Below are positions 1-64,000 of a stretch of 64,000 nucleotides of DNA, in pieces. The notes beneath the pieces were generated by a model. That model did not search any database, was not told the origin of the DNA, and saw only the letters and a program-made list of their open reading frames with translations. The number at the start of each line of letters is the position of its first letter. Position 1 is the stretch's first letter. The position numbers and the translations under genes are program-made. The DNA is taken from NCBI RefSeq assembly GCF_016859125.1, contig NZ_CP069338.1, forward strand, positions 2,604,001 through 2,668,000, in the 5' to 3' direction. The stretch is from Archangium violaceum (lineage in GTDB: Bacteria > Myxococcota > Myxococcia > Myxococcales > Myxococcaceae).

Positions 1-2
1 AG

Positions 3-803
3 GCCCGCCGCTTCCGCATGAGCGCGGGCTTCGAGTCCTCACGGAGGGGCGGAACGTACGGTCCCCACTCCTGCTCGGGCAGCGCCCAGTTCTCCCTGGC
101 GGGCTGGGACGACATCCAGGAACGGCTCGGCCGCCCGGCCCCCGAGAGCCTCTACGTGCTCGATTTGCGCCAGGAGTCCCATGGCTTCCTCGACGGAGCG
201 GCGGTCAGTTGGTACGCCCGGCACAACTGGGGATGTGTCGGGCTCGCTAAGGACGAGGTGCTTCAGCTCGAGGAGCTGCGGTTGCGGCTCCTGTCACGCG
301 CGGAGACCGTCTGGGTGGGGGATGCCCGCGCGCTCAAGGAGGGCCGCGGACCTCACTTCACCGAGTGGACACCGGAGCACGTTCGGACGGAACAGGAAGC
401 GCTGGGCCTGCCCGAGGGACACTACCTGCGCCTTCCCGTCACCGACCACCTGCGCCCCGATGATGCGGTCATCGACCGCTTCATCCACTTCATCCGGGAC
501 CTGCGGGGCGAAACGCACCTGCATTTTCACTGCCGGGGGGGCAAGGGCCGCACGTCCTTCTTCCTGACGCTCCTGGAGCTGCTCTGGAACGCGGAGCACC
601 TGCCGCTCGAGGCCATCCTCGAGCGCCAGCAACAGTTCAACGATTACGACCTGCGCAAGAGGCCGCCCCCGGACAGCTACAAGGCGGCCTTCGCCCCCGA
701 ACGGCTCGACCTGCTCACGCGCTTCCACGACTACGCCCGCGCGAACCCGGGGGGCCGCCCCCTCTCCTGGACGCAATGGCCGCTATCGGAACGAGGCCTT
801 TGA
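3..803 (+). CDS. Cysteine phytase-like (PTP-fold inositol phosphatase), 5' end cut by window
   Basis: Likely dephosphorylates inositol polyphosphates or a related phosphoester with a cysteine-phosphate intermediate. The P-loop HCRGGKGRT (Cx5R type) lies in the second half. It is preceded by a PVTDH..RPDD segment that would carry the general acid, and by the SGSAQFS and LYVLDLRQESHGF stretches typical of the PTP-like phytase family. The first ATG is at 18, but the frame is open to the window edge and the residues before it (ARRFR) fit the family's usual start of the domain, so the true start is probably upstream. No signal peptide can be judged. The function is known for the family; the substrate is inferred. 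Confidence 0.8.
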   Translation, partial: ARRFRMSAGFESSRRGGTYGPHSCSGSAQFSLAGWDDIQERLGRPAPESLYVLDLRQESHGFLDGAAVSWYARHNWGCVGLAKDEVLQLEELRLRLLSRAETVWVGDARALKEGRGPHFTEWTPEHVRTEQEALGLPEGHYLRLPVTDHLRPDDAVIDRFIHFIRDLRGETHLHFHCRGGKGRTSFFLTLLELLWNAEHLPLEAILERQQQFNDYDLRKRPPPDSYKAAFAPERLDLLTRFHDYARANPGGRPLSWTQWPLSERGL

Positions 804-865
804 CCCCCTCTGCGGCCCGTGAAGGCTTGCGTGCGAGACACCTCCTCCATCAACGTCCCACTCCC

Positions 866-2386
866 ATGAACTTCCGCGCGCTGCTCACTTCCGCCCTTCT
901 CCTGCCCGCCTGCGCGGCGCAGAGAGCCTCGACCGCCCCGGCTCCCGAGCCGACGGCGCCCCCGACCGGTCTTCAACGCGAGGCGGGGCCCATCGGTACG
1001 CCCCACCCCATCGTCCTCCAGACCGCCGCCAGGGATGGGCGATGGGTGCTCGCCTGCCAGGCACGCGAGGACACGAATGGTGACGGAAAGCTCGAGGTCC
1101 GCTACGGCCAGCACGGGGGCACCCGCGGTGACGCACTCGTGCCCTACCTGTTCCTCGACCCGGGCGAAGGCGAGCAGCTCGACGACTTCCTCACGGCGGA
1201 CCCCACCGACCGCTACCTCGTGGTGGTCCGCGGGGGTTCGCTCCGGCTGCTCGACACGTACACGCACGCCGACACCGAGCTGGCCGCGCCGGGCACCTTC
1301 CCCGAGAGCAAAGCGCCCCTCTCCGCCCTGCCCGTGTCCTTTTCTCGGGATGGCAAGCACCTGCTCCTGGTAACGCTGACCGGGCTCGACAAGAAGGCCT
1401 CGGCCGTCCTCATCAACCTGGCGGATGGGAGTCGACAGGAGGTGCGGCACGGGCCCGGTGTGCTGGGCGAGGCCTCGCTCGCTCCCGAGGGCAGATGGGC
1501 GATGTTCGGTGTGCTCACGGAGGACACCAATGGCGATGGACAGCTGACCTGGCCCATCGTGAAGACCACGCTCGCGCCCCGGGGCTGCCGGGGTCCCATC
1601 CTCTCGTATGGACAGTACGGCTACACCGGAGACAAGCCCTCCTTCGCCCTGACCCGGGTGAGCGGAGGCCCGCTCGTGCCGGCGGATGACATGCTCCTGC
1701 CCGTGGGCGACCTGGGGCTCCGCCGGGGCGAGCAGGGCGAGCTGTTCGTCGAGGACGCCTCGGGCCAGCGCACCGAGTGGGTGCCCGCGAGCTGCGGCGC
1801 TCAGATCGTCCACGTGGACCTCGAGCATCAACAACTCCTGGTGACCTGCACCGCACAGGGCAACGCGCTCGAGCTGCACGGCGCCCGGGTGCACCAGCCC
1901 CTCGGCCTGTCCGTCGAGCCCCCCCGCCGGCGAAACAAGCTCTCCTCGGAGCCCACCCGTCTGTACCCTGTCACTCCCATGCCCCCGGCCCGGAACCAGA
2001 GCATCGTGGACCTGGAGACGCGCACCGTGCATCCGGTGCCCATGCCGGGAGAGGTGAACTACACCGATGGAACTCGCGCCCTGGTGGTCCAGGCCTCCGA
2101 GGCCGACTCCACCAGGCGGCTGTGGTTCATGGACGTCGCCACCGGAGAGACGCGGGAGCTCGGCCCGGTGGAGGGATACGGAATCACGACCGCGGGGAAC
2201 CTCGTCTACATCCAGGGCGCGCTGGTGGACCTGAGCACCGGACAGCTCCTCGGGAAGGTCGAGGACAACATCGACATCCTCGACACCCAGGGACGCACGC
2301 TGCGCACCGGGAGCCTGGGGGGCCGGGAGGCGCCCATTGGACCCCTCCAATGGACCCCCGCGGTGGCACCCGTACAACCGAAGTAG
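866..2386 (+). CDS. Predicted lipoprotein with two DTNGDG calcium-loop-like motifs, possible beta-propeller
   Basis: This is a 506-residue protein of unknown function. The ATG at 866 gives a clear lipoprotein signal (hydrophobic run ending LLPAC, lipidated Cys near residue 16), which is why it is preferred to the longer frame from 776. Two copies of a DTNGDG(K/Q)L motif, near residues 72 and 222, resemble EF-hand/dockerin calcium loops. The surrounding repeats (…GKHLLLVT…, …GRWAMFGV…, …TRRLWFMDVATGE…) look like beta-propeller blades. It lies 62 bases after the phytase gene. In-frame sequence after the TAG stop still looks protein-like. The binding role is inferred; no enzyme motif is visible. 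Confidence 0.75.
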   Translation: MNFRALLTSALLLPACAAQRASTAPAPEPTAPPTGLQREAGPIGTPHPIVLQTAARDGRWVLACQAREDTNGDGKLEVRYGQHGGTRGDALVPYLFLDPGEGEQLDDFLTADPTDRYLVVVRGGSLRLLDTYTHADTELAAPGTFPESKAPLSALPVSFSRDGKHLLLVTLTGLDKKASAVLINLADGSRQEVRHGPGVLGEASLAPEGRWAMFGVLTEDTNGDGQLTWPIVKTTLAPRGCRGPILSYGQYGYTGDKPSFALTRVSGGPLVPADDMLLPVGDLGLRRGEQGELFVEDASGQRTEWVPASCGAQIVHVDLEHQQLLVTCTAQGNALELHGARVHQPLGLSVEPPRRRNKLSSEPTRLYPVTPMPPARNQSIVDLETRTVHPVPMPGEVNYTDGTRALVVQASEADSTRRLWFMDVATGETRELGPVEGYGITTAGNLVYIQGALVDLSTGQLLGKVEDNIDILDTQGRTLRTGSLGGREAPIGPLQWTPAVAPVQPK

Positions 2387-2526
2387 CCCGACGCCGCGGG
2401 CCGCGAGTGGAACGAGTCCCAGGCCACCTGGGCCCGGGCGACCGCCAAGGGCACCTACACCGCGACGCTCGGAGCGGAGGGGATTGCCACGGTCCAGGAA
2501 TGGTCACCGTGGTACACCCCGCCCTC

Positions 2527-3885
2527 ATGCTCTTCTTTTCACGGCGAGTCGTCGCTTCCCTGTGTATGTCGTTAGGCTTCTCGCTGCTGTGCGGCGGGTC
2601 CTCGGCCGCCGAGCCCTCCCCCGAGGGCTCGCCCCAGCGGGTGAAGCCCGCGGACGGGCTGTTCAGCATCGAGTTTCCCGCGGAGCCAACATGCGACGCG
2701 AACGCGGACGAGCCGGGCTGCCACTATGTGTACCCCTCGGAGGGGTGGATCCTGAGCACGTCGCTCTCGAAGGTCGAGTCCTCGGAGCCGCCCGCCGAGT
2801 CCCTCCAGAAGGCGCTGGCCACGAGTGCGGAGAACGGAAACTTCCGGATCGTCCGCCAGGAGGCCACACACGTCGGCGACCACCCCGCGCTCGACTACCG
2901 CTTCGAGTCCACCGACGACTCGGTCTATCGGGCAGTGGGGCGGTTGGTGCTCATCGGCACGCGACTCATCACCATCGAAGTGGGCGGTGAAACGCTCCCC
3001 TCCGAGGACGCCATCCAGCACTTCATGAACACCTTTCGCGTGGAGGGCCAACCGGGGAACGCAGCGGCCGTCGCGCACGCGGCTTCGGAGCCCCAACCCA
3101 CTCCACCCCAGCCGGAGCAGGCGTCCTCCGCTTCGGTCCAGCCCGAGCCCTCTCCGCCGTCCCTCACCGCGCGGATGCAGGCCTCGCTGCTCAAGCCGGG
3201 CGTGCTCCAGTACCAGAGCATCCAGGAGAAGCTCCCCGGAGAGGGAATGCCCTGGAGCTTCTCCGTGGGGACGGCCAAACGCATCATCCAGCGCAAGCGC
3301 GACAAGAAGCGTGACGCGCTCATCATCACCGAGACGGGCCGCACCCAGGCGGGGAAGTTCGAGCACCGCTTCTGGCTCGATGCGAAGACCTTGCTGCCCT
3401 ACCGATGGGTGAGCCGGTCTCCCGGTGCCTCGACGCGGCTGGAGGTCATCGACGGTTTCCTGCGCGGAGAGGGAAAGGGCGCCGGCGCGGTGAAGTTCAA
3501 CCAGCACGTGGGAGACACGCCGCTCTTGTTCCCGGGCGCTCCGCTGGAGCTTGCCCTCTCCACGCTTCCCCTGGCGCCGGGCTTCACCGGGAGCGTCCGG
3601 GTGCTCGACCCGGGGGAAATGGCTGCTGGAAAGCCCTTCTCCACCTGGCGGGTCTCCGTTCCCTTCGCCGGCCCGGTCACGGGTCTCGCGAGCCTGAAGA
3701 AGGACGTCGCGAGCTACAAGCTCGAGCTGCTCGAGTCCACCGGGGAGAAGGAATTGGAGAAGGCGCCGCGGAAGATCACCCTGTGGATCGAAAGCGAGGC
3801 GCGCCGCGTGCTGCAGGTGGAGACCGTGGCTCCCTTGTCGCGAGGCGGTAGCAGGAGCGTTCAGACGATCCAGGCCCAGCGTTGA
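2527..3885 (+). CDS. Exported protein of unknown function with DUF3108-like C-terminal half
   Basis: A 452-residue exported protein. The ATG at 2527 places a positively charged n-region and hydrophobic core (MLFFSRRVVAS…) ending at SSAA before the mature protein; another ATG lies at 2500. Residues 30–170 form a domain starting FSIEFPAEP that resembles small periplasmic lipid- or PsbP-like folds. A Pro/Gln-rich linker follows at about 180–210. The C-terminal half (GKFEHRFWLDAKTLLPYRW…) has the alternating-strand character of DUF3108-type periplasmic proteins. No catalytic motif is evident. The family assignment is tentative. Confidence 0.7.
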   Translation: MLFFSRRVVASLCMSLGFSLLCGGSSAAEPSPEGSPQRVKPADGLFSIEFPAEPTCDANADEPGCHYVYPSEGWILSTSLSKVESSEPPAESLQKALATSAENGNFRIVRQEATHVGDHPALDYRFESTDDSVYRAVGRLVLIGTRLITIEVGGETLPSEDAIQHFMNTFRVEGQPGNAAAVAHAASEPQPTPPQPEQASSASVQPEPSPPSLTARMQASLLKPGVLQYQSIQEKLPGEGMPWSFSVGTAKRIIQRKRDKKRDALIITETGRTQAGKFEHRFWLDAKTLLPYRWVSRSPGASTRLEVIDGFLRGEGKGAGAVKFNQHVGDTPLLFPGAPLELALSTLPLAPGFTGSVRVLDPGEMAAGKPFSTWRVSVPFAGPVTGLASLKKDVASYKLELLESTGEKELEKAPRKITLWIESEARRVLQVETVAPLSRGGSRSVQTIQAQR

Positions 3886-3922
3886 GCCTCGGCATGCGGA
3901 GCCGATTGCGTCCGCGGAAACC

Positions 3923-6016
3923 CTACATCTCACCCGGCATGAGCGGTGCGACGTCGAGCGCCCAGCAGTAGAAGCTCAGCTCGTCGACGTCTTGTTCGAC
4001 GAGCGCCGTCAGCGTGGTGCCGCCGCCGTGTCCCGAATCCCGGAGCGGCAGCAGGAAATAGGGTCCACCCCGCGTGCCTTCCGCCTGGAGCCTGGCGACC
4101 ATCTTGAGCGGATCATGCGGCGGCGCGATCCGGTCGTTCAACGCCGACGCGAAGAGCATCACGGGATAGCGGCGATCGGCTCGAACGTTGTGATAGGGCG
4201 AATACCCGGCGAGATACGGGCCCTCGATGGGATCTTCGGGCGAGCCGTATTCGACGACCGCCGAGCTCATGAAGCCGAAGCGCGGAAAGCGCAACATGTC
4301 GAGGGTGGGCGCGCGGCAGAAGACGGCCCCGAAGGCCTCGGGCGCTTGCATGGCGGTGACTGCGACGAGCAGACCGCCGTTGCTGTTGCCGCGTGAGGCG
4401 AGCCTGGAGGGCGTCGTGTAGCCCGCCGAGACGAGCCAGCGTGCCGCCGCGATGTAGTCGTCGAAGGCGTTCTGCCGCCGCGTCTTGCATGCCGCCTCGT
4501 GCCAGGCACGGCCATATTCGCCGCCGCCTCGCACGTTGGCGAAGGCGAGCACGCCGCCCAGCTTCAGCCATGCGGCATGGAGCGCCGTGAAGCGCGGCTC
4601 CACCGAGATGTTGAAGCCCCCGTAGCCGCTCAGACGCACGGGCTGGCGCCCGTCGCGAGGCAGGTCCTTCCGGTGGATGATGAACATCGACACCCGCGTA
4701 CCGTCGGGCGACTCGTACCAGACCTGGTCCGTCACATACTCGGATGCGTCGAGCCCGACGTCGGGGACGTGGTACGGCGACAGGCGATCCGTCGCGTAGT
4801 CATACCGATAGACCGAGGGGGCCTGCACGAACGACATGAAGTTCACCCACACCTCGTCGCCGCGCCAGGCGCCGCTGATGCCGCTGACGATGCCTTCCCC
4901 CTCGTTGCGATTCACCGAGCCGAGGGCTGGCAACACGAGGTCGCGGAGGTAGGTGCCATCCTCGGCGTGGATGCGCACGCGATGAGACGCCGCATGCGAG
5001 TAGACGGCGTAGAGCCGGCCGCCGACACCAGCGACCGTCTGCAGCGTGTCCGAGCTCTCGGGGATGAGCGTCCGCCACTCCGTCGGTGCCGTCAGCGGAG
5101 CGACGCAGAGACGGCCGCGCGGCGCATCGAGGTCGGTATGGATGAGCAGCGAATCGCCAATCACCTGCACCTGGTTGAGAGACCGCATGGCGGGAGCCAC
5201 GGGCACGAACGCGTCGTCCGCGAGCCGCAGCAGGTAGACGACGTTGGCGTGCACATAGTCCCACTTGTAGAGCACGGCGAAGCGGCCGCACTCGCTGAGC
5301 TTCACGGAGCACCAGTATTCCTTCTCCTGGTCATCGCCGAAGACGCGGCGGGCCGGCACGCCCGACCCGAGCCGGTGCTCGTAGATGGCGTTCCAGTGCG
5401 CCTCGTCGCCCGCGGGCACCTCGCCCGGCTCGGGACACGCCGCGTAGAAGAACCCCGACCCGTCGGGTCGCCAGGCCAGCGACGCGTGACTCGTACCTCG
5501 GGGCCGGTCGGGAAGCAGCCGCCCCGTCTCGACGTCGAGCACGTGGATCACCGCGCCATGGGAGCCGCCAACGGCCTTCCCGAACGCGACCCGCGTACCG
5601 TCGGGTGACGGCACGGCGAAGACCAATGCCTCGTTGCTCGCCCAGGTGTTGGGGTCGAGCAGCGTCTCGAGCGGCGCGCCCTCGCCGCGCCGGAGCATGA
5701 ACTTGAGCTTGTCGTCACGGGCGTCCGCCTGCCAGAGAAATTCGCGTCCGTGCGGACCGGCGTGAATCGGCGGCGAGCGCCGCGCATAGCGTGCCGAGCG
5801 AGCGACCGCTGCCCGCAGCCCATCGCGCCCCGGCACCGCGCGCAGCACGGAGTGCGTGACGGCTTCCTGCGCCGAAATCCACGCCTGGGTCTCCGCGGCG
5901 CCGAGCCGCTCCATCCATGCGTAGGGATCATCGAACCGCCTGCCGTGCAGCGTGTAGCCGCTCTCCGGCTCGCGTCGCGTCGTGGGAAATTCCAGGGTCC
6001 GGTTCAGGTTCTTCAT
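3923..6016 (-). CDS. Prolyl oligopeptidase family serine peptidase (S9A)
   Basis: Cleaves short proline-containing peptides, probably in the cytoplasm since no signal peptide is present. The 697-residue length matches the family. The N-terminus carries DDPYAWMERL. Beta-propeller-like repeats follow, and the C-terminal alpha/beta hydrolase domain has the nucleophile motif GNSNGG, the Asp in ALNDRIAPPHDP and the His in DSGHGGG. The ATG at 6016 is chosen because GGAGG lies 8 bases upstream; the open frame runs further up but overlaps the epoxide hydrolase gene. It is downstream of, and in the same direction as, that gene (131 bases apart), so co-transcription is possible. Confidence 0.9.
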   Translation of the reverse strand: MKNLNRTLEFPTTRREPESGYTLHGRRFDDPYAWMERLGAAETQAWISAQEAVTHSVLRAVPGRDGLRAAVARSARYARRSPPIHAGPHGREFLWQADARDDKLKFMLRRGEGAPLETLLDPNTWASNEALVFAVPSPDGTRVAFGKAVGGSHGAVIHVLDVETGRLLPDRPRGTSHASLAWRPDGSGFFYAACPEPGEVPAGDEAHWNAIYEHRLGSGVPARRVFGDDQEKEYWCSVKLSECGRFAVLYKWDYVHANVVYLLRLADDAFVPVAPAMRSLNQVQVIGDSLLIHTDLDAPRGRLCVAPLTAPTEWRTLIPESSDTLQTVAGVGGRLYAVYSHAASHRVRIHAEDGTYLRDLVLPALGSVNRNEGEGIVSGISGAWRGDEVWVNFMSFVQAPSVYRYDYATDRLSPYHVPDVGLDASEYVTDQVWYESPDGTRVSMFIIHRKDLPRDGRQPVRLSGYGGFNISVEPRFTALHAAWLKLGGVLAFANVRGGGEYGRAWHEAACKTRRQNAFDDYIAAARWLVSAGYTTPSRLASRGNSNGGLLVAVTAMQAPEAFGAVFCRAPTLDMLRFPRFGFMSSAVVEYGSPEDPIEGPYLAGYSPYHNVRADRRYPVMLFASALNDRIAPPHDPLKMVARLQAEGTRGGPYFLLPLRDSGHGGGTTLTALVEQDVDELSFYCWALDVAPLMPGEM

Positions 6017-6146
6017 CAGGAGCTCCTCCGACACCGCACCGAGGAAGCCCAGCACGTTCATCCCGCTCCCCCCCACGCAGGAATCTCCAGAGGCACGGAG
6101 GGAAGGTCGAGCTGTAGGAGCAAGGCGGGCCCTTGCCCATGACGAA

Positions 6147-7331
6147 TCAGCGCACGCGGCGGAAGAACTCCCGCACATCGCCGATGAAGAGGTCGGGCTC
6201 CTCCAGGGCGGCGAAGGTGCCGCCCCGGTCGAACTCCTTCCAATGAATGATGTTCGTGTGGTCGCGTTCGGCGAAGCGGCGGATGGGCCGCAGGATGTCA
6301 CGGGGGAAGGACGCCACGCCGGTGGGCACCGACGTCGGCTTCACGTCCTCCGGGAGATCCGCCTGCTCGGGAGAATCCGGGGTCTCGACGAAGGAACGGG
6401 ACGAGGAGTGGGCCGTCTGGGTGAGCCAGTACACCATGACGTTGGTGAGCAGGCGGTCGCGGCTGATGGCGTCCTCGGGTGAGTGGGTGCAATCGGTCCA
6501 CTCCTTGAACACTCCGATGATCCATGCCAGCTGGCCCACGGGAGAGTCCGTCAGACCATAGGCCAGCGTCTGGGGCCGTGTGGATTGGATCTTCTTGTAG
6601 CCATACAACTCACGTTGGTAGTGGTCCGCGAAGGCCAGGCGGGCCTGATCGGCGTCGCTCAGACCCTCCATCTCGCCGGGCGCCCCCACCGGGAAGGTGA
6701 TGAGCCCGTTGGTGTGCACGCCCACGACCCGGTCGGGCACGAGCAGACCGAGCTCGCGGGAGATCCATGTGCCCCAGTCCCCGCCCTGGGCGCCGTAGCG
6801 TTCGTAGCCGAGCCGGTGCATCAGCTCGGCCCAGGCCCGGGCGATGCGCCGCGCGCCCCAGCCCGCCTCGTGGGTGGGACCGGAGAACCCGTAGCCCGGA
6901 AGCGAGGGGATGATCAGGTGGAAGGCATCGGCGGGATCGCCGCCGTGGGCGCGAGGGTTCGTGAGCGGGCCGATGACGTCGAGGTACTCGACGATCGAGC
7001 TGGGCCAGCCGTGGGTGAGGAGCAACGGCAGCGCGTGGGGCTCGGGCGAGCGCACGTGCAGGAAGTGGATGTCCTGCCCGTCGATGCGCGTGATGAACTG
7101 CGGGTGGCTGTTGAGCGTGGCCTCGTGGGCGCGCCAGTCGTAGGAGGTGCGCCAGTACTCGGCCAGCTCCTTCAGGTAGCCCAGGGACGCGCCGTAGCGC
7201 CAGTCCGCCCCGGGCAGTTCGTCCGGCCAGCGGGTACGGCCCAGCCGTTCGCGCAGCTCGTCCAGCTCCGCTTGGGGAATATCGATGCGAAAGGGTCGGC
7301 TCTCACGGCTCTCTTCCCGGATCGAACGCAT
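6147..7331 (-). CDS. Epoxide hydrolase family protein (EHN domain, alpha/beta hydrolase)
   Basis: Likely opens epoxides to diols. The 394 residues start with an epoxide-hydrolase N-terminal domain ([17 protein letters not shown]), continue with the oxyanion-hole motif HGWP and GYGFSGP, and carry the nucleophile Asp in GGDWG; a C-terminal H follows in ERDHTN. It is transcribed divergently from a TetR regulator gene, and the gap between them holds two near-identical GTACG.CGTAC palindromes. It is therefore the probable target of that regulator. Substrate unknown. Confidence 0.88.
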
Positions 7332-7347
7332 GTGGACTCCTCCACTC

Positions 7348-7393
7348 TGTACGGCGTACGGAATCTATACTCCATAACAACGTACGACGTACA
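7348..7393. promoter_or_regulatory. Divergent promoter with paired TetR-type operator half-sites
   Basis: TGTACGGCGTAC at 7348–7359 and GTACGACGTACA at 7382–7393 are inverted copies of each other with one mismatch, and each contains an 11-base near-palindrome GTACGNCGTAC. A TATACT box (7366–7371) lies between them. The position between the divergent epoxide hydrolase and TetR genes fits autoregulation and repression of the hydrolase. The repeats are seen; binding is inferred. Confidence 0.75.
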
Positions 7394-7422
7394 GCATTTC
7401 CGCTTGTGGGAAGAATGACGGG

Positions 7423-8196
7423 GTGACGACCGAGTACAGCGGCAGTGGGGATCCCCAGCGGAGCATCGAGTTGCTGTGGGGGCTCCAGGAGCGTGGGAAG
7501 CGGGGGCCGAAGCCCCGGCTGACGGTGGAACAGATCGTCCAGGAGGCGATCGCGCTGGCGGACGCGGAGGGGCTGGGGGCGCTGTCCATGCGACGGGTGG
7601 CGGACGCGCTGAAGGTGGCCCCCATGTCGCTGTACACGTACGTACCGAGCAAGGCGGAGCTGATCGACGTCATGCTGGATCGGGCCTACGGCGAGCTTCC
7701 CCGGAGCGAGGATGTGTCCGGGGGCTGGCGGGCGCGGCTGGAGAAGATCGCCCGGGAGAACTGGGCGCTCTACCATCGGCATCCCTGGATGCTGCACATC
7801 GCGAAGAGCCGGCCCGTGATGGGGCCGAACCTCATCGCCCGGTATGAGCACGAGTTGCGCGCGGTGGACGGGATTGGCTTGACCGACGTGGAGATGGACT
7901 CGGTGGTGAGCCTGGTGGCGGGGCACGTCGAGGGGGCGGCGCGCCGCTCGGTGGAGGCAGCGCAAGCCGAGCGGCACACCGGCATGAGCGACGAGCAGTG
8001 GTGGGCGGCGCACGCTCCGCTGTTGGAGAAGGTCCTGGATCTCCAGCGCTACCCCACCGCGGCCCGGGTGGGGTCGGCGGCGGGGGCGGAGTACGGGGCC
8101 GCGACCCACCCCGCGCACGCCTTCGAGTTCGGCTTGCAGCGCGTCCTGGATGGACTCGAGGTGTTCATCCAGGCACGCACTCGGGGCCCGCGCTAG
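7423..8196 (+). CDS. TetR/AcrR family transcriptional regulator
   Basis: A 257-residue repressor. The N-terminal HTH is at about residues 33–85 (LTVEQIVQEAIALADAEG, then MRRVADALKVAPMSLYTYV), followed by an all-helical ligand domain of the larger TetR_C subclass (tetracycline-repressor-like). The start is GTG at 7423; no in-frame ATG lies upstream of the HTH. It probably represses the divergent epoxide hydrolase and itself through the GTACGNCGTAC sites in the 91-base gap. The ligand is unknown, perhaps the hydrolase's substrate. Confidence 0.9.
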   Translation: MTTEYSGSGDPQRSIELLWGLQERGKRGPKPRLTVEQIVQEAIALADAEGLGALSMRRVADALKVAPMSLYTYVPSKAELIDVMLDRAYGELPRSEDVSGGWRARLEKIARENWALYHRHPWMLHIAKSRPVMGPNLIARYEHELRAVDGIGLTDVEMDSVVSLVAGHVEGAARRSVEAAQAERHTGMSDEQWWAAHAPLLEKVLDLQRYPTAARVGSAAGAEYGAATHPAHAFEFGLQRVLDGLEVFIQARTRGPR

Positions 8197-8270
8197 GACC
8201 CATCTAGCATGCGGCGGCCAACCCCGATTGTCCCCTCTTGAAGGAGACCCACCCGCTTCCTCCCGAGCTC

Positions 8271-8408
8271 ATGGGGCCGGTGCCCCGGAAGGATGTCTGG
8301 GGAGAGCGGGGCTACCTCGGTCAGCCCCGCTCTCATGCCACCCTGCTGCACCACCCCGAGAAGGAGATGCACATGCGCTACGAGGCGGTGCGTGCCACTC
8401 CGAAGTGA
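8271..8408 (+). CDS. Possible 45-residue small ORF or gene remnant
   Basis: An open frame from ATG 8271 to TGA 8408 sits in the gap between the TetR and Cys-rich lipoprotein genes. The frame is open upstream to 8208. No ribosome-binding site precedes the ATG, and a strong hairpin (8302–8334) lies inside it. The peptide (…KDVWGERGYLGQPRS…) matches nothing I recognise. It may be the 3' end of a decayed gene. Low confidence that it is translated. Confidence 0.2.
   Translation: MGPVPRKDVWGERGYLGQPRSHATLLHHPEKEMHMRYEAVRATPK
8302..8334. terminator. Strong 12-bp hairpin downstream of the TetR gene
   Basis: GAGAGCGGGGCT (8302–8313) and AGCCCCGCTCTC (8323–8334) are perfectly complementary with a 9-base loop. 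It lies 105 bases after the TetR stop and 165 bases before the next gene. No T-run follows, so it may be a factor-dependent terminator or an RNA-stability element. Confidence 0.45.
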
Positions 8409-8499
8409 GCCGTCTCATCGAGCGATTTTCATTTTCGCCGTGGCACCCGTGTACCCTCATGATTTGTTCCCATCCGCATCACCCACCTGGAGGTTGAAA

Positions 8500-8835
8500 A
8501 TGAAGAACCTGCGTCATTGCCTGGTCGGACTGTTTCTGCTGACGGGAGCCTGTGGAGGGCCCATCGAGGAGGGGTCCACCGAGGCACCCGCTCCTGGCAC
8601 CGAGGCCGGGCAGGAGACGTCGGACACCGGAGGGCCGACCAGCCAGGCCTTCTGTGATTACGAGTACAGCTATGGCAGCTGTGGCTCATGCTCGATCCCC
8701 GCCAGCGCCACCCCGGGGGAGGTCTCCGCCCTCGCCTACCCTGGCAACACCGTCCGCAAGCGCTACTGCTGCACCACCACGAGCGGCAGCTATTCGTGCG
8801 GGAGCTGGCAGAACAACGGCTGCAGCGCCTGCTAG
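8500..8835 (+). CDS. Small cysteine-rich lipoprotein
   Basis: A 111-residue predicted lipoprotein. MKNLRHCLVGLFLLTGAC is a lipoprotein signal with Cys at about residue 18. It is followed by an acidic Pro/Thr/Glu-rich linker to residue about 47 and a compact domain with eight cysteines (CDYEYSYGSCGSC … YCC … CGSW … CSAC), which suggests a disulfide-knotted surface domain. GGAGG 7 bases before the ATG at 8500 fixes the start within a longer open frame. Function not recognised; the architecture suits a secreted or surface-anchored binding or bioactive domain. Confidence 0.75.
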   Translation: MKNLRHCLVGLFLLTGACGGPIEEGSTEAPAPGTEAGQETSDTGGPTSQAFCDYEYSYGSCGSCSIPASATPGEVSALAYPGNTVRKRYCCTTTSGSYSCGSWQNNGCSAC

Positions 8836-8854
8836 ACGCCCCTCCCCGTAGGTA

Positions 8855-8895
8855 GAAGGTGTCAATTCCCTCCCTGCGAGTCGGTTGACACCTTC
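8855..8895. promoter_or_regulatory. Perfect 11-bp inverted repeat just upstream of the AraC gene
   Basis: GAAGGTGTCAA (8855–8865) and TTGACACCTTC (8885–8895) form a perfect inverted repeat with a 19-base spacer, ending 14 bases before the GTG start of the AraC regulator. It could be an operator for autoregulation, or a hairpin ending transcription of the lipoprotein gene. There is no T-run, so an operator is preferred. Confidence 0.5.
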
Positions 8896-8909
8896 ACCGC
8901 GAGACGTAC

Positions 8910-9689
8910 GTGGCCGCGACCCCCACGTGGAGAGGGCATCTCTTCTTCGGGCCCGGGCGCCTGCTCTACGCGGGGCCCCTGGGCGAGACGCGGCTGCATG
9001 CCCACCACAGCTTCCAGTTCCTGCTCTCGCTCGGTGAGCCGGTCGCGCTGGGTGACTCCCGCCAGCAGGTCAGGGCGTGTGGGGCGGCCGTCATCCCGCC
9101 GGATGTCGGGCATGCGGTGGTCGGTGCGGCCAGCGCCGCGGTGCTGCTGCACGTCTCCCCCGATGACCTCGTCGGGCGAAACCTCCGGACGCTCGGCCTG
9201 GCCAGGGACTCCGTGGCCGACTGGCAGCGGGCGGGGGCACGACTCGAGTCGCTTGCCCCACGGGCACTCCCGCGCCACTGGCACGAGGCCGAGGCGCTCG
9301 CGCAGGAGATGATCCGCGTCCTCCAGGTGAACACGGCGGGCCCGCGACCCGCCCACCCGGCGGTGAAGCGACTGCTGCGCCTCCTGCCAGAGATGCTCGA
9401 GGAGGACGTGAGCCTCGAGGCGCTCGCCGCTCGGGTGGGGCTCTCCGCCAGCCGGCTCTCCCATCTCTTCAGTGCCGAGGTGGGCCTCCCGCTCCGGCCC
9501 TACATCCTGTGGCTGAGGCTTCACCGCGCCGCCGAGTCCCTGCGAAGGGGAGCGCCCCTCACCACCGCGGCGCATGCGGCGGGCTTCACCGACAGTGCGC
9601 ATCTGAGCCACACCTTTCGCCGAATGTTCGGGCTGTCCCCCTCGGAGATCGCCGGCGTGGTCGAGTGGGTCCTTCCCCCCACGGAATAG
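8910..9689 (+). CDS. AraC family transcriptional regulator
   Basis: A 259-residue activator. The N-terminal cupin-like part has an HAHHSFQFLLSLGE segment. The C-terminal pair of HTH motifs, about residues 165–255, reads VSLEALAARVGLSASRLSHLF and TTAAHAAGFTDSAHLSHTFRRMFGLSPSE, the classical AraC signature. The start is GTG at 8910, right after an 11-bp inverted repeat that may be its own operator. The target is unknown; the DUF3703 gene follows 65 bases downstream on the same strand. Confidence 0.88.
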   Translation: MAATPTWRGHLFFGPGRLLYAGPLGETRLHAHHSFQFLLSLGEPVALGDSRQQVRACGAAVIPPDVGHAVVGAASAAVLLHVSPDDLVGRNLRTLGLARDSVADWQRAGARLESLAPRALPRHWHEAEALAQEMIRVLQVNTAGPRPAHPAVKRLLRLLPEMLEEDVSLEALAARVGLSASRLSHLFSAEVGLPLRPYILWLRLHRAAESLRRGAPLTTAAHAAGFTDSAHLSHTFRRMFGLSPSEIAGVVEWVLPPTE

Positions 9690-9754
9690 CGAGTTCTTAC
9701 AAGCGCGCGCATCCCCCTCGCGAGAAGGTGGCGCCATCACGGTGGAGGGAAGTC

Positions 9755-10132
9755 ATGCCGATGGAGTCGAAGCTGCGCGCCGCTTTCGAGGCCGAGTTGC
9801 GCCAGGCCGCCGAGGCGGAACGGGACGGTGGGTTGCCACGCGCCTGGCGCCACCTGGAGCGGGCCCACATCCTGAGCCAGGCGTATGCCGGGCCCCACAT
9901 CCGGGTGCATTGCCTCATGTTTGGTTTCGGGTGGCGGCGCCGGGACGTGCGCGAGCTGCTCGGACAGCTCGCGAGAATCCTGGTGGCCGGGCCCGGCTCG
10001 TGGCTCGGCCGGGCACCGCTCGGCAACACGGGGGGCGCCAACGTGGGCATTCTCACCCCCATGCCGATTCCCGAGGACCTGCGAGTCCTTCTCGAAGCGA
10101 GCGGGAACCCGCCGCTTCACTCGCGAGAGTGA
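9755..10132 (+). CDS. DUF3703 family protein
   Basis: A 125-residue cytoplasmic protein of a conserved family of unknown function. Diagnostic stretches are AWRHLERAHILSQ, HIRVHCLMFGFGWRRRDVRE, GQLARI and GNTGGANVGI…MPIPEDL. The ATG at 9755 is preceded by GGAGGG at proper spacing. In other genomes such genes tend to travel with metal-resistance or transport genes (family knowledge); nothing of that kind is adjacent here. Its 3' end nearly meets the convergent kinase gene. Confidence 0.85.
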   Translation: MPMESKLRAAFEAELRQAAEAERDGGLPRAWRHLERAHILSQAYAGPHIRVHCLMFGFGWRRRDVRELLGQLARILVAGPGSWLGRAPLGNTGGANVGILTPMPIPEDLRVLLEASGNPPLHSRE

Positions 10133-10144
10133 CCCGGTCCGTCA

Positions 10145-13100
10145 TCAGCCCTCCGCTACCGCTGGGACGGTTCCAGGCATCCTCACGGGCAACCGGACGA
10201 TGAACGTCGCTCCCTGACCCTCCTGGCCCTGCTCCTCCAGTGTTCCGCCATACGCCTGGGTGATGATCTCGTAGCTGAACGAGAGCCCGAGCCCCGTCCC
10301 CTGCCCTGGGGGCTTCGTCGTGAAGAACGGTTCGAAGATGCGCTGCCGCACCTGCGCGGGGATGCCCATCCCGTTGTCCTCGACCCGGATCTCGAAGGTC
10401 TGGCCCAGATTCCGGGTGCGAACCGTCACCTGGGGTACATGGTTCTTGTCCTGCTTGCGCCGCTCGCCCACGGCATGGAAGGCGTTGTTCAGCAGGTTCA
10501 TGAGCACGCGACCTATCTCCTGGGGCACCAGCTCGAGCTCCAGGACTCCCGGGTCATAATCCCGGACGACCTGGCAGGCGAAGCCAAGCGTCGACAGGTG
10601 CGAGCCCTGGTGGACGAGGTTGACGTACTCCTCCACCACGGCGTTCAGGTTCTTCAGGCTCCGCTCCCCCCGGCCCGTCCGGGAGTGCTCCAACATGGAG
10701 CGGACGATGCCATCCGCCCGCCGACCGTGCTCGTAGATCTTCTTCGCACTCATCCGCAGGTCGGCGAGGAGGTCCTCCACCTCGGCGACCGTCAGGCGCG
10801 GGTTGAGGCTGGCTTCCTTCGTCAACTCGTCGAGCAGCTCCGACGTGTTCTGGGCGAAGTTGTTGATGAAGTTGAGCGGGTTCTTGATTTCGTGCGCGAC
10901 GCCGGCCGTCAGCTGGCCGAGCGAGGCCAGCTTCTCCTGCTGGATGAGCTGCGCCTGCGTGGCCTTCAGGTGCTTGAGCGCGGATTGGAGATCGATGTTC
11001 TTCTGCTTCAACTCCAGGGTCCGCTCCTCCACCTTGCGTTCCAGCTCGTTGTAGAGCTGGGCGTTCTCGATGGAGATGGCGATCTGCGCGGAGAGCAGGC
11101 GCAGGACCTCCTGCCGCTCGGGTGTGAACGCCCCGGGGGTGAGGTTGTTCTCCAGGTAGATGAGCCCCAGGAGCCGCCCCTGACTGAGGATGGGCAGGCA
11201 GAGGATGGAGCGGGGCGCGCGCTGGAGGATGTAGGGGTCCGAGGCGAAGCGCGCATCCCGCGTCGCGTCGTCGAGCACGACGGGCTCCTGGGTCCGGGCG
11301 GCGAAGCGCAGGATGGCGAGCGGGGCCCGGGGCGCCTCCGAGTCAGGAGCCTGCGTGGAGCGAGACTGGAGCACGGTGACCTCTTCCTGGTCCGCGCGGC
11401 CCTCCGCCTCGATGACGAAGTCTCCCTTGCGCTCGAAGAGGAGCCCCCCCCACTCGGCCCCCGCGTTCTCGATGAGGAGGCGGGTGAGCCGCTTGAGCAG
11501 CTCCGAGAGCACCACCTCGCTCGCGATCGTCTGGGAGGCCTTGAGCACCGAGGCGAGGTCGAGCGCCTCTTGCGCCTTCTCCTCGGTGGTCGTGCTCTTG
11601 GAGGAGAGTCCGAGGCGGGTGGTCCGGGACATGGACCTTGCCTGGGAGAGCAAGCGCGGGCTGGCCGCCTCCATGGCGCGCAGCTTGGTCTTCGCGCCCC
11701 AGAGCTCGTAGGAGTAGTGCGCCTGATGCAGATAGTGGTCGGAGATGTCGACCTGCTGGCGCTCCAGGTAGAAGCGGCTGGCGACCTCGCAGGCCAGGGC
11801 CTGCTCGTTGACGTAGCCGTTGTCGCGGGCCAGCGAGATGGATTGGTCGTAGAGTTCCCGGGCCTCCGCCGCCCGGCCTCGCAGGCGCAGCAACTCCGCC
11901 TCGACGAGCAGGTACTTGTGCTGGAAGTTCATGGGCGCGTACTTCGCCCACTTCTTCATCAGCTTCTGCCCACGAGCCACCCGCCGCAGCGTCGCGGCCC
12001 GCTCCTGCTCATTGCCTTCCCGGAAGAGCGCGAGCCGGGCCAGCGAGTCGTAGAAGTAGAAGCGGGGGACGTCCGCCTGGCTGAGCACGCTGTCGAGGTA
12101 CTGCTCGGCGGCTTCCGCCGCGGCGACGGAGCGTTTGAACTGGCCAAAGGTGTACGCGAGGGCCTGCTTGTTGAGGTACACGTGGGCCAGGGCCATCCGG
12201 TCGTTGGCCGCTCGCAGCGCCGGAATCATGGTCTCCTCGTCGCAGGCCTCCCCATGCAGCTCGCAGGGGTCCTCCGTCGGCTCGACGAGGTTGATGACCG
12301 CCTGGTGGGTGCTCGCATGTGAGTTGTAGGCGATGTCCTGCCGGTGCCGCTTCATCTCCTGCGCGTACTGGTCGAACTGGACACGGAGGGATTCGAGGTT
12401 CTCCCCGCTGGCGTAGGCGTATTTGCACGCGACGTAGGCGTCGTAGCACGCGTACTCGAGCTCCCCGGTATCGAGCCCCACCTGATAGCCCTTGTGCAGG
12501 TTCTCGACGCAGACCCTGAGGTGCTCGGCGTAGTGGCGGGTGAAGGCATTGGTCATCAGGTTGCCCTGAGCGCGGATCGGTGCCGAGCTGGGCCGGGAGA
12601 GGAGCTCGTTCGCGAGCTGGCCGTATTGATACGCGCCCTGGACGTCGTTGAGCAGGCCGCCCAGCAGCAGGCCGTAGCAGCCGTAGGCGTCGGATGAGAA
12701 CTCGGTGTTCCCGTAGGTCGCGACGAGCCGCACCTGCTTGAGCGTCATGACTGCGTGGAGCAGCGGCGAGGACACGTACAGGGACGAGTGCGCCGTCGCG
12801 ATGATGCGGACCGCCACCGCCTTCTCGCGCTCCGTCATCTCCGGCATTCGCGCCAGGTCCTCGATGCGCTTGCGGGCGAGCAGGAGCCGGGTGCGGAGCA
12901 TCTCGGAGAGCAGGTAGGCCTTGCTGGGATTGGGTGGGCAGTGGATGCCGAGCTGCCGCAGGTAGCGCAGGGCGGTGTCGGCGGCGTCAAGCGGACGCTG
13001 CTGCGCGTTGAATGCCCGGATGCGGATTTCATGGACCTTCGCGGCCTCGAGCGGACCGCGGGCCGCGGAGAGGGCGGTGCCGATCCATCGGTCCATCTGG

Positions 13101-15544
13101 GCGAAGTCGGTGATGGTGTATGCCGTCTCGGCGGCCTCCTCGAGGAGCGCCATCGCCAGCTCGCGACGGCGCGTGAGCCCCTCCGGTCCCATGAGCTCGA
13201 TTCCGAGCCGCGCATAGCCGTTCGCCGCCTGGAAGGCCGCCGAGTGCTTCGCCTTGCGACAGGCCCTCAGATTCAGCTCCGCCAGCCCGTCGCTTTCCTC
13301 CACGCCACGCGCGCGGGCCCTGCCCGCGTTCAGGTGGTTGGTGATGTCGAAGAGGTTCTTCTCCAGCAGCTCGGGGGGGCCCCGCTCCAGCAGGAGCTGG
13401 CCCATCTCCCAGTGGAGCGACGCGCGCTCCTCTTCCGCGATGAGGGAGTACGCCGCCTGCTGGATACGGTCGTGGGCGAACTTGTAGGAGACCGAGAGCT
13501 CCTGGAACAGCCCTTCCACGTCCACCGCGACGAGCTTGTAGTTGTTGTCCTGGGCGAGGATGAGCCCCTGGGCCAGCGCGGGCCAGAGGTCGGCCGCGGT
13601 CTCCCGGGAGGACTTGCGGCAGACGACGGCCAGCGAGTCCAGGTTGAACTGGTTGCCCATGAGGCCCGCGAGCATGAGCGCGCGCTGGGTACGCTCGTCG
13701 AGCGCGCGCAGCGTCTGCATCAGGAGCTCCACCACGTTGTCCGTGATGTTGCGAGCGCGAATCCGCGCCAGGTCCCATTGCCAGACGCTCCCGCCCGCCT
13801 TCGAGCGGCCTCGCGCCAGGCTGATGAGGTGCTCCGTGTACAGAGACTTCAGGAACTCCCTGAGGAAGAAGGGGTTTCCATCCGTCTTCGACAGGAGCAG
13901 CTCCGCGAGCGGCTTCGCCGCCTCCAGCGAGCAGCCGAGCGTGTCCTGGAGCATCTCCTGGATGGTGGGCAGGTCGAGCGGGCGGAGCACCAGCTCATTC
14001 ACGATGGCCCCGGCGCGGCGCAGCTCCGCCACGGACAGGGCGAGTGGGTGGCCCGGTGTCACCTCGTTATCCCGGTAGGCGCCAATCAGGAAGAGGTGCG
14101 TCAGCCCCGGGCTCAGCATGAGCTGTTGCAGGAGCCGCAGCGAGCCGGCGTCCACCCACTGCAGGTCGTCCAGGAAGAGGACGAGGGGATGCTCGCGGCT
14201 GGCGCAGGCCCCGATGAAGCGGTTCAGCACCAGGTTGAAGCGGTTCTGCGCCTCGGAGGGGCCCAGCTCGGGGACGGGCGGGACATCCCCGAGGATGAGC
14301 TGGAGCTCGGGGAGGACCTCCACGAGCACGCCCGCGTTCGGACCGAGCGACTCCGAGAGCTCCCGCTTCCAGCGCTCGATGCGCTCCGGGCTCTCCGAGA
14401 GAATCTGCCGGATGAGCGAGCGGAAGGACTGCACGAGCGACGCATAGGGGATGTCGCGCTGGAGCTGGTCGAACTTGCCCGAGATGAAGTAGCCCCGCTG
14501 CCGCGTCAGCGGGTGGTAGCTCTCCTGCACGAGCGCGGACTTGCCGATGCCCGAGTAGCCCGACACCAGGAGCAGCTCCCGGCCTCCCTCGCACACCCGC
14601 TCGACGGCCTTCAGCAGGACCGCGCTCTCCTCCTCGCGGCCATAGAGCTTCTGTGGAATCTCGAAGCGCGCGACGAGCCGCCGCTGATCCAGAGGGAACG
14701 GCTCGATGCGATGGGCCACGCTCCACTGCCGCGCGCACTCCTCGAGGTCCGCCTTGACGCCCTCCGCGGAGAGGTAGCGGTCCTCGGCGTTCTTGGCCAT
14801 CAGCTTCAAGACGAGCGCCGACAGCACCCCCGGGATCTCCGGCCGGAGGGTATCGGGCGGCGTCGGAACCCTGGCGAGGTGACAATGGACGAGCTCCATG
14901 GCGTCGTCCGCATCGAAGGGGAGCTGCCCCGTCAGCATCTCGTAGAAGGTGACGCCCATCGAGTACAGGTCGGTCCGGTAGTCGATGGCGCGATTCGTCC
15001 TCCCCGTCTGCTCGGGCGAGATATACGCGAGCGTTCCCTCCAGTACCTCGGGGCTGCGGAGAGCGGGGACCTCTCGCGAGAGCACGGCGGAGATGCCGAA
15101 GTCGATGAGCTTCGCCTCGAGCGTGGCCGGGTTCACCACCACGTTCGAGGGATTGACATCCTTGTGCATGATGTTGAGCGCATGCACCTGACTGAGCGCC
15201 TCGGCCATCTGACTGGCGAGGGCGAGGAACTCCGCGATGGACAGGCGGCGCGTCTTCAGCAGTCGGTCCATGGACTCGCCACCGAAGTCCTCCAGGACGA
15301 CGAGCCACCGGTTCTCGTAGCTCTCCAACGAGAGGGCCCGGATGACGTTGGGGACCGCCATGCTCCGCAGCAGCTCGTACTCGCGTTTGAACCAGGCGAG
15401 CCGGCTGGCGGGCGGATAGGGCTCGGCGAGAACCTTGAGGATGACTCGCGCACCCGTCACCACATGCTGCGCCCGGTAGACGAAGGAGTTGCGGCTGCGG
15501 AACAGCTCGCGATCCACTGCGTAGTCGAGGATTCTCGTCAACAT
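10145..15544 (-). CDS. Hybrid Ser/Thr protein kinase – AAA ATPase – GAF – sensor histidine kinase
   Basis: A 1,799-residue signalling giant. The N-terminal eukaryotic-type kinase (about 1–265) has the catalytic loop HKDVNPSN, where K replaces the usual R of HRD, and a DFG-type IDFGIS. Next comes a predicted ATPase with Walker A GYSGIGKS and Walker B LFLDDLQW, then a long helical-repeat region, a GAF domain (about 1370–1530), a dimerisation/phosphoacceptor helix [12 protein letters not shown], and an HATPase domain with DNGMGIP and [12 protein letters not shown]. The start ATG at 15544 gives a normal kinase N-terminus. It follows the broken catalase-like gene by 19 bases on the same strand, so it may respond to or regulate the oxylipin island. 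Such hybrids are common in cyanobacteria and myxobacteria. Confidence 0.92.
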
Positions 15545-15563
15545 TCCTTGCCCCCCGGGAGGC

Positions 15564-16522
15564 TTAGCTGGGCTGTGGCTGGATGACCGGCGGCTTGTCC
15601 TCGAGGGGCTTGGGAACTCCGAAGAGCCGGCAGAGGAGGACCCGGGCGCTCTTCGCCATGTCGGACGCACCGCGCATGTAGTTGAGGGAGTTGTAGTCGT
15701 CCACGGATTCCGCCGGCAGCAACCCGAGCGAAGGCGGGTGGTGTCTCACCGAGAAGCGCGTCCGCACGCCGTCCTCGAACGGGAGGACCTCCTCGAGCGT
15801 CACGGTGCCCAGGTCCATATGAGGATGGGTCGCCTCGTCCCAGGCGACATTGCTGTTGAGGATCTCCGGGCTCTCCCCGGACCGCGGCGTATGGACCTGG
15901 ATTTGCAAATGATAGGTGACGGGGCCGCGCGAGAGCCGCTCGACGAGCTCCTCCTTGAGGTAGTTCGGACTGCGACTCGGATCCGTCAAATCCTCGTTCC
16001 ACCGGGTAACGAAGCGCGTCGGGACCTGCGAGTGGTAGTAGAGCTGCGTGAAGGAGTTCGGATCCTTACGACATCCATCCGCGGAGGCCAGCAGGCCGCG
16101 CGGGTACTTGTCGTAATACGTCCAGGAGTCGAGCCCCTTCACCCGGGGGTTCTTCTTCGTCACGAACTCCATGAAGCTCCTCGCCGACCAGAACAGCGAC
16201 ATGGTGCCGGTATTCATCTCGAGGTCCAAGGGGCTCTCATACTCGCTGTCCGCGAACTTCAGCGACGCGGCACGAACCAGGATGACGGTGTCGTTCGGAT
16301 AGGACACCGAGGCGTGCCGCAGCCGGCACGCGAACTCGCGTCCGGGCTCGAAGAAGTCGTGTGCGGGGAAGGTGGGATTCTCCGTCACCCGGAGCCGCCC
16401 TCGCACGGCCATACCGTTGTCGTGGGACATCCGCTGGCGTCTCAGGGAGTACCAGGCGAAAACGAACGACCCCCACCCGTACGCGCCATACTGGAGCTGC
16501 AACCGATCGAAGGAGGTGACAT
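15564..16522 (-). pseudogene. Damaged catalase-like heme protein gene (paralogue of 17957–19012)
   Basis: Close paralogue of the intact catalase-like gene 1.4 kb away on the other strand. Aligned by eye, it differs in two destructive ways. The ancestral ATG (16522) is followed, after ATGTCA, by a one-base deletion that shifts the frame at codon 3. An in-frame deletion also removes 31 residues that in the intact copy run from GKDGVLRYAKYRLIP to the Gln before TLWDEDL. Translation could restart at TTG 16502 or at the internal MSHDNG, but the missing segment corresponds to a catalase-fold strand. The distal His (SHDNG) and Asn (MNTGT) are kept. Probably non-functional or remodelled. Confidence 0.7.
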
Positions 16523-16660
16523 GTCAATGGGGTCCACTGTACCGGACGTTCACCGGATGACTCACGACGAGAAGGAAGCTGGAAGGCAGGTCGCAAGCCA
16601 GGCAGGCGGGGCGGCATCAGCACGCCGGGCAGGCACCGCCGGTGGAGACGCTCGCGCGCC

Positions 16661-17560
16661 TCATGGGCTGCTCGCCTCCGTCCGACCGTGCGGCGTGGAC
16701 ACGGGAGGCTTCGCACCGGGAGGACGTGGGAGCTCGAAGAGCGAGACGAGCCGCGCGCCCCGTGCCAGCAACTCCTCGCGCCTGGCCCGCCAGATTCGGG
16801 CGCACCGGTAGAAGGGTACCCCGGGATAGAGGTGGTGCACGAGATGGTAGTTCTGACATAGCAGCAACACCGTGGCCAAACGCCCCTCGATGATGAACGA
16901 GGCCCGGTAGGGACTCTCGGAGGTGGCGCGGCAGTGGGGCCGCTGGTGGGGCACGTAGTCGAAGCTGTACGTGAGGAGGAACAGCGCGATGCGCGCCGGG
17001 AGCAGCCAGTGGACGAGGAAGTCGATGGCGTGGCCCGTGAGCAGGAACCCGGCGATGGCGGCCACGAGGACCAGGGCGGACAGCCAGGACTCCAGATTGT
17101 CGCGCCGAGAGATGCCGTCTCGAGGCTCGTACTCGAAGAAGTAGTGCAGGTCCGCCGTCGCCCAACGAAGGGGGAGCTGCCACCAGGGACCCTCACCGCT
17201 GTAGCGATCCGGGTCGCGGAGCGGGTCTCCCGCGAAGCGGTGATGGCGCCGGTGGACGTTCTGGAAGCCGACGAAGCGCACCAGAAGGATGCTGGCACTC
17301 GCGTGGCCGAGCAGCGAGTTGAGCCAACGCAGGCGCGAGACGGCGTGGTGCGAGGCGTCGTGCATGACGGTGAACGCGGCGAAGGCGCCCGCCGTCGAAA
17401 GCGCCACGGCAGCGGGCGTGGAGAGCCCTCCGCACAGACCCGCCGCCATACCGCCGCTCCATGCCGCCAGCAGACCGGTGAAGAGCAAGACGGTCCCCCA
17501 GGCGACGCGGGGCGCCTTGAGGAGCACGGAGTGGTTGACGTCGTCATTCAGGCGGTGCAT
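16661..17560 (-). CDS. Membrane fatty acid desaturase / hydroxylase family protein
   Basis: A 299-residue integral membrane di-iron enzyme. Three histidine boxes are present: HDASHH (67–72), HRRHH (103–107) and HLVHH near 242. Hydrophobic segments lie at about 18–65, 85–97 and 160–205. The family introduces double bonds or hydroxyl groups into acyl chains or carotenoids; the box spacing fits both. Because it lies between two catalase-like genes and close to a lipoxygenase, a role in making the polyunsaturated substrate is plausible but inferred. It is upstream of the damaged catalase-like gene on the same strand. Confidence 0.87.
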   Translation of the reverse strand: MHRLNDDVNHSVLLKAPRVAWGTVLLFTGLLAAWSGGMAAGLCGGLSTPAAVALSTAGAFAAFTVMHDASHHAVSRLRWLNSLLGHASASILLVRFVGFQNVHRRHHRFAGDPLRDPDRYSGEGPWWQLPLRWATADLHYFFEYEPRDGISRRDNLESWLSALVLVAAIAGFLLTGHAIDFLVHWLLPARIALFLLTYSFDYVPHQRPHCRATSESPYRASFIIEGRLATVLLLCQNYHLVHHLYPGVPFYRCARIWRARREELLARGARLVSLFELPRPPGAKPPVSTPHGRTEASSP

Positions 17561-17956
17561 CGGACCGAGCTCCCCCTCACCCGACTGACGGATTGCGGCA
17601 AGTGACGTACACCCTGCTGGCTCCTACCGAGCGACGCTGCTTCCACTACAGGGCTCCGAGGCAGCGGGCGCCCACCGGGTGAGGCATGCGGGCAGGTCTG
17701 CGTAGAACCCTACGCGACTCCACAGACGGTGATGTGGCCTGATTCACGAATCTCCTGTGAATGGCCGCACAGCGCCCACGCCGCGGCGGAGGCAGAGTCT
17801 TCATCAACCGGGACCGAGACCGCCCGCGAGGGAGCCTCATGCGTACACCATTCCTCCGGTCGACTCTCGCCTCGAGGCGCTGGCTTGCAGCCTGTCCTCC
17901 TGGTTGGGCGTGGTCTGGGGAGTCGTTGAACATCCACTCGGAGCGTCATTTCAGAC
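17561..17956. promoter_or_regulatory. Divergent intergenic region between desaturase and catalase-like genes
   Basis: This 396-base gap has no convincing gene. It holds two small inverted repeats: GCGTAG–aacc–CTACGC (17700–17715) and ATTCAC–N9–GTGAAT (17742–17762). Either could be an operator serving both divergent transcripts. The promoter elements are not identified. Confidence 0.35.
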
Positions 17957-19012
17957 ATGTCATCCCATCTCAAACGCCTTCAGCTGTGGTGCTACTCGTA
18001 TGTTTATGCGTGGTTCGTGGTCGGGTGGTACTCCGCGAGACGCCAGCGGATGTCCCATGACAACGGTATCGCCGCGAGGGGGCGGATTCGCATCACGGAG
18101 AACCCCACCTTCCCCGCCCACGACTTCTTCGAGCCCGGACGTGAGTTCGCCTGCCGGCTGCGGCATGCGTCGGTGTCCTATCCGGATGATACCGTCATCC
18201 AGGTTCGTGCCGCGTCGCTGAAGTTCGCGGACAGTGATTACGAAAGCCCGCTGGACCTCGAGATGAATACCGGCACCATCTCGCTGTTCTGGTCGGCGCG
18301 GAACTTCATCGAGTTCGTGACGAAGAAGAACCCCCGGGTGAACGGGCTTGATTACGTGGAGTACTACAAAGACAATCCACGCGGCCTGCTGGCCTCCGCG
18401 GAAGGAGTCCGGAAGGACCCGAGTACCTTCACTCAGCTCTACTACCACTCGCAGGTCCCGCTGCGCTTCGTGGGCAAGGACGGGGTGCTGCGGTATGCCA
18501 AATACCGTCTCATCCCCGAGAATCGCGGGCCCGAGACGGGGCTCATGCCTCCGAACGCGACCCAGACCTTGTGGGACGAGGATTTGACGGATCCGAGTCG
18601 CAGTCCGAACTACCTCAAGGAGGAGCTCGCCGACCGGCTCTCGCGCGGCCCCGTCACCTATCACCTCCAAATCCAGCTCCATACGCCGCGGCCCGGGGAG
18701 AGCGCGGAGATCCTCAACAGCAATGTCGCCTGGGATGAGGCAACCCATCCCCACATGGACCTGGGCACCGTGACGCTCGAGGAGGTCCTCCCGTTCGAGG
18801 ACAGCGTGCGGATGCGCTTCTCGATGAGCCACCACCCGCCTTCGCTCGGGTTGCTGCCGGCGGAGTCCGTGGACGACTACAACTCCCTCAACTACATGCG
18901 CCGTGCCTCCAATGTGGCGAAGCGTTTCCGGCTCCTCTTCTGCCAGCTCCTCGGAGAGCGCAAGCCCCTACCAAGTGAGAGGCCAGTCGTCGCCCAGCCA
19001 CAACGAGGCTGA
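17957..19012 (+). CDS. Catalase-like heme protein (possible fatty-acid hydroperoxide enzyme)
   Basis: A 351-residue protein with catalase-fold landmarks. HDNGIAARGRIRI aligns with the catalase distal-His segment (H-A-K-G…), and MNTGTISLFW aligns with the Asn-containing NNTPVFF strand. KYRLIP and SLNYMRRAS follow the layout of minimal catalase-related proteins. The usual proximal Tyr motif RxxxY is not obvious. Short catalase-fold proteins of this kind include allene oxide synthases that work with lipoxygenases, and a lipoxygenase gene lies 4.5 kb away, so conversion of fatty-acid hydroperoxides is a reasonable inference. Its 3' end is 20 bases from the convergent CHAT gene. An inverted, broken paralogue lies on the other side of the desaturase. 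Confidence 0.72.
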   Translation: MSSHLKRLQLWCYSYVYAWFVVGWYSARRQRMSHDNGIAARGRIRITENPTFPAHDFFEPGREFACRLRHASVSYPDDTVIQVRAASLKFADSDYESPLDLEMNTGTISLFWSARNFIEFVTKKNPRVNGLDYVEYYKDNPRGLLASAEGVRKDPSTFTQLYYHSQVPLRFVGKDGVLRYAKYRLIPENRGPETGLMPPNATQTLWDEDLTDPSRSPNYLKEELADRLSRGPVTYHLQIQLHTPRPGESAEILNSNVAWDEATHPHMDLGTVTLEEVLPFEDSVRMRFSMSHHPPSLGLLPAESVDDYNSLNYMRRASNVAKRFRLLFCQLLGERKPLPSERPVVAQPQRG

Positions 19013-19032
19013 TCACCGCTCCCGAGGGGCAG

Positions 19033-22000
19033 CTACTCCTCGGGAGACGCCCTATACAACCGGGCCTTCGCTCTACGCCGGTACTCGTCGAGACAGCCCG
19101 GGTACCGGTCCTGCCGGGCAGGCTCCTCGCGGCCCAGGCAGTGGACCATGTCCATACAATTCTCGTAGCCGGTCTGGGCTCCTGGCTCCTGCGCGCCCAG
19201 GAGGTTCATCCGTTCTTTCGGGCTGAGGCAGTAGCGCGTCGAGAGCCAGAGCGCACGACGAACCGCTTCCGGATGGATGGTCCACACGCGTGAAAGAGAG
19301 TCATCCGAAGCGGTGATGACCCGGGCGCCGTCCGGGCTGAACGCGACGGAGCGCACCGGCCCGCGGTGACCGCCGAGCACCGCCACGAGCGTGCCATCGG
19401 ACGCCCAGAGCCGCGCCGCCTCGTTCTCCGAGCCCGTCACCAGGTACTCGCCGTCCGCGCTGAACGCCGCCGAGAGCATCCTGACTCCATGAGGGTCGAT
19501 GCGGGCGACGCGGGTACCATCGGCCTTCCACACCCATGCGCTCCCCTCGTCCGAGGCCGTGATGATGCGTTGGCAATCCGGGCTGAGCGTGGCCAGGGTG
19601 ACCGCTCTCGAATGACCAGGAAGTCGGGTGACAAGGGAGCCGTCAGCCGTCCAGACCCCCACGGTGCTCTCATCCAGGGACGTGACGATGCGCAGTCCTT
19701 CGGGGCAGAACATGGCGGACAGGACCTCGCCACGGCCCTGGAACGAAGCGATGCGGCTCTTGCTGTCGAGCCTCCAGACCTGAACGCTGTCACGTCCCCC
19801 GGGTCTGGAACCCGAAACCGTGACCACCCGGGTCCCCTCTGCACTGAACGCGGCGGACGTGACCAGTTGCTCACCATGCGGGAGCTCCGCGATGAGGGCG
19901 CCGTCCTCTCCCCATACCCGTGCCTTGCTGTCACCCGAGGTGGTGACCCTGTACCTGCTTCCCTGAAACACCATCCCGCGCCCACCGTCCCTCCTTCTCT
20001 CGGTAACGAGAGAGGCATCCGACGTCCACAGCCGTGCGCTCCCATCACCCGCGACGGTGACGATGCGCGTCCCATCCGGGCTGAACCCGGCGGAGCTGGC
20101 GCCGTCCGGGTGGCCCTTGAGCTCGGCGAGCAGGGCGCCGTCCGCCGCCCACACGCGCGCGCTCCCATCGGCCGAGGTGGTGACCACGTGGCTGCCATCG
20201 GGGCTGAACGACGCGGAGTGGATCGCCCCGAGATGACCGCTGAGCATGGCCACCAGGGTACCGGTCCCGGAACCCGTCAGTCCCCAGAGCGTCGCGGTTC
20301 CATCCGCCAGGGCGGTGATGACGCGCTCGCCGTCGGCGCTCATCGCAACGGCGGTAATCCCTTCCCTGTTTCCCGGGAGCGCGGTGACGAGGGAGCCATC
20401 GGCCGTCCATACCCGCGCGGCGCGGTCGCTCGAGGTCGTGAGGATGTGCGTACCGTCCGCATTGAACGTGGCCGAGAGGAACCGCCAGTCGTGCTGGCGC
20501 TCGAGCGTCCTGAGGAGGGTGCCGTCCGCCTTCCGCACTCGCGCCGTTCCGTCCTGGACCGTGACGATACGCGCTCCATCGGGGCTCGCGCCGGCCGGAG
20601 CGATTCCCCCTCCGTGCTCCTCGAGTGGGGTGCCAGCGGGGGTTCCGTCTGGATTCCACTCCCGCACGGTCCCATCGCGCGCGTGGGCGATGATTCGTTT
20701 CCCATCGGCACTGAACGAGGCGGAACGAACCGGCTCCGAACGGTCCGTCAACTCGACCGGGGTCCGGCAACGGAACACCGGGGAAGACGCGAAGTGCGGC
20801 GCGGCCCCGACCCAGCCGCGAAGCAGCAACTCCCTGGAGTCCTCTTCCTCGACCTCTCGCAGGAGCGAGATCGCGATCTCCGGCTCGTGAGCCACTCGCA
20901 GGGCGACGGAGAGCCGGCCGGCATCACGGGCCCGTTGTGCCTGCACCCTGGCATGCCTCGACTCCATCATGCCCCACCCCCCGAGCAGCGAGAGCACCAC
21001 CGCCACCGCCAGGAGCCCCCCCAGGGCCGATTGCTTGAGCCGCCGCTTCCTCCGGACATCCGCCCGGCTCTCCTCGAGCAGCCTCTTCGTGTCGTCGTCT
21101 GGCTCCTCCGAGAAGACCCGTGCGACGTCTTCCGCCAGGCCGAGCTGCCGCTCATTGAGCAGCGCGCCATGCTTCTTCCACTCCTCGACCCTGCTCGTGA
21201 GCTCCTGACGTGCCAGGAGCCTTCCACGTTCCTCCTCCACCCACCCACGCAGCCTCCGCCAATTGCGGATGAGTGCTTCATGGGCAACCTCCACGGTCGT
21301 CGTCCTTCCATCGCCCGTGCGCACCAACAGCCGCTCATCGACGAACCGGCCAAGAATCCGCTCGAAACGAGCCCCCTCTTGCGGCTCTCGCGGCCGGACC
21401 TCCGCCAGGAGCGCCCGCCGCCGTGTATCCATCGTCGTATCGGAGTGGACGTTCACCAGCCGGAGAAAGAGGCGGCGTGCCATCATCCGCCCTGCTTCAT
21501 CGAGCTCGGCCATCCGCGCGTCGGCACGGAGGCCGAGCGCACCGCAGACGCCCCCGACCGCGTCGTAGGCCGCCTGGGTGAGCTTCCGCCCCTCGCGCCG
21601 CTGCCAGAGCATGTCCAGCGTGTCCTGGAGCAGGGGAAGCGCGCCCGGCTCGCCCTCGACGTCCTTCAGCATCCGGCGCGCGAGGCCCGCTTCCAGCGAG
21701 AGCCCCACCAGCCCGGCGGGCTCGCGGATCGCCTCCTCGAGCTGCGCCGGTGTCATCTGCGCCACGAAGACCCGGTGCGCCTCATCATACGAAACCTTGT
21801 CGAGCCGCAGCCCCTTGTCATCGAGCGTGAACTCGCCGCAGCGTCCGATGAAGTCCACGCGCAGGGTGACGAGCACCGACACTCCGGAATCGCCCTGGCC
21901 CGCCAACGCCCAGAGCCAGCGGACGAACGTGTCGCGCTCCTCCGCCGACTCCGTCTGGGTGAAGAGCTCCTCGAGCTGGTCCACCACGAGCAGCAGGGGC

Positions 22001-23418
22001 CGGCTCGCGTCCGTGCGCGTCGCCAGGGCGGCCTCCAGCGCGGCCAGCGGCTCCGCGCCGGGGCGCATCCGAGCGAATACCCACGTGGACCCGGGAGCCT
22101 GGAGCATGCGAGGTACCGCGCCCGCGAGCACCACCGAGGACTTGCCCGTGCCCGACGAACCGGCCACCACGAGGAAGCGTGGCGCTCCGGCTCTGGCGAG
22201 TGCGCCCAGGTCGTTGATGATCTCGTTGATTTCGGCGTCGCGGCCGAAGAAGAAGCGGCTGTGCTCGGGCTGGAACGCGAGCAGTCCGCGGTAGGGGCGC
22301 AGCACGAGGGGGCGGTTGTCATGGCCATCGGCTTCGCGCGCGTAGAGCTGCAGACTCGCCCAATCCAGCCGGCCGGTGTCCCGCGCGAGCTGCCTGCGCG
22401 CGGCCAGAAAGGCGCTCTCCACGGAAGAAGGGCCGCCGAACAGCTCGCGGTAGAAGGTTTCCGAAAAGCGATTGGAGCCGGGAATGGACAAGGGGAAACG
22501 CGAGGCGATGACCGCGCCAATCCCAATCTGGTGGAGCGCCTGGGCCACACTCCCGAGCTGGTTGCCCAGAACGCCGATGTCGCCGCCGTTGCACGCGGCG
22601 ATGACCACCAGCCGTACCATGCCCGCGTAGGGCGTGAGGAGCTGGCGAAGGCGGCCGGCGTCGACGACGGTGGACTCTCCCGCGGATTCGCCGTCCAGCA
22701 GCAGGCCACACGTCTGCCCCGCCGCCCCGCCATGACCCAGCAGGTGAAGCACGGAGATGGGCGTGCCCCCGGGAGCCCTGGCCGCCTCCAGGGTGTCTTC
22801 CAGCCGTCCGTAGCTGGCGTGCCCGAGGACGTCACGCCGGGTGTCGAAGGGGTAATGGCCCGCCCTCGCGCCCTCCTCGATGGCGCGCAGGTGCTCGGCG
22901 CGAGGCACGGGGCCTCCGGCGGACGACCACGCGAAGAGGACGCGCCCTCCCTCGGGACGTGGCGAGGGCGACTCGGCGGCCGTCACCGTCTCCGGCCACT
23001 CGTAGCGCACCAGCACGGAAGGCAGCTCGCCCAGATGCTGCCCGCTGGAGTCCAGGCAGAGCAGCTCCCAGGGCAGTGCGTACAGCTCCGCGGCGGCCGA
23101 GCGAAGGGTCACCACCACTGGCCGCCCACCCGACACCGCCTCGAGGAGCCGCGCCTCCTGCCTCGCCCAACCTTCCGAACCGAGGAAGTCGCGCAGCGTC
23201 CTGCCCACGCGCTGGGTGACCGCGGGGTCACAGTCCGGCTGGTGAAGCGCCGCCAGATCGCCGAGCAGCGCCTGGCTCCACGTCAGCTCGACACTCTCGG
23301 CGCCTCCGCCCGTACCGCGCAGGACATACTCCTGCCTCCCCGTGCGGAAGGCGAAGGAGTCACCCGCGTCCTCCGTACGCACGAACTCGAGCAGCAACTC
23401 ATGGGCGAACTTCGTCAT
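19033..23418 (-). CDS. CHAT protease – AAA/NACHT-like ATPase – WD40 repeat protein
   Basis: A 1,461-residue, three-part protein of the type seen in bacterial death and defence circuits. The CHAT caspase-like domain (about 100–365) has the His in HLLGHGG (H229) and the Cys in IAACNGG (C276). The ATPase has Walker A GSSGTGKS (420–427) and Walker B LLLVVDQLEE. A transmembrane-like stretch (about 800–820, LGGLLAVAVVLSLLGGWG) precedes about twelve WD40 blades (about 890–1390) and a Cys-containing tail. It is the last gene of the operon with the lipoxygenase, 41 bases upstream. Family knowledge: WD40 senses, the ATPase oligomerises, CHAT cleaves. The trigger and substrate are unknown. Confidence 0.9.
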   Translation of the reverse strand: MTKFAHELLLEFVRTEDAGDSFAFRTGRQEYVLRGTGGGAESVELTWSQALLGDLAALHQPDCDPAVTQRVGRTLRDFLGSEGWARQEARLLEAVSGGRPVVVTLRSAAAELYALPWELLCLDSSGQHLGELPSVLVRYEWPETVTAAESPSPRPEGGRVLFAWSSAGGPVPRAEHLRAIEEGARAGHYPFDTRRDVLGHASYGRLEDTLEAARAPGGTPISVLHLLGHGGAAGQTCGLLLDGESAGESTVVDAGRLRQLLTPYAGMVRLVVIAACNGGDIGVLGNQLGSVAQALHQIGIGAVIASRFPLSIPGSNRFSETFYRELFGGPSSVESAFLAARRQLARDTGRLDWASLQLYAREADGHDNRPLVLRPYRGLLAFQPEHSRFFFGRDAEINEIINDLGALARAGAPRFLVVAGSSGTGKSSVVLAGAVPRMLQAPGSTWVFARMRPGAEPLAALEAALATRTDASRPLLLVVDQLEELFTQTESAEERDTFVRWLWALAGQGDSGVSVLVTLRVDFIGRCGEFTLDDKGLRLDKVSYDEAHRVFVAQMTPAQLEEAIREPAGLVGLSLEAGLARRMLKDVEGEPGALPLLQDTLDMLWQRREGRKLTQAAYDAVGGVCGALGLRADARMAELDEAGRMMARRLFLRLVNVHSDTTMDTRRRALLAEVRPREPQEGARFERILGRFVDERLLVRTGDGRTTTVEVAHEALIRNWRRLRGWVEEERGRLLARQELTSRVEEWKKHGALLNERQLGLAEDVARVFSEEPDDDTKRLLEESRADVRRKRRLKQSALGGLLAVAVVLSLLGGWGMMESRHARVQAQRARDAGRLSVALRVAHEPEIAISLLREVEEEDSRELLLRGWVGAAPHFASSPVFRCRTPVELTDRSEPVRSASFSADGKRIIAHARDGTVREWNPDGTPAGTPLEEHGGGIAPAGASPDGARIVTVQDGTARVRKADGTLLRTLERQHDWRFLSATFNADGTHILTTSSDRAARVWTADGSLVTALPGNREGITAVAMSADGERVITALADGTATLWGLTGSGTGTLVAMLSGHLGAIHSASFSPDGSHVVTTSADGSARVWAADGALLAELKGHPDGASSAGFSPDGTRIVTVAGDGSARLWTSDASLVTERRRDGGRGMVFQGSRYRVTTSGDSKARVWGEDGALIAELPHGEQLVTSAAFSAEGTRVVTVSGSRPGGRDSVQVWRLDSKSRIASFQGRGEVLSAMFCPEGLRIVTSLDESTVGVWTADGSLVTRLPGHSRAVTLATLSPDCQRIITASDEGSAWVWKADGTRVARIDPHGVRMLSAAFSADGEYLVTGSENEAARLWASDGTLVAVLGGHRGPVRSVAFSPDGARVITASDDSLSRVWTIHPEAVRRALWLSTRYCLSPKERMNLLGAQEPGAQTGYENCMDMVHCLGREEPARQDRYPGCLDEYRRRAKARLYRASPEE

Positions 23419-23459
23419 GGGGTCTTCCGCTGCCCGCGCCGGTACCTGGGAGGGCGCCG

Positions 23460-25469
23460 TCAGATGTTGATGCTCTGGGGAACCCGGCTCGGCAGGAGGA
23501 AGGGATAGGGGCCGTAGCGGGTGTGGTTTCGCTCGGTGATGAGCGCCTCGATGTCGTCGAGCTTCTTCTGGAAGCGCGTGAGCGGCTCGCGCACCCGCTT
23601 GTCCTGGAAGCAGTCCTTCTCGTAGCGACCCAGCCGGGTGTAGATGACGCCGCCCAGCAGGTTCATGAACTCCATCTGGAGCACGGCCATCTCGAGCGGC
23701 GGGAAGTAGTCGAGGTAGTCATTGTTGTTGGCATCCTCCTCGGAGAGGGGGGCCGCGCGGTAGGAGGCGGGGGGCGTGGCCGGCGCGTACGTCAGCAACT
23801 CCGACTGCGGGGCATTGACGGCGGCGTGCTGCGCGCTGGCGGTGAAGACAATCATCGTGAGCGCCCGGCACAGGTAGTCGAGGCTCTGGATGCGCCCGTC
23901 CCCCGCGTCACCGAAGCCGGGGATGCGCCCGCCCTCCTGCGAGACGATCTCCGCCGCCCACGCCTGGAGCGCCGCGTCCGCCCGCACCTGCTCGTCGGAG
24001 CCGTAGTAGAGCTTGACGTAGGTGGTCACCCACTCCTCGATGGCGCGCCAGAGCTCCAGGGCGTCGTCGCGGTACGGGTAGTCGAGCGTGGGGCTGGTGA
24101 CGCCGCGCGCCTCGAGGTCGGTGGGCAGGAAGAGCGCGTTGAAGGGCCTGGCCAGCAGCCCCTCCGCGGAGAGCTTCCGGCTCGCCCAGATGGTGCCCCC
24201 GAGCGACTTGTCCACCTCATGGCCAGGCGCCACCAGCGTGGCCTGGGCCTTGTCGTTGATGCTGAGCGTGCCCTCGAAGTGCGGCCGCAGCAGCGTGCTC
24301 ACCGGGTGCGTGTCCGGAATGCACCGGCGCGTGGCCATGACGATGGGGCCCACCAGCAGGTGCGTGCGCGCCAGGTGGGAGATGGTCTCGTGGTGGTTGA
24401 AGTCGGCGACGGTGACCACGAGCTTCGCCCGCTTCCAGGCCTCGCCGTCGGCCGGCGTGAAGACCGGGTGGTTGCGCGGGTCCTGTCCGCACTGGATGGC
24501 CACCGGTTGCAGCCGGCGCGGCCCCGCGCCCTCCCGAGGCAGCGCGAACAGGGCGAGCGGGGCGAAGCAGTACTTGGGACCCGCGGGGAAGTTGCCATTC
24601 TTCACGCCCGCCAGGGCCTTGTAGTCACACAGGAAGAGCCGGCCCTCGGCCCCCGCCTGGGCCAGCGAGTCCCGCGTGTCGGCCATGGCGACGTGGAACT
24701 GCTCGTCGGTGACCGGGAAGTTCGCTCCCGGCGCCGTCACCCGCTGGAGCACCAGCGGATTGAAGCCCGCCACGCGCAGGTAGGCGAAGACCTCGTCGGA
24801 ATCGAAACGGTCGGCGAACCACGGCCGCTTGAACGTGGCGAACAGGCGCGCGAAGTCGTCGAGGGACTTGGGACGCCCGCTCTTCTGCGCGTTCGTCCGC
24901 TTGAGCACGAACGCGAGGATACCGAGCGGATCCGTGATGCCCTTCTTGAGGAGCTCCTGGCCGATGACCGCCAGCGTCTTGACGAGGGCGAGCCCCCCCG
25001 GGCTGGAGTCATCGCCGCCGAAGGACAGCGGTTCCTCCGCCCCGTTGGGGAGCGCCGCCGAGAGCTGCTCCGGGGACATCTGCTCGAGGTTGTCCGGAGC
25101 CACTTCGACCGCCTCGTGCGGCCTCACCTTGTCGAGCTGGAGGTCGTCGAGGCTCACGGTGCCGTGGCCCAGATCGCTGAGGTCCAGCCGGGCGGTGTCA
25201 TCATCGGAGAAGGAGAGCGCGTCATCCCAATGCATGCGATTGCGCACGGAGTCGAGGCTGAGATGGACGCACTGCATGAGCCACTTGAAGCTCGGCTTCT
25301 CCTCCTTCGGCGGGGTGTCGATCATCGCGAGGGGCGCGAGCTTCTTGTAGTTGTATTGGTACAACAGCTTCGGGTCCGCGGGAGCCGAGGAGGCGCCAAA
25401 GAGGAACGAATGGGGACTGTCATGCGCCTCGGTGGAGGCAGGGGGCGTGTTCTGGACGGGATCGGACAT
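23460..25469 (-). CDS. Bacterial lipoxygenase
   Basis: Adds dioxygen to polyunsaturated fatty acids, making lipid hydroperoxides. The 669-residue protein keeps all iron ligands expected for the family: H365 and H370 in SHLARTHLL, H548 and N552 in TASAQHAAVN, and the C-terminal isoleucine of QSINI (I669). Other hallmarks are AKLVVTVAD, DTHPVSTLLRPHF and the N-terminal YNYKKLAPLAM segment. There is no PLAT domain and no signal peptide. ATG 25469 is preceded by AAAGG. It is the third gene of a minus-strand operon (two caspase-like genes, lipoxygenase, CHAT-WD40), with gaps of 43 and 41 bases. Substrate and regiochemistry cannot be read from sequence. Confidence 0.93.
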   Translation of the reverse strand: MSDPVQNTPPASTEAHDSPHSFLFGASSAPADPKLLYQYNYKKLAPLAMIDTPPKEEKPSFKWLMQCVHLSLDSVRNRMHWDDALSFSDDDTARLDLSDLGHGTVSLDDLQLDKVRPHEAVEVAPDNLEQMSPEQLSAALPNGAEEPLSFGGDDSSPGGLALVKTLAVIGQELLKKGITDPLGILAFVLKRTNAQKSGRPKSLDDFARLFATFKRPWFADRFDSDEVFAYLRVAGFNPLVLQRVTAPGANFPVTDEQFHVAMADTRDSLAQAGAEGRLFLCDYKALAGVKNGNFPAGPKYCFAPLALFALPREGAGPRRLQPVAIQCGQDPRNHPVFTPADGEAWKRAKLVVTVADFNHHETISHLARTHLLVGPIVMATRRCIPDTHPVSTLLRPHFEGTLSINDKAQATLVAPGHEVDKSLGGTIWASRKLSAEGLLARPFNALFLPTDLEARGVTSPTLDYPYRDDALELWRAIEEWVTTYVKLYYGSDEQVRADAALQAWAAEIVSQEGGRIPGFGDAGDGRIQSLDYLCRALTMIVFTASAQHAAVNAPQSELLTYAPATPPASYRAAPLSEEDANNNDYLDYFPPLEMAVLQMEFMNLLGGVIYTRLGRYEKDCFQDKRVREPLTRFQKKLDDIEALITERNHTRYGPYPFLLPSRVPQSINI

Positions 25470-25512
25470 GGGATGACCTTTGGGATGAGAGGTGGATGAG
25501 AAAGGACAAGGC

Positions 25513-27189
25513 TCAGGAGGATGTTTCGCGGAGCTGCTCCAACGCGGCCCGCCCGGCTTCCGTGTAGACCTGCTCCCAGTTGCGCAGCTCCTTGAGGGAG
25601 ACGCCCGCCCGCTTCGCGATGTCCCTGGGGCTCTCCGCACCAGCGAGAAGCGCGCGCACGGCCTCGGCCATCACGTCCGTGCTGGGAAGAGATTCCGAGG
25701 CGGTCACCTGCATGCCGAGCACCATCGCGGCGAGGGCCTGGGCCGATGCGGCCTTCACCTCCGCCCGCGGTTGCGCGGAGGGAACCGGTAGTTGCACCGC
25801 GGGGTCCCCAAGCAGGACGTAGCCGGCCAGGTCCTGGCGCAGCATCCACAGGTGCGCTCTCTGAGCGAGGTCCACCGGGTTGGGACGTCCCCCGCGCTGA
25901 GCCTCCTCCTGCTGCTCGTAGAGCGTGGTGAGCTCGTTGTTCGCGTCCCGGAAGAAGCGCCACAGCGCGTCCAGGCCCACGCCGGCGCGGCGCCCGGCCA
26001 CCATCGAATGCAGCAGGCCCTGGAAACGGGAGGGACGGCTCCTGGCCACCGAGCCCTGCTCCTGGAAGCTGTACGACCAGGCCAGGTCCATGTGGCCGAT
26101 GACCGCCAATGGCCCCTGGGGGTTGGCGAGCACCGCCTTGGGCAGTGCGGCGACGAAGGGCCGCTCGCCCTCGCGGGGCAGCGACGCGAGCAACCCCTCC
26201 AGCCGACCCGAGAACTGGCCGGCGTCACGCAGCTGGGACAGCCACGTGTGGAAGGCGCTCCGCGAGGGCGTCCCCGCCCCGAAACAGGCCAGGTAGAACC
26301 AGAGGCCTCCCGGGAGGAAGGGCCGGCTCCCCAGCACCGCGGCGTCCAGTTGCTCCCCGCGGCCCAGGCTCATCGAGCCCTGCAGCGCGTGTTGCTCCTC
26401 CACCGAACGCCAGCCCTGGCGCGGCGCACCCAGCCCATGGCTCAAGGAGAACAGCACGCTCGGCTTCGGCGCGGCCGCCTGCTCCAGCAGCCCGTGCACG
26501 GACATGTCATCCCGGTCCCCGACCTCCAGGATGTCCCGTGCCAGGAACTCCCCCCTCGACTGGCGCTCCCGGCAGCTCTGGAGGCTGGGCGAGATGAGCG
26601 CCTGGTAGCCGAGGCTCGTCGCCCGGGTCCCATCATGCGCCGTGTAGAAGAGGGCGCGCGCCTGGGCGGGCGAGGGGCTCCTCCGCCAGCGCAGCACCTT
26701 CTCCACATAGGCCGCGTAGTCCGCGTCCCGTGAGAACGCGAGCCGCCCGACGAAGCCGTCACTGCCCAGCACCTGCTGCAGCTCGAGCGAGAGCTGATCC
26801 AGGTCGCCGAGCATGAGCAGGTAGCGGGGCTGCTCCACCTCCGGTACCGCTTCGTCGTGGAGTACGTGCTTCTTCCAGTGGACCGCCGCGGGCGCGTCCA
26901 ACCCGGGCGGCGCCCGGTAGAGGCGCACGGACGCCCCCTGCTCCTCCTGACGCAGCTTGCGCAGGGGCTCGATGAGCGTCAGGAGCCGGTCCCCGGCCGG
27001 TCCCTCCGGAGCCACCACCCCCCAGCGTTGCCTGGACAGGTCGTTGGGGTCACCGCCCGAGTCCCAGAGATGCGTCGGCATCTGGCTGGCCGCGGGCCGG
27101 GCCTGATTCAGTGTCGAGTCGAGCGGGAGCCCCTCGGCCAGGGTGGGGCGGCGGTCGTCCGCGTGCGTCAGCAGCAGCTCGAGGTCCAT
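25513..27189 (-). CDS. Clan CD (caspase/CHAT-type) cysteine-protease-like protein, copy 2
   Basis: 558 residues, paralogous to the gene immediately upstream. A His in VLFSLSHGLGAP (H251) and a Cys in FYLACFGAGTP (C302) are spaced and flanked as in the caspase/gingipain/CHAT fold, suggesting a Cys–His protease. The N-terminus shares an LELLLxHADxxxPxLxEGLP signature with the paralogue. The C-terminal 60 residues form an HTH-like tail (SPRDIAKRAGVSLKELRNWEQVY) of the transposase or adaptor type. It lies 24 bases after copy 1 and 43 bases before the lipoxygenase gene. Protease activity is inferred; the family is not one I can name. Confidence 0.75.
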   Translation of the reverse strand: MDLELLLTHADDRRPTLAEGLPLDSTLNQARPAASQMPTHLWDSGGDPNDLSRQRWGVVAPEGPAGDRLLTLIEPLRKLRQEEQGASVRLYRAPPGLDAPAAVHWKKHVLHDEAVPEVEQPRYLLMLGDLDQLSLELQQVLGSDGFVGRLAFSRDADYAAYVEKVLRWRRSPSPAQARALFYTAHDGTRATSLGYQALISPSLQSCRERQSRGEFLARDILEVGDRDDMSVHGLLEQAAAPKPSVLFSLSHGLGAPRQGWRSVEEQHALQGSMSLGRGEQLDAAVLGSRPFLPGGLWFYLACFGAGTPSRSAFHTWLSQLRDAGQFSGRLEGLLASLPREGERPFVAALPKAVLANPQGPLAVIGHMDLAWSYSFQEQGSVARSRPSRFQGLLHSMVAGRRAGVGLDALWRFFRDANNELTTLYEQQEEAQRGGRPNPVDLAQRAHLWMLRQDLAGYVLLGDPAVQLPVPSAQPRAEVKAASAQALAAMVLGMQVTASESLPSTDVMAEAVRALLAGAESPRDIAKRAGVSLKELRNWEQVYTEAGRAALEQLRETSS

Positions 27190-27213
27190 GGCTGTCTCCT
27201 CGGGTGAGCGGGA

Positions 27214-28878
27214 TTACTCCGGGATGCCGAGGGCGGCGCGGCCCGCCTTGCAATAGATGTCGGCGAGGCGCTCGAGCTCGCGGCGCTCGATGCCGTACTC
27301 CGTGGAGAGTTCCTTCATGCTCCGCTCTCCGGAGAGGATGTAGCCAATGGCTTCCTCGAGCTTCTCCACCGCGAGGGGCAACTTCGCGGGAGCCTTCACC
27401 ACCTCATGCGGCACGGGGAGCGCCGGAGGCGTGGCCAACTTCGCGCGCCTTTCCTCGACGGGGAGGCGTACGGCCGGGTCCCCGAGCATCACGTAGCCGG
27501 CGATGTCCTGCCGCATCATCCACAGATACCCACGCCGGATGAGCTCGTCATTGGACGCGGTGGCTCCCGTGCGGACATCGTCATCGTGGATGCTGGAGAG
27601 CTCGGTATCGGTGAGTGCGAGGTAGCGATACAGCTCGCGGAACCCAATGCCGACACGGTTCGAGCGCAACATCGACTTCAGCGGCTCGATGAAGCGGCCC
27701 GGGCGCTTCTTCGCGGGTGAGTCGTCCTCGCGGAAGCTGAAGGTCCAGGCGAGGTCGACATGGCCGATGAAAGCCAGCGGGCCGTTCGGGTTCGCGAGCA
27801 CCTTCTGCGGTGTGGCGGCGACGAAGGGCCTGCCCGTCCCCGCGAGCGTCTTCATCACGTCTGGCAGGCGGGAGTAGCGCCCGGCCTCGACGAGATGCCT
27901 GAGCCAGTGGGAGTACGCACTGATGTCCGGCGTCCCCGCGCCGAAGCACGCGAACATGAACCAGATGCCATTGGGCATGAACGTGCGTGAGGTCAGGTCG
28001 GACGCGGACAGCTGTCCTTCACGGCCGAAGCTCATCGCCCCCTGGCCCGCCAGCCTGTCCGCATCCGTCTTCCAGCCACCCCTGGGCGCGCCGATGCCAT
28101 GGCTCATGCTGAACAAGACGCCCGGCTCGGTGAGCGAGGAGTTCTCCAGGAAGCGATCCAGCCCCGGTTCCTGTTCCTCGCCGTGCACATGGAGGCCGCT
28201 GGCGGGGAAGCGCCCCTGGCTCAAGCCCTCCCGGATGAGCTCGAGACCTGGGTTGATGAGCGCATTGAAGCCCGCGTTGAGCGCGGGGGTTCCGTCATGC
28301 GCCGTGTGGAAGAGCATCCGGCCCAGGCCCTGACGTGGCAGCCGCTCGGCGCGCAGGACCTTCTCGACATAGGCCAGGTAGCCCTGCTCGTCGGAGAAGT
28401 GGAGCCGGCCGACGTAGCCGTCCGAGGCCTGTATCTGCTGGATGGCGAGAGGCACCTGGTCGAAGTCGCCCAGGATGAGCTGGTAGCGCGGCACATCCGC
28501 GCTCAGGTGCTCCCCCGAGTCGAAGTGCCGTTTGCGCCACAGCGCGGCCTCGGCCATGGTCATCGGCCCTTTCGGAACACGGTACTCCTTGACGGGGTGG
28601 CCCCCCTGCTGCGCGCGCCGGAACTCGATCAGCGGCCGGATGAGGTCGCGCAGGCGGTCACCTTCCGGGCCCTCGGGGAGGATGAGGCCCCAGCGCTGAG
28701 CCTCGAGGTCATTCGGGTCTCCGCCCTCGTCCCAGAAATCGAGCGGTTCAGGGACGTCGTCCTTCATCGTGGAGCGCTCCTGGGGAGTCGTGCCCGCCGG
28801 CAGGCCCTCGCTCAGAACCGGCGTATTCGTGTCGGCATGAACCAACAACAGTTCAAGAGTATCGGTCTGCTGAGGCAT
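27214..28878 (-). CDS. Clan CD (caspase/CHAT-type) cysteine-protease-like protein, copy 1
   Basis: A 554-residue first gene of the operon. Predicted catalytic pair: H260 in FSMSHGIGAP and C311 in FMFACFGAGTP, each in a hydrophobic strand followed by small residues as in caspase-fold proteases. The C-terminus has an HTH-like tail (SMKELSTEYGIERRELERLAD), matching the tail of copy 2, which could be a protein- or DNA-binding adaptor. There is no signal peptide. Nothing on this strand lies upstream within 500 bases, so the promoter should be in 28879–29400. Function inferred from fold-level motifs and from the CHAT and lipoxygenase partners. Confidence 0.75.
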   Translation of the reverse strand: MPQQTDTLELLLVHADTNTPVLSEGLPAGTTPQERSTMKDDVPEPLDFWDEGGDPNDLEAQRWGLILPEGPEGDRLRDLIRPLIEFRRAQQGGHPVKEYRVPKGPMTMAEAALWRKRHFDSGEHLSADVPRYQLILGDFDQVPLAIQQIQASDGYVGRLHFSDEQGYLAYVEKVLRAERLPRQGLGRMLFHTAHDGTPALNAGFNALINPGLELIREGLSQGRFPASGLHVHGEEQEPGLDRFLENSSLTEPGVLFSMSHGIGAPRGGWKTDADRLAGQGAMSFGREGQLSASDLTSRTFMPNGIWFMFACFGAGTPDISAYSHWLRHLVEAGRYSRLPDVMKTLAGTGRPFVAATPQKVLANPNGPLAFIGHVDLAWTFSFREDDSPAKKRPGRFIEPLKSMLRSNRVGIGFRELYRYLALTDTELSSIHDDDVRTGATASNDELIRRGYLWMMRQDIAGYVMLGDPAVRLPVEERRAKLATPPALPVPHEVVKAPAKLPLAVEKLEEAIGYILSGERSMKELSTEYGIERRELERLADIYCKAGRAALGIPE

Positions 28879-29403
28879 GGCGCTCTTTCTTGACGATGGC
28901 GGGCAAGGAGGGCGGGTTCGGGCTCCAGGAGCGCGGAGGGCGTGGCCGTCCTTGACATCACCCAGCCTGCCACTTTCCCGATGGGAACACTGTGCGCCGC
29001 CTCACAACGCCATGGTGATACAAATCACGGCTGCTTCCAAAACGGCGCGGACGGAGCCGCGTTACACGCCCACCAGCCAGCCGTCAGGGCATGCGCTCGC
29101 GATCTCCCTGGGAGATGAATACATGGAGTTCCACGTATCTCTCGGGAGTTCCCGGAGCGAGCCGAGCGACAGGCCCGCGTCCCGCGCCCAGTGATGGGCC
29201 CCACTCCTATCGAGAGAGCCCGCTCACAGCAGGTAGGCGACGACACGCGCACTGTCCTCCCTCATGAAGCGCCGCTTCATCATCTCCCCCGTCTGGGGGG
29301 AACAATCATACGAGGCCTCCCTTGACTGGCTAGCTCGGCGCGGCGCGCAGACAACCGAGAATGGCTCGTAGGATTCCAAGGCCACATTGCGAAAGGCATT
29401 GGC
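28879..29403. promoter_or_regulatory. Promoter-bearing gap upstream of the protease/lipoxygenase operon
   Basis: 525 bases without a convincing gene. It must hold the promoter of the minus-strand operon starting at 28878. The only structure seen is a 15-base near-perfect palindrome, ATCTCCCTGGGAGAT (29102–29116). Short open frames here are AT-poor shadows. No clear -35/-10 or -24/-12 box stands out. Confidence 0.3.
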
Positions 29404-29803
29404 ATGCGTACGGTCGTTTTGAGTGACCTGCACCTGGGTAATGGACAAGGCTTCGACATCTTCGCGGGGACCGAGGCACTCCCCGCGTTCCTCGACTCGC
29501 AGCTCGCGCCCACCCGGGTGATGCTGAATGGAGATGCGGTCGACTTCCTGATGAACGAGGACCCCCCTCGTGCTCGAAACGGAGCGGGCGGTGCGGCAGG
29601 CGCGGGCGCTGACCGCCTGGCCCTCCACCGCGAACGTGTTCGCCGCACTCGGGCGCATCCTGTCCCGGGGCGGAGAGGTCATCATCCGCCTGGGCAATCA
29701 TGACATCGAACTGGCGCTGGCCGAAGTCCAGGAGGTGTTCCGCGAGGCACTTCGCCAGGGCGGCGTGAGGAACGGGGAAAGGCCCGTGACGCCCCGCGTC
29801 TGA
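29404..29803 (+). pseudogene. Frameshifted and truncated calcineurin-like metallophosphoesterase
   Basis: The N-terminal part has the metal motif SDLHLGNG followed by LNGDAVDFL in one frame (29404 onward). The next conserved motif, RLGNHDIEL, lies in another frame (from about 29570 to 29803). Removing one C from the run of six at 29562–29567 joins the two into a smooth protein (…NEDPLVLETERAV…). The sequence ends in EALRQGGVRNG… before the C-terminal metal-binding histidines, so it is also truncated. The gene is broken unless the C-run is a sequencing error. Confidence 0.75.
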
Positions 29804-29894
29804 CACTCGAAGCGCGAGCGGAACGATGGATTGCCTCCGGGGAGCCGCTCTCGCTTAACGTGCGCGCCCCCTTCAACTCTCGGAGGTTCGAACC

Positions 29895-31112
29895 ATGTCG
29901 ATTTCATCGTGCTCACCCCGGGCGCTGTTGCTCCTGGGCATCCTCTCCGCGGGCTGCGCCACGAGCGGCAAGACGTCGTCCGGCACGCAGGCGACACAGC
30001 AGGACGTCCAGGAGGAGCGTGGAGCGGCGGCCATGCACGAGCGCTTCCCCGCGCTGGAGAAGCGCCCCTCGGGGCTGGAGGTGGTCGCCCGCCTCGAGCA
30101 GACGCCGGGCAATATCGCCATCACCCCCGAGGGCCGCGTCTTCCTCAGCCAGCACCCCTTCGGCGCGCCGAAGCACGCGGTGGTGGAGTTGCTGCCGGGT
30201 GGCACCACGCGCCCCTATCCCACCGAGCAGTGGGCCAGCGCTCCTGGCGCGGACGGCACGGGGCTCCAGACGGTTATTGGCGTCGAGTCGGACAAGAACG
30301 GGGTGCTGTGGATCCTCGACAACGGCAAGGGCGGTGGCGAGGGCGCGAAGCTGGTGGGCTGGGACACGCGCGGCGAGAAGCTCGTGAAGACGATTCCGCT
30401 GCCCCAGCCCGTGGCGGCCCCCAACTCGTTCCTGCAGGACCTGGTGGTGGACGCGGACCGGGGCGTGGCGGTGCTCTCGGACATGGGCCGGGGTGACCTG
30501 GTCGGCGAGAGCATGCCCGCGCTGGTGGTGGTGGACCTGCGGACGGGCCAGGGCCGGCGCGTGCTCCAGGGCCACCCGAGCCTCCAGCCCGAGGATGTCT
30601 CGCTCTCGGTCGAGGGCCGGAAGATCACCGTGCCCGGCAAGCAGGGCGGCGCGGTGGAGCCGCGGCTGGGGCTCAATCCCATCGCGCTCGACCCCCAGAG
30701 CGAGTGGCTCTACTTCGGCTCCATGAGCGGCCAGACGGTGTGGCGCGTGCCGATGAAGGACGTCATCGACCCGAACCAGTCCCCGGAGGAGCTGGGCAAG
30801 AAGGTGGAGCGGTACGGGAAGAAGGCGGTGAGTGATGGCATGAGCGTCGACTCGGCGGGGAACCTGTACATCACCGACCTGGGCGCCATGGCCATCGGCG
30901 TGACGAAGCCGGACGGGAGCTATGAGCCGTACGTGCGGGATGAGCTGCTGCAGTGGCCGGACGGACTGAGCTACGGGCCGGACGGGTACTTCTACGTCAC
31001 GGTGAACCAGCTGCACCGGCACGCGGTGCTCAATCTGGGCAAGGCAGGCACCCAGCCGCCGTTCCTCGTGGTGCGCTTCAAGCCGTTGGCCCCGAGCGCC
31101 GTGGGCCGCTGA
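29895..31112 (+). CDS. Lipoprotein with major-royal-jelly/Yellow-type beta-propeller
   Basis: 405 residues. The lipoprotein signal ends in LSAGC (Cys at about residue 21). The mature part reads like the MRJP/Yellow and SMP-30 propellers: GNIAITPEGRVFLSQHPFG, NGVLWILDNG, FLQDLVVDADRG, NPIALDPQSEWLYFGSMSG, SDGMSVDSAGNLYITDL, LQWPDGLSYGPDGYFYVT. Bacterial members are mostly of unknown role; some bind small ligands or act as lactonase-like enzymes. It lies 90 bases after the broken phosphoesterase gene. The frame is intact although genes on both sides carry frameshifts. Confidence 0.85.
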   Translation: MSISSCSPRALLLLGILSAGCATSGKTSSGTQATQQDVQEERGAAAMHERFPALEKRPSGLEVVARLEQTPGNIAITPEGRVFLSQHPFGAPKHAVVELLPGGTTRPYPTEQWASAPGADGTGLQTVIGVESDKNGVLWILDNGKGGGEGAKLVGWDTRGEKLVKTIPLPQPVAAPNSFLQDLVVDADRGVAVLSDMGRGDLVGESMPALVVVDLRTGQGRRVLQGHPSLQPEDVSLSVEGRKITVPGKQGGAVEPRLGLNPIALDPQSEWLYFGSMSGQTVWRVPMKDVIDPNQSPEELGKKVERYGKKAVSDGMSVDSAGNLYITDLGAMAIGVTKPDGSYEPYVRDELLQWPDGLSYGPDGYFYVTVNQLHRHAVLNLGKAGTQPPFLVVRFKPLAPSAVGR

Positions 31113-31277
31113 GCCACGCTCCGCTGGCGGTACCGTTCACCCGCCAGCATCCCACGCGCGAAGCTCCCCCCCGGGCCGTCGATGAGCGGACAGCCCGGAG
31201 ACTTTCGGCACACATGCGTGCGCCGTGTCCCCGGGGCCTGGGTTGTGATGCCGGGCCCTGGGAGGGACACCATGGGC

Positions 31278-33530
31278 ATGACGAGACGCGAGCTCCTCCA
31301 CTATTCGGCGCGACGGCGGCCACGGGACTGATCGGGCCCGGGTGCATCGGATGGACGCGCGAGGAGGCCATCCCGGTCGACTCCTGGCACAAGAGCGTGT
31401 GCCGCTTCTGCGGCTCGGGCTGCGAGACGCGGGTGGGCCTGCGCTACGGGAAGGTGGTGAAGGTCGAGGGCCTGCAGGAAGGGTGGAACCGGGGTCGGCT
31501 GTGCATCAAGGGCCTGCTCAACCGGGAGATTCTCTACGTCTCGGACCGGGCGCACTACCCCATGGTGCGCAAGAACGGACAGCTCGTGCGCGTCTCCTGG
31601 GACGAGGCGCTCGACGCGGCGGCCGCTGGCTTCCGTGAGGCCATCGCCCAGGGCGGGCCGGACGCGGTGGCCTTCTACGGCTCGGGACAGCTCTTCACCC
31701 AGGAGAGCTACACCGCCAACAAAGTTGTTCAAGGGCGGCATCGGGACGAACAACGTCGATGGCAACCCTCGCCTGTGCATGGCCTCGGCGGCGTTCGGCT
31801 CCAAGTCCGTGTTCGGCGCGGATGAGCCCTCGGGCCGCTACGACGACATCGAGCACGCCACGCGCTTCTTCGTCATCGGCGCCAACATGGCCGAGTGCCA
31901 CCCGGTCGTCTGGGAGCGCGTGCGCGACCGCCTCCGCACCGCGCCCCAGACACGCGTCATCGTGGTGGACCCGAGGCGCACGCCCACCGCCCGCGACGCC
32001 ACGCTGCACCTGCAGATAAGGCCCGGCACGGACGTGGCCCTGCTCAACGCCATGACCTACGAGTTGCTGCGCACCGGGCTCGTGGACCCGGCCTTCATCA
32101 ACGACTTCGTCACCTTCCGCAAGGGCACGGCGGACTCGCCGCCGCTCACCCTGGAGGACTTCCAGAAGCTCCTCGAGGACTACGCGCCGGAGAAGATGGC
32201 CAACCTGTGCGGCCTGTCTACGGCGGAGATTCGCGAGGCCGCGCGCCTCTTCGGCATCTCCCAGGCGGCGATGAGCTTCTGGACCATGGGGCTCAACCAG
32301 CAGACGCACGGCGTGGCGGCCAACCGGATGATGATGGCATTGCACCTGCTCACCGGGCAGATAGGCCGCCCCGGGACCGGGCCCTTCTCGCTGACGGGCC
32401 AGACCAACGCGGGAGGTGGCGTGCGCGACACGGGCTCGCTGTCGCACGCGCTGCCGGCCGGGCGGCTCGTCTCCAAGGAGAAAGACAGACACGAGATGGA
32501 GAAGCTGTGGGGCCTGCCCGAGGGCCGCATCTCGCCCAACCCGGGCCTGTCCGCCGTGCCACTCTTCGAGGCCATGCGCGAGGGCAAGGTCCGCGCGGCC
32601 CTGGTGATGGCCACCAACCCGGCGCGCTCGCTGCCCAACGCGGACCGATACCGCGTGGGCATGGAGAAGGCCTTCCTCGTCGTCAGCGACTCCATCTTCC
32701 CCACCGACACCGCGCAATACGCCGACGTCTTCCTCCCCGCGGCCATGTGGGCGGAGAAGGAGGGCGTCCTCTCGCAGTCCGAGCGCCGCTACCACCTGGT
32801 GGAGAAGCTGGTGGAGCCACCGGGCGAGGCTCGCTCGGATCTGGACATCCTCGTGGCGCTCGGCGAGCGGCTCGGCCATGGCGAGTTGCTGAAGGCACGC
32901 ACGCCCGAGGCCGTCTGGGACGAGTGGCGGATGATTTCGGCCGACACCCCCTATGACTTCCGCGGCATGACCTACGCGAGGTTGAAGGAGCTTCCGGGCC
33001 TCACCTGGCCCTGCCCCACCGAGCAGCACCCGGGCACCTGCCACCGCTACGTGCCAGGAGAGGATCCGCTGGCGAAGAAGGAGGGGCGCATCGACTTCTA
33101 CGCCCGGCCGGACGGACGCGCCATCGTCTACCTCTCCGAACAGGGCCCCTTCCGGGAGAGCCTCACGAGCGACTACCCGATGACGCTGACCACCGGGCGC
33201 CGGTTGGAGCACTGGCACACCGCCACCCTCACGGGACGGATTCCCCAGCTCCAGGGCATCGACATCGACTATCTCGAAATCCACCCCGGCGACGCGGCGG
33301 TGATGGGCGTGAAGGAGGGGGACATGGTGCAGGTGACGAGCGCGCGCGGCTCGGTGCGACTCAAGGCGTTGCCCAGCATGCGGGTGAGGCCCGGCGTGGT
33401 GTTCGCGCTCATGCACTCGATGGAGCACCTGGTGAACGCGGCGACGAGCGACTACCAGGACCCCACCTCCGCGCAGCCCGAGTACAAGCTGGCCGCGGTG
33501 GGCGTGGAGCGCGTGAAGGAGGGCACGTGA
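31278..33530 (+). pseudogene. NapA-like molybdopterin oxidoreductase with two frameshifts
   Basis: Encodes a periplasmic nitrate-reductase-type enzyme. The twin-arginine start is MTRRELLHYS. Then come CRFCGSGC and a later RLCIKG forming a [4Fe-4S] site, FYGSGQ, LCMASA, DEPSGRYDDIEHA and LTTGRRLEHWHT, as in NapA/NasA. As given it needs two shifts: one G appears missing after TATTCG near 31307, and one A is extra in AAA at 31721–31723, which restores the original frame. Either the gene is inactivated or both homopolymer sites are read errors. The stop overlaps the start of the tetraheme cytochrome gene (ATGA), showing operon structure. NapB and NapD are not present nearby. Confidence 0.8.
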
Positions 33531-34201
33531 TGAGACTCGGACCCCTGCTGGCGATGGCCGCTCCCGAGCCTCCTCACGGTGCCACCCTGGGCGGCACCCT
33601 GGAGGTGGTCGCGCTGCTGTGCATTGGCGTGGCCGTGCTGGGGCTGCTGCTGGTGGAGTTCGTCTTCAAGTCGAGCATGGCGCGCTCCACGTACCGGTGG
33701 ACGCTGCTGCTGGGACTCTTCGTGCTGCCGGGCGTGGCGCTGCTGGGCACCACGGGGCACATGTTCGAGTCGATGAAGACAGTGGAAGCCTGTCAGTCCT
33801 GCCACGTGATGGACCCCTTCGTGGGGGACATGCACAACGCCCAGAGCGCCACGCTGGCGGCGCGGCACTACCGCTCGGGCGCCATCCCCGCCAAGCAGTG
33901 CTATGCGTGCCACACGGGCTACGGCATCTTCGGCACCGTGGAGTCCAAGCGCGACGGACTCCGCCACTGGCTGCTGTACGTGACGGACACGTGGAAGGAA
34001 CCCATCACCTACAAGGGCACCTACCCCAACGCCAACTGTCTGGCCTGTCACGCCACCTCGCCCACCTTCACCCGGGTGGACAGCCACAAGGCGCTGGGGA
34101 AGCAGCTCGCGAATGACGAGATGAACTGCTTCACCTGCCACGGATTGCCGCACCCGGCCCGGCCAACCCGCGCCCCCACCCGCGTCACCGCGAACCCGTG
34201 A
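33530..34201 (+). CDS. NapC/NirT-type tetraheme cytochrome c
   Basis: A 223-residue membrane-anchored quinol-to-reductase electron carrier. One N-terminal transmembrane helix (about 25–46) and a second hydrophobic segment (about 57–75) precede four CXXCH heme sites: CQSCH, CYACH, CLACH and CFTCH. The length and spacing match NapC/NirT proteins. ATG 33530 overlaps the stop of the NapA-like gene. It would hand electrons to that enzyme, or to another periplasmic partner if the enzyme is dead. Confidence 0.88.
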   Translation: MRLGPLLAMAAPEPPHGATLGGTLEVVALLCIGVAVLGLLLVEFVFKSSMARSTYRWTLLLGLFVLPGVALLGTTGHMFESMKTVEACQSCHVMDPFVGDMHNAQSATLAARHYRSGAIPAKQCYACHTGYGIFGTVESKRDGLRHWLLYVTDTWKEPITYKGTYPNANCLACHATSPTFTRVDSHKALGKQLANDEMNCFTCHGLPHPARPTRAPTRVTANP

Positions 34202-34209
34202 GACCCGCC

Positions 34210-34413
34210 ATGCACGTGCCCTCGCCCGACAAGCTCATCCGCGCCGCCGTCGTGCTCACCGTGGTGGGCCTGTTGTTGATGCTGCCCATCCTCTTCTCCA
34301 TCCGCGCCAGCTTCGTGGGCTGCTACATGCTGGGCAGCCTGCTGCTCGGGGTGTCCATCACGCTGTACGTGGTGGCCGTGGTGCGCGAGCTGCGCCGCGG
34401 CGGCGCGCTGTGA
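34210..34413 (+). CDS. Small two-helix membrane protein
   Basis: 67 residues with two hydrophobic helices (about 12–30 and 36–58) and a basic C-terminal end (RELRRGG). It starts 8 bases after the cytochrome stop, and a GTG at 34198 overlapping that stop is an alternative start. It is likely the third gene of the NapA/NapC-like operon, perhaps an assembly or anchoring subunit. No family recognised. Confidence 0.6.
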   Translation: MHVPSPDKLIRAAVVLTVVGLLLMLPILFSIRASFVGCYMLGSLLLGVSITLYVVAVVRELRRGGAL

Positions 34414-34539
34414 GCCACGAAGTGGCTCTTGAAACCCGAGGGGAGCCCGGCCGCCCGCCGTGCTCGCGACCAGACATGCCGTCGGGTGCCCATGAATCCG
34501 TTCGGACCGACGAACGCCTCCATGGAAGACTGTGCCACC

Positions 34540-35646
34540 ATGCGGGGTGTGCTTCGTTCATCGCTCATCGTCCTGATGCTCGTTCTGTCCGCCGTGGCCG
34601 GGGAGGTTTCCGCCGCGGAGGAGCACCCGGGCTTCCACGACCGAGTGCCCGATGAGGCCCGTGTGGAGCGGGTCCTCCAGTCCTTGTCCCCGCGCGAGAA
34701 GGTGGGGCAGTTGCTGCTCGCCTACCCGCAGGTCGGCAAGCAGAACCCGGTGGAGGTGGGCGGAGTGCTGTTCGTGGGTGGGACGCTGCGCAAGCTCGAC
34801 GCGGCGAAGGAGCGCATCCGCTCGTCCCGTGAGCGTGCCCGGGTGCCTCCCTTCTTCGCGGTGGACATCGAGGGAGGCGGCTTCAACCGCCTCAGCCGGC
34901 ACCCCTCGCTCGGAGCGCTCCCGTCCGCGCGGGAGATGGCCTCCCTGGAGGACGCCGAGGTCGAGGCGTGGGGCGTGCGCGTCGGCAAGGCGATGCGCGA
35001 GGTGGGGCTCAACATGAACCTCGCGCCCGTGTTCGACGTGTCACCCAGGGGCCACATGTTCCGCAACGGGCGCGCGTTCTCCGGAGACCCCGAGGTGGTG
35101 AAGCAGAAAGCCACCGCGTTCGCTCGAGGTCTGGCGAAGGCGGGAGTGGTCTCCATTGGCAAACACTTCCCGGGCTATGGAGATCTCGACGCGGACTCCG
35201 ACCACGTGCGTGCCATCGCGGACTGGGAGGTGGAGCGCGTGCGGCGGGAAGCAGCGGTGTTCCGCGCCGCGGAGCGGTTCCTCGGAGGCGTGATGATGTC
35301 GAACATCGTCTACGAGAAGTTCGGTCCGGCGCCCGCCATCCTCGAGCCCTCGCTCGTCGCCATGGCCCACGAGGGTGGATGGATTTCCGTAACGGATGAT
35401 GTGGCCATCCGCGCGCTGGCCGAGCACCTCGGCACCGAGCGCGAGGAGGTGGTACGGCGGGCCTTCCTCGCGGGCAATGATCTCATCCTCACCACCGAGC
35501 CCCCCGACTGGTCGGGAGGCCTGGACTACTTCGGCATCCTGACGAAGCTGGCCGGGTCGGAGCCGAAGATGGCGGAGCAACTGGACGCGGCGGTCCGACG
35601 GGTGCTGCGCATCAAGGACCGGATGGGCCTGCTGGACGGGATGTAG
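34540..35646 (+). CDS. Glycoside hydrolase family 3 (beta-N-acetylhexosaminidase-like), exported
   Basis: 368 residues. The GH3 signature KHFPGYGDLDADSDH carries the catalytic dyad His/Asp loop typical of NagZ-type hexosaminidases. Further motifs are DIEGGGFNRL, NMNLAPVFDV and RAFSGDPEVV. ATG 34540 gives a signal peptide (MRGVLRSSLIVLMLVLSAVAG…), so unlike NagZ this one acts outside the cytoplasm, probably on peptidoglycan fragments or chitin-like sugars. It lies 28 bases before the first toxin gene, but that gene's homology with its duplicate starts only after this stop, so it is not part of the duplicated unit. Confidence 0.87.
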   Translation: MRGVLRSSLIVLMLVLSAVAGEVSAAEEHPGFHDRVPDEARVERVLQSLSPREKVGQLLLAYPQVGKQNPVEVGGVLFVGGTLRKLDAAKERIRSSRERARVPPFFAVDIEGGGFNRLSRHPSLGALPSAREMASLEDAEVEAWGVRVGKAMREVGLNMNLAPVFDVSPRGHMFRNGRAFSGDPEVVKQKATAFARGLAKAGVVSIGKHFPGYGDLDADSDHVRAIADWEVERVRREAAVFRAAERFLGGVMMSNIVYEKFGPAPAILEPSLVAMAHEGGWISVTDDVAIRALAEHLGTEREEVVRRAFLAGNDLILTTEPPDWSGGLDYFGILTKLAGSEPKMAEQLDAAVRRVLRIKDRMGLLDGM

Positions 35647-35674
35647 CCGGGATTGTGGCTAGAGTGCCCGTCCC

Positions 35675-36511
35675 ATGCCCCTGAATGCGGACAGGCATCA
35701 CCCCCACCGAAGCGCATATCGGCGGTTCACGAGCATGCTCCTGGCCAGCATGCTCCTCGGAGCATGCGCCACCCATCCCGCTCGCACTGGCGCTCTTCCT
35801 CGCGGCGACCTGCGCCTCGACACGGAGTCCGTCGCTCGCGTGCGCCACGCGGGCCTGCTGGGCACGACGACGACCTCCGCTGCCCCTCTGACCGTGGCTT
35901 CCACGCTCGCCCGGGTCGCTCCCGTGCTCCTCGCCGTGCTCGGGAATCATGGGAGGGTGGATGAATTGGAGGAGCGTCTCGAGGAGTGCGCCAGGCAGGC
36001 CGAGTATCAGGTCAACTCCTCACTCTTCGGAAACCGTGCACCCACGCGAGAGGAATGCGGCGAGGAACTGGAAGTGGACGGCTGCGGTGAGCCCATCACC
36101 CGAGCCATGCTCCTGGGTCGACAGAAGCACGTCATCGCCCTGGCATGCGCTCGCGAGGTTCTCTCGCAGCTCTGGCCCGCCCCCTTCAGCATCGAACAGC
36201 GCTACCGCTACTATCGGGCCAGCCGGCTCCTCGAGGCCATCAGCCCGGAGAAGGAGCTACAGATCATCAAACGCGGTTGTACCGACGAACTGAAGGGCAC
36301 CATCAAGCCCGATATCGTCCTCCACGCCGACTACAATCTCCTCCAGGCCGTGCTCGTCCTCGACTTCAAGTTCCCCTGCCCCCCATCCAACCGCCCAAGG
36401 TGGACGGAGTATGGCGCGACGAGCGCCTTTCCCGGCATGAACCAAGGTCAACTCTACAAGGATGCACTGGGTGGCGAGGTTCTGCTCCTCACGCCACGAG
36501 GAATCAGATGA
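35675..36511 (+). CDS. Lipoprotein toxin candidate with PD-(D/E)XK nuclease-like C-terminus (copy 1)
   Basis: 278 residues. The lipoprotein signal has a basic n-region and MLLASMLLGAC (lipidated Cys 31). A middle region with several cysteines (62–184) is identical to copy 2. The C-terminal 94 residues carry a nuclease signature: KPD (211–213), DFK (230–232) and Q257xxxY261, as in the VRR-NUC/PD-(D/E)XK class. The stop overlaps the start of a TsiV/DUF3396-type immunity gene (ATGA), the usual toxin–immunity layout. Myxobacterial SitA toxins are lipoproteins passed between kin by outer-membrane exchange; this gene fits that plan, though toxicity is inferred. An alternative start is ATG 35735. 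Confidence 0.72.
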   Translation: MPLNADRHHPHRSAYRRFTSMLLASMLLGACATHPARTGALPRGDLRLDTESVARVRHAGLLGTTTTSAAPLTVASTLARVAPVLLAVLGNHGRVDELEERLEECARQAEYQVNSSLFGNRAPTREECGEELEVDGCGEPITRAMLLGRQKHVIALACAREVLSQLWPAPFSIEQRYRYYRASRLLEAISPEKELQIIKRGCTDELKGTIKPDIVLHADYNLLQAVLVLDFKFPCPPSNRPRWTEYGATSAFPGMNQGQLYKDALGGEVLLLTPRGIR

Positions 36512-37446
36512 GCGAGCGCCTTCCCATCCTCCGAGTGCAGACGAAGTACGGCGATCTGGTGGCGCGCGACGGCATTGTCATCTGCTTCTTCATGCGCCGC
36601 TCCCACGGGGAGGTGGCTCACGCCGTCTGGCGAGCCCTGAGGACATATCGCCGCGCCATTCCGTCCCAGGCACTGGGCTGGTACCCCGCTCATAACGGGG
36701 ACTGGAAACCTCTCGATGACAAGGGCTGGGAGCATATCCGCGAGAAGATGCTCGACTGCCTCTGGCCAGTCCGCTGTGGAATCGAGCTGGCAGAACACTG
36801 CGACACGACTGGCGGCTACAACTTCGAATACGAAGGGCGCTGGCTCGACGCAGCGCCTTTCTACAATCAGAACGCGACCTGTGCGGTGAGCTTCACCCTG
36901 CCCACCGAGTACCTCGTGGAGCACGGCCCCGCCCACGTGCGCGCCCTCGCGATCGAGCTCGCTCGCGAGCTGCCCTTCAGCTTCGGCTACGCCAGCTTCG
37001 CGCTCGTCTCTCCCGACGGGCAGTGGTACGCGGCTCGCCACACGGTGCGCGAACTGCGAGACCGCTATCCAGGTCTGGATATCTACAAGCTCGCGGAGAC
37101 CAGCAGGCACATCGGTACCCAAGCCCGAGGCGCCTACTGGCTCACCTTCCTCGGCTTGCCGCTGCTGGGCCGACTCGGAGGACTCGAGAACCTGCGGCGG
37201 CATCTGTCCTTTCCGGATGTGTCCTTGCAGACCTTGCCACCACTCGAGGGAGAGCGCGTGTTGATCACCCTCGGCGAGTGGCCCGATGCCATCGACACCG
37301 CGCAGCAGGAGCGCCCGTCTCCCCAACTCCTCGCGCTCGGCCACCTGCTCAAGCGATCCCTCCACCAGGAGCGTTCGAACTGGTTCCTCTTCCTCGAGCA
37401 AGACCCAGAAGACATGCGCCGCTGGATCCGCCGATTCTGTCCCTGA
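36508..37446 (+). CDS. TsiV/DUF3396-type immunity protein (copy 1)
   Basis: A 312-residue cytoplasmic protein of the family named as immunity to VRR-NUC type VI effectors. Recognisable stretches: LVARDGIVICFFMRRS near the N-terminus, LPTEYLVEHGPAHVRALAIELARELPFSFGYA in the middle, and REL.DRYPGLD and YWLTFLG further on. It is translationally coupled to the lipoprotein toxin gene (ATGA overlap). It differs from copy 2 through much of its length, while the toxin core is unchanged, consistent with each immunity protein tracking its own toxin tip. Neutralisation of the cognate nuclease is inferred. Confidence 0.8.
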   Translation: MSERLPILRVQTKYGDLVARDGIVICFFMRRSHGEVAHAVWRALRTYRRAIPSQALGWYPAHNGDWKPLDDKGWEHIREKMLDCLWPVRCGIELAEHCDTTGGYNFEYEGRWLDAAPFYNQNATCAVSFTLPTEYLVEHGPAHVRALAIELARELPFSFGYASFALVSPDGQWYAARHTVRELRDRYPGLDIYKLAETSRHIGTQARGAYWLTFLGLPLLGRLGGLENLRRHLSFPDVSLQTLPPLEGERVLITLGEWPDAIDTAQQERPSPQLLALGHLLKRSLHQERSNWFLFLEQDPEDMRRWIRRFCP

Positions 37447-37510
37447 GCCGGACCGCGTGGATCACCGCTTCACCGCGAGGATGTACTCGCGCGCCAATCT
37501 CCTCCATGGT
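37447..37510 (-). pseudogene. Remnant of the sigma-54 activator 3' end behind copy 1
   Basis: The bases after the copy 1 immunity stop match those after the copy 2 stop (40107–40131), then jump about 108 bases to match the HTH-coding part of the activator gene (ccgcgaggatgtactcgcg, 40241–40259, and on to about 40270). The ancestral duplication therefore included part of the regulator, most of which has since been lost. Confidence 0.65.
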
Positions 37511-37817
37511 GGCCGAGTCCGCTACCGCCAGAAGGATGCACGCCCGACGAGCGAGCGCTGCTCGGTACGTCCGTCTCCCACTGATGAGAGGTGGATGAAT
37601 CACGGGGGTCGTCTCCTCATCCACCAGAGCTATTCATCCCCCGCGACTATGCCGAACTACTTGTAAGACACTCCCGATCACGCTGGGCACTCGACCCCAG
37701 CGCCGTAAGGAGCTGAGCCACTCAACCGCACCACACGCCCCTGCGCGCTGCGCGTAGGCTGTGTGCGCGCTGCACCAGCTTCATCGACTCACCAGCTTCA
37801 TCGACTTCGACTCACGC

Positions 37818-37979
37818 TCAGCCATCGCCCTGCTCCTTGAGCGCCAGTTGGTAGAGGGTGCCTGCGGCCAGCTCCACCGCCTTGGAGTGGAAGGAGCGCC
37901 ACACGACCCAGCTCGTCTGCTCGTACTTCTGCCGGGTGTAGGCACACAGGTCCAAGGCCTCCTGGTAGGCGTCCACCTC
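37818..37979 (-). pseudogene. Possible gene fragment of unknown family
   Basis: An open minus-strand stretch reads like real protein (EVDAYQEALDLCAYTRQKY, then AVELAAGTLYQLALKEQ) for about 54 residues to a stop at 37818. Upstream the same frame degenerates into low-complexity Arg/Gly/Pro. It may be the C-terminal relic of a lost gene. Weak evidence. Confidence 0.25.
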
Positions 37980-38311
37980 CGTGCGCCTCGGCCGTAAACC
38001 GCTGATCCTCGTGGCCTCTGAGCGCGTCGCCCATAGACCGCCTCCTACGCCATGGATTGCCGGCCTGGCGCCGCGACGCCGCCCCCGTCCCTCGGGGCCG
38101 CGGGGACTGCGGCCGGGGACTGTGTCATCCACGGGGCGAGGGATCCACACCTGTGGACAACATCAGTCATGGTCAGCAGCACGCGCGCTCTGCGGGCAGG
38201 TACGTCCGTCCTCCACCAGCGTCTTGAGGTAGGCCACTTCTCCAGGCGAGAGGAGGAGGTGGTGCGGCGGTCGTCTCATCCACCCAACTTACCCATGTTG
38301 AAAAACTTGTC

Positions 38312-38332
38312 GGGCACTCCACGAGAGTGCCC
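38312..38332. promoter_or_regulatory. Hairpin abutting the start of toxin copy 2
   Basis: GGGCACTC (38312–38319) pairs with GAGTGCCC (38325–38332), loop of five, ending 5 bases before the ATG of toxin copy 2. Copy 1 keeps only the right arm. It could hide the ribosome-binding region of copy 2 or mark the duplication junction. Confidence 0.4.
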
Positions 38333-38337
38333 GTCCC

Positions 38338-39162
38338 ATGCCCCTGAATGCGGACAGGCTCCGCTCCCACCGAAGCGCGTCCTGGCGGTTCACGAGCATG
38401 CTCCTGGCCAGCATGCTCCTCGGAGCCTGCGCCACCCATCCCGCTCGCTCCGGCGCTCATCCTCGCGGCGACCTGCGCCTCGACACGGAGTCCGTCGCCC
38501 GCGTGCGCCACGCCAGCGTGTTGGGCACGACGACGACCTCCGCTGCCCCTCTGACCGTGGCTTCCACGCTCGCCCGGGTCGCTCCCGTGCTCCTCGCCGT
38601 GCTCGGGAATCATGGGAGGGTGGATGAATTGGAGGAGCGTCTCGAGGAGTGCGCCAGGCAGGCCGAGTATCAGGTCAACTCCTCACTCTTCGGAAACCGT
38701 GCACCCACGCGAGAGGAATGCGGCGAGGAACTGGAAGTGGACGGCTGCGGTGAGCCCATCACCCGAGCCATGCTCCTGGGTCGACAGAAGCACGTCATCG
38801 CCCTGGCATGCGCTCGCGAGGTTCTCTCGCAGCTCTGGCCCGCCCCCTTCAGCATCGAACAGCGCTACCGCTACTATCGGGCCAGCCGGTTCATCGAGAC
38901 CATCAGCCGCGAGGAGGAGCAGCGCCTCATCGACCAGGGCTGTACCCGCGAGCTGTGGCGCACCATCAAGCCCGATATCGTGCTCCACAAGGACTACAAT
39001 CTCCTCCGGGCCGTGCTCATCCTCGACTTCAAGTTTCCTTGTCCTCCCACCAACCCCGCGCAGTGGAAGCAGTACGGAAGAACGAGCGCCTATTCCGGCT
39101 TGAATCAAGGTGAAGTCTACAAGGAAGCGCTGGGTGGAGAGGTCTTCCTCCTCACGCCATGA
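38338..39162 (+). CDS. Lipoprotein toxin candidate with PD-(D/E)XK nuclease-like C-terminus (copy 2)
   Basis: 274 residues, duplicate of the gene at 35675. It has the same lipobox (LLGAC, Cys 31), the same middle region encoded by 368 identical bases (38522–38889), and a diverged C-terminal 90 residues that keep the nuclease residues KPD, DFK and QGEVY. Most changes lie between the motifs (for example FIETISREEEQRLIDQG against LLEAISPEKELQIIKRG). The stop overlaps the start of its own TsiV-type immunity gene. Role as for copy 1: probable contact- or membrane-exchange-delivered nuclease; delivery and activity inferred. Confidence 0.72.
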   Translation: MPLNADRLRSHRSASWRFTSMLLASMLLGACATHPARSGAHPRGDLRLDTESVARVRHASVLGTTTTSAAPLTVASTLARVAPVLLAVLGNHGRVDELEERLEECARQAEYQVNSSLFGNRAPTREECGEELEVDGCGEPITRAMLLGRQKHVIALACAREVLSQLWPAPFSIEQRYRYYRASRFIETISREEEQRLIDQGCTRELWRTIKPDIVLHKDYNLLRAVLILDFKFPCPPTNPAQWKQYGRTSAYSGLNQGEVYKEALGGEVFLLTP

Positions 39163-40106
39163 GGACGATTCCGATGAAGGAACGCATCCCCGTCATCCGG
39201 GTACGGACGGACAATGGTTTCCTGGTGGCCCGTGACGGCATCATTCTTTGTTTTTTCATGCGCCGCTCGCACGCAGAAGTGGCTCCAGCCGTGTGGAGGG
39301 CTCTGCACACCTATCTTCATGCCATTCCTCCCCAGACCTTGAACTGGTACGTCGCAGCCGAAGGGGGCACCCTGCCTCTCGACGAGGAGTGGGAACACAT
39401 CCGTGAGGACATGCTCGAACGTCCCTGCCCGGTCTCCCGCAGCGTCTATCTGCAGGAGCACCGCGATGAGTCGGGCGGCTACAACTTCGAATACTACGGC
39501 CGTCGGCTCGACGCCCCGCTGTTCGCCCGCGATGAGGACTCCACCTGTGCCGTGAGTTTTACTCTACCCACCGAGTACCTGACGGAGCACGGCCCCGCAC
39601 GAGTTCGTGCCCTCGCCCTCGAGCTCGCTCGCGAGCTGCCCTTCAGCTTCGGCTACGCCAGCCTCGCCCTCATCGCTCCCAACACGGGGTGGTACGCAGC
39701 TCGCCGTACGGTTCGTGAACTGCGCGACCGCTATCCAGGCCTGGATATCTATAACCTCGAGCAGACCAGCCGGGTCCTCGGAACCCGCGCGCGCGGCGTC
39801 TACTGGCTCACCTTCCTCGGTCAGCCCCTGCTGGGCCAGCTCGGAGGTCTCGAGAGTTTGCGGCAGCGGCTCCCCTTCCCAGACATTTCATTCCACCCGC
39901 TTGATGACGAACGCGTACTGCTCACTCTCGGAGAGTGGCCAGAAGCCATCGACACCACAAAGGAACGCCCGCCGCCCCTGCTCCCCGCCCTCGCTCGACT
40001 GCTCGAGCCTTTCATCTACGACGAAGAGGTCACGGGCTGGTTCCTTCACGACCACAGGGAGGGCATGGAGGACATGCGCCGCTGGATCCGCCGCTTCTGT
40101 CCCTGA
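39159..40106 (+). CDS. TsiV/DUF3396-type immunity protein (copy 2)
   Basis: 315 residues. Same family marks as copy 1 (LVARDGIILCFFMRRS, LPTEYLTEHGPARVRALAL, RDRYPGLDIY). ATG 39159 overlaps the toxin stop; ATG 39174 is an alternative that would match the copy 1 N-terminus more closely. A convergent sigma-54 activator gene begins 15 bases past the stop. Divergence from copy 1 is spread through the protein, so the two may protect only against their own toxin tips. Confidence 0.8.
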   Translation: MRTIPMKERIPVIRVRTDNGFLVARDGIILCFFMRRSHAEVAPAVWRALHTYLHAIPPQTLNWYVAAEGGTLPLDEEWEHIREDMLERPCPVSRSVYLQEHRDESGGYNFEYYGRRLDAPLFARDEDSTCAVSFTLPTEYLTEHGPARVRALALELARELPFSFGYASLALIAPNTGWYAARRTVRELRDRYPGLDIYNLEQTSRVLGTRARGVYWLTFLGQPLLGQLGGLESLRQRLPFPDISFHPLDDERVLLTLGEWPEAIDTTKERPPPLLPALARLLEPFIYDEEVTGWFLHDHREGMEDMRRWIRRFCP

Positions 40107-40121
40107 GCCGGGCCGCGTGGC

Positions 40122-41750
40122 TCACCGCTTCCGGCGGCGTGTCTCGCGCTCGTAGCTCTTGAGCTTGCGGTAGAGCGTGGTCGCGCCGATGTCCAACTCC
40201 TGCGCCGTGCGCGTCCGGTTGCCCCCGTTCCTCGCCAGCACCGCGAGGATGTACTCGCGCTCCAGTTCCTCCAGCGTGCGCACCGCTCCCGTCAGCGAGG
40301 GCGCGGGCAGCGCGACCCGGACGTCCTCGGGCAGATCCTCCAGTTCCACGCGAGCCCCCCGCGAGAGCGCCACCACCCGCTCCATCGCGTTGCGCAATTC
40401 GCGTACGTTGCCCGGCCAGTCGTGGCGCTGGAGCTGATCCGCTACGTCCGTCCCCAGGCCCGGCGCCGCTCGCCCCATCCTCCGGGCCGCGTCCACCAGG
40501 AACACCTGGGCCAGCGGGAGGATGTCCTCGCGCCGCTCGCGCAACGGCGGCACCGTCAGCTCCACCACCCGCAGCCGGTAGTACAGGTCCTTGCGGAAGC
40601 GCCCCGCCGCCACCTCCTCGGCCAGAGGCCGGTTCGTCGCCGCCACCACGCGCACGTCGATGGGCCGCGAGTGGTTCTCCCCCACCCGCCGCACCTCGCG
40701 CTCCTGCAACGCGCGCAGCAGCTTCGCCTGCATGCCGAGTGGCATCTCGCCAATCTCATCCAGGAAGAGCGTCCCGCCCGCCGCCGCCTCCAACAGCCCC
40801 ACGCGCTCGTGCGTCGCCCCCGTGAAGGCCCCTCGCGCATGGCCGAACAGCTCCGCCTCCAGCAGCGACTCCGTGAGCGCCGCGCAGCTGATGGCCACCA
40901 GCGGCCCCGCCGCACGCGCCGACTCCTCGTGCACCAGCTTCGCCACGCGCTCCTTCCCCGTGCCGCTCTCTCCAATGACGAGCACCGTGGCCTCGCTCCT
41001 CGCCGCCCGCCTCGCCAGGTCCACCACCCGCCGCATCCCCGGGCTGCGCGCCACCAGCCCTCCCGGCCCCTCCTGCTCGCCCACCACCTGCTCCAACACC
41101 CTCGCCCGCTCGCGCAGCTTGCGCTCCGTGCGTTTGAGCGCGCTCGCCACCTGGTGCAGTGAGGCGTCGAGCACCTCGCCCTGGAAGTACGGCAGGTGCT
41201 CCTCGAGCTGGCTCCCCCACTCCTCCAGCGTCCGGCCCGCGAAGTGGCACGCGGCGTCTCCCCTCGCCACGCACCGGTCCTCCAGGACGTAGAGGGGCCG
41301 GCCCGCCGCGCGGCTCATGTAGCCACTGGCGAAGCCGCACTGCGTCCAGCATGAGGGCGCCTCCGCCCGGCCCAGGTGCAGCAGGTGCTGCTCCGCCTCG
41401 TACGAGTCCTCGACGGTGACGCCCCGGGCTGCCAGGGGATCGCTGTCCTCCAGCCGGATGCGGATGAGCCCCTGCAGGGTGTGGATGAGTCCCCCGGCCG
41501 CCCGCCACTCGGCGTCGCTGCTCCACTGGAAGCCGGTGCGCATCGCCTCCGCCATGCGCCAACCGTGGGCGTAGCCGAAGCGCGTCAGCACCGCCCGCGC
41601 CCCCGTGAGGCCCAGCATCTCCACCAGTTGCTTGCGCAGCATCCCCATCGCCACCGCGTCCAGGATGAGCGCCCGCTCACCCGCGAAGCGGACCCCCTCC
41701 CGCGCGTCCACCTCCAGCAGCATGTCGATGCGCAGGTCCTCGGCTCGCAT
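40122..41750 (-). CDS. Sigma-54 dependent activator, XylR/DmpR type (XylR_N + V4R + AAA + Fis HTH)
   Basis: 542 residues. The N-terminal ligand-sensing region includes an activator segment (LILDAVAMGMLRKQLVEMLG) and a V4R domain (about 105–175, with Cys residues). The AAA domain has Walker A GESGTGKE (260–267), the sigma-54 contact motif GAFTGAT and Walker B LFLDEIG. The C-terminal Fis-like HTH is NRTRTAQELDIGATTLYRKL. XylR/DmpR relatives sense aromatics; the ligand here is unknown. ATG 41750 fits the family start. A TTCGTT palindrome lies 20 bases upstream. It converges on the copy 2 immunity gene, and a deleted copy of its 3' end lies behind copy 1. Confidence 0.9.
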   Translation of the reverse strand: MRAEDLRIDMLLEVDAREGVRFAGERALILDAVAMGMLRKQLVEMLGLTGARAVLTRFGYAHGWRMAEAMRTGFQWSSDAEWRAAGGLIHTLQGLIRIRLEDSDPLAARGVTVEDSYEAEQHLLHLGRAEAPSCWTQCGFASGYMSRAAGRPLYVLEDRCVARGDAACHFAGRTLEEWGSQLEEHLPYFQGEVLDASLHQVASALKRTERKLRERARVLEQVVGEQEGPGGLVARSPGMRRVVDLARRAARSEATVLVIGESGTGKERVAKLVHEESARAAGPLVAISCAALTESLLEAELFGHARGAFTGATHERVGLLEAAAGGTLFLDEIGEMPLGMQAKLLRALQEREVRRVGENHSRPIDVRVVAATNRPLAEEVAAGRFRKDLYYRLRVVELTVPPLRERREDILPLAQVFLVDAARRMGRAAPGLGTDVADQLQRHDWPGNVRELRNAMERVVALSRGARVELEDLPEDVRVALPAPSLTGAVRTLEELEREYILAVLARNGGNRTRTAQELDIGATTLYRKLKSYERETRRRKR

Positions 41751-41769
41751 GGATGACCCTTTCATTTTG

Positions 41770-41787
41770 AACGAACGGTAGTTCGTT
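41770..41787. promoter_or_regulatory. Palindrome AACGAAC-ggta-GTTCGTT upstream of the sigma-54 activator
   Basis: A perfect 7-4-7 inverted repeat lies 20 bases before the activator's ATG and about 145 bases before the divergent STAS-like gene. Its form is typical of a TetR-type operator or an autoregulatory site. The binding protein is not identified. Confidence 0.5.
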
Positions 41788-41932
41788 TCGACCGGTGCGC
41801 CCATGCACGCGGCCCGCCCCTCCTCGGACGCACAGGGGTGGCGGAACTGGCCCGAGGATTGCTCTGTTCCGGAGCGACCCGGGGAGGCCACGTGAGCAGC
41901 GCGAGCCCCCGTGGAGCGGCCAGGAGGACGGG

Positions 41933-42376
41933 GTGTCGTTCAAACGAGAGACGCTGGAAGACGGCGCGGTGCGGTTGTCGAGCGAGCGGTGCAGCTTCAC
42001 CTACCAGCGGCCACGCCCGGGGGTGGTGTTCATCCTCATCGTGGGCAATGACAAGGGCGAGTTCGGCACCTCGCCCATGGATGAGCTGCGCGAGGACATC
42101 CGCCGCTATGCCCCCGTGGAGCTGTTCTTCGAGATGGATGAGGACACCGGGGCCAACCTGCCCGTGCAGGAGGCCTGGACCGAGTGGTTCAGCACCAACC
42201 GCTCGGCCCTCAAGAGCGTGAGCATCCTCACGCACAGCAAGTACATGCACTTCACCGCCGAGGTGGTGAAGCTCTTCTCGCGCACCGGCGAGCTCATCCG
42301 CGTCTACCTGGATCCGGAGCCCTTCCAGGAGGCGCTCCAGCGCGCGGCGCCCGGGGCTCAGAAGGCGCAGAAGTAG
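41933..42376 (+). CDS. STAS/SpoIIAA-like small protein
   Basis: 147 residues, alternating strands and helices (VVFILIVGNDKGEFGTSPMDELREDI, then VELFFEMDEDTGANLP, SVSILTHSKYMHFTAEVVKLF), as in SpoIIAA-like STAS domains of myxobacteria. GTG 41933 with AGGAGG at 41922–41927 decides the start inside a longer open frame. No phosphorylatable Ser motif is obvious. Its last 19 bases overlap the convergent exported-protein gene. Function unknown. Confidence 0.6.
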   Translation: MSFKRETLEDGAVRLSSERCSFTYQRPRPGVVFILIVGNDKGEFGTSPMDELREDIRRYAPVELFFEMDEDTGANLPVQEAWTEWFSTNRSALKSVSILTHSKYMHFTAEVVKLFSRTGELIRVYLDPEPFQEALQRAAPGAQKAQK

Positions 42377-43224
42377 AGGGACTCGTTGTCGTCCTGGATC
42401 AGCTCGGCCTTGTCGCCGCGCCGCACGGCCAGCATGAAGTGGTGCCCCTCGTAGCTGCGGAAGCCGAGCACCACCACCACCGGCCCCGTCTGGCCGAGCC
42501 GGTACGCGGCCAGCGGGCGCGGCACGTCCACCTCCTTCTCGTCGTAGAGGTTCAGCGGCGCCTTCTCACTGCCCGCCATGTCTCCCTTGGCGAGCGCCTT
42601 GGCCGCGACACGCTTGCCCTTGAGGTACACGGTGAGCTGCCCACGCAGCTTGCCCGTCTTCGTGAGCAGGAAGCCGAGTCCCCCGGCCTCGAAGGCCCGC
42701 ACCTCCTTGCTCGCCGCCGTCTTGCCCTTGGGGAGCGAGACGCCCAGCGCGCTCGCCGGCACCTCCTTCACCGGCAGCGAGGTGGCCCCCTCGGCGCTCC
42801 CGGGCAACACCCAGACGGGGCCCTCGGGCAACGGCTCGGTGGCGCCGAAGCCCGCGAGCGTGGCCGTGTTCTCCTCGCAGCCATAGTGCACGTCCGAGGT
42901 GCCCAGGTACGTGCCCTCCCGTACGCCCGCGGTGGACAGGAGCGTCACCTTCGTCCCCTTGGGAACGGAGTTCCAAAGGTCCGAGAAAAGCACGGCCCTC
43001 GCGTCCGGGTGCTCGGGAGTCCAGTACTGCTGGTGCTTTTCACCGGGCTTCACCGTCGCGAAACCCAGCCACCCGGGCAGACCCTTCCAGCGAGGCTCCG
43101 GCAACGGAGCGGGAGCCTTGTCGGCTCGCGCTGGTGGAGTGTCTTGCGTCTCGGCCCGGGCCAGGCCACCACTCGTGAGCACGCCCAACAGGAGAACCAG
43201 GGACACGGAGAAGGAGGAGCGCAT
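42358..43224 (-). CDS. Exported protein of unknown function
   Basis: 288 residues. A clear signal peptide (MRSSFSVSLVLLLGVLTSGGLARA) is followed by a Pro/Ala linker. The mature part contains two Trp/Pro-rich loops (GLPGWLGFATVKPGEKHQ) and beta-strand-rich sequence, and ends LIQDDNESLYFCAF. No family recognised. It is divergent from the MarR gene (69-base gap), so it may be controlled by that regulator. Confidence 0.65.
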   Translation of the reverse strand: MRSSFSVSLVLLLGVLTSGGLARAETQDTPPARADKAPAPLPEPRWKGLPGWLGFATVKPGEKHQQYWTPEHPDARAVLFSDLWNSVPKGTKVTLLSTAGVREGTYLGTSDVHYGCEENTATLAGFGATEPLPEGPVWVLPGSAEGATSLPVKEVPASALGVSLPKGKTAASKEVRAFEAGGLGFLLTKTGKLRGQLTVYLKGKRVAAKALAKGDMAGSEKAPLNLYDEKEVDVPRPLAAYRLGQTGPVVVVLGFRSYEGHHFMLAVRRGDKAELIQDDNESLYFCAF

Positions 43225-43293
43225 GGGACCTGGAAGCCTACCGCGATATGTCCGCGCGACCCGCGCGTTTGGGGGGTCAACGGAGGCATCCCC

Positions 43294-43797
43294 ATGGCGG
43301 AACTGGCGTCAGAGGTGCGTGTGGTGGTCGCGCGGTTGAGGAATCTCTTCGTTGACATGGCGCGGCAGGGGGCCTTCAGCAATCCCCTGGACGAGATTCC
43401 CCACGCGGAGCTCGAGCCCCGGCAGCTCCAGGCGCTCTGGTGGCTCCACGCCGAGGGGTTCCTCACCGTCAACGCCCTGGCCGAGCGGATGGGCCTGGCC
43501 ATGCCGCCCATGACGCGACTGTTGGACAGGTTGGAGGAGCTGGGGCTCGTCGCGAGGCACCGCGGCACGCGCGCGGACAAGCGGCACGTCATGGTGCGCC
43601 TCACCGAGAAGGGCCGCGTGGCGGGGGACGAGGCCGACGCCGTGGTGCAGGAGCGCCTGGCCGGCCTGCTGCTCCCCCTGGAGGGCGAGCACCGCAGCGA
43701 GCTGCTCGACTCGTTGGAGCGCTGGGTGGAGGCGCTCGCACGCGCGCCGGAACCCGCGCCCGCCCCCGCGGGGAGAGACCGGCTCACCGCCGCGTGA
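43294..43797 (+). CDS. MarR family transcriptional regulator
   Basis: 167 residues. Winged-helix core at about 45–120: QLQALWWLHAEGFLTVNALAERMGLAMPPMTRLLDRLEELGLVARHRGTRADKRHVMVRLTEKG, the MarR recognition helix and wing with the DxR motif. GGAGG at 43282–43286 fixes ATG 43294. It is divergent from the exported-protein gene, and only 8 bases separate its stop from the convergent gene at 43805. Ligand and targets unknown. Confidence 0.9.
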   Translation: MAELASEVRVVVARLRNLFVDMARQGAFSNPLDEIPHAELEPRQLQALWWLHAEGFLTVNALAERMGLAMPPMTRLLDRLEELGLVARHRGTRADKRHVMVRLTEKGRVAGDEADAVVQERLAGLLLPLEGEHRSELLDSLERWVEALARAPEPAPAPAGRDRLTAA

Positions 43798-43804
43798 AGC
43801 CGGC

Positions 43805-44332
43805 TCAGTGCTTCTCGAGCTCCTCGGGGTGGAAGACACGCGAGGCCACGCGGTCCAGCACCTCGTCACCCCACACGACGCTCGCCTTCCCCAGGCGCTT
43901 CATGTCCTGGGCGAAGGCCCTGCCCTCGGGCATCTGGGTGTAGACGCGGCTCAGGAAGAGGCCCCGGTTCTCCCGCTCGTAGTCCACGGTGCCACCGCCC
44001 GTGTCCGTGCCCTCGCGCGCCTCGGCCTCGAAGCCCTCCAGCACCCCCGGCTTGGGCGGCTCGCGGAAGCGGTAGACGAGCGCGCTGCACTCGAGCGACT
44101 TCGTGTCCTCGTGGTACTCGAAATACAGCTGGGCCCCGCCCACGGCGATGCCACCGAAGCCCTGGGGGTTGAGGCCCGGGCTCAACACCGCCCCCTGGGC
44201 GCGCGAGTACCAGCGCACGAGCTCCCGCGCCGCCTCGCGCGTCATGGGGCCCCCGCTCGCGGGCGGAGGTGTGGACAGCGCGAGGCCCACCGCGGACATC
44301 AGCCACTGGAGCATGGTGCGGTTCTCCGTCAC
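43805..44332 (-). CDS. Partner protein of the lipase-like gene, unknown family
   Basis: 175 residues; a small mixed alpha/beta protein (GIAVGGAQLYFEYHEDTKSLECSALVYRF, then an RVYTQMPEG segment). A weak hydrophobic N-terminus (LMSAVGLALSTPPPAS) could be a poor signal peptide. Its ATG overlaps the stop of the upstream lipase-like gene (ATGA), so the two are co-translated. Size and layout suggest a chaperone or immunity partner, which is inference only. Confidence 0.6.
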   Translation of the reverse strand: MTENRTMLQWLMSAVGLALSTPPPASGGPMTREAARELVRWYSRAQGAVLSPGLNPQGFGGIAVGGAQLYFEYHEDTKSLECSALVYRFREPPKPGVLEGFEAEAREGTDTGGGTVDYERENRGLFLSRVYTQMPEGRAFAQDMKRLGKASVVWGDEVLDRVASRVFHPEELEKH

Positions 44333-45267
44333 TTGCCGGCGCGAGCCTGGTCGAAGGGCACGCGCTGCGGAAGGTAGGCATCCCCCAGACCGTGGGTGCC
44401 CTGGAGGCCCGAGCCGTGCTCGAAGCGGCGCACCACCGCGCCCTTGCCCGCGTCACGCATCCACTCGTCCAGGCCCTCGCCGTTGCCCTGGCCGAACCAC
44501 GTGGGCACGATGTCCTTCGTGTTGACGTAGTGCACGTAGTTGGGGCCATCCGGGTAGCGGCCGGCGGCGCCGCCGAAGGTCTCCACGTTCACCCGGCCCA
44601 GCAGCTTCTCGACATCGCCCCTGGACATGCCATCCTCGATGCGCAGCCGGTTGGCCACGTCGTTGAGGGCGCGGCTGGTGACGAGGCCGCCCTGGCTGTG
44701 CGCCATCAGGTGCACCGAGCGCCCCGCCTTCAGCTCCGCGTAGACGGTGTCCGCCAGCGAGTCCACCGCCGGGTTGTGGCCCTTGTCGAGCTTGTCCTTC
44801 ACGCACTGGGCGAGGTCGGCGACCATGCCCTCGGTGGCGTTGTGCACGCCGATCACCTTGGCCCCGGTGCGGTCGGCGATCTGCTGCATGCTGCCCAGCT
44901 GCTGGTCCTTCGTATTGGAGATGCCGTTGACGTAGACGAACGTCTCGGTGGGGTTGGGGTTGTTGCGCGGGGTGACGCCCGGGACCTGGCTCAGCGGCGT
45001 GCCGGGCGGGAACGTCCGCCCTCCGGCGCCCACCAGGTGCCCGTCGTACACGCGGTCTGGCTTCGAGCCCCCGAAGATGCCCCCCAGCGCGCTGAGCCTG
45101 CTCGTGGCCTTGTCCTCGAAGCCGTCGACGAACTGGCCCACCCTGCGGCCACCATCGGCCACGGTGTTGGCCACCTGGTCCGCGGTCCGCTGCGCCTTCT
45201 CCACGGCCTGCTGCGTGCCGGTGCGCACGGTGTTGAACAGGTTACGGCCGCGCTCGATGGGATTCAT
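44329..45267 (-). CDS. Alpha/beta-hydrolase (lipase-like) protein with amphipathic helical N-terminus
   Basis: 312 residues. The N-terminal 60 residues are helical and polar (VRTGTQQAVEKAQRTADQVA), with no signal peptide. The hydrolase part has TFVYVNGISNTKDQQ as the first strand/oxyanion region and AHSQGG as the nucleophile elbow (G/AxSxG). The ATG at 45267 is chosen over the longer frame because it starts a coherent protein. It is coupled to the downstream 175-residue gene. A lipase-type effector with partner protein is possible; secretion is not shown by the sequence. Confidence 0.6.
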   Translation of the reverse strand: MNPIERGRNLFNTVRTGTQQAVEKAQRTADQVANTVADGGRRVGQFVDGFEDKATSRLSALGGIFGGSKPDRVYDGHLVGAGGRTFPPGTPLSQVPGVTPRNNPNPTETFVYVNGISNTKDQQLGSMQQIADRTGAKVIGVHNATEGMVADLAQCVKDKLDKGHNPAVDSLADTVYAELKAGRSVHLMAHSQGGLVTSRALNDVANRLRIEDGMSRGDVEKLLGRVNVETFGGAAGRYPDGPNYVHYVNTKDIVPTWFGQGNGEGLDEWMRDAGKGAVVRRFEHGSGLQGTHGLGDAYLPQRVPFDQARAGK

Positions 45268-45358
45268 GGGGGGGGGCTCCGGCGAAAGGCTCGGGAAATC
45301 CGTTGAGGAATTCTCGCGAAATGGGGAGCGCGAGTTGCGTCCCCCCTCGCACCTTCGC

Positions 45359-46750
45359 TTAACGCGGGAAGTCATGAACGGCGGAGACGCGAGGCGGGTG
45401 CCTCGGATCCAGGCCGAGCTTCTGGCGCAGTTGCCCCCGGGCCACGCCCAGCCCGCCCCGGGCCAGCGCGGAGAGCCACGCACCGCCGGTGGTCTCCGTG
45501 ATGAAGTTGCGCATGCGGCGCGAGTCCTGGAACACGGGCGTCAGCGTGGCGGGGTCGTTGAAGTTCTCGGCGAAGGCGTCGGCCAGTTGCTGCACCGCGC
45601 TCCGGTTGCCCTCGCGGCCATCACTGCCGTACTGCGCCATGAACAGCTCGCGCGCGGAGGGGGTGAGGGGCTCCAGGAGGATGTTGTTGAAGGTGTACGT
45701 CGGGTGCCCGTGCCGCGCGTAGAAGCGCTCGAAGGTGGCGCTCATCCACGCCGCGTCGAAGGGCCGGTCCCCGTGCTCGGCCACGCACTCGAGCAGCGTG
45801 CGCACCTGCTTGCTCCCGCTGTTGGCCCCCTGTCCGCCGATGGGGTCCAACGACGTCACCGTGTCGCCCAGCCCCATCACCTCGCGCCCCGAGGGCAGCC
45901 GCCCCACGGGCCGGCGCACCGTGGGCGTCACCGTGCCCATCAGCCACCCGTGAGGATCCGACAGCTCGGCGTCCCGGAACCAGTCCGCGTCCCAGGGGAT
46001 GAGCTCGCGGAACAGCCCCTTCGCGAGCTCCACCGCCTGCTCACCGCTCCGGACCTCGCGGAAGCGGTCCAGCGGCCCACCCGGCTTCGCCTCCACGAGC
46101 ACGTTCCAGCTCGGGCCCACGTCCTTGTGGAAGTAGGGCATGTAGAAGACCTCGCCCGCCCCGGGGAAGACGTTGAACTTCACCGGGACGATGGGCAGGT
46201 CGTCGAAGCGCATCCTCGGGCCCTTGATGCACAGCAACGTGAGCTGGCGCTGGGGCGCGTCGTAGACGCTGCGAGCCGCGTCACGCTCGAACAGCCGGCA
46301 CAGCTCCGCGCGGCCCGCCGCCACCAGGGTGAGCTCGTGCGCGGCGGAGATCTCCTCCAGGCGCGCCACCGTCACGGACTCGAGCTCGATGCGCCCGCCG
46401 CGCTCCACCAGGTCCCTCATCCACCGGTGGCTCTGCAGCCGCACGTCGACGGCCTGGAAGGGGCGGCGCATGCGGCCCGTCAGCGTGAGCAGGCGGTTGC
46501 GCGGCTCGGGACAGACGAGGAGGTGTGCCCCCTGGGCCCAGGGCACCTGGTCATCCCAGTGATTGAGGCCGAGCTCGCGCTCCAATTGCAGGGACAGGTC
46601 GAAGCGCGCCGCCGTCCCCGTGGGCCGGACCTGGAGCCACTGCTCGGGCGTCTTGTCCGAATAGAGCGTTACCTGGTGGCCCGCCTTGCGCAGGCCGTGC
46701 GCGGCCAGAAGTCCGATGATCCCCGAGCCGATGATTCCGATGTTCCGCAT
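45359..46750 (-). CDS. FAD-dependent styrene-monooxygenase-like (StyA family) oxygenase
   Basis: 463 residues. The Rossmann motif is IGIIGSGIIGLLAAHGL at the N-terminus, then TLYSDKTPEQWLQVRPTGTAARF, and the FAD-contact region GDTVTSLDPIGGQGANSGSK, all typical of StyA and related two-component epoxidases. GGGGGAG before ATG 46750 supports this start rather than the upstream one. The family needs a separate flavin reductase, which is not adjacent. The substrate is unknown; it may be an aromatic alkene or indole-like compound. Whether the activator at 40122 controls it is speculative. Confidence 0.85.
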   Translation of the reverse strand: MRNIGIIGSGIIGLLAAHGLRKAGHQVTLYSDKTPEQWLQVRPTGTAARFDLSLQLERELGLNHWDDQVPWAQGAHLLVCPEPRNRLLTLTGRMRRPFQAVDVRLQSHRWMRDLVERGGRIELESVTVARLEEISAAHELTLVAAGRAELCRLFERDAARSVYDAPQRQLTLLCIKGPRMRFDDLPIVPVKFNVFPGAGEVFYMPYFHKDVGPSWNVLVEAKPGGPLDRFREVRSGEQAVELAKGLFRELIPWDADWFRDAELSDPHGWLMGTVTPTVRRPVGRLPSGREVMGLGDTVTSLDPIGGQGANSGSKQVRTLLECVAEHGDRPFDAAWMSATFERFYARHGHPTYTFNNILLEPLTPSARELFMAQYGSDGREGNRSAVQQLADAFAENFNDPATLTPVFQDSRRMRNFITETTGGAWLSALARGGLGVARGQLRQKLGLDPRHPPRVSAVHDFPR

Positions 46751-46886
46751 GTCTCCCCCTCGATCGGGCGCAGTCACGACGGGGGGAGTCCATCAGGTGC
46801 AGGGGGTGATGTCACGCGCACGGCTCGCTCGGGTCTGGCCGGACCTGGAGTGCCCCCCTCCCTCCCCAGGACGCTCAGACAGGTAC

Positions 46887-47114
46887 TCACTCATCAGGGA
46901 GTTCCAGAGTCAGATCAATTTGACCGTTCCTTGCCTGTTGTACGGCACGCATCCACTCGTTCCAGACACCGGGCTCCGCAGGCGTACCGTCTTCGAGCAA
47001 CGACATGCTGCCCAAAAAGCCGCCCAGATCATTCGAGCCTGTCATGTCGTAGAGCCTTTCAAGGTAGGCGTACATCGCCACGTATGCCTCCTTGATCGTG
47101 ATTTTGTCTTCCAT
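46887..47114 (-). CDS. Small immunity-locus protein
   Basis: 75 residues. ITIKEAYVAMYAYLERLYDMTGSNDLGGFLGSM…DGTPAEPGVWNEW belongs to a short family I have seen beside polymorphic toxin cassettes. ATG 47114 is preferred to the TTG upstream. It is last in a minus-strand string of toxin tips and immunity-like genes, 14 bases after the preceding one. It may be an immunity or accessory protein; not proven. Confidence 0.6.
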   Translation of the reverse strand: MEDKITIKEAYVAMYAYLERLYDMTGSNDLGGFLGSMSLLEDGTPAEPGVWNEWMRAVQQARNGQIDLTLELPDE

Positions 47115-47128
47115 GCGGCGCCTCAACG

Positions 47129-47443
47129 TCAGTTTCCGAATTCGGCGTCGAACGCGGCTATTGCGTCCTCAATGGAAGCAAACGGTCTCGAGCGTTCTTC
47201 AGGAGCCACCTCACAGAACAGCTCCCAAAGCTGTCGCTCATGATGCCGCATGTGTTCCGGGACTGCCGGCAACATGAGCCTGTCGGCGCTTTGGACGACA
47301 AGACCTTGCTCAGGAATCAGTTCGAAGCATCGATAGACCACGGCCTCTTTGTCACTGATCCGCCGGCACACATTGATCAGCCCTCTAGATTCGCGACTGC
47401 GTATTTGCTCATGGACTCCTGAACTGCGTGACGATCTGGCCAT
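47129..47443 (-). CDS. Immunity-like protein, N-terminus disrupted by a probable frameshift
   Basis: The coherent part begins LINVCRRISDKEAVVYRCFELIPEQ and ends FASIEDAIAAFDAEFGN, a small acidic protein. A natural start, ATG 47412, overlaps the stop of the upstream toxin tip (ATGA) and reads MSKYAVANLEG before a TGA. Adding one base in the GGG there joins it smoothly to LINVCRRIS. The open frame from 47443 therefore probably does not use its own first codon. The gene is either frameshifted or starts at an internal GTG. Confidence 0.5.
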   Translation of the reverse strand: MARSSRSSGVHEQIRSRESRGLINVCRRISDKEAVVYRCFELIPEQGLVVQSADRLMLPAVPEHMRHHERQLWELFCEVAPEERSRPFASIEDAIAAFDAEFGN

Positions 47444-47714
47444 CCTTGCTCGTGATCACGACCCTGTCGCCAGATACGTGCACGGTGTTTCCCATTTCAG
47501 AATCGGTGAACGTTCGCACGTCCAGGTCGGGCTCCAGAGGAGGGCCCGGGGCTGGCCGCTGGTAGCTGGCTGAGAGGGGCAGAAGTGGAGCATAGCGTCC
47601 GAGGCGCCAAGCCGTTCTCCTCGGCGTGGTGAACCCGGAGCCGAGTGAGTGTCCATGTTCAGGCACGGGGTTCGCTGTTGCTCCGCCCCTCAGAAATCCT
47701 GTGGGTCGGTCCAC
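47409..47714 (-). pseudogene. Orphan toxin C-terminal tip 2
   Basis: The last 40 residues (DVRTFTDSEMGNTVHVSGDR, then VVITSKDGQIVTQF) look like the end of a BECR/EndoU-type toxin domain, many of which finish with a DGxIxTxF string. There is no delivery module in front, only about 60 residues of low-similarity sequence overlapping the preceding gene. Its stop overlaps the start of the next immunity-like gene, as for a displaced toxin–immunity cassette. Weakly supported N-terminal boundary. Confidence 0.45.
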
Positions 47715-48007
47715 TCAAAGTCTTCATCTCGCCAGTTCTCGCGAGAGCTCAATCTTTCACCCAGTCTCGTGATGAGATCCTGGAGGGCCTCTACTTCTGT
47801 CCGTCCGAGCCCTGCCTCCCCATCGGGGGTGCCATTGGCATTTTTTACACACACATTGGCAATCGCGAGGAAGCCCCCGGAGCCTTCTTCGAGAACCTTG
47901 ATCTTGTATTTGGTCCATGGAATACCGCGCATATCTCGAATCTCGAAGACGTTGACCACCCGCGAAATGCTCGCGGCACCATGCAGGTCGATTGCCCTCC
48001 AATCCAT
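47690..48007 (-). CDS. Probable immunity protein to toxin tip 1
   Basis: A 105-residue acidic protein, ATG 48007, starting 48 bases after the stop of toxin tip 1 on the same strand. The sequence is strand-rich (SRVVNVFEIRDMRGIPWTKY, KIKVLEEGSGGFLAIANV) with a helical end and terminal WRDEDFEWTDPQDF. Position and acidity fit an immunity protein. The family is not recognised. Confidence 0.6.
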   Translation of the reverse strand: MDWRAIDLHGAASISRVVNVFEIRDMRGIPWTKYKIKVLEEGSGGFLAIANVCVKNANGTPDGEAGLGRTEVEALQDLITRLGERLSSRENWRDEDFEWTDPQDF

Positions 48008-48055
48008 CTGATTTCTCCCTTCTTATTTGTCTTACCGAGCCCCGAAAGACAAGAT

Positions 48056-48337
48056 TCACCCATCTGACGCGAGATCAATGTACCGGCCGTTCTTGATATA
48101 GCGAATCACACCCTCGGTGGCGCCTTCAACTGGGAGTTTTTGTGCGCCCTTGAGTCTCTGTGCGAATTCAAGGGCCTTCCGTAGATACTGTGCGACGTCC
48201 TTGGCATCAACCTCTGCACCATGTTTGTTGAAGTGGGCCTGGAGTGACTTCGATGGAGAGTCGTAACTCCCTTCATGCCATCGCGTATTGACCTGCTCAA
48301 GGTCGTCTCCCTTCGGAGTGCCGCCACCGCTCGTGCC
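48056..48337 (-). pseudogene. Toxin C-terminal tip 1, severed from its leader by deletion/frameshift
   Basis: An open stretch without its own start encodes a compact toxin-like domain: SLQAHFNKHGAEVDAKDVAQ, a long helix, then VIRYIKNGRYIDLASDG and a stop at 48056. The HFxKHG motif and the RY…NG…end are usual for BECR-fold nuclease tips of polymorphic toxins. It overlaps the SitA-like leader gene by about 41 bases but in a different frame, so the two are no longer one protein. Confidence 0.6.
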
Positions 48338-49016
48338 GCTTGAAGCCGACGACGAGGCCCCAGAAGGTATCGACGCCCACGTAGGAGATGAGGGTGGCGG
48401 TCATCACGGCGGCGAGGCCCTTGGAGACCGTCACGTCGGGAATGGCGAGGAGGACCATGTACGTGGTCCAGGTCCAGAGAACCGCCGCCACCATGGCGTG
48501 TGGGTCGGACATGTCCCTGAACGCCTCCAGCATCTCATCCAGCACGGCCCCCCTGGCGAGGGCCATGGCCAGCGCGAATCGGCCGTCCCCGGAGACGATG
48601 GGGCTTTCCGTCAGCAGACGGAGACAGTCCCCGGGCCTGCCCGTGCGCTCGCACCAGCGCAGGTAGGCGCGCGTCAATTCCACCTCCTCCGCCGTCGAGT
48701 CCCCCTCCAGATGCGCGTCCGGCTCCCGCGAGGAAATGCGATGGCCGCGTATCTCGTACGTGTACGAGCCGCTCCGCACCGCCACTTCGAACAGCCGTCG
48801 GGCTGCTTCCTGGGGCCGGGTGGGGGGCCGCACCTTCCGAGCCAGCTCCGATACAGCCTCCTCGAACTCGCCGTTGCCCAGTGCCACGGGCTCGGCGCCG
48901 GAACGAGGGGTGAAGACGATGGGCTCGGCCCGTCCCGTATCCAGGCGCATGACCCGGGAGGCCGTGCCACACCCGACGAGGAGAAGCAGCATCACAGCCG
49001 AGCAGCACAGCTTCAT
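48297..49016 (-). pseudogene. SitA-like lipoprotein toxin leader, truncated
   Basis: 239 residues. The lipoprotein signal MKLCCSAVMLLLLVGC is followed by a conserved region (GEFEEAVSELARKVRPPTRPQEAARRLFEVAVRSGSYTYE), a helical segment and a membrane-like hydrophobic part (AVLWTWTTYMVLLAIP, SYVGVDTFWGLVVGFKR). I recall this leader from myxobacterial SitA-type (SitA5-like) kin-discrimination toxins, in which it is followed by a long linker and a variable toxin tip. Here it runs into out-of-frame sequence (HERWRHSEGRRP) and stops right where tip 1 begins, indicating an internal deletion that joined leader and tip in different frames. Confidence 0.65.
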
Positions 49017-49093
49017 GGGTAGGCCCGCTCCGTCGCCCCCGCTTCACGAGGGGGGCTGTCTCGATTGCCCTGCGACGGAGCGAGCCTGGCGCC

Positions 49094-49558
49094 TCACTCC
49101 CGGGAGAGCCCGGACCCATCGCGCTCGTCGGAGGCCCTGGCCAGAGGTCCCAGTGGCTTCACCAGCCCGAGCTGCAGCAGGTAGCCGAACGTGTCCCACT
49201 CGCTCGTGTCCTCGATGATCTTCCCGTCCTCGAATTCGGCGATGGTGATGCCCTGCAGCTGGATGCGCTGGCCCCGCGGCTCCACATCCAGCAACCGCCG
49301 CGCGAGGTTGCCCTCCATCCACCACCAGATGATGGCCGTGTTCCCCTCCACATAGAGCCCGAGGATGCGTGCTTCCAGGTTCGGGAAGCAGGCGCGCAGC
49401 AGCCGCACGTACGCCTTCACGCCCTGGAGGTCCGCGTCGCCCACCAGCGGATCATGGCCCACGTAGTCGGGGTGGCACAGCTCATCGAGCACCTCCACCC
49501 TGCCCTGGCCGTAGACCTCCTCGATGAGCCGCCGGGCCGCTTGCTTGAGGTTGGACAT
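49094..49558 (-). CDS. SnoaL-like / ester cyclase family protein
   Basis: A 154-residue cone-shaped SnoaL-like fold: helix (QAARRLIEEVYGQGRVEVLDELCHPDYVGHDPL), GVKAYVRLLRACFPNLEARI, then QLQGITIAEFEDGKIIEDTSEWDTFGYLLQLG. Members include polyketide cyclases and many proteins of unknown role. No polyketide genes are nearby. Cytoplasmic. Confidence 0.8.
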   Translation of the reverse strand: MSNLKQAARRLIEEVYGQGRVEVLDELCHPDYVGHDPLVGDADLQGVKAYVRLLRACFPNLEARILGLYVEGNTAIIWWWMEGNLARRLLDVEPRGQRIQLQGITIAEFEDGKIIEDTSEWDTFGYLLQLGLVKPLGPLARASDERDGSGLSRE

Positions 49559-49612
49559 GGCATTCCTCCTCCAACGACAAAAGTAGGAACGGGGTCCGGG
49601 GGACGCGAGCTT

Positions 49613-50392
49613 TCAGAGGACGGCGTCGACGGCGCGGCGCACGCGCACCCACTCGAAGTTGTCGGCCGGGTCCGTCTTGCGGCCCGGGGCCACGTCGCGG
49701 TGGCCGACGATGTTCTCCTTGGGCACCTTGTACGTCCGGGCCAGGTACGGCACGAGCCGCTCCAGCGCGTGGTACTGCGCCTCGGTGAAGGGCGTCAGGC
49801 CGGTGCCGTCGTTCGTTATCTCGATACCGATGGAGCGCGAGTTGACGCTCGGCTGCGTCACGCCGTGCAGCGAGGACACGCCGGCATGCCAGGCCGCCCG
49901 GTAGTCCGGCACGAGCTGGTAGACGGTGCCCGTGGGCGCGATGAGGTAGTGCGAGCTCACGCGCCTAGAGCCCCGGGAGCGCAGCGTGGCCAGGTCCACC
50001 GACACGCGGTTGGTGCCCGTGTGGTGCAGGACGATGGCGTCGATGTCCACGCCGTTGCGCGACTCGAAGTTGGGCGAGGGCCTGGAGACCACGGCCGGCT
50101 TGTGCACCGGCGTCAGGGCCTTCTGGAGCGCGATGCACGTCTCGGGCCCATACGTGCCGTCGGGTGTCAGCCGCCAGTCACGTTGGAAGCGCGCGAGGGC
50201 CGCCTTCGTCTTCGGCCCGAAGTCGCCATCCACTCGGCCGCCCAGGTATTTGAGCCGGATGAGCACGGACTGGAGCCGCTGCACCTCGGAGCCCTTGTCG
50301 CCCTCGGACAGCGGGACGTCGGGCAGGTCCGGGCTTCCCGAGACAGTGAAAGGGGTAACGAAGACAAGACGGGCGGTGGCGCTGGAGGACAT
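49613..50392 (-). CDS. N-acetylmuramoyl-L-alanine amidase with peptidoglycan-binding domain
   Basis: 259 residues. The N-terminal PG_binding_1 domain (about 30–90: GSEVQRLQSVLIRLKYLG…DGDFGPKTKAALARFQ) precedes an Amidase_2 (AmpD/PGRP-type) domain with zinc ligands in IVLHHTG, AWHAG and GHRDVAPGRKTDP. It cleaves the bond between muramic acid and the stem peptide. No classical signal peptide is visible, so it may act in lysis or recycling, or be exported unconventionally. Confidence 0.9.
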   Translation of the reverse strand: MSSSATARLVFVTPFTVSGSPDLPDVPLSEGDKGSEVQRLQSVLIRLKYLGGRVDGDFGPKTKAALARFQRDWRLTPDGTYGPETCIALQKALTPVHKPAVVSRPSPNFESRNGVDIDAIVLHHTGTNRVSVDLATLRSRGSRRVSSHYLIAPTGTVYQLVPDYRAAWHAGVSSLHGVTQPSVNSRSIGIEITNDGTGLTPFTEAQYHALERLVPYLARTYKVPKENIVGHRDVAPGRKTDPADNFEWVRVRRAVDAVL

Positions 50393-50630
50393 GGTCCCCT
50401 CCCGGGTTGGAGGAACACGGGGTCAGGGACGCATTATCGCGCTCGCGCTGACCTGCCCGCGCCTCCGGGCCAGGGAGAAGCTCCAGTAGGAGACAGCCCG
50501 GGCACACATGTGGGAGCCCCGAGGCATGATGTCCCCACGATGGGCCGCCGAGAGAGACCGCCGGGAAACTTGCCCCGGTGTGCTCCGGCCGCACGATGGC
50601 GGTCCCCCACCGCACTCGCACGAGGCATCC

Positions 50631-52043
50631 ATGAACGACCCACGCACCGAACGGTGGCGCCAGCTTCTCTCCCACCACCGGGTGGGGGACCCGCCCCACC
50701 GCACGCCCCTGGACACCCCGGACGAGCGGACCGAGTTCGACAAGGACTACGATCGCATCGTCTTCTCGAGCGCCTTCCGGAGCCTGCACGACAAGACGCA
50801 GGTGTTCCCGCTGTCGACGAGCGACTACACGCGCACGCGGCTCACGCACAGCATCGAGGCCTCGTGCGTGGGGCGCTCGCTGGGGCAGTTGGCGGGACGG
50901 AGCCTGCTGGCCCAGGACGTGGAGGTGGACCCCTCGCGCATGGGGACCATCGTGGCGGCCGCGTGCCTGGCGCATGACATCGGCAATCCGCCCTTCGGGC
51001 ACTCGGGGGAGGCGGCCATCCAGCACTGGGTGGAGCGGAACTTCCCGCGCTTCGAATTCGTGGAGAACAAGGACGCGAAGCACCCGTTCGCCACCGAGGG
51101 CGAGTGGAAGGACCTGGCGAGCTTCGAGGGCAACGCGCAGGGCTTCCGCATCCTCAACCGCCTGCAGTCGCGCAACCGGGATGGAGGGCTGCGCTACACC
51201 GTCGCGACGGTGGGGGCGATGAGCAAGTACCCACGGCCCTCGGTGCTACCGAGGGGGCGGGACAGGGAGAAGGCACGCGTCTCGGAGAAGAAGTTCGGAT
51301 TCTTCCAGGACGACACGCAACTGGCCGGCGAGGTGTACCGCAAGCTGGGGCTGGTGGAGCGCGAGCCGTACGTCTTCAGCCGGCACCCCATGGCTTTCCT
51401 CGTCGAGGCCGCGGATGACATCTGCTACGCCATCATCGATCTGGAGGACTCGGGGAAGCTGGGTCTCATCCCGATGGAGACCGTCTGCTCGCTGATGGAG
51501 GACGTGGCGGCGATGCAGCCGAAGTTCAAGCCCCTGAAGGACAAGGTGGACTGGGAGTCACGGCTGGGACGGGCCCGGGCCGGGGCCATCTTCGCGCTCA
51601 TCCAGGAGTGCGTGACGGCGTTCGCCGAGCACGTGGCGGCGATGGAGACGGGGAGCTTCGAGCAATCCCTGGTATCGGCGCGATCGGAGGCGGGCGAGCG
51701 GCTGAAGACGATCACCCACATCACTCGCGAGAAGGGGTACTGGAGCGAGCGGGTGCTGCAGATCGAAGCCGCGGGCTTCCGGACGCTGGGAGGACTGCTG
51801 GACATGTTCGTGCCGGCGGTGCTCGCGGACAGGCCCAATCGCGAGGAGAAGAAGCTGCGGCAGCTCCTGCCGTTGGAGTTCTTCCAGAGGCCGGGGCCGT
51901 ACCAGGAGGACCGCGACGAGGCCATCCTCCGGCTGACGCCGTACCAGCGGCTGCTGTGCGTGACGGACTACGTATCGGGGATGACGGACGGCTTCGCGGT
52001 GGAGCTGTACCAGCGGCTCTCCGGCATCAAGCTGCCGGAGTGA
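50631..52043 (+). CDS. dgt: Deoxyguanosinetriphosphate triphosphohydrolase (dGTPase)
   Basis: 470 residues. Hydrolyses dNTPs to nucleoside and triphosphate. The HD-domain metal site is seen in RLTHSIEASCVGRSLG and ACLAHDIGNPPFGHSGE, with a later HPMAFLVEAADDICYAIIDLED containing the second half of the site. FSSAFRSLHDKTQVFPL near the N-terminus is typical. ATG 50631 gives the usual N-terminus. Besides nucleotide balance, dGTPases of this type can protect against phages. No partner gene is adjacent. Confidence 0.9.
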   Translation: MNDPRTERWRQLLSHHRVGDPPHRTPLDTPDERTEFDKDYDRIVFSSAFRSLHDKTQVFPLSTSDYTRTRLTHSIEASCVGRSLGQLAGRSLLAQDVEVDPSRMGTIVAAACLAHDIGNPPFGHSGEAAIQHWVERNFPRFEFVENKDAKHPFATEGEWKDLASFEGNAQGFRILNRLQSRNRDGGLRYTVATVGAMSKYPRPSVLPRGRDREKARVSEKKFGFFQDDTQLAGEVYRKLGLVEREPYVFSRHPMAFLVEAADDICYAIIDLEDSGKLGLIPMETVCSLMEDVAAMQPKFKPLKDKVDWESRLGRARAGAIFALIQECVTAFAEHVAAMETGSFEQSLVSARSEAGERLKTITHITREKGYWSERVLQIEAAGFRTLGGLLDMFVPAVLADRPNREEKKLRQLLPLEFFQRPGPYQEDRDEAILRLTPYQRLLCVTDYVSGMTDGFAVELYQRLSGIKLPE

Positions 52044-52046
52044 GCC

Positions 52047-52805
52047 TCAGCGCTCGGCTGCCGGAGTGGGAACCACCTGGATCTCGAACACCGGATTGTC
52101 ACGAGCGTACATGTCCCCCGAGGCCCGGACGGTGGCTCCCTCGCGGAGACTCTGGAGCGAGACCTGCCGCCCGCCGCTCACGACCCGCACGTTGGCAGCG
52201 AGCGGCAGCGTCTTGACGCGTCCCCCCTCGTCGACGAGGACCAGCCGCTGCTGGGACACCGAGCGGACGCGGCCCGTGTGGATGACGTGGGCCACGGCGT
52301 AGCCCTGGTTGCTGGTGTCCGGCCGGGTGTCTGGTGCACGCCCCGTGTTGCCTCCACCTCCCACGCCCTCGGCCGCCGGGTCTCCCACCCCCGTGTTGAG
52401 CTCGGGAGCCTCGGCCGCGGGGTCTCCCACTCCCGTGTTGAGCTCGGGAGCCTCGGCGTTGGGGTCCCCGATACCTGGCCCGCTGCCTCCCGTGCCCGCC
52501 CCGCTGCCTCCCGTGCCCTGAGAGGCGGACTCCGCCTGTGAGAGCCGCGCCCGCATCTGCGCGAGCTGCTGCTCCAACCGGGCCACCTCCGTACGCAACC
52601 GGGCGACCTCCAGCCGCTGCTGGGCGGCATCCACCGCCGCCCCCTGCGTGCCAGTCCCCTGCTCCGTGGCCGCCGTCTGCCCCGTGCCCGTCCCGGCTGT
52701 CCCCGTCCCCGTCGACTGCGTCTGCGCTACCCCTTGCGCGGCGCTGCACACGAGGAACAGGCCAAGCACCGCGATTCCCAGGTCCAACCAGGTCGGCTTC
52801 CGCAT
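52047..52805 (-). CDS. Exported Gly/Thr-rich protein with coiled coil and 14-residue tandem repeat
   Basis: 252 residues. The signal peptide is followed by a Thr/Gly-rich stretch, a coiled coil (about 62–95: LEVARLRTEVARLEQQLAQMRARL), another low-complexity linker, and a small strand-rich C-terminal domain (GRVRSVSQQRLVLVDEGG…). The linker contains two copies of a 42-base unit (52379–52420, 52421–52462) coding for GVGDPAAEAPELNT. Paralogous in layout to the gene at 54270. Possibly an envelope protein; function unknown. Confidence 0.7.
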   Translation of the reverse strand: MRKPTWLDLGIAVLGLFLVCSAAQGVAQTQSTGTGTAGTGTGQTAATEQGTGTQGAAVDAAQQRLEVARLRTEVARLEQQLAQMRARLSQAESASQGTGGSGAGTGGSGPGIGDPNAEAPELNTGVGDPAAEAPELNTGVGDPAAEGVGGGGNTGRAPDTRPDTSNQGYAVAHVIHTGRVRSVSQQRLVLVDEGGRVKTLPLAANVRVVSGGRQVSLQSLREGATVRASGDMYARDNPVFEIQVVPTPAAER

Positions 52806-52964
52806 CTACGCCGCGCTCCCTTCTTCCGGTAGAACGTTGGGCGGCGAACGCCCCCGGGCAACCGGTACAGGGGCCAGGAGCATGGGACTCACGGAGCGGC
52901 TCACGGGCGCCTCTCCGAGCCTCCGAGGGGGCTCCAGGCACGCGCTGCCACGGGAGAACAGCAC

Positions 52965-54266
52965 ATGTCGGAACAGGACCTGCCTTCCAACGCACCAGAC
53001 GTCACCCCTCGGGTCAGTCCCTCGAAGTCCGGTACGCGGCGGCCCCGCAACACCCTCGTCCGTGCCCCCTCCAACTGGCTGGTGGCCGATACGAGCCACG
53101 CGCTCGACACCAACCGCCGCATCACCCAGGGCTACATCCAGCTCGCCCAGGACGTGCAGGTGTTGCTCGATCCGGACTTCCGCCCCGGCGGGGCCAGCCG
53201 AGTCCTCAACAACTGGTTCGCCTTCGCCCCCCATGCCTCCCAGGAGGCGGGCAAGGGCATGCTCGGCGCGCATCTGGCCCGCGCCATCATCGACGCGGCC
53301 CAGGGCGAGCCCTCCGAATCGGTGCAGCAGGCGCTCCAGCGCTGCGGTGTCTCCGGCCCGGAGCGGCTCGTCGCGGAGAAGGTGGGGGACACCCTGCGCT
53401 GGTTCGGTCTGTCTCACGACGTGGCCGCTTCCCTGGGCACGCTGCTGAGCGCGGCCAACCTCGACGTGCTCGCGGATCCGCGCACCTTGTGGATCTCCAC
53501 CTGGCGCTTCGCGCGTGTCCTCTACGAGGCCCCGGGTGCCACGGCGCTCGAGGCGGCCGAGGCGGTGGCGCGCACGATGGAGCAGATGCTGCTCGATGGG
53601 AACGTGGCCATCTACTCGGACATCGCGGGAGCGGCGCGCGAGTACCTCGAGTGGCGCAAGCGCTCGGGAGCCAACGCGGTGAAGCCGGCCCAGGTGGTGG
53701 AGGGCTTCGCGCTGCGGGGCGCCCGCTCCGACGAGGCCCGCCGGGCCTGGATGTACGCGCTCGAGCACGTGAAGGACTCACCGCGGCCCACGGACTTCGC
53801 GAGCGCGCTGCCCGGAGTGGGAGGGCAGAGCCTGCTGGTGGCCGCGTTCGCCCTCTTCGAGGACGCGCGCCTGGCGGCCAACGGCTCGGACCGGGACGCG
53901 CTCATCGCCTGCGCCAACAACTATCTGGCCTGGCGCGAGCAGCACGATGCCGTGCAGCCCGCCTTCACTCCGGCCACGCAGCCCGCGGGCGAGGTGCCCC
54001 GCTCCGCCCTCATGCTGGCGATGACGCCGACACTGCGGCTGCAGCTGGGCCCCGTCGCCTGGGAGCTCAGCGACTACACCGCCACGCAGAGGGATCGGGA
54101 CCACAACTTCCTCACCTCGAAGCCGACCGAGTACAACTGGGCCGTCTTCGAGGATCGCTGGCCCGCCATCCTCAACGCCTTCGAGCTCGGCTACCGCCAC
54201 CGCGAGGGACTGTGGGCGATGCCTCAGCCCCTCATCGATTCGCTGGACCTCATCGAGGTCGACTGA
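52965..54266 (+). CDS. Conserved protein of unknown function
   Basis: 433 residues, cytoplasmic by sequence. Notable conserved-looking segments: NWLVADTSHALDTNRRITQGYIQLAQ, NNWFAFAPHASQEAGKGM, NVAIYSDIAGAAREYLEWR and DRDHNFLTSKPTEYNW…FEDRWPAILNAFELGYRHREG. Mostly helical. Some of these recall DUF2515-like proteins, but I cannot confirm it. It stands alone on the plus strand between two Gly/Thr-rich exported-protein genes on the minus strand. Confidence 0.65.
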   Translation: MSEQDLPSNAPDVTPRVSPSKSGTRRPRNTLVRAPSNWLVADTSHALDTNRRITQGYIQLAQDVQVLLDPDFRPGGASRVLNNWFAFAPHASQEAGKGMLGAHLARAIIDAAQGEPSESVQQALQRCGVSGPERLVAEKVGDTLRWFGLSHDVAASLGTLLSAANLDVLADPRTLWISTWRFARVLYEAPGATALEAAEAVARTMEQMLLDGNVAIYSDIAGAAREYLEWRKRSGANAVKPAQVVEGFALRGARSDEARRAWMYALEHVKDSPRPTDFASALPGVGGQSLLVAAFALFEDARLAANGSDRDALIACANNYLAWREQHDAVQPAFTPATQPAGEVPRSALMLAMTPTLRLQLGPVAWELSDYTATQRDRDHNFLTSKPTEYNWAVFEDRWPAILNAFELGYRHREGLWAMPQPLIDSLDLIEVD

Positions 54267-54269
54267 GGC

Positions 54270-55226
54270 TCACTGGCCCGGGGCGCGCTGCTGCTGGCCC
54301 TGTGTTCCCGGCGCCTGCCGCTGCGGCTGGCCCTGAGGCGCGCCCTGCTGCTGGCGGGGCTGCCGTTGCTGGGGCTGCGTGACGATGTTGAGCGCCTGCT
54401 CCTCACCGGAGACGAGCGCGAACGAGGTCCGCACCGGCGTCCCCTCGGAGATTTTCTGCACGGGGATGCGCTCCAGACCGGGCCCCACGAATGCCCGGGT
54501 CTCGTCATTGATGGCGAGGCGGTAGAACGCACCATCCGAGGTATCGACGATGTCGATGTGCTCGGGCGTGACGTTGAGCACCCTGCCGTCGAACACCGCG
54601 GTGGCCACGGCGACGGGCCCCCGCACCTCGATGTTCGCCGTGTCCGTGGTGCCCGTATCACCCGCGCCACCCGTTCCCCCGCCACCCGTTCCGCGCAGCG
54701 CATCCACCTCGCTCTCCAGACGGGCCACGCGCTGACGCAGGAGGGTCAGCTCGCGCTGCATCGCCTCGGGGCCGCTGGACACGGGAGCCTGCTGCACCGC
54801 CGCCTGACCTCCGCCCCCACCACCGCCGGTCGCGCCCGCCCCGCCAGTCCCCGTCCCCGTCAGTCCCTGCTGCCCCTGGGGGCCAGTCCGCTGCAGGGGG
54901 ACGCTGTCCAGGCCCGTCGCGGTCCCCGAGCCCTGGGTCCCCGCGCCTCCCGTCCCCATCCCCCCAGTGCCGGCGCCTCCCGTGCCCGCGCCCCCGGTCC
55001 CGGCGGCGGGCTCGCCCGTGGCCGTTCCCACACTCCCGGCCGATTGCTGTCCCGGAGCCCCTGCGGTCCCGGTCCCCGTCGTGTCCTGTCCCCGCTCGAT
55101 GCTGGCCGTGCCCGATGGGCTCGCCGCGGGGGGTTGGGTGGTGGGGGCTCCCGCCCCCTGCTGCGCCAGGGCCACCAGAGGGGCGGTCCCCATGAAGGCC
55201 AGCGCCATCCAGATGGCTCTCCGCAT
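54270..55226 (-). CDS. Exported Gly/Thr-rich protein with coiled coil, paralogous to the gene at 52047
   Basis: 318 residues. The signal peptide is MRRAIWMALAFMGTAPLVALAQ. A long low-complexity region rich in GTGGAGTGG repeats (about 60–160) leads to a coiled coil (MQRELTLLRQRVARLESEVDAL), a small domain (VAVATAVFDGRVLNVTPEHIDIVDTSDG…) and a Gln/Arg/Pro-rich tail. The domain order matches the gene at 52047 (signal, linker, coiled coil, small beta domain). Function unknown; the C-terminal domain may bind a ligand. Confidence 0.7.
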   Translation of the reverse strand: MRRAIWMALAFMGTAPLVALAQQGAGAPTTQPPAASPSGTASIERGQDTTGTGTAGAPGQQSAGSVGTATGEPAAGTGGAGTGGAGTGGMGTGGAGTQGSGTATGLDSVPLQRTGPQGQQGLTGTGTGGAGATGGGGGGGQAAVQQAPVSSGPEAMQRELTLLRQRVARLESEVDALRGTGGGGTGGAGDTGTTDTANIEVRGPVAVATAVFDGRVLNVTPEHIDIVDTSDGAFYRLAINDETRAFVGPGLERIPVQKISEGTPVRTSFALVSGEEQALNIVTQPQQRQPRQQQGAPQGQPQRQAPGTQGQQQRAPGQ

Positions 55227-55400
55227 GCAATCCTCCTCGTCGACCCCTCCCCGTGGCGCAAAGGTGGGAATTGTTCGTGAAGGGACACACCCGGCCGGGG
55301 ACGGCCCATGCCTCCCTGGCGGCCCTCGGGCCGGGGGGCCTCGGGTTGACGGGCCCGGCGGGCATGAAAGAGAACGAGCGGTGAAACTTCCGGCGGCTTC

Positions 55401-56036
55401 ATGTCACCACGGCGCGTGGCCCACCTTTTCGCGGTCCGAATGACCCTCGTTGGCGGCGCGTCCTCGGAACAGGACGCCGAGCGCCGGCTGCTGGCGCGCG
55501 CGCGGAAGGGCGATCCGGTCGCGTTCCGCACCCTCTTCGAGCAGCACGCCCCCGCCGTCTGGCGCTTCCTGCGCGATCTCTTCCGGGACGACGCCGCCGC
55601 GGATGAGGCCACCCAGGAGACCTTCGTCCGGGCGCACGGGCGGCTCGGAGCGCTGCGCGACGACGCGCGGCTGGCCTCGTGGCTGTTGGGGATTGCGCGC
55701 CACATCTACCTCGAGTCGCGCCGGACGCGGGGCACGCACCTGGACATCGCCTCCGAGGAGAGCGAGCCGCTGCTGGAATCGGCGCTGCCCTCGCCGACGC
55801 CGGAGGATCTGCTGTTGGACCGGGAGTTGGAGGGACTGTTGGCGGAGGCGCTCGGGGAGCTGCGCGAGGAGCGGCGCTCGGCGTTGCTGCTGCGCATCGA
55901 CCATGGGCTGGCGTACGAGGACATCGCCCAGGTGATGGGCTGGTCCCTGCCCAAGGTGAAGAATGAAATCCACCGGGCGCGGCTGCAGCTGCGGGAGCGG
56001 CTCGCCGGGCACGTCGGAAACGGAGGTCGTCCATGA
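55401..56036 (+). CDS. ECF-type RNA polymerase sigma factor
   Basis: 211 residues from ATG 55401; ATG 55440 (MTLVGGASSEQDAE…) is an equally likely start with 198 residues. Region 2 (VAFRTLFEQHAPAVWRFLRDLFRDDAAADEATQETFVRAHGRL) and region 4 (LLRIDHGLAYEDIAQVMGWSLPKVKNEIHRARLQL) are complete. Its stop overlaps the ATG of the anti-sigma gene, the usual pairing for stress or envelope response. Confidence 0.92.
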   Translation: MSPRRVAHLFAVRMTLVGGASSEQDAERRLLARARKGDPVAFRTLFEQHAPAVWRFLRDLFRDDAAADEATQETFVRAHGRLGALRDDARLASWLLGIARHIYLESRRTRGTHLDIASEESEPLLESALPSPTPEDLLLDRELEGLLAEALGELREERRSALLLRIDHGLAYEDIAQVMGWSLPKVKNEIHRARLQLRERLAGHVGNGGRP

Positions 56037-56515
56037 GCCCCCCCTGCCGCGAGTCGGACCTGGACGCGCTCCTCGCCGGAGAGCTCTCCGAGGAGGAAGC
56101 GGAGCGCGTGAGCGCGCATGCCACCACGTGTGTCACGTGCGCGCGGACACTGGCGTGGCTGCGCCTGGAGCGGGGGTGGATGGCTCAGCGGGCGAGGCGC
56201 ATGCCGTCGAGACCGGCGCTGAGCTTCGGTGCGCTGGAGGCCCGGCTGCGTCCGTCGCAGGCGCCGCACCAGGGCCGCTGGGAGCACGGAGGAAGGATGG
56301 CGCTGGGCGCCGTGGCGGCGGTGGCCTTCATGGCGCTGAGCCTGGTGCCACAGGCGCGTCCCACGTCCTTCGACTCCGAGGAGCCATGGGGGGACGGGCT
56401 CGTCTCCGTGGCGACGGTGCCCGCGTGCATGGACCCGAGCGTCGAGGCCGTGGCCCGGGTCGAGGCGAGATTCGGCGCCTGCCTGCTGGCCTCGCCCGCG
56501 CGGCCACTGCGCTGA
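56033..56515 (+). CDS. Membrane anti-sigma factor with zinc-finger (ZAS-type) N-terminus
   Basis: 160 residues. The N-terminal zinc site HATTCVTC (HxxxCxxC, residues about 30–37) fits the zf-HC2 anti-sigma domain. One transmembrane helix lies at about 87–103 (MALGAVAAVAFMALSLV), and the periplasmic tail has two Cys. It overlaps the sigma gene by ATGA and should hold that sigma factor at the membrane until a signal arrives. Confidence 0.85.
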   Translation: MSPPCRESDLDALLAGELSEEEAERVSAHATTCVTCARTLAWLRLERGWMAQRARRMPSRPALSFGALEARLRPSQAPHQGRWEHGGRMALGAVAAVAFMALSLVPQARPTSFDSEEPWGDGLVSVATVPACMDPSVEAVARVEARFGACLLASPARPLR

Positions 56516-56575
56516 GACGGGCGGAGGGTGCGCTCCCGAGGTTCCGGGAGCGCCGGGGAGCAGCCCCGCCCGGGA

Positions 56576-58426
56576 CTACGGCTGGGCCTTGGCCTTGTCC
56601 ACCGCCGCCTTGGCCTGCACCAGCCCGTAGCCGAAGACGATGTCCTTGCCCGTGGACGGCTCCTCCGGCACCTCGGGATCCACGAGGTTATTCGCGGTGC
56701 TCTCGAGGATGGCGCGCACTTCCTTGTTGGTGAGCGAGGGACGGGCGCTCCACACCAGCGCGGCCACGGCGGAGACGTGGGGCGTGGCCATGGAGGTACC
56801 GGTGCTGAAGGCGTAGTCGCCGCCGCGGATGCCCACGGTCACGGTGTTGCCAAGCTGGGCGCGGATGTCGTTGACGAGGGTGGTGGGGATGGCCGTCACC
56901 GGCGGCCAGGTGGCCGGGGAGCCCAGCGTGAAGCCCAGGGCCTCGTCATCCTCGGGGTCGTTGTTGGCGATGATGACGGCGCGCGCGCCCTGGGAGCGCA
57001 CGTTCTTCACCTTGTCGCTGAACTTGATCTCCCCACCGCGAGTCACGTAGGCCACGAAGCCCTCGCAGGTGGCCTCCTCCTGGGGGCACGAGCGATTGTT
57101 CTCCCCCAGGCCGCAGTCGATGAGCTTGCCCGAGTACTCCTCGTAGGGGACGTAGTCGAAGGCGGACGAGGCGTAGAAGTTGCCGCCGGCCACCAGGTTC
57201 GCGAAGGGCGACTGGCCCTGCGGGTAGGTGGAGTAGATGTTCACGCCGGGGGCCACCAGGCTCAGGTGCTCTCCGCCCTGCGAGAACTTGGGGTGCTTGC
57301 TTTCGGCGTCCACCGCGCCCACGGCGATCACGGACTCATAGGCGGCCGGGTAGACCTTGGACTCCGGGGTGGCGAGCTCACCGCCGTTGCCGCTGGCCGC
57401 GATGGAGAGCATGCCCGCCGCGTAGACCTCGTCGAAGGCCGTCTTCTCGGCCTCGTCCGGGGTGGACGAGCCGAGCGAGAGCGAGGCGATGTGCGCCCCC
57501 TCCGCCTTGCACCAGCGGAGCGCCGCGATGACGTCCGAGGTACGCCCATCCCCGTTCTCGTCGAGCACGCGGGCGACGAGCAGCTTGGCGCCGGGGGCCA
57601 GGCCCACCATGCCGTTGGGGCTCAGCGAGGTGTCATTGGGGTTCACCTGGCCGCCGGAGCCGAGCTGGGCGACGATGGTGCCCGCCACGTGGGTGCCGTG
57701 GCCGCCGCCCCAGACGCCCGACGTGTCCTTGTCCTCGGGCACGTCGTCGTTGTCGACGAAGTCCTTGCCACCGATGTACGCGGCCTTGAGCTCGGGGTGG
57801 TTCGGGTCGATGCCGCTATCGATGACGCACACGGTGATGCCCTCGCCGGTGGGGGCACCGGTGTCGAGCACGCCATTGTTGTCGGTGTCCCACACCTGGT
57901 TGGCCTGCGTCATCTGAACGGCCCAGGTGTACTCGGCGGTGCTGCCGGTGGCGCCAGGCGCGCCGAGCAGGGCGGACACGGGCACCCACGGCGACATGCC
58001 GAGCGCGTGCACCGGCCGGTCCGGGGTGATGGAGAGCACGTCGGGATCCTGGGCGAGCCGGGCCCGGGCCTCGGGGGTGAGGGAGAGGGCCAGGGTGTCG
58101 AGGCTGGGCCAGTGGTACTTCACGCGGGCGCCCAGCTTGCGCACCCTGTCCTCACGAAGGAGGGACACGGCGGCGGCCTGCACACCGGTCCGCTTGCGAA
58201 AGCGCACCAGCATCGGCTGGGGGCCGTTGTCGGACGTGGAGGAACTGCTCAACGCGGAGGAAACCGTGGCCTGCCCCAGGGACATCAGGGGAGCCGAGCG
58301 GCTCAGGTCCTCGACGACGAGCTCCGGACAGAGCGGCAGCTCCTGCGGCTCCGTGTCGATGGGCTCGGGCTCCTTGCAAGCACTCGCGCCCAACCCCAGC
58401 AGGCCCAACAGCACCAATCGCCTCAT
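56576..58426 (-). CDS. Subtilisin-family (S8) serine protease, lipoprotein
   Basis: 616 residues. The lipoprotein signal MRRLVLLGLLGLGASAC is followed by an I9-type propeptide (about 60–140) and the S8 domain: Asp203 in VIDSGIDPNH, His243 in GHGTHVAGT, and Ser545 in GTSMATPH. Between His and Ser lies a long insert with a PA-like domain (KNVRSQGARAVIIANNDPEDDE). AAGGAGA upstream of ATG 58426 fixes the start. It is a secreted or outer-membrane-anchored protease of the predatory or nutritional kind common in myxobacteria. Confidence 0.9.
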   Translation of the reverse strand: MRRLVLLGLLGLGASACKEPEPIDTEPQELPLCPELVVEDLSRSAPLMSLGQATVSSALSSSSTSDNGPQPMLVRFRKRTGVQAAAVSLLREDRVRKLGARVKYHWPSLDTLALSLTPEARARLAQDPDVLSITPDRPVHALGMSPWVPVSALLGAPGATGSTAEYTWAVQMTQANQVWDTDNNGVLDTGAPTGEGITVCVIDSGIDPNHPELKAAYIGGKDFVDNDDVPEDKDTSGVWGGGHGTHVAGTIVAQLGSGGQVNPNDTSLSPNGMVGLAPGAKLLVARVLDENGDGRTSDVIAALRWCKAEGAHIASLSLGSSTPDEAEKTAFDEVYAAGMLSIAASGNGGELATPESKVYPAAYESVIAVGAVDAESKHPKFSQGGEHLSLVAPGVNIYSTYPQGQSPFANLVAGGNFYASSAFDYVPYEEYSGKLIDCGLGENNRSCPQEEATCEGFVAYVTRGGEIKFSDKVKNVRSQGARAVIIANNDPEDDEALGFTLGSPATWPPVTAIPTTLVNDIRAQLGNTVTVGIRGGDYAFSTGTSMATPHVSAVAALVWSARPSLTNKEVRAILESTANNLVDPEVPEEPSTGKDIVFGYGLVQAKAAVDKAKAQP

Positions 58427-58611
58427 GAGAACGTCTCCTTGCACCACATCCGTGGGGGGAAGGCACCGCCGGGTGGCACCGGGCGGAGAAATGGGCCTGA
58501 CCAACGGCTGGTCGGCACACCCATTCCCTATTGAACCACGGTAGGTCGTCTGCTTGGAGGGCGGTAGGGAGGACGGACGGGTCCTCCCCGGCGGGTGCGG
58601 GCTGGTGGACG

Positions 58612-60339
58612 TCAGCGCTCGGCGGGCTCGATGCCGAAGAGCCGCTCCACGTCACGGGAGTAGTCGGCGAGCCGCCGCTCGACGGCGTCCGGGCCCCAGC
58701 CCAGGAGGGGCGCCATGTCGGAAGCGGCCAGGCGAGCGGCGGCCCGGCCCAGGTCTCGAGTCTCGAAGGCGACCTTGAGGCGGCGCACGAGCAGGTCGGA
58801 CAGTGTGTGGACGAGCTCGTAGGTGACGCAGTGGACGGCCTCGGCGCGGATATAGGGAAGGCCTGGGACGAGCGGCTCGGCGAGGTGGGGCTGCTCGCGG
58901 GTGAGGGCCCACACCAGGCGCCAACGGGAGCCGTAGGCGCGCACGAGGTGGACGGCGGTCTCCTCGCGGCGCACCTCGGCGCGGGCGGCGGAGAGCTCCG
59001 CGTCGAACGAGGGGATGTCGCCACCGGGCAGGGGAAGGGAGTCGGTGGGGGCCTTGTGGCGGGGGCCGCCGAGCACCTTCTCGACGGCGTTCACGGCGTC
59101 ACGGGCCATGACGCGGTAGGTGGTGAGCTTGCCGCCGGAGATGGCGAGGACGCCGGTGGGGCTCGTGTGGATGGCGTGCTCGCGGCTGGCGCTGTTGGCG
59201 TCGCCCTGGCCATAGCCGCTGGCCACGAGGGGGCGGATGCCGGCCCAGGCGCTGACGACGTCCTCGCGGACGAGGTGGGCCTGGGGGAAGAAGGCATTGG
59301 CCGAGGTGAGCAGGTAGTCCACGTCGGAGAGGCTGGCGCGCACCTCGGAGGGGTGGGCGTGGGTGGGGGTCTCCGTGGTGCCGATGATGGTGTGGGTATC
59401 GGCGGGGAGGACGAACATCACCCGGCCATCGACGGGAGACAGCAGGGTGATGGCGGTGTCGGTGGGGAGCCGCTCGCGGGGGACGGAGATGTGGACGCCC
59501 TTGGTGCCGCGGACGGAGGGCGTGGAGCCATTGGCGTCGAGCTTGCGGATTTCATCGCTCCAGGGCCCGGTGGCGCTGACGAGCACGCGGGCGCGGACGG
59601 TGATTTGTTGGCCGGTGAGCGCATCGACGACGGTGGCGCCCTGGGCGCGGCCCTGCTCGATGAGGAGGGAGCTGACGAAGGCGTGGTTGAGGACGATGGC
59701 ACCGGCCTCGGAGGCTCCGATGGCGTTGGCGAGGGTGAGGCGGGCGTCGTCGGTGGCGGCGTCGTAGTAGCGGGAGCCCCCCTTGAGGCCCTCGGTGCGG
59801 ATGCCGGGGACGGCCTCGGACACCTCGCGGGCATTGAGGCTGCGCGCGGCCTTCACGTTCCGGAAGAGGGCGAGGGCGTCATACAGCATGAGGCCGGCGG
59901 CGAGCTTCCAGCGGGGGATGCGAGCGCCCTGGTAGACGGGCCAGACGAAGGAGAGGGGCCGGACGAGGTGGGCGGCGAGGCGCAGGAGCCGATAGCGTTC
60001 GATGCTGGACTCGAAGACGAGGCCGAGGTGGCCGTGCTCGAGGTAGCGGACGCCGCCGTGGATGAGGCGGGAGGAGCGGCTGGAGGTACCGGAGGCGAAG
60101 TCCTCGCGCTCGACGAGGGCGACGCGGAGGCCGCGGAGGGCGGCATCACGGGCGATGCCACAACCGGTGACCCCCCCGCCGATGACGAGGACGTCGAACT
60201 GTTGGGACGAGAGGGCGAGCAGGCGCTCGGAGCGAGGAGCGGGGGGCTGGGGAGGAGGCGGAGGGAGGAGGCCCAAGGCGCCCGAGTCACCGCGGTGGGC
60301 GGGAGCAGGAGCGGGCGGGGCGACGGATTCAGGACGCAC
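58612..60339 (-). CDS. glpD: Aerobic glycerol-3-phosphate dehydrogenase
   Basis: 575 residues. Oxidises sn-glycerol-3-phosphate to dihydroxyacetone phosphate at the membrane, passing electrons to quinone. FAD-binding VIGGGVTGCGIARDAALRG and RSSRLIHGGVRYLEHG are diagnostic, as are GPWSDE, GTKGVHISVPR and ISGGKLTTYR. The start is uncertain: no ATG lies near the domain. GTG 60339 is chosen because the longer frame runs through an intergenic hairpin repeat. The first about 40 residues are Pro/Ala-rich. No glycerol kinase or transporter gene is adjacent. Confidence 0.88.
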   Translation of the reverse strand: MRPESVAPPAPAPAHRGDSGALGLLPPPPPQPPAPRSERLLALSSQQFDVLVIGGGVTGCGIARDAALRGLRVALVEREDFASGTSSRSSRLIHGGVRYLEHGHLGLVFESSIERYRLLRLAAHLVRPLSFVWPVYQGARIPRWKLAAGLMLYDALALFRNVKAARSLNAREVSEAVPGIRTEGLKGGSRYYDAATDDARLTLANAIGASEAGAIVLNHAFVSSLLIEQGRAQGATVVDALTGQQITVRARVLVSATGPWSDEIRKLDANGSTPSVRGTKGVHISVPRERLPTDTAITLLSPVDGRVMFVLPADTHTIIGTTETPTHAHPSEVRASLSDVDYLLTSANAFFPQAHLVREDVVSAWAGIRPLVASGYGQGDANSASREHAIHTSPTGVLAISGGKLTTYRVMARDAVNAVEKVLGGPRHKAPTDSLPLPGGDIPSFDAELSAARAEVRREETAVHLVRAYGSRWRLVWALTREQPHLAEPLVPGLPYIRAEAVHCVTYELVHTLSDLLVRRLKVAFETRDLGRAAARLAASDMAPLLGWGPDAVERRLADYSRDVERLFGIEPAER

Positions 60340-60412
60340 GGAAGCAGTGTAACGGCGGGGCGGCGTTGGGGGCAGCAGGAAGCGAACGCGGTGCGTCAAG
60401 AGGAGCCCCCTC

Positions 60413-60433
60413 CCCTCTCCCGCTGGGAGAGGG
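60413..60433. repeat. Hairpin repeat CCCTCTCCC-gct-GGGAGAGGG
   Basis: A perfect 9-bp inverted repeat with a 3-base loop, flanked by GTGAGGG-type sequence. It has the form of the short dispersed intergenic palindromes common in high-GC genomes. It lies 74 bases upstream of glpD and 109 bases after the small hydrophilic gene's stop on the same strand, so it may act as a terminator. Only one copy was noticed in the window. Confidence 0.6.
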
Positions 60434-60541
60434 ACGGGGTGAGGGTATGAGGAACCCGGGTTGTGAGACTCCGGGCCGGGAGCCACGGTGGGCCCCCGAG
60501 AGAAGACCGGGGACCCACCAGGAGAACGCCAGCGGAGAACG

Positions 60542-60754
60542 TCAGCGCCGGGTCTGGTTGGAGGAGGAATCCGTCCTGGAGTTATCGGAGGAGGAGTTCC
60601 CACCGCCGGACTTCCGGGACGGATGAGCGTCGCTGTTGGGGTTCAGCTGGTTGGACCTGTTGTCGCGGTCCTGCTTGAAGGCGGGGTTGTTGGGATTCTT
60701 GGTATCGGAACGCTGGTCGTTGGAGCGCGGGTCGTTGTTGGGAGTGTTGGCCAC
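60542..60754 (-). CDS. Small hydrophilic Asn/Ser/Asp-rich protein
   Basis: 70 residues, almost entirely polar (NNDPRSNDQRSDTKNPNNPA…), with no hydrophobic core, and likely disordered. GTG 60754 is chosen because GGAGG lies 5 bases before it (…TGGAGGTACCC), although an ATG occurs at 60766. Composition is quite unlike its neighbours. Perhaps a stress or desiccation-type protein; no family recognised. Confidence 0.55.
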   Translation of the reverse strand: MANTPNNDPRSNDQRSDTKNPNNPAFKQDRDNRSNQLNPNSDAHPSRKSGGGNSSSDNSRTDSSSNQTRR

Positions 60755-60928
60755 GGGTACCTCCATGAAGCCGGGCGTCAGGCCCGGGGAGACGCAAACT
60801 AGGAGTGCCCTGGAGGAGAGACACCGGGGCCGGTGGGGAGGGGGCACTGTCGGGAACAGGGGGAGAGGGCTGCGAGCGAGGCGAACCGTGCATACCTCCA
60901 CGAGAAGCCCGGGCCTGGGAGGTAGCGC

Positions 60929-61354
60929 GTGAAGACAGTGACGTATGAGCGCAGCGGGAGGACGAACACGGGGGCGCAGGCGGTGCGGGTGGAGGGAATG
61001 AGACACCTGCGCGTGCTGGAGCAGGGGGAGACGGTGGTGGAGAGGGACCTGACGGAGGAGGAAGTCGAGCGCTTGAGGCCGCTGCTGGAGGAAGCGGAGC
61101 ACCTGCCCGCGCCAGCGGTGTTGGAGCCAGCGGCGGGAGGCCCGAGGGGGATGGCGGTGAGCCTGGCCTTCGAGGACGAGGAGACGCCGCGGGTGCGACT
61201 GGAGGCGCATGCGGGGCAGACGGCGAAGGGGGACGGGACGCCGTACGACGCCCTGCTCTCGGAGTTGGACGAGCTGCTGACGCAGGAGCTGCACGAGCGG
61301 GCGCCGAGGCACGCGCACGCGGTCCTGCCGCACGAGCTGCGTCAGCAGGAATGA
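60929..61354 (+). CDS. Conserved acidic protein of unknown function
   Basis: 141 residues from GTG 60929, with GGGAGG upstream. An N-terminal strand-rich part (RHLRVLEQGETVVERDLTEEEVERLRPLLEEAEHLP) is followed by VSLAFEDEETPRVRLEAHAG and a helical end. It may be a small regulatory domain. Not recognised. It is divergent from the small hydrophilic gene. Confidence 0.6.
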   Translation: MKTVTYERSGRTNTGAQAVRVEGMRHLRVLEQGETVVERDLTEEEVERLRPLLEEAEHLPAPAVLEPAAGGPRGMAVSLAFEDEETPRVRLEAHAGQTAKGDGTPYDALLSELDELLTQELHERAPRHAHAVLPHELRQQE

Positions 61355-61410
61355 CTCACGGGAACGACGGCCGCGGGGAGGCGAGAGCCATTCCCGGGCC
61401 GTGAAGCGGC

Positions 61411-63504
61411 TCAGCGGGCGGAAGAGGAACGCGAGCCGGAGTCGGAGTCGGAGCGACCGCTGGCGGGAGGCTCGAGGGGAAGGGCCACGATGAAGGTGGC
61501 GCCCTGACCGGGCTGGCTCTCGACGCGGATGTCGCCGCCGAGCGAGTCGACGATCTGCTTGCAGATCCACAGGCCGAGACCGAAGCCGCCGTAGTGGCGC
61601 TCGGAGACGGCGCGCTCGAAGCGTTGGAAGATGCGGGCCTGGCTGTCGGGGGGGATGCCGATGCCGTGGTCGCGCACGGTGAGCCGGGCGAGGGGCCCGT
61701 CCTGGACGACGGACAGCTCGACGGGGTGGGAGGCGCCGTACTTGATGGCGTTGGAGAGCAGGTTGGTGACGACCTGCTCGAGGCGGAGGCGATCCCACCG
61801 GCCGATGACGGGCGAGGAAGCGTGGAGGATGAGCTTGCACCCGGCGCCGGAGGCATCGGCCTCGGCGCGGGCGACGACGTCGTGGAGGAGGGCGGCGAAG
61901 TCGACGGTCTCGTGCTCGAGGGCGAGCCGGCCGGCGCGGATGCGGGAGACGTCGAGCAGGTTGTTGACGAGCTGGTGGAGACGCTCGGCGGGGCGGCGGG
62001 TGGCCTCGATGCGCTTGCGAGCGGGGTGGGGGTTGCCGTTGGCGTCGGTCTCGGGGAGCGAGCGCCAGAGGAGCTGGAGCTGGAGCTGGAGCGAGGTGAG
62101 GGGCGTCTTGAGCTCGTGGGAGGCGACGGAGAGGAAGTCGTCGCGAATCTGGAGGGCGCGTTGCAGGTCGGTGGCGAGCGCCTCGACCTCGCGGCGGGCG
62201 AGCACCTGTTCGGTGACCTCGGCGCACAGGCCCATGGTGCCGAGCGTCTCGCCACCGATGCCGCGCCAGGGCTGCCAGGTGAGGTCGAAGTACTTCACCT
62301 CGTCCTGGCCGGTGCCGGAGAAGTCGGCGCGAAGGGGGACCTCGTGGCCGACGAAGGGGGTGCCCTTGCGGAAGACATCGTCGAGCAGGTGGAGGAGGTT
62401 GGGATCCAACCCGGAGAGGGTTTCGCGGATGGAGCGGCCGGGGGCGAGACGCTCCCCGACGAGGGTCTGTCCGAGCGGGTTGACGAGCTCGACGACGTGG
62501 TCCGCGCCGCGGGTGAGGCAGATGGCGACGGGGGCCTGCATGAAGAGGGTCTCGAGCCGTTCGCGCTGGGTCTCGGCCTCGAGGAGGGCGTCGTGCTCGC
62601 GAGCGAGGAGCTGGGCGTGCTCGTGGTCCTCGCGGAAGCGGGCGGAGATGTCGCGGAAGACGATGACGGAGCCGAGCCGGTGGCCGTGGGAGTCGGAGAT
62701 GGGAGCGGCGGTGTGCTCGATGGGGAGCTCGGCGCCATTCCTGGAGAGCAGAAGGGCCTGCTTGCCGAGTTGGACGGGCCGCTCCGCGTTCTGTGCGCCG
62801 AGGAAGGGGGCGATGGGCTCGCGGGTGGAGGGGTCGACGAGACGAAGGACGCGCTCGAGCGGCTGTCCGATGGCATCGGCCTCGCGCCAGCCGGAGAAGT
62901 AGGAGGCGACGGGGTTGATGAAGCGGACGAGGCCGTGGGAGTCGGTGGTGAGGACGGCGTCGCCGATGCTGCGCAGGGTGGTGTCGAGCACGTGGCCATT
63001 GGCCTGAGCGGCGGCGCGAGCGACCTGGGCCTCATGGAGGGTGGTGCGGACACGAGCGGACACCAGGGTCATCAGGGCGGCGACGCCGGTGAAGAGGGCG
63101 CTGGTGATGGTGTGGTGGGCGACGGAGAAGGAGGAAGGAGCCTCGTGGAAGAACAGCCGGGAGAGGACGAGGGCAGCGGCGGTGGAGAGAGCCCCGGGGC
63201 CGTGGCCGCCCAGCCAGGCGGAGAGGATGACGGCGGCGAGGAAGAGGAAGTAGGGGGAAGGAGCGAGCCAGCGCCAGAGGAACCACTGGAGGGCGAAGGC
63301 GAGCCCGGTCGCCAGCAGGGCGAATCCGTAACGAGCCCAGGAGGGGGTGCGGTGAGGATGGGACGAGCTGCTGGGGAAGAGGGCCACGGTGAAGCCTGGG
63401 ACTGGGAGCAACGGGGGAAAGCCATCTGACGGATAGACGGAGGACCGCTGCGATGGAACCGGAGACCCACGGTCCTCATCCCGTGTGAGTTCGAAACCGA
63501 GCAC
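61411..63504 (-). CDS. Membrane sensor histidine kinase with DUF4118-like and PAS domains
   Basis: 697 residues. Four hydrophobic helices (about 55–150: YGFALLATGLAFALQWFLW…, SPYFLFLAAVILSAWLGG…) resemble the DUF4118/KdpD-like sensor. Two PAS domains follow (about 170–290 and 315–430), then HisKA with phosphoacceptor in SHELKTPL and HATPase_c with GLGLWICKQIVDSLGG. GTG 63504 has a GGGGGG run upstream; GTG 63387 is an alternative. No response-regulator gene is adjacent, so it is an orphan kinase. Confidence 0.88.
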   Translation of the reverse strand: MLGFELTRDEDRGSPVPSQRSSVYPSDGFPPLLPVPGFTVALFPSSSSHPHRTPSWARYGFALLATGLAFALQWFLWRWLAPSPYFLFLAAVILSAWLGGHGPGALSTAAALVLSRLFFHEAPSSFSVAHHTITSALFTGVAALMTLVSARVRTTLHEAQVARAAAQANGHVLDTTLRSIGDAVLTTDSHGLVRFINPVASYFSGWREADAIGQPLERVLRLVDPSTREPIAPFLGAQNAERPVQLGKQALLLSRNGAELPIEHTAAPISDSHGHRLGSVIVFRDISARFREDHEHAQLLAREHDALLEAETQRERLETLFMQAPVAICLTRGADHVVELVNPLGQTLVGERLAPGRSIRETLSGLDPNLLHLLDDVFRKGTPFVGHEVPLRADFSGTGQDEVKYFDLTWQPWRGIGGETLGTMGLCAEVTEQVLARREVEALATDLQRALQIRDDFLSVASHELKTPLTSLQLQLQLLWRSLPETDANGNPHPARKRIEATRRPAERLHQLVNNLLDVSRIRAGRLALEHETVDFAALLHDVVARAEADASGAGCKLILHASSPVIGRWDRLRLEQVVTNLLSNAIKYGASHPVELSVVQDGPLARLTVRDHGIGIPPDSQARIFQRFERAVSERHYGGFGLGLWICKQIVDSLGGDIRVESQPGQGATFIVALPLEPPASGRSDSDSGSRSSSAR

Positions 63505-63632
63505 TCGAATTCCCCCCTGCGCCGGAACACTCTAGCTGGATGTCCGTGTGCCCCACCAGCGAGGGAGCGGAAGAAGGAGGACGGCGGAGGTCGGGTTTGC
63601 GGGCGGGGCGTACCGGCGGCTAGAGAGGGGCA

Positions 63633-63980
63633 ATGAAGCGAGTACGGTTCTCGGTGCACCGGACGGTGGGAGAGGCGAGGCTCCAGGAGGGGCTGTTGGC
63701 GGGGTCGGGATTGTCAGTGGAGGTGAGAGGGGAGGCGCTGGCGCCGCTGAGCGGGGAGATACCGAGCACGGAAACGTGGGTGGAGCTGTGGTTGCCGGAG
63801 GAGGAGGTGGCGAGGGCGCGGGAGCTGTTGGAGGAGTTGGAGGAGGACGGGGAGAAGGCGGAGAGAGCGGTGGAGTGTCCGGGGTGTCGGGAGGAGAACC
63901 CGGGGAACTTCGAGCTGTGCTGGAGCTGTGGGGAGGAACTGCCAGAGTCGCCGAGGCCTCGACTGAGAGCGGTGTCGTGA
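63633..63980 (+). CDS. DUF2007-type domain plus C-terminal zinc ribbon
   Basis: 115 residues. The N-terminal half (RLQEGLLAGSGLSVEVRGEALAPLSGEIPSTETWVELWLPEEEVARARELL) has the DUF2007/PII-like signal-transducer character. The C-terminal end has CPGC…CWSC, a four-Cys zinc ribbon. ATG 63633, with GAGGGG just upstream. The role is unknown; such fusions are common small proteins. Confidence 0.8.
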   Translation: MKRVRFSVHRTVGEARLQEGLLAGSGLSVEVRGEALAPLSGEIPSTETWVELWLPEEEVARARELLEELEEDGEKAERAVECPGCREENPGNFELCWSCGEELPESPRPRLRAVS

Positions 63981-64000
63981 GGAGTGCGGGAGATTCCCTG

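What the first reader, a model, noticed from the sequence alone, without database searches (positions are those of the whole stretch)
19033..28878. Operon joining two caspase-type proteases, a lipoxygenase and a CHAT–ATPase–WD40 protein
Four minus-strand genes separated by 24, 43 and 41 bases encode two paralogous proteins with a caspase-fold His/Cys pair, a lipoxygenase with all five iron ligands, and a CHAT protease with sensor (WD40) and ATPase modules. CHAT/NACHT-like/WD40 proteins are known in bacterial conflict and cell-death circuits; lipoxygenases make membrane-damaging lipid hydroperoxides. I know of no described system that puts lipid peroxidation under caspase-like proteases. It may be a regulated, ferroptosis-like death or defence module, or a signalling oxylipin pathway.
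Basis: partly seen in the sequence, partly recalled or inferred. Interest (0 to 1): 0.88.

Follow-up and report, generated by a model that had tools for sequence, protein, structure and literature searches.

The report
Protease cascade genes beside oxylipin genes
In this Archangium-type soil bacterium, a likely stress- or phage-triggered protease pair sits beside a fat-oxidising enzyme; the protease pairing is widespread, but the fat-oxidising partner was found in only a few relatives and the four-gene run only here, so a protease-controlled lipid-damage switch is possible but unproven.

Summary
The four genes exist as described. The two 'caspase-type' proteins are not caspases (C14). They belong to a cytosolic gingipain-fold (C25-like) family with a conserved His/Cys pair. 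Its real partner is CHAT: in 11 genomes of one or two contigs, 26 of 28 family genes lie within 10 kb of a CHAT domain (0.67 expected). In related loci the protease sits in CBASS-type operons with SAVED-CHAT, CD-NTase, E1 and JAB genes and a DdvA-like anti-sigma factor. This resembles the published SAVED-CHAT proteolytic cascade.

The lipoxygenase link is narrow: 5 of 96 family genomes, two genera. In the other four the lipoxygenase lies on the opposite strand, so the four-gene run was seen only here. Yet one divergent protease clade and one lipoxygenase clade coincide in those five genomes and stay adjacent although their surroundings differ.

Outside the given coordinates, two genes related to coral allene oxide synthase (AOS) and a desaturase-like gene lie beside the run. 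AOS-like genes occur in 3 of 96 genomes (plus one weak partial match), all three with the lipoxygenase-protease pair; the haem-ligating tyrosine seems lost, so activity is doubtful.

Verdict: observation confirmed; interpretation partly supported. A protease-gated oxylipin or lipid-peroxidation module remains open.

The parts
27214..28878 (-). C25-like (gingipain-fold) cytosolic cysteine protease homologue 1 (P0001), lipoxygenase-specific clade, His260/Cys311, weak helix-turn-helix-like tail
25513..27189 (-). C25-like protease homologue 2 (P0002); AlphaFold2 model pLDDT 89.8; nearest solved fold gingipain R (Z 26.3, residues 53-471); H251/C302; weak helix-turn-helix-like tail
23460..25469 (-). 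lipoxygenase, 669 aa, five iron ligands, no hydrophobic segment found
19033..23418 (-). CHAT - nSTAND1 ATPase - hydrophobic segment (799-817) - WD40 protein (P0004)
29404..29758 (+). relic of a calcineurin-type metallophosphoesterase gene, frame-shifted and cut short; in relatives an intact gene (about 459 aa) lies beside a C25-like gene
17957..19012 (+). catalase-related allene-oxide-synthase-like protein (P0005), convergent with P0004
16661..17560 (-). fatty-acid desaturase / hydroxylase superfamily protein (PF00487; nearest NCBIfam is a carotene hydroxylase, below cut-off)
15564..16502 (-). second catalase-related allene-oxide-synthase-like protein (P0006), with an internal deletion
10145..15544 (-). 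giant Ser/Thr kinase - AAA - GAF - histidine kinase; its best-scoring homologue in G002 and G005 lies beside an AOS-like gene, in G032 and G033 beside the P450 next to the lipoxygenase-protease pair

Best explanation
A clan-CD protease module joined, in a few Archangium-group lineages, to lipid-oxidation (oxylipin-type) genes. Model: (1) P0004, probably membrane-anchored, senses a signal through its WD40 part and oligomerises through nSTAND1, bringing CHAT domains together (inferred from the families). (2) CHAT cleaves and switches on the C25-like proteases, as SAVED-CHAT is said to switch on PCaspase (inferred by analogy and from genome-wide linkage; not shown). (3) The activated C25-like proteases cut cell proteins, as executioners or to change gene expression (inferred). 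(4) In this lineage a divergent protease is kept together with one lipoxygenase clade, near AOS-like or P450 genes, so that lipid hydroperoxides or oxylipins become part of the response (inferred, the weakest step). Shown here: the genes, conserved catalytic residues, protease-CHAT linkage, coincidence of the protease and lipoxygenase clades in 5 of 96 genomes. The confidence given is for steps 1-3 as the core function; step 4 I put at about 0.3.
For: 26 of 28 C25-like genes in 11 genomes lie within 10 kb of a CHAT domain; 22 of 24 clusters, against a maximum of 4 in 5000 random placements. Three distant relatives (27-29% identity) on plasmids of other phyla also lie within 10 kb of CHAT genes (the fourth plasmid hit was not opened). 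In Nostoc the order C25 and two CHAT-nSTAND1-WD40 genes is co-directional. In relatives the protease sits with CD-NTase (14 of 79 loci), E1 (11), JAB (7) and SAVED-CHAT genes, and with DdvA-like and sigma-factor genes (31 of 79 each). Fold: gingipain R, Z 26.3. Lipoxygenase: one clade (100/100) and one C25 clade (100/100) come from the same five genomes. AOS-like genes in 3 of 96 genomes (a fourth has a weak partial match), all three among those five (hypergeometric 7e-5, relatedness ignored).
Against: No biochemical, expression or phage data. The lipoxygenase is convergent with the protease in four of five genomes, so co-transcription is not conserved. Lipoxygenase was found in 4 of 79 family loci and 0 of 39 loci outside the family. 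P0004 is not a fixed member; no CHAT relative was found near the pair in G032. The five AOS-like sequences aligned seem to lack the haem-ligating Tyr (its place is recalled), and P0006 has a deletion. The five genomes are related, so co-occurrence may reflect one or two events. No PADLOC model hit the C25-like proteins scanned, apart from a 14-bit match to a tail segment of P0002.
Confidence: 0.5

Rival explanations
1. The lipoxygenase is a passenger: a separate oxylipin gene that became adjacent to the protease genes and moves with them, without functional coupling.
For: Convergent orientation in 4 of 5 genomes; 0 of 39 outside loci have it; 20 of 20 fetched loci of other lipoxygenases show no BLAST hit to the C25-like, CHAT-nSTAND-WD40, separate-CHAT, metallophosphoesterase or AOS-like references.
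Against: The pair stays adjacent in two genera while neighbours and order differ; both clades come from the same five of 96 genomes.
Confidence: 0.4
2. Ferroptosis-like defence or death operon: proteases trigger lipoxygenase-driven membrane peroxidation on infection.
For: Co-directional four-gene run with gaps of 24-43 bases; relatives of the proteases in CBASS-type operons; all lipoxygenase ligands kept.
Against: The run was not seen in the four other genomes with the pair; no CD-NTase among the 14 window genes scanned by Pfam; polyunsaturated substrate in this strain not examined.
Confidence: 0.15
3. Signalling oxylipin pathway: desaturase-like, lipoxygenase and AOS-like genes (or P450 in G032/G033) make a developmental or predation signal, and the kinase and proteases regulate it.
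For: Two homologues of the coral AOS domain (P0005 E 1.5e-64; P0006 its paralogue) and a desaturase-like gene within 10 kb of the lipoxygenase; P450 beside the pair in G032/G033; best-scoring kinase homologues at these places.
Against: Haem Tyr apparently lost in the five AOS-like sequences aligned; the desaturase-like gene is closest to a carotene hydroxylase model; no allene oxide synthase among the 60 P450 chains shown of 179 matched.
Confidence: 0.25

Closest known systems
SAVED-CHAT / PCaspase cascade (Steens et al. 2024, Science; paper not held; seen only as cited in passages of PMC11229360 and PMC11417357; the PCaspase detail is recalled)
   Same: CHAT protease genes paired with a second caspase-fold protease; in relatives the CHAT partner is SAVED-CHAT inside CBASS-type operons
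   Different: Here the CHAT partner carries nSTAND1 and WD40 instead of SAVED; no CD-NTase among the window genes scanned; homology to PCaspase itself could not be tested
Gingipains, peptidase family C25 (1cvr, 4ief, 4rbm)
   Same: Fold over residues 43-472 of the model (Z 25-26), His/Cys order, Pfam C25 match in 45 of 55 members
   Different: No signal or membrane segment found; 13-15% identity; helix-turn-helix-like tail; CHAT-linked
DdvA CHAT anti-sigma factor with ECF sigma factor DdvS (8rot; DdvS/DdvA passages in PMC4374960)
   Same: F981, next to C25-like genes in 31 of 79 loci, is DdvA-like (one member tested, E 2.2e-169)
   Different: Not seen among the window genes scanned
Coral AOS-lipoxygenase fusion protein (1u5u, 3dy5; coral origin recalled)
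   Same: Catalase-related AOS-like genes and a lipoxygenase in one locus
   Different: Separate genes with a CHAT gene between; haem Tyr apparently replaced; the lipoxygenase scores higher with chains 8x8f and 4g32 (bacterial origin recalled)
EACC1/EACC2 caspase-containing conflict systems (PMC8195603, passages read)
   Same: Caspase-type protease, ECF sigma factor and variable partners in multicellular bacteria
   Different: C25 instead of caspase; no EACC component was looked for

Membership tests
Peptidase family C25 (gingipain) | catalytic His and Cys | tested here: met
   H 84 of 85, C 82 of 85; both intact in P0001 and P0002
Peptidase family C25 (gingipain) | Pfam curated cut-off | tested here: not met
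   P0002 22.2 and P0001 14.1 of 23 bits; 45 of 55 relatives match at E 0.01 or better, best 1.3e-12
Peptidase family C25 (gingipain) | gingipain fold | tested here: met
   Z 26.3, 302 residues, rmsd 3.2; Foldseek E 9.3e-9 to gingipain K
Caspase family C14 | Pfam Peptidase_C14 match | tested here: not met
   none in P0001/P0002; the three C14 matches in the genome lie elsewhere
PCaspase of SAVED-CHAT systems | sequence homology to the Haliangium protein | not testable with these tools
PCaspase of SAVED-CHAT systems | genetic pairing with SAVED-CHAT | tested here: inconclusive
   met in relatives, not seen at the window locus
CBASS | CD-NTase in the locus | tested here: inconclusive
   present in 14 of 79 family loci; none among the 14 window genes scanned by Pfam; the other window genes were not scanned
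Lipoxygenase | family model and five iron ligands | tested here: met
   185 bits, cut-off 23.6; ligands
Catalase-related allene oxide synthase | sequence homology | tested here: met
   E 1.5e-64 to 1u5u over residues 20-317
Catalase-related allene oxide synthase | haem-ligating Tyr (position recalled) | tested here: not met
   N, D, T, S or N at that place in five sequences; the alignment to 1u5u ends two residues before it, so the place rests on counting on
Four-gene operon | conserved co-direction | tested here: not met
   0 of 4 other genomes with the pair

The most novel reading that the evidence does not exclude
A bacterial analogue of inflammasome-to-lipid-peroxidation signalling: an nSTAND-WD40-CHAT sensor protease activates gingipain-fold executioner proteases that release or activate a lipoxygenase, whose lipid hydroperoxides (modified by AOS-like proteins or P450) kill the cell or warn its neighbours.
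Probability: 0.2. Interest if true: 0.92.

Novelty: new variant of a known kind. Interest (0 to 1): 0.62.

Why it matters
It gives a large, testable family of CHAT partner proteases with a gingipain fold, some inside CBASS-type operons, and names a few genomes where such a protease is tied to a lipoxygenase. If the proteases control the lipoxygenase, bacteria would join caspase-like cascades to lipid oxidation, a link otherwise discussed (as far as I recall) in animals and plants. It also shows coral-type AOS-like genes near a lipoxygenase in a myxobacterium.

Tried and rejected
Rejected: classical caspase (no C14 match); a four-gene operon as the conserved unit; P0004 as part of the linked pair (its 69% homologue in G002 lies beside the right-flank genes, without protease or lipoxygenase); phage carriage (no match to P0002 in the phage collection).

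Led nowhere: PDB sequence search with P0001 alone (only a chance-level match) and with the 55-row profile (gingipain R only at E 1.3); NCBIfam for the proteases; paper searches for lipoxygenase with 'CHAT domain' (0 papers), 'peptidase C25' with 'CHAT domain' (0), 'CHAT domain' with sigma factor and Myxococcus (0), gingipain with CBASS (1, on P. gingivalis phages, listing seen). A wider search listed a cell-death review, PMC8866957, that holds both 'lipoxygenase' and 'caspase-like'; I saw the listing only. These searches cover an open-licence library only. The Nostoc haem-peroxidase gene near a C25-CHAT pair had no PDB match at 1e-3. Promoter and terminator scan uninformative (1 promoter-like site, 0.5 expected; 6 terminator-like, 3.3 expected). 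No tRNA in the window. GC content gave no clear sign of recent transfer, though the AOS-like genes are lower (62.7 and 63.9%, window 68.5%).

Against a strict reading: in G054 and G070 lipoxygenases of another group lie roughly 10-14 kb from a C25-like gene; I did not follow them. The lipoxygenase tree holds 25 sequences, not every lipoxygenase; distances between lipoxygenase and C25-like places were compared by eye. In that tree the window lipoxygenase groups with G032/G033 rather than with its own genus, weakly (84/69). The kinase search scored 59 of about 500-630 candidates per genome.

Dropped before counts: a 65-residue C25-like fragment in G002 (28 of 29 places used) and one CHAT match on the other contig of G035 (144 of 145 used); L039, which overlaps L038 (79 of 80 loci counted); 37 of the 76 loci, most of them in the taxonomic family already counted, left out of the 'outside' set (39 used); six sequences outside 440-600 aa left out of the C25 tree (79 of 85 rows). 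For the dyad check of the wider set I entered 69 of the 76 loci, one was out of frame, and 65 of the 68 left show the Cys pattern; 65 of these 68 went into the structure alignment. The labels 'MPE' and 'LOX' printed were wrong and were not used. CHAT-family counts by BLAST can be hits to the ATPase or WD40 part; the Pfam-based count is the firm one. CD-NTase hits rest on BLAST; PADLOC confirmed the ones scanned from L066, L072, L093 and L096, and a further one in L104; one of the two hits in L112 is weak.
Full report
OBSERVATION. Four minus-strand genes at 27214-28878, 25513-27189, 23460-25469 and 19033-23418 are separated by 24, 43 and 41 bases. The lipoxygenase start is the ATG at 25469; the longer GTG frame would overlap the gene before it. 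Codon-usage gene calling selects all four (its codon model was trained on these same genes, so the independent support is conservation of the homologues). The window lies at 2.604-2.668 Mb of a single-contig 12.68 Mb genome.

THE PROTEASES. P0001 and P0002 are 45% identical. They hit no Peptidase_C14 model; the best peptidase family is Peptidase_C25, sub-threshold for both, with a weak helix-turn-helix-like tail. Across the family 45 of 55 members match C25 at E 0.01 or better, best 1.3e-12, and three of four distant plasmid relatives are annotated 'C25 family cysteine peptidase'. The AlphaFold2 model of P0002 has pLDDT 89.8 and pTM 0.83. Its best solved matches are gingipain R and K (Z 25.3-26.3, 302-321 residues, both subdomains), followed by TPR-CHAT at Z 16.1 and separase at 15.8; metacaspase scores 10.8 and MALT1 paracaspase 9.6 over about residues 170-471. 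Strands ending at 249 and 300 are followed by H251 and C302, the clan-CD order as I recall it. His is kept in 84 and Cys in 82 of 85 sequences; in 65 of 68 sequences of the wider scan the Cys pattern is intact. No signal or membrane segment was found.

THE PROTEASE PARTNER IS CHAT. The family occurs in 42 of 96 genomes of the taxonomic family and in 24 of 289 genomes of the class of a Nannocystis genome. In 11 genomes of one or two contigs, 26 of 28 family genes lie within 10 kb of a Pfam CHAT match, 0.67 expected; for clusters 22 of 24, the maximum in 5000 random placements being 4. The two exceptions belong to a distant subgroup beside a metallophosphoesterase. The arrangements differ: CHAT-nSTAND-WD40 beside the protease; a separate CHAT gene followed by an nSTAND-WD40 gene, convergent with the protease; and sigma factor, zinc-finger/TPR/CHAT protein, small protein, protease, SAVED-CHAT. 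One member of the zinc-finger/TPR/CHAT family was tested and is a homologue of the anti-sigma factor DdvA (E 2.2e-169 to 8rot). Neighbours include CD-NTase (14 of 79 loci), E1 (11) and JAB (7) by BLAST. PADLOC confirms SAVED_CHAT (2.3e-114 and 1.7e-58), cyclases (for example 8.7e-118 and 2.8e-81), E1-E2 (1.4e-127 and 3.2e-189) and JAB (6.7e-55) for examples from eight loci. So part of the family sits in CBASS-type operons. On plasmids of Sinorhizobium, Nostoc and Planktothrix, relatives of 27-29% identity also lie near CHAT genes.

PRECEDENT. [quoted passage not shown] The original paper is not held. I recall that there SAVED-CHAT cleaves and activates a second caspase-like protease, PCaspase, in Haliangium, and that the pair was described as taken from CBASS. 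Whether this family is PCaspase could not be tested.

THE LIPOXYGENASE. It is a full bacterial-type lipoxygenase with five iron ligands. Fifty-three of 96 genomes have some lipoxygenase. Linkage within 5 kb to a C25-like gene occurs in five: G000, G002, G005 (one genus) and G032, G033 (another). In the four others the lipoxygenase is on the opposite strand, convergent with the protease. In a 25-sequence tree the five linked lipoxygenases form one clade (100/100). In a 79-sequence protease tree P0001 and its four linked relatives form one clade on a long stem (100/100). The pair stays together although surroundings differ: the homologue of the right-flank gene 31725-33530 is at 4.09 Mb in G033 and 0.01 Mb in G002 (with a broken second copy at 12.48 Mb), whereas the pair is at 2.79 and 1.36 Mb. 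In G002 that flank carries a 69% homologue of P0004 with neither protease nor lipoxygenase. So the four-gene run looks like a local assembly. The 20 fetched loci of other lipoxygenases show no hit to the protease, CHAT, metallophosphoesterase or AOS-like references. A metallophosphoesterase that accompanies the second protease in relatives survives here only as a frame-shifted relic at 29404-29758.

OUTSIDE THE GIVEN COORDINATES. Next to P0004 lie two proteins related to the allene oxide synthase domain of the coral AOS-lipoxygenase (P0005, E 1.5e-64; P0006, its paralogue) and, between them, a desaturase-superfamily gene. AOS-like genes were found in three of 96 genomes, apart from one weak partial match in G052: G000 (three copies), G002 and G005. 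All three are among the five lipoxygenase-protease genomes. At each of these places a giant kinase gene is adjacent. The best-scoring homologue of the window kinase in G002 and G005 is the one beside the AOS-like gene, and in G032 and G033 the one beyond the P450 next to the pair, although runners-up score nearly as high. The AOS-like sequences keep the region of the distal His and Asn (recalled), but the place of the haem-ligating Tyr (recalled) holds N, D, T, S or N. The desaturase-like gene is nearest to a carotene hydroxylase model. The oxylipin reading is therefore suggestive, not shown.

MECHANISM. The best-supported core is a CHAT-initiated, C25-executed protease module. For the window: WD40 sensing and nSTAND1 oligomerisation bring CHAT domains together, CHAT activates the C25-like proteases, and these cut targets. 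The lipoxygenase may be a target, a parallel effector or a passenger. None of the steps was measured.

NOVELTY. The CHAT plus caspase-fold protease theme is known; the gingipain-fold partner family in myxobacterial CBASS-type loci may be the known PCaspase. I found no paper in the held library that has lipoxygenase together with 'CHAT domain', or 'peptidase C25' together with 'CHAT domain'. I rate it a new variant of a known kind.

Noticed in passing
window 17957-19012 and 15564-16502: Two coral-type (catalase-related) allene-oxide-synthase-like genes around a desaturase-like gene; a third copy at G000:C1:10670253; the haem Tyr seems to be replaced in the five sequences aligned.
   Followed up: partly
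L066, L068, L071, L073, L074, L086, L095, L096, L104, L105, L112: CBASS-type operons that also hold a sigma factor, a DdvA-like CHAT anti-sigma factor and a C25-like protease.
   Followed up: partly
L065 8563-9201, L073 10843-11178: Small protein families (about 220 and 80-160 aa) between the DdvA-like and C25-like genes, without any Pfam match for the one scanned; possible adaptor or substrate.
   Followed up: no
L221 7758-9533 (Nostoc sp. MS1 plasmid): Animal-type haem peroxidase gene upstream of a C25 protease and two CHAT-nSTAND1-WD40 genes; may be another oxidising partner.
   Followed up: partly
G054:C1:206454-221539 and G070:C1:260611-273676 (C25 side in L085, L089): Lipoxygenases of another group lie roughly 10-14 kb from C25-like genes.
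   Followed up: no
window 36508-37446 and 39174-40106: Type VI immunity TsiV-like protein (PF11876) at 36508; the second gene starts with a similar sequence.
   Followed up: no
L059 9541-11019, L060 9585-11117, L113 8599-12264: C25-like members that have lost the catalytic Cys (two) or both His and Cys (one); possible regulators.
   Followed up: no
L213, L218 (G002): The right-flank region with a P0004 homologue is present near both ends of the held G002 sequence, possibly a duplication or an assembly overlap.
   Followed up: no
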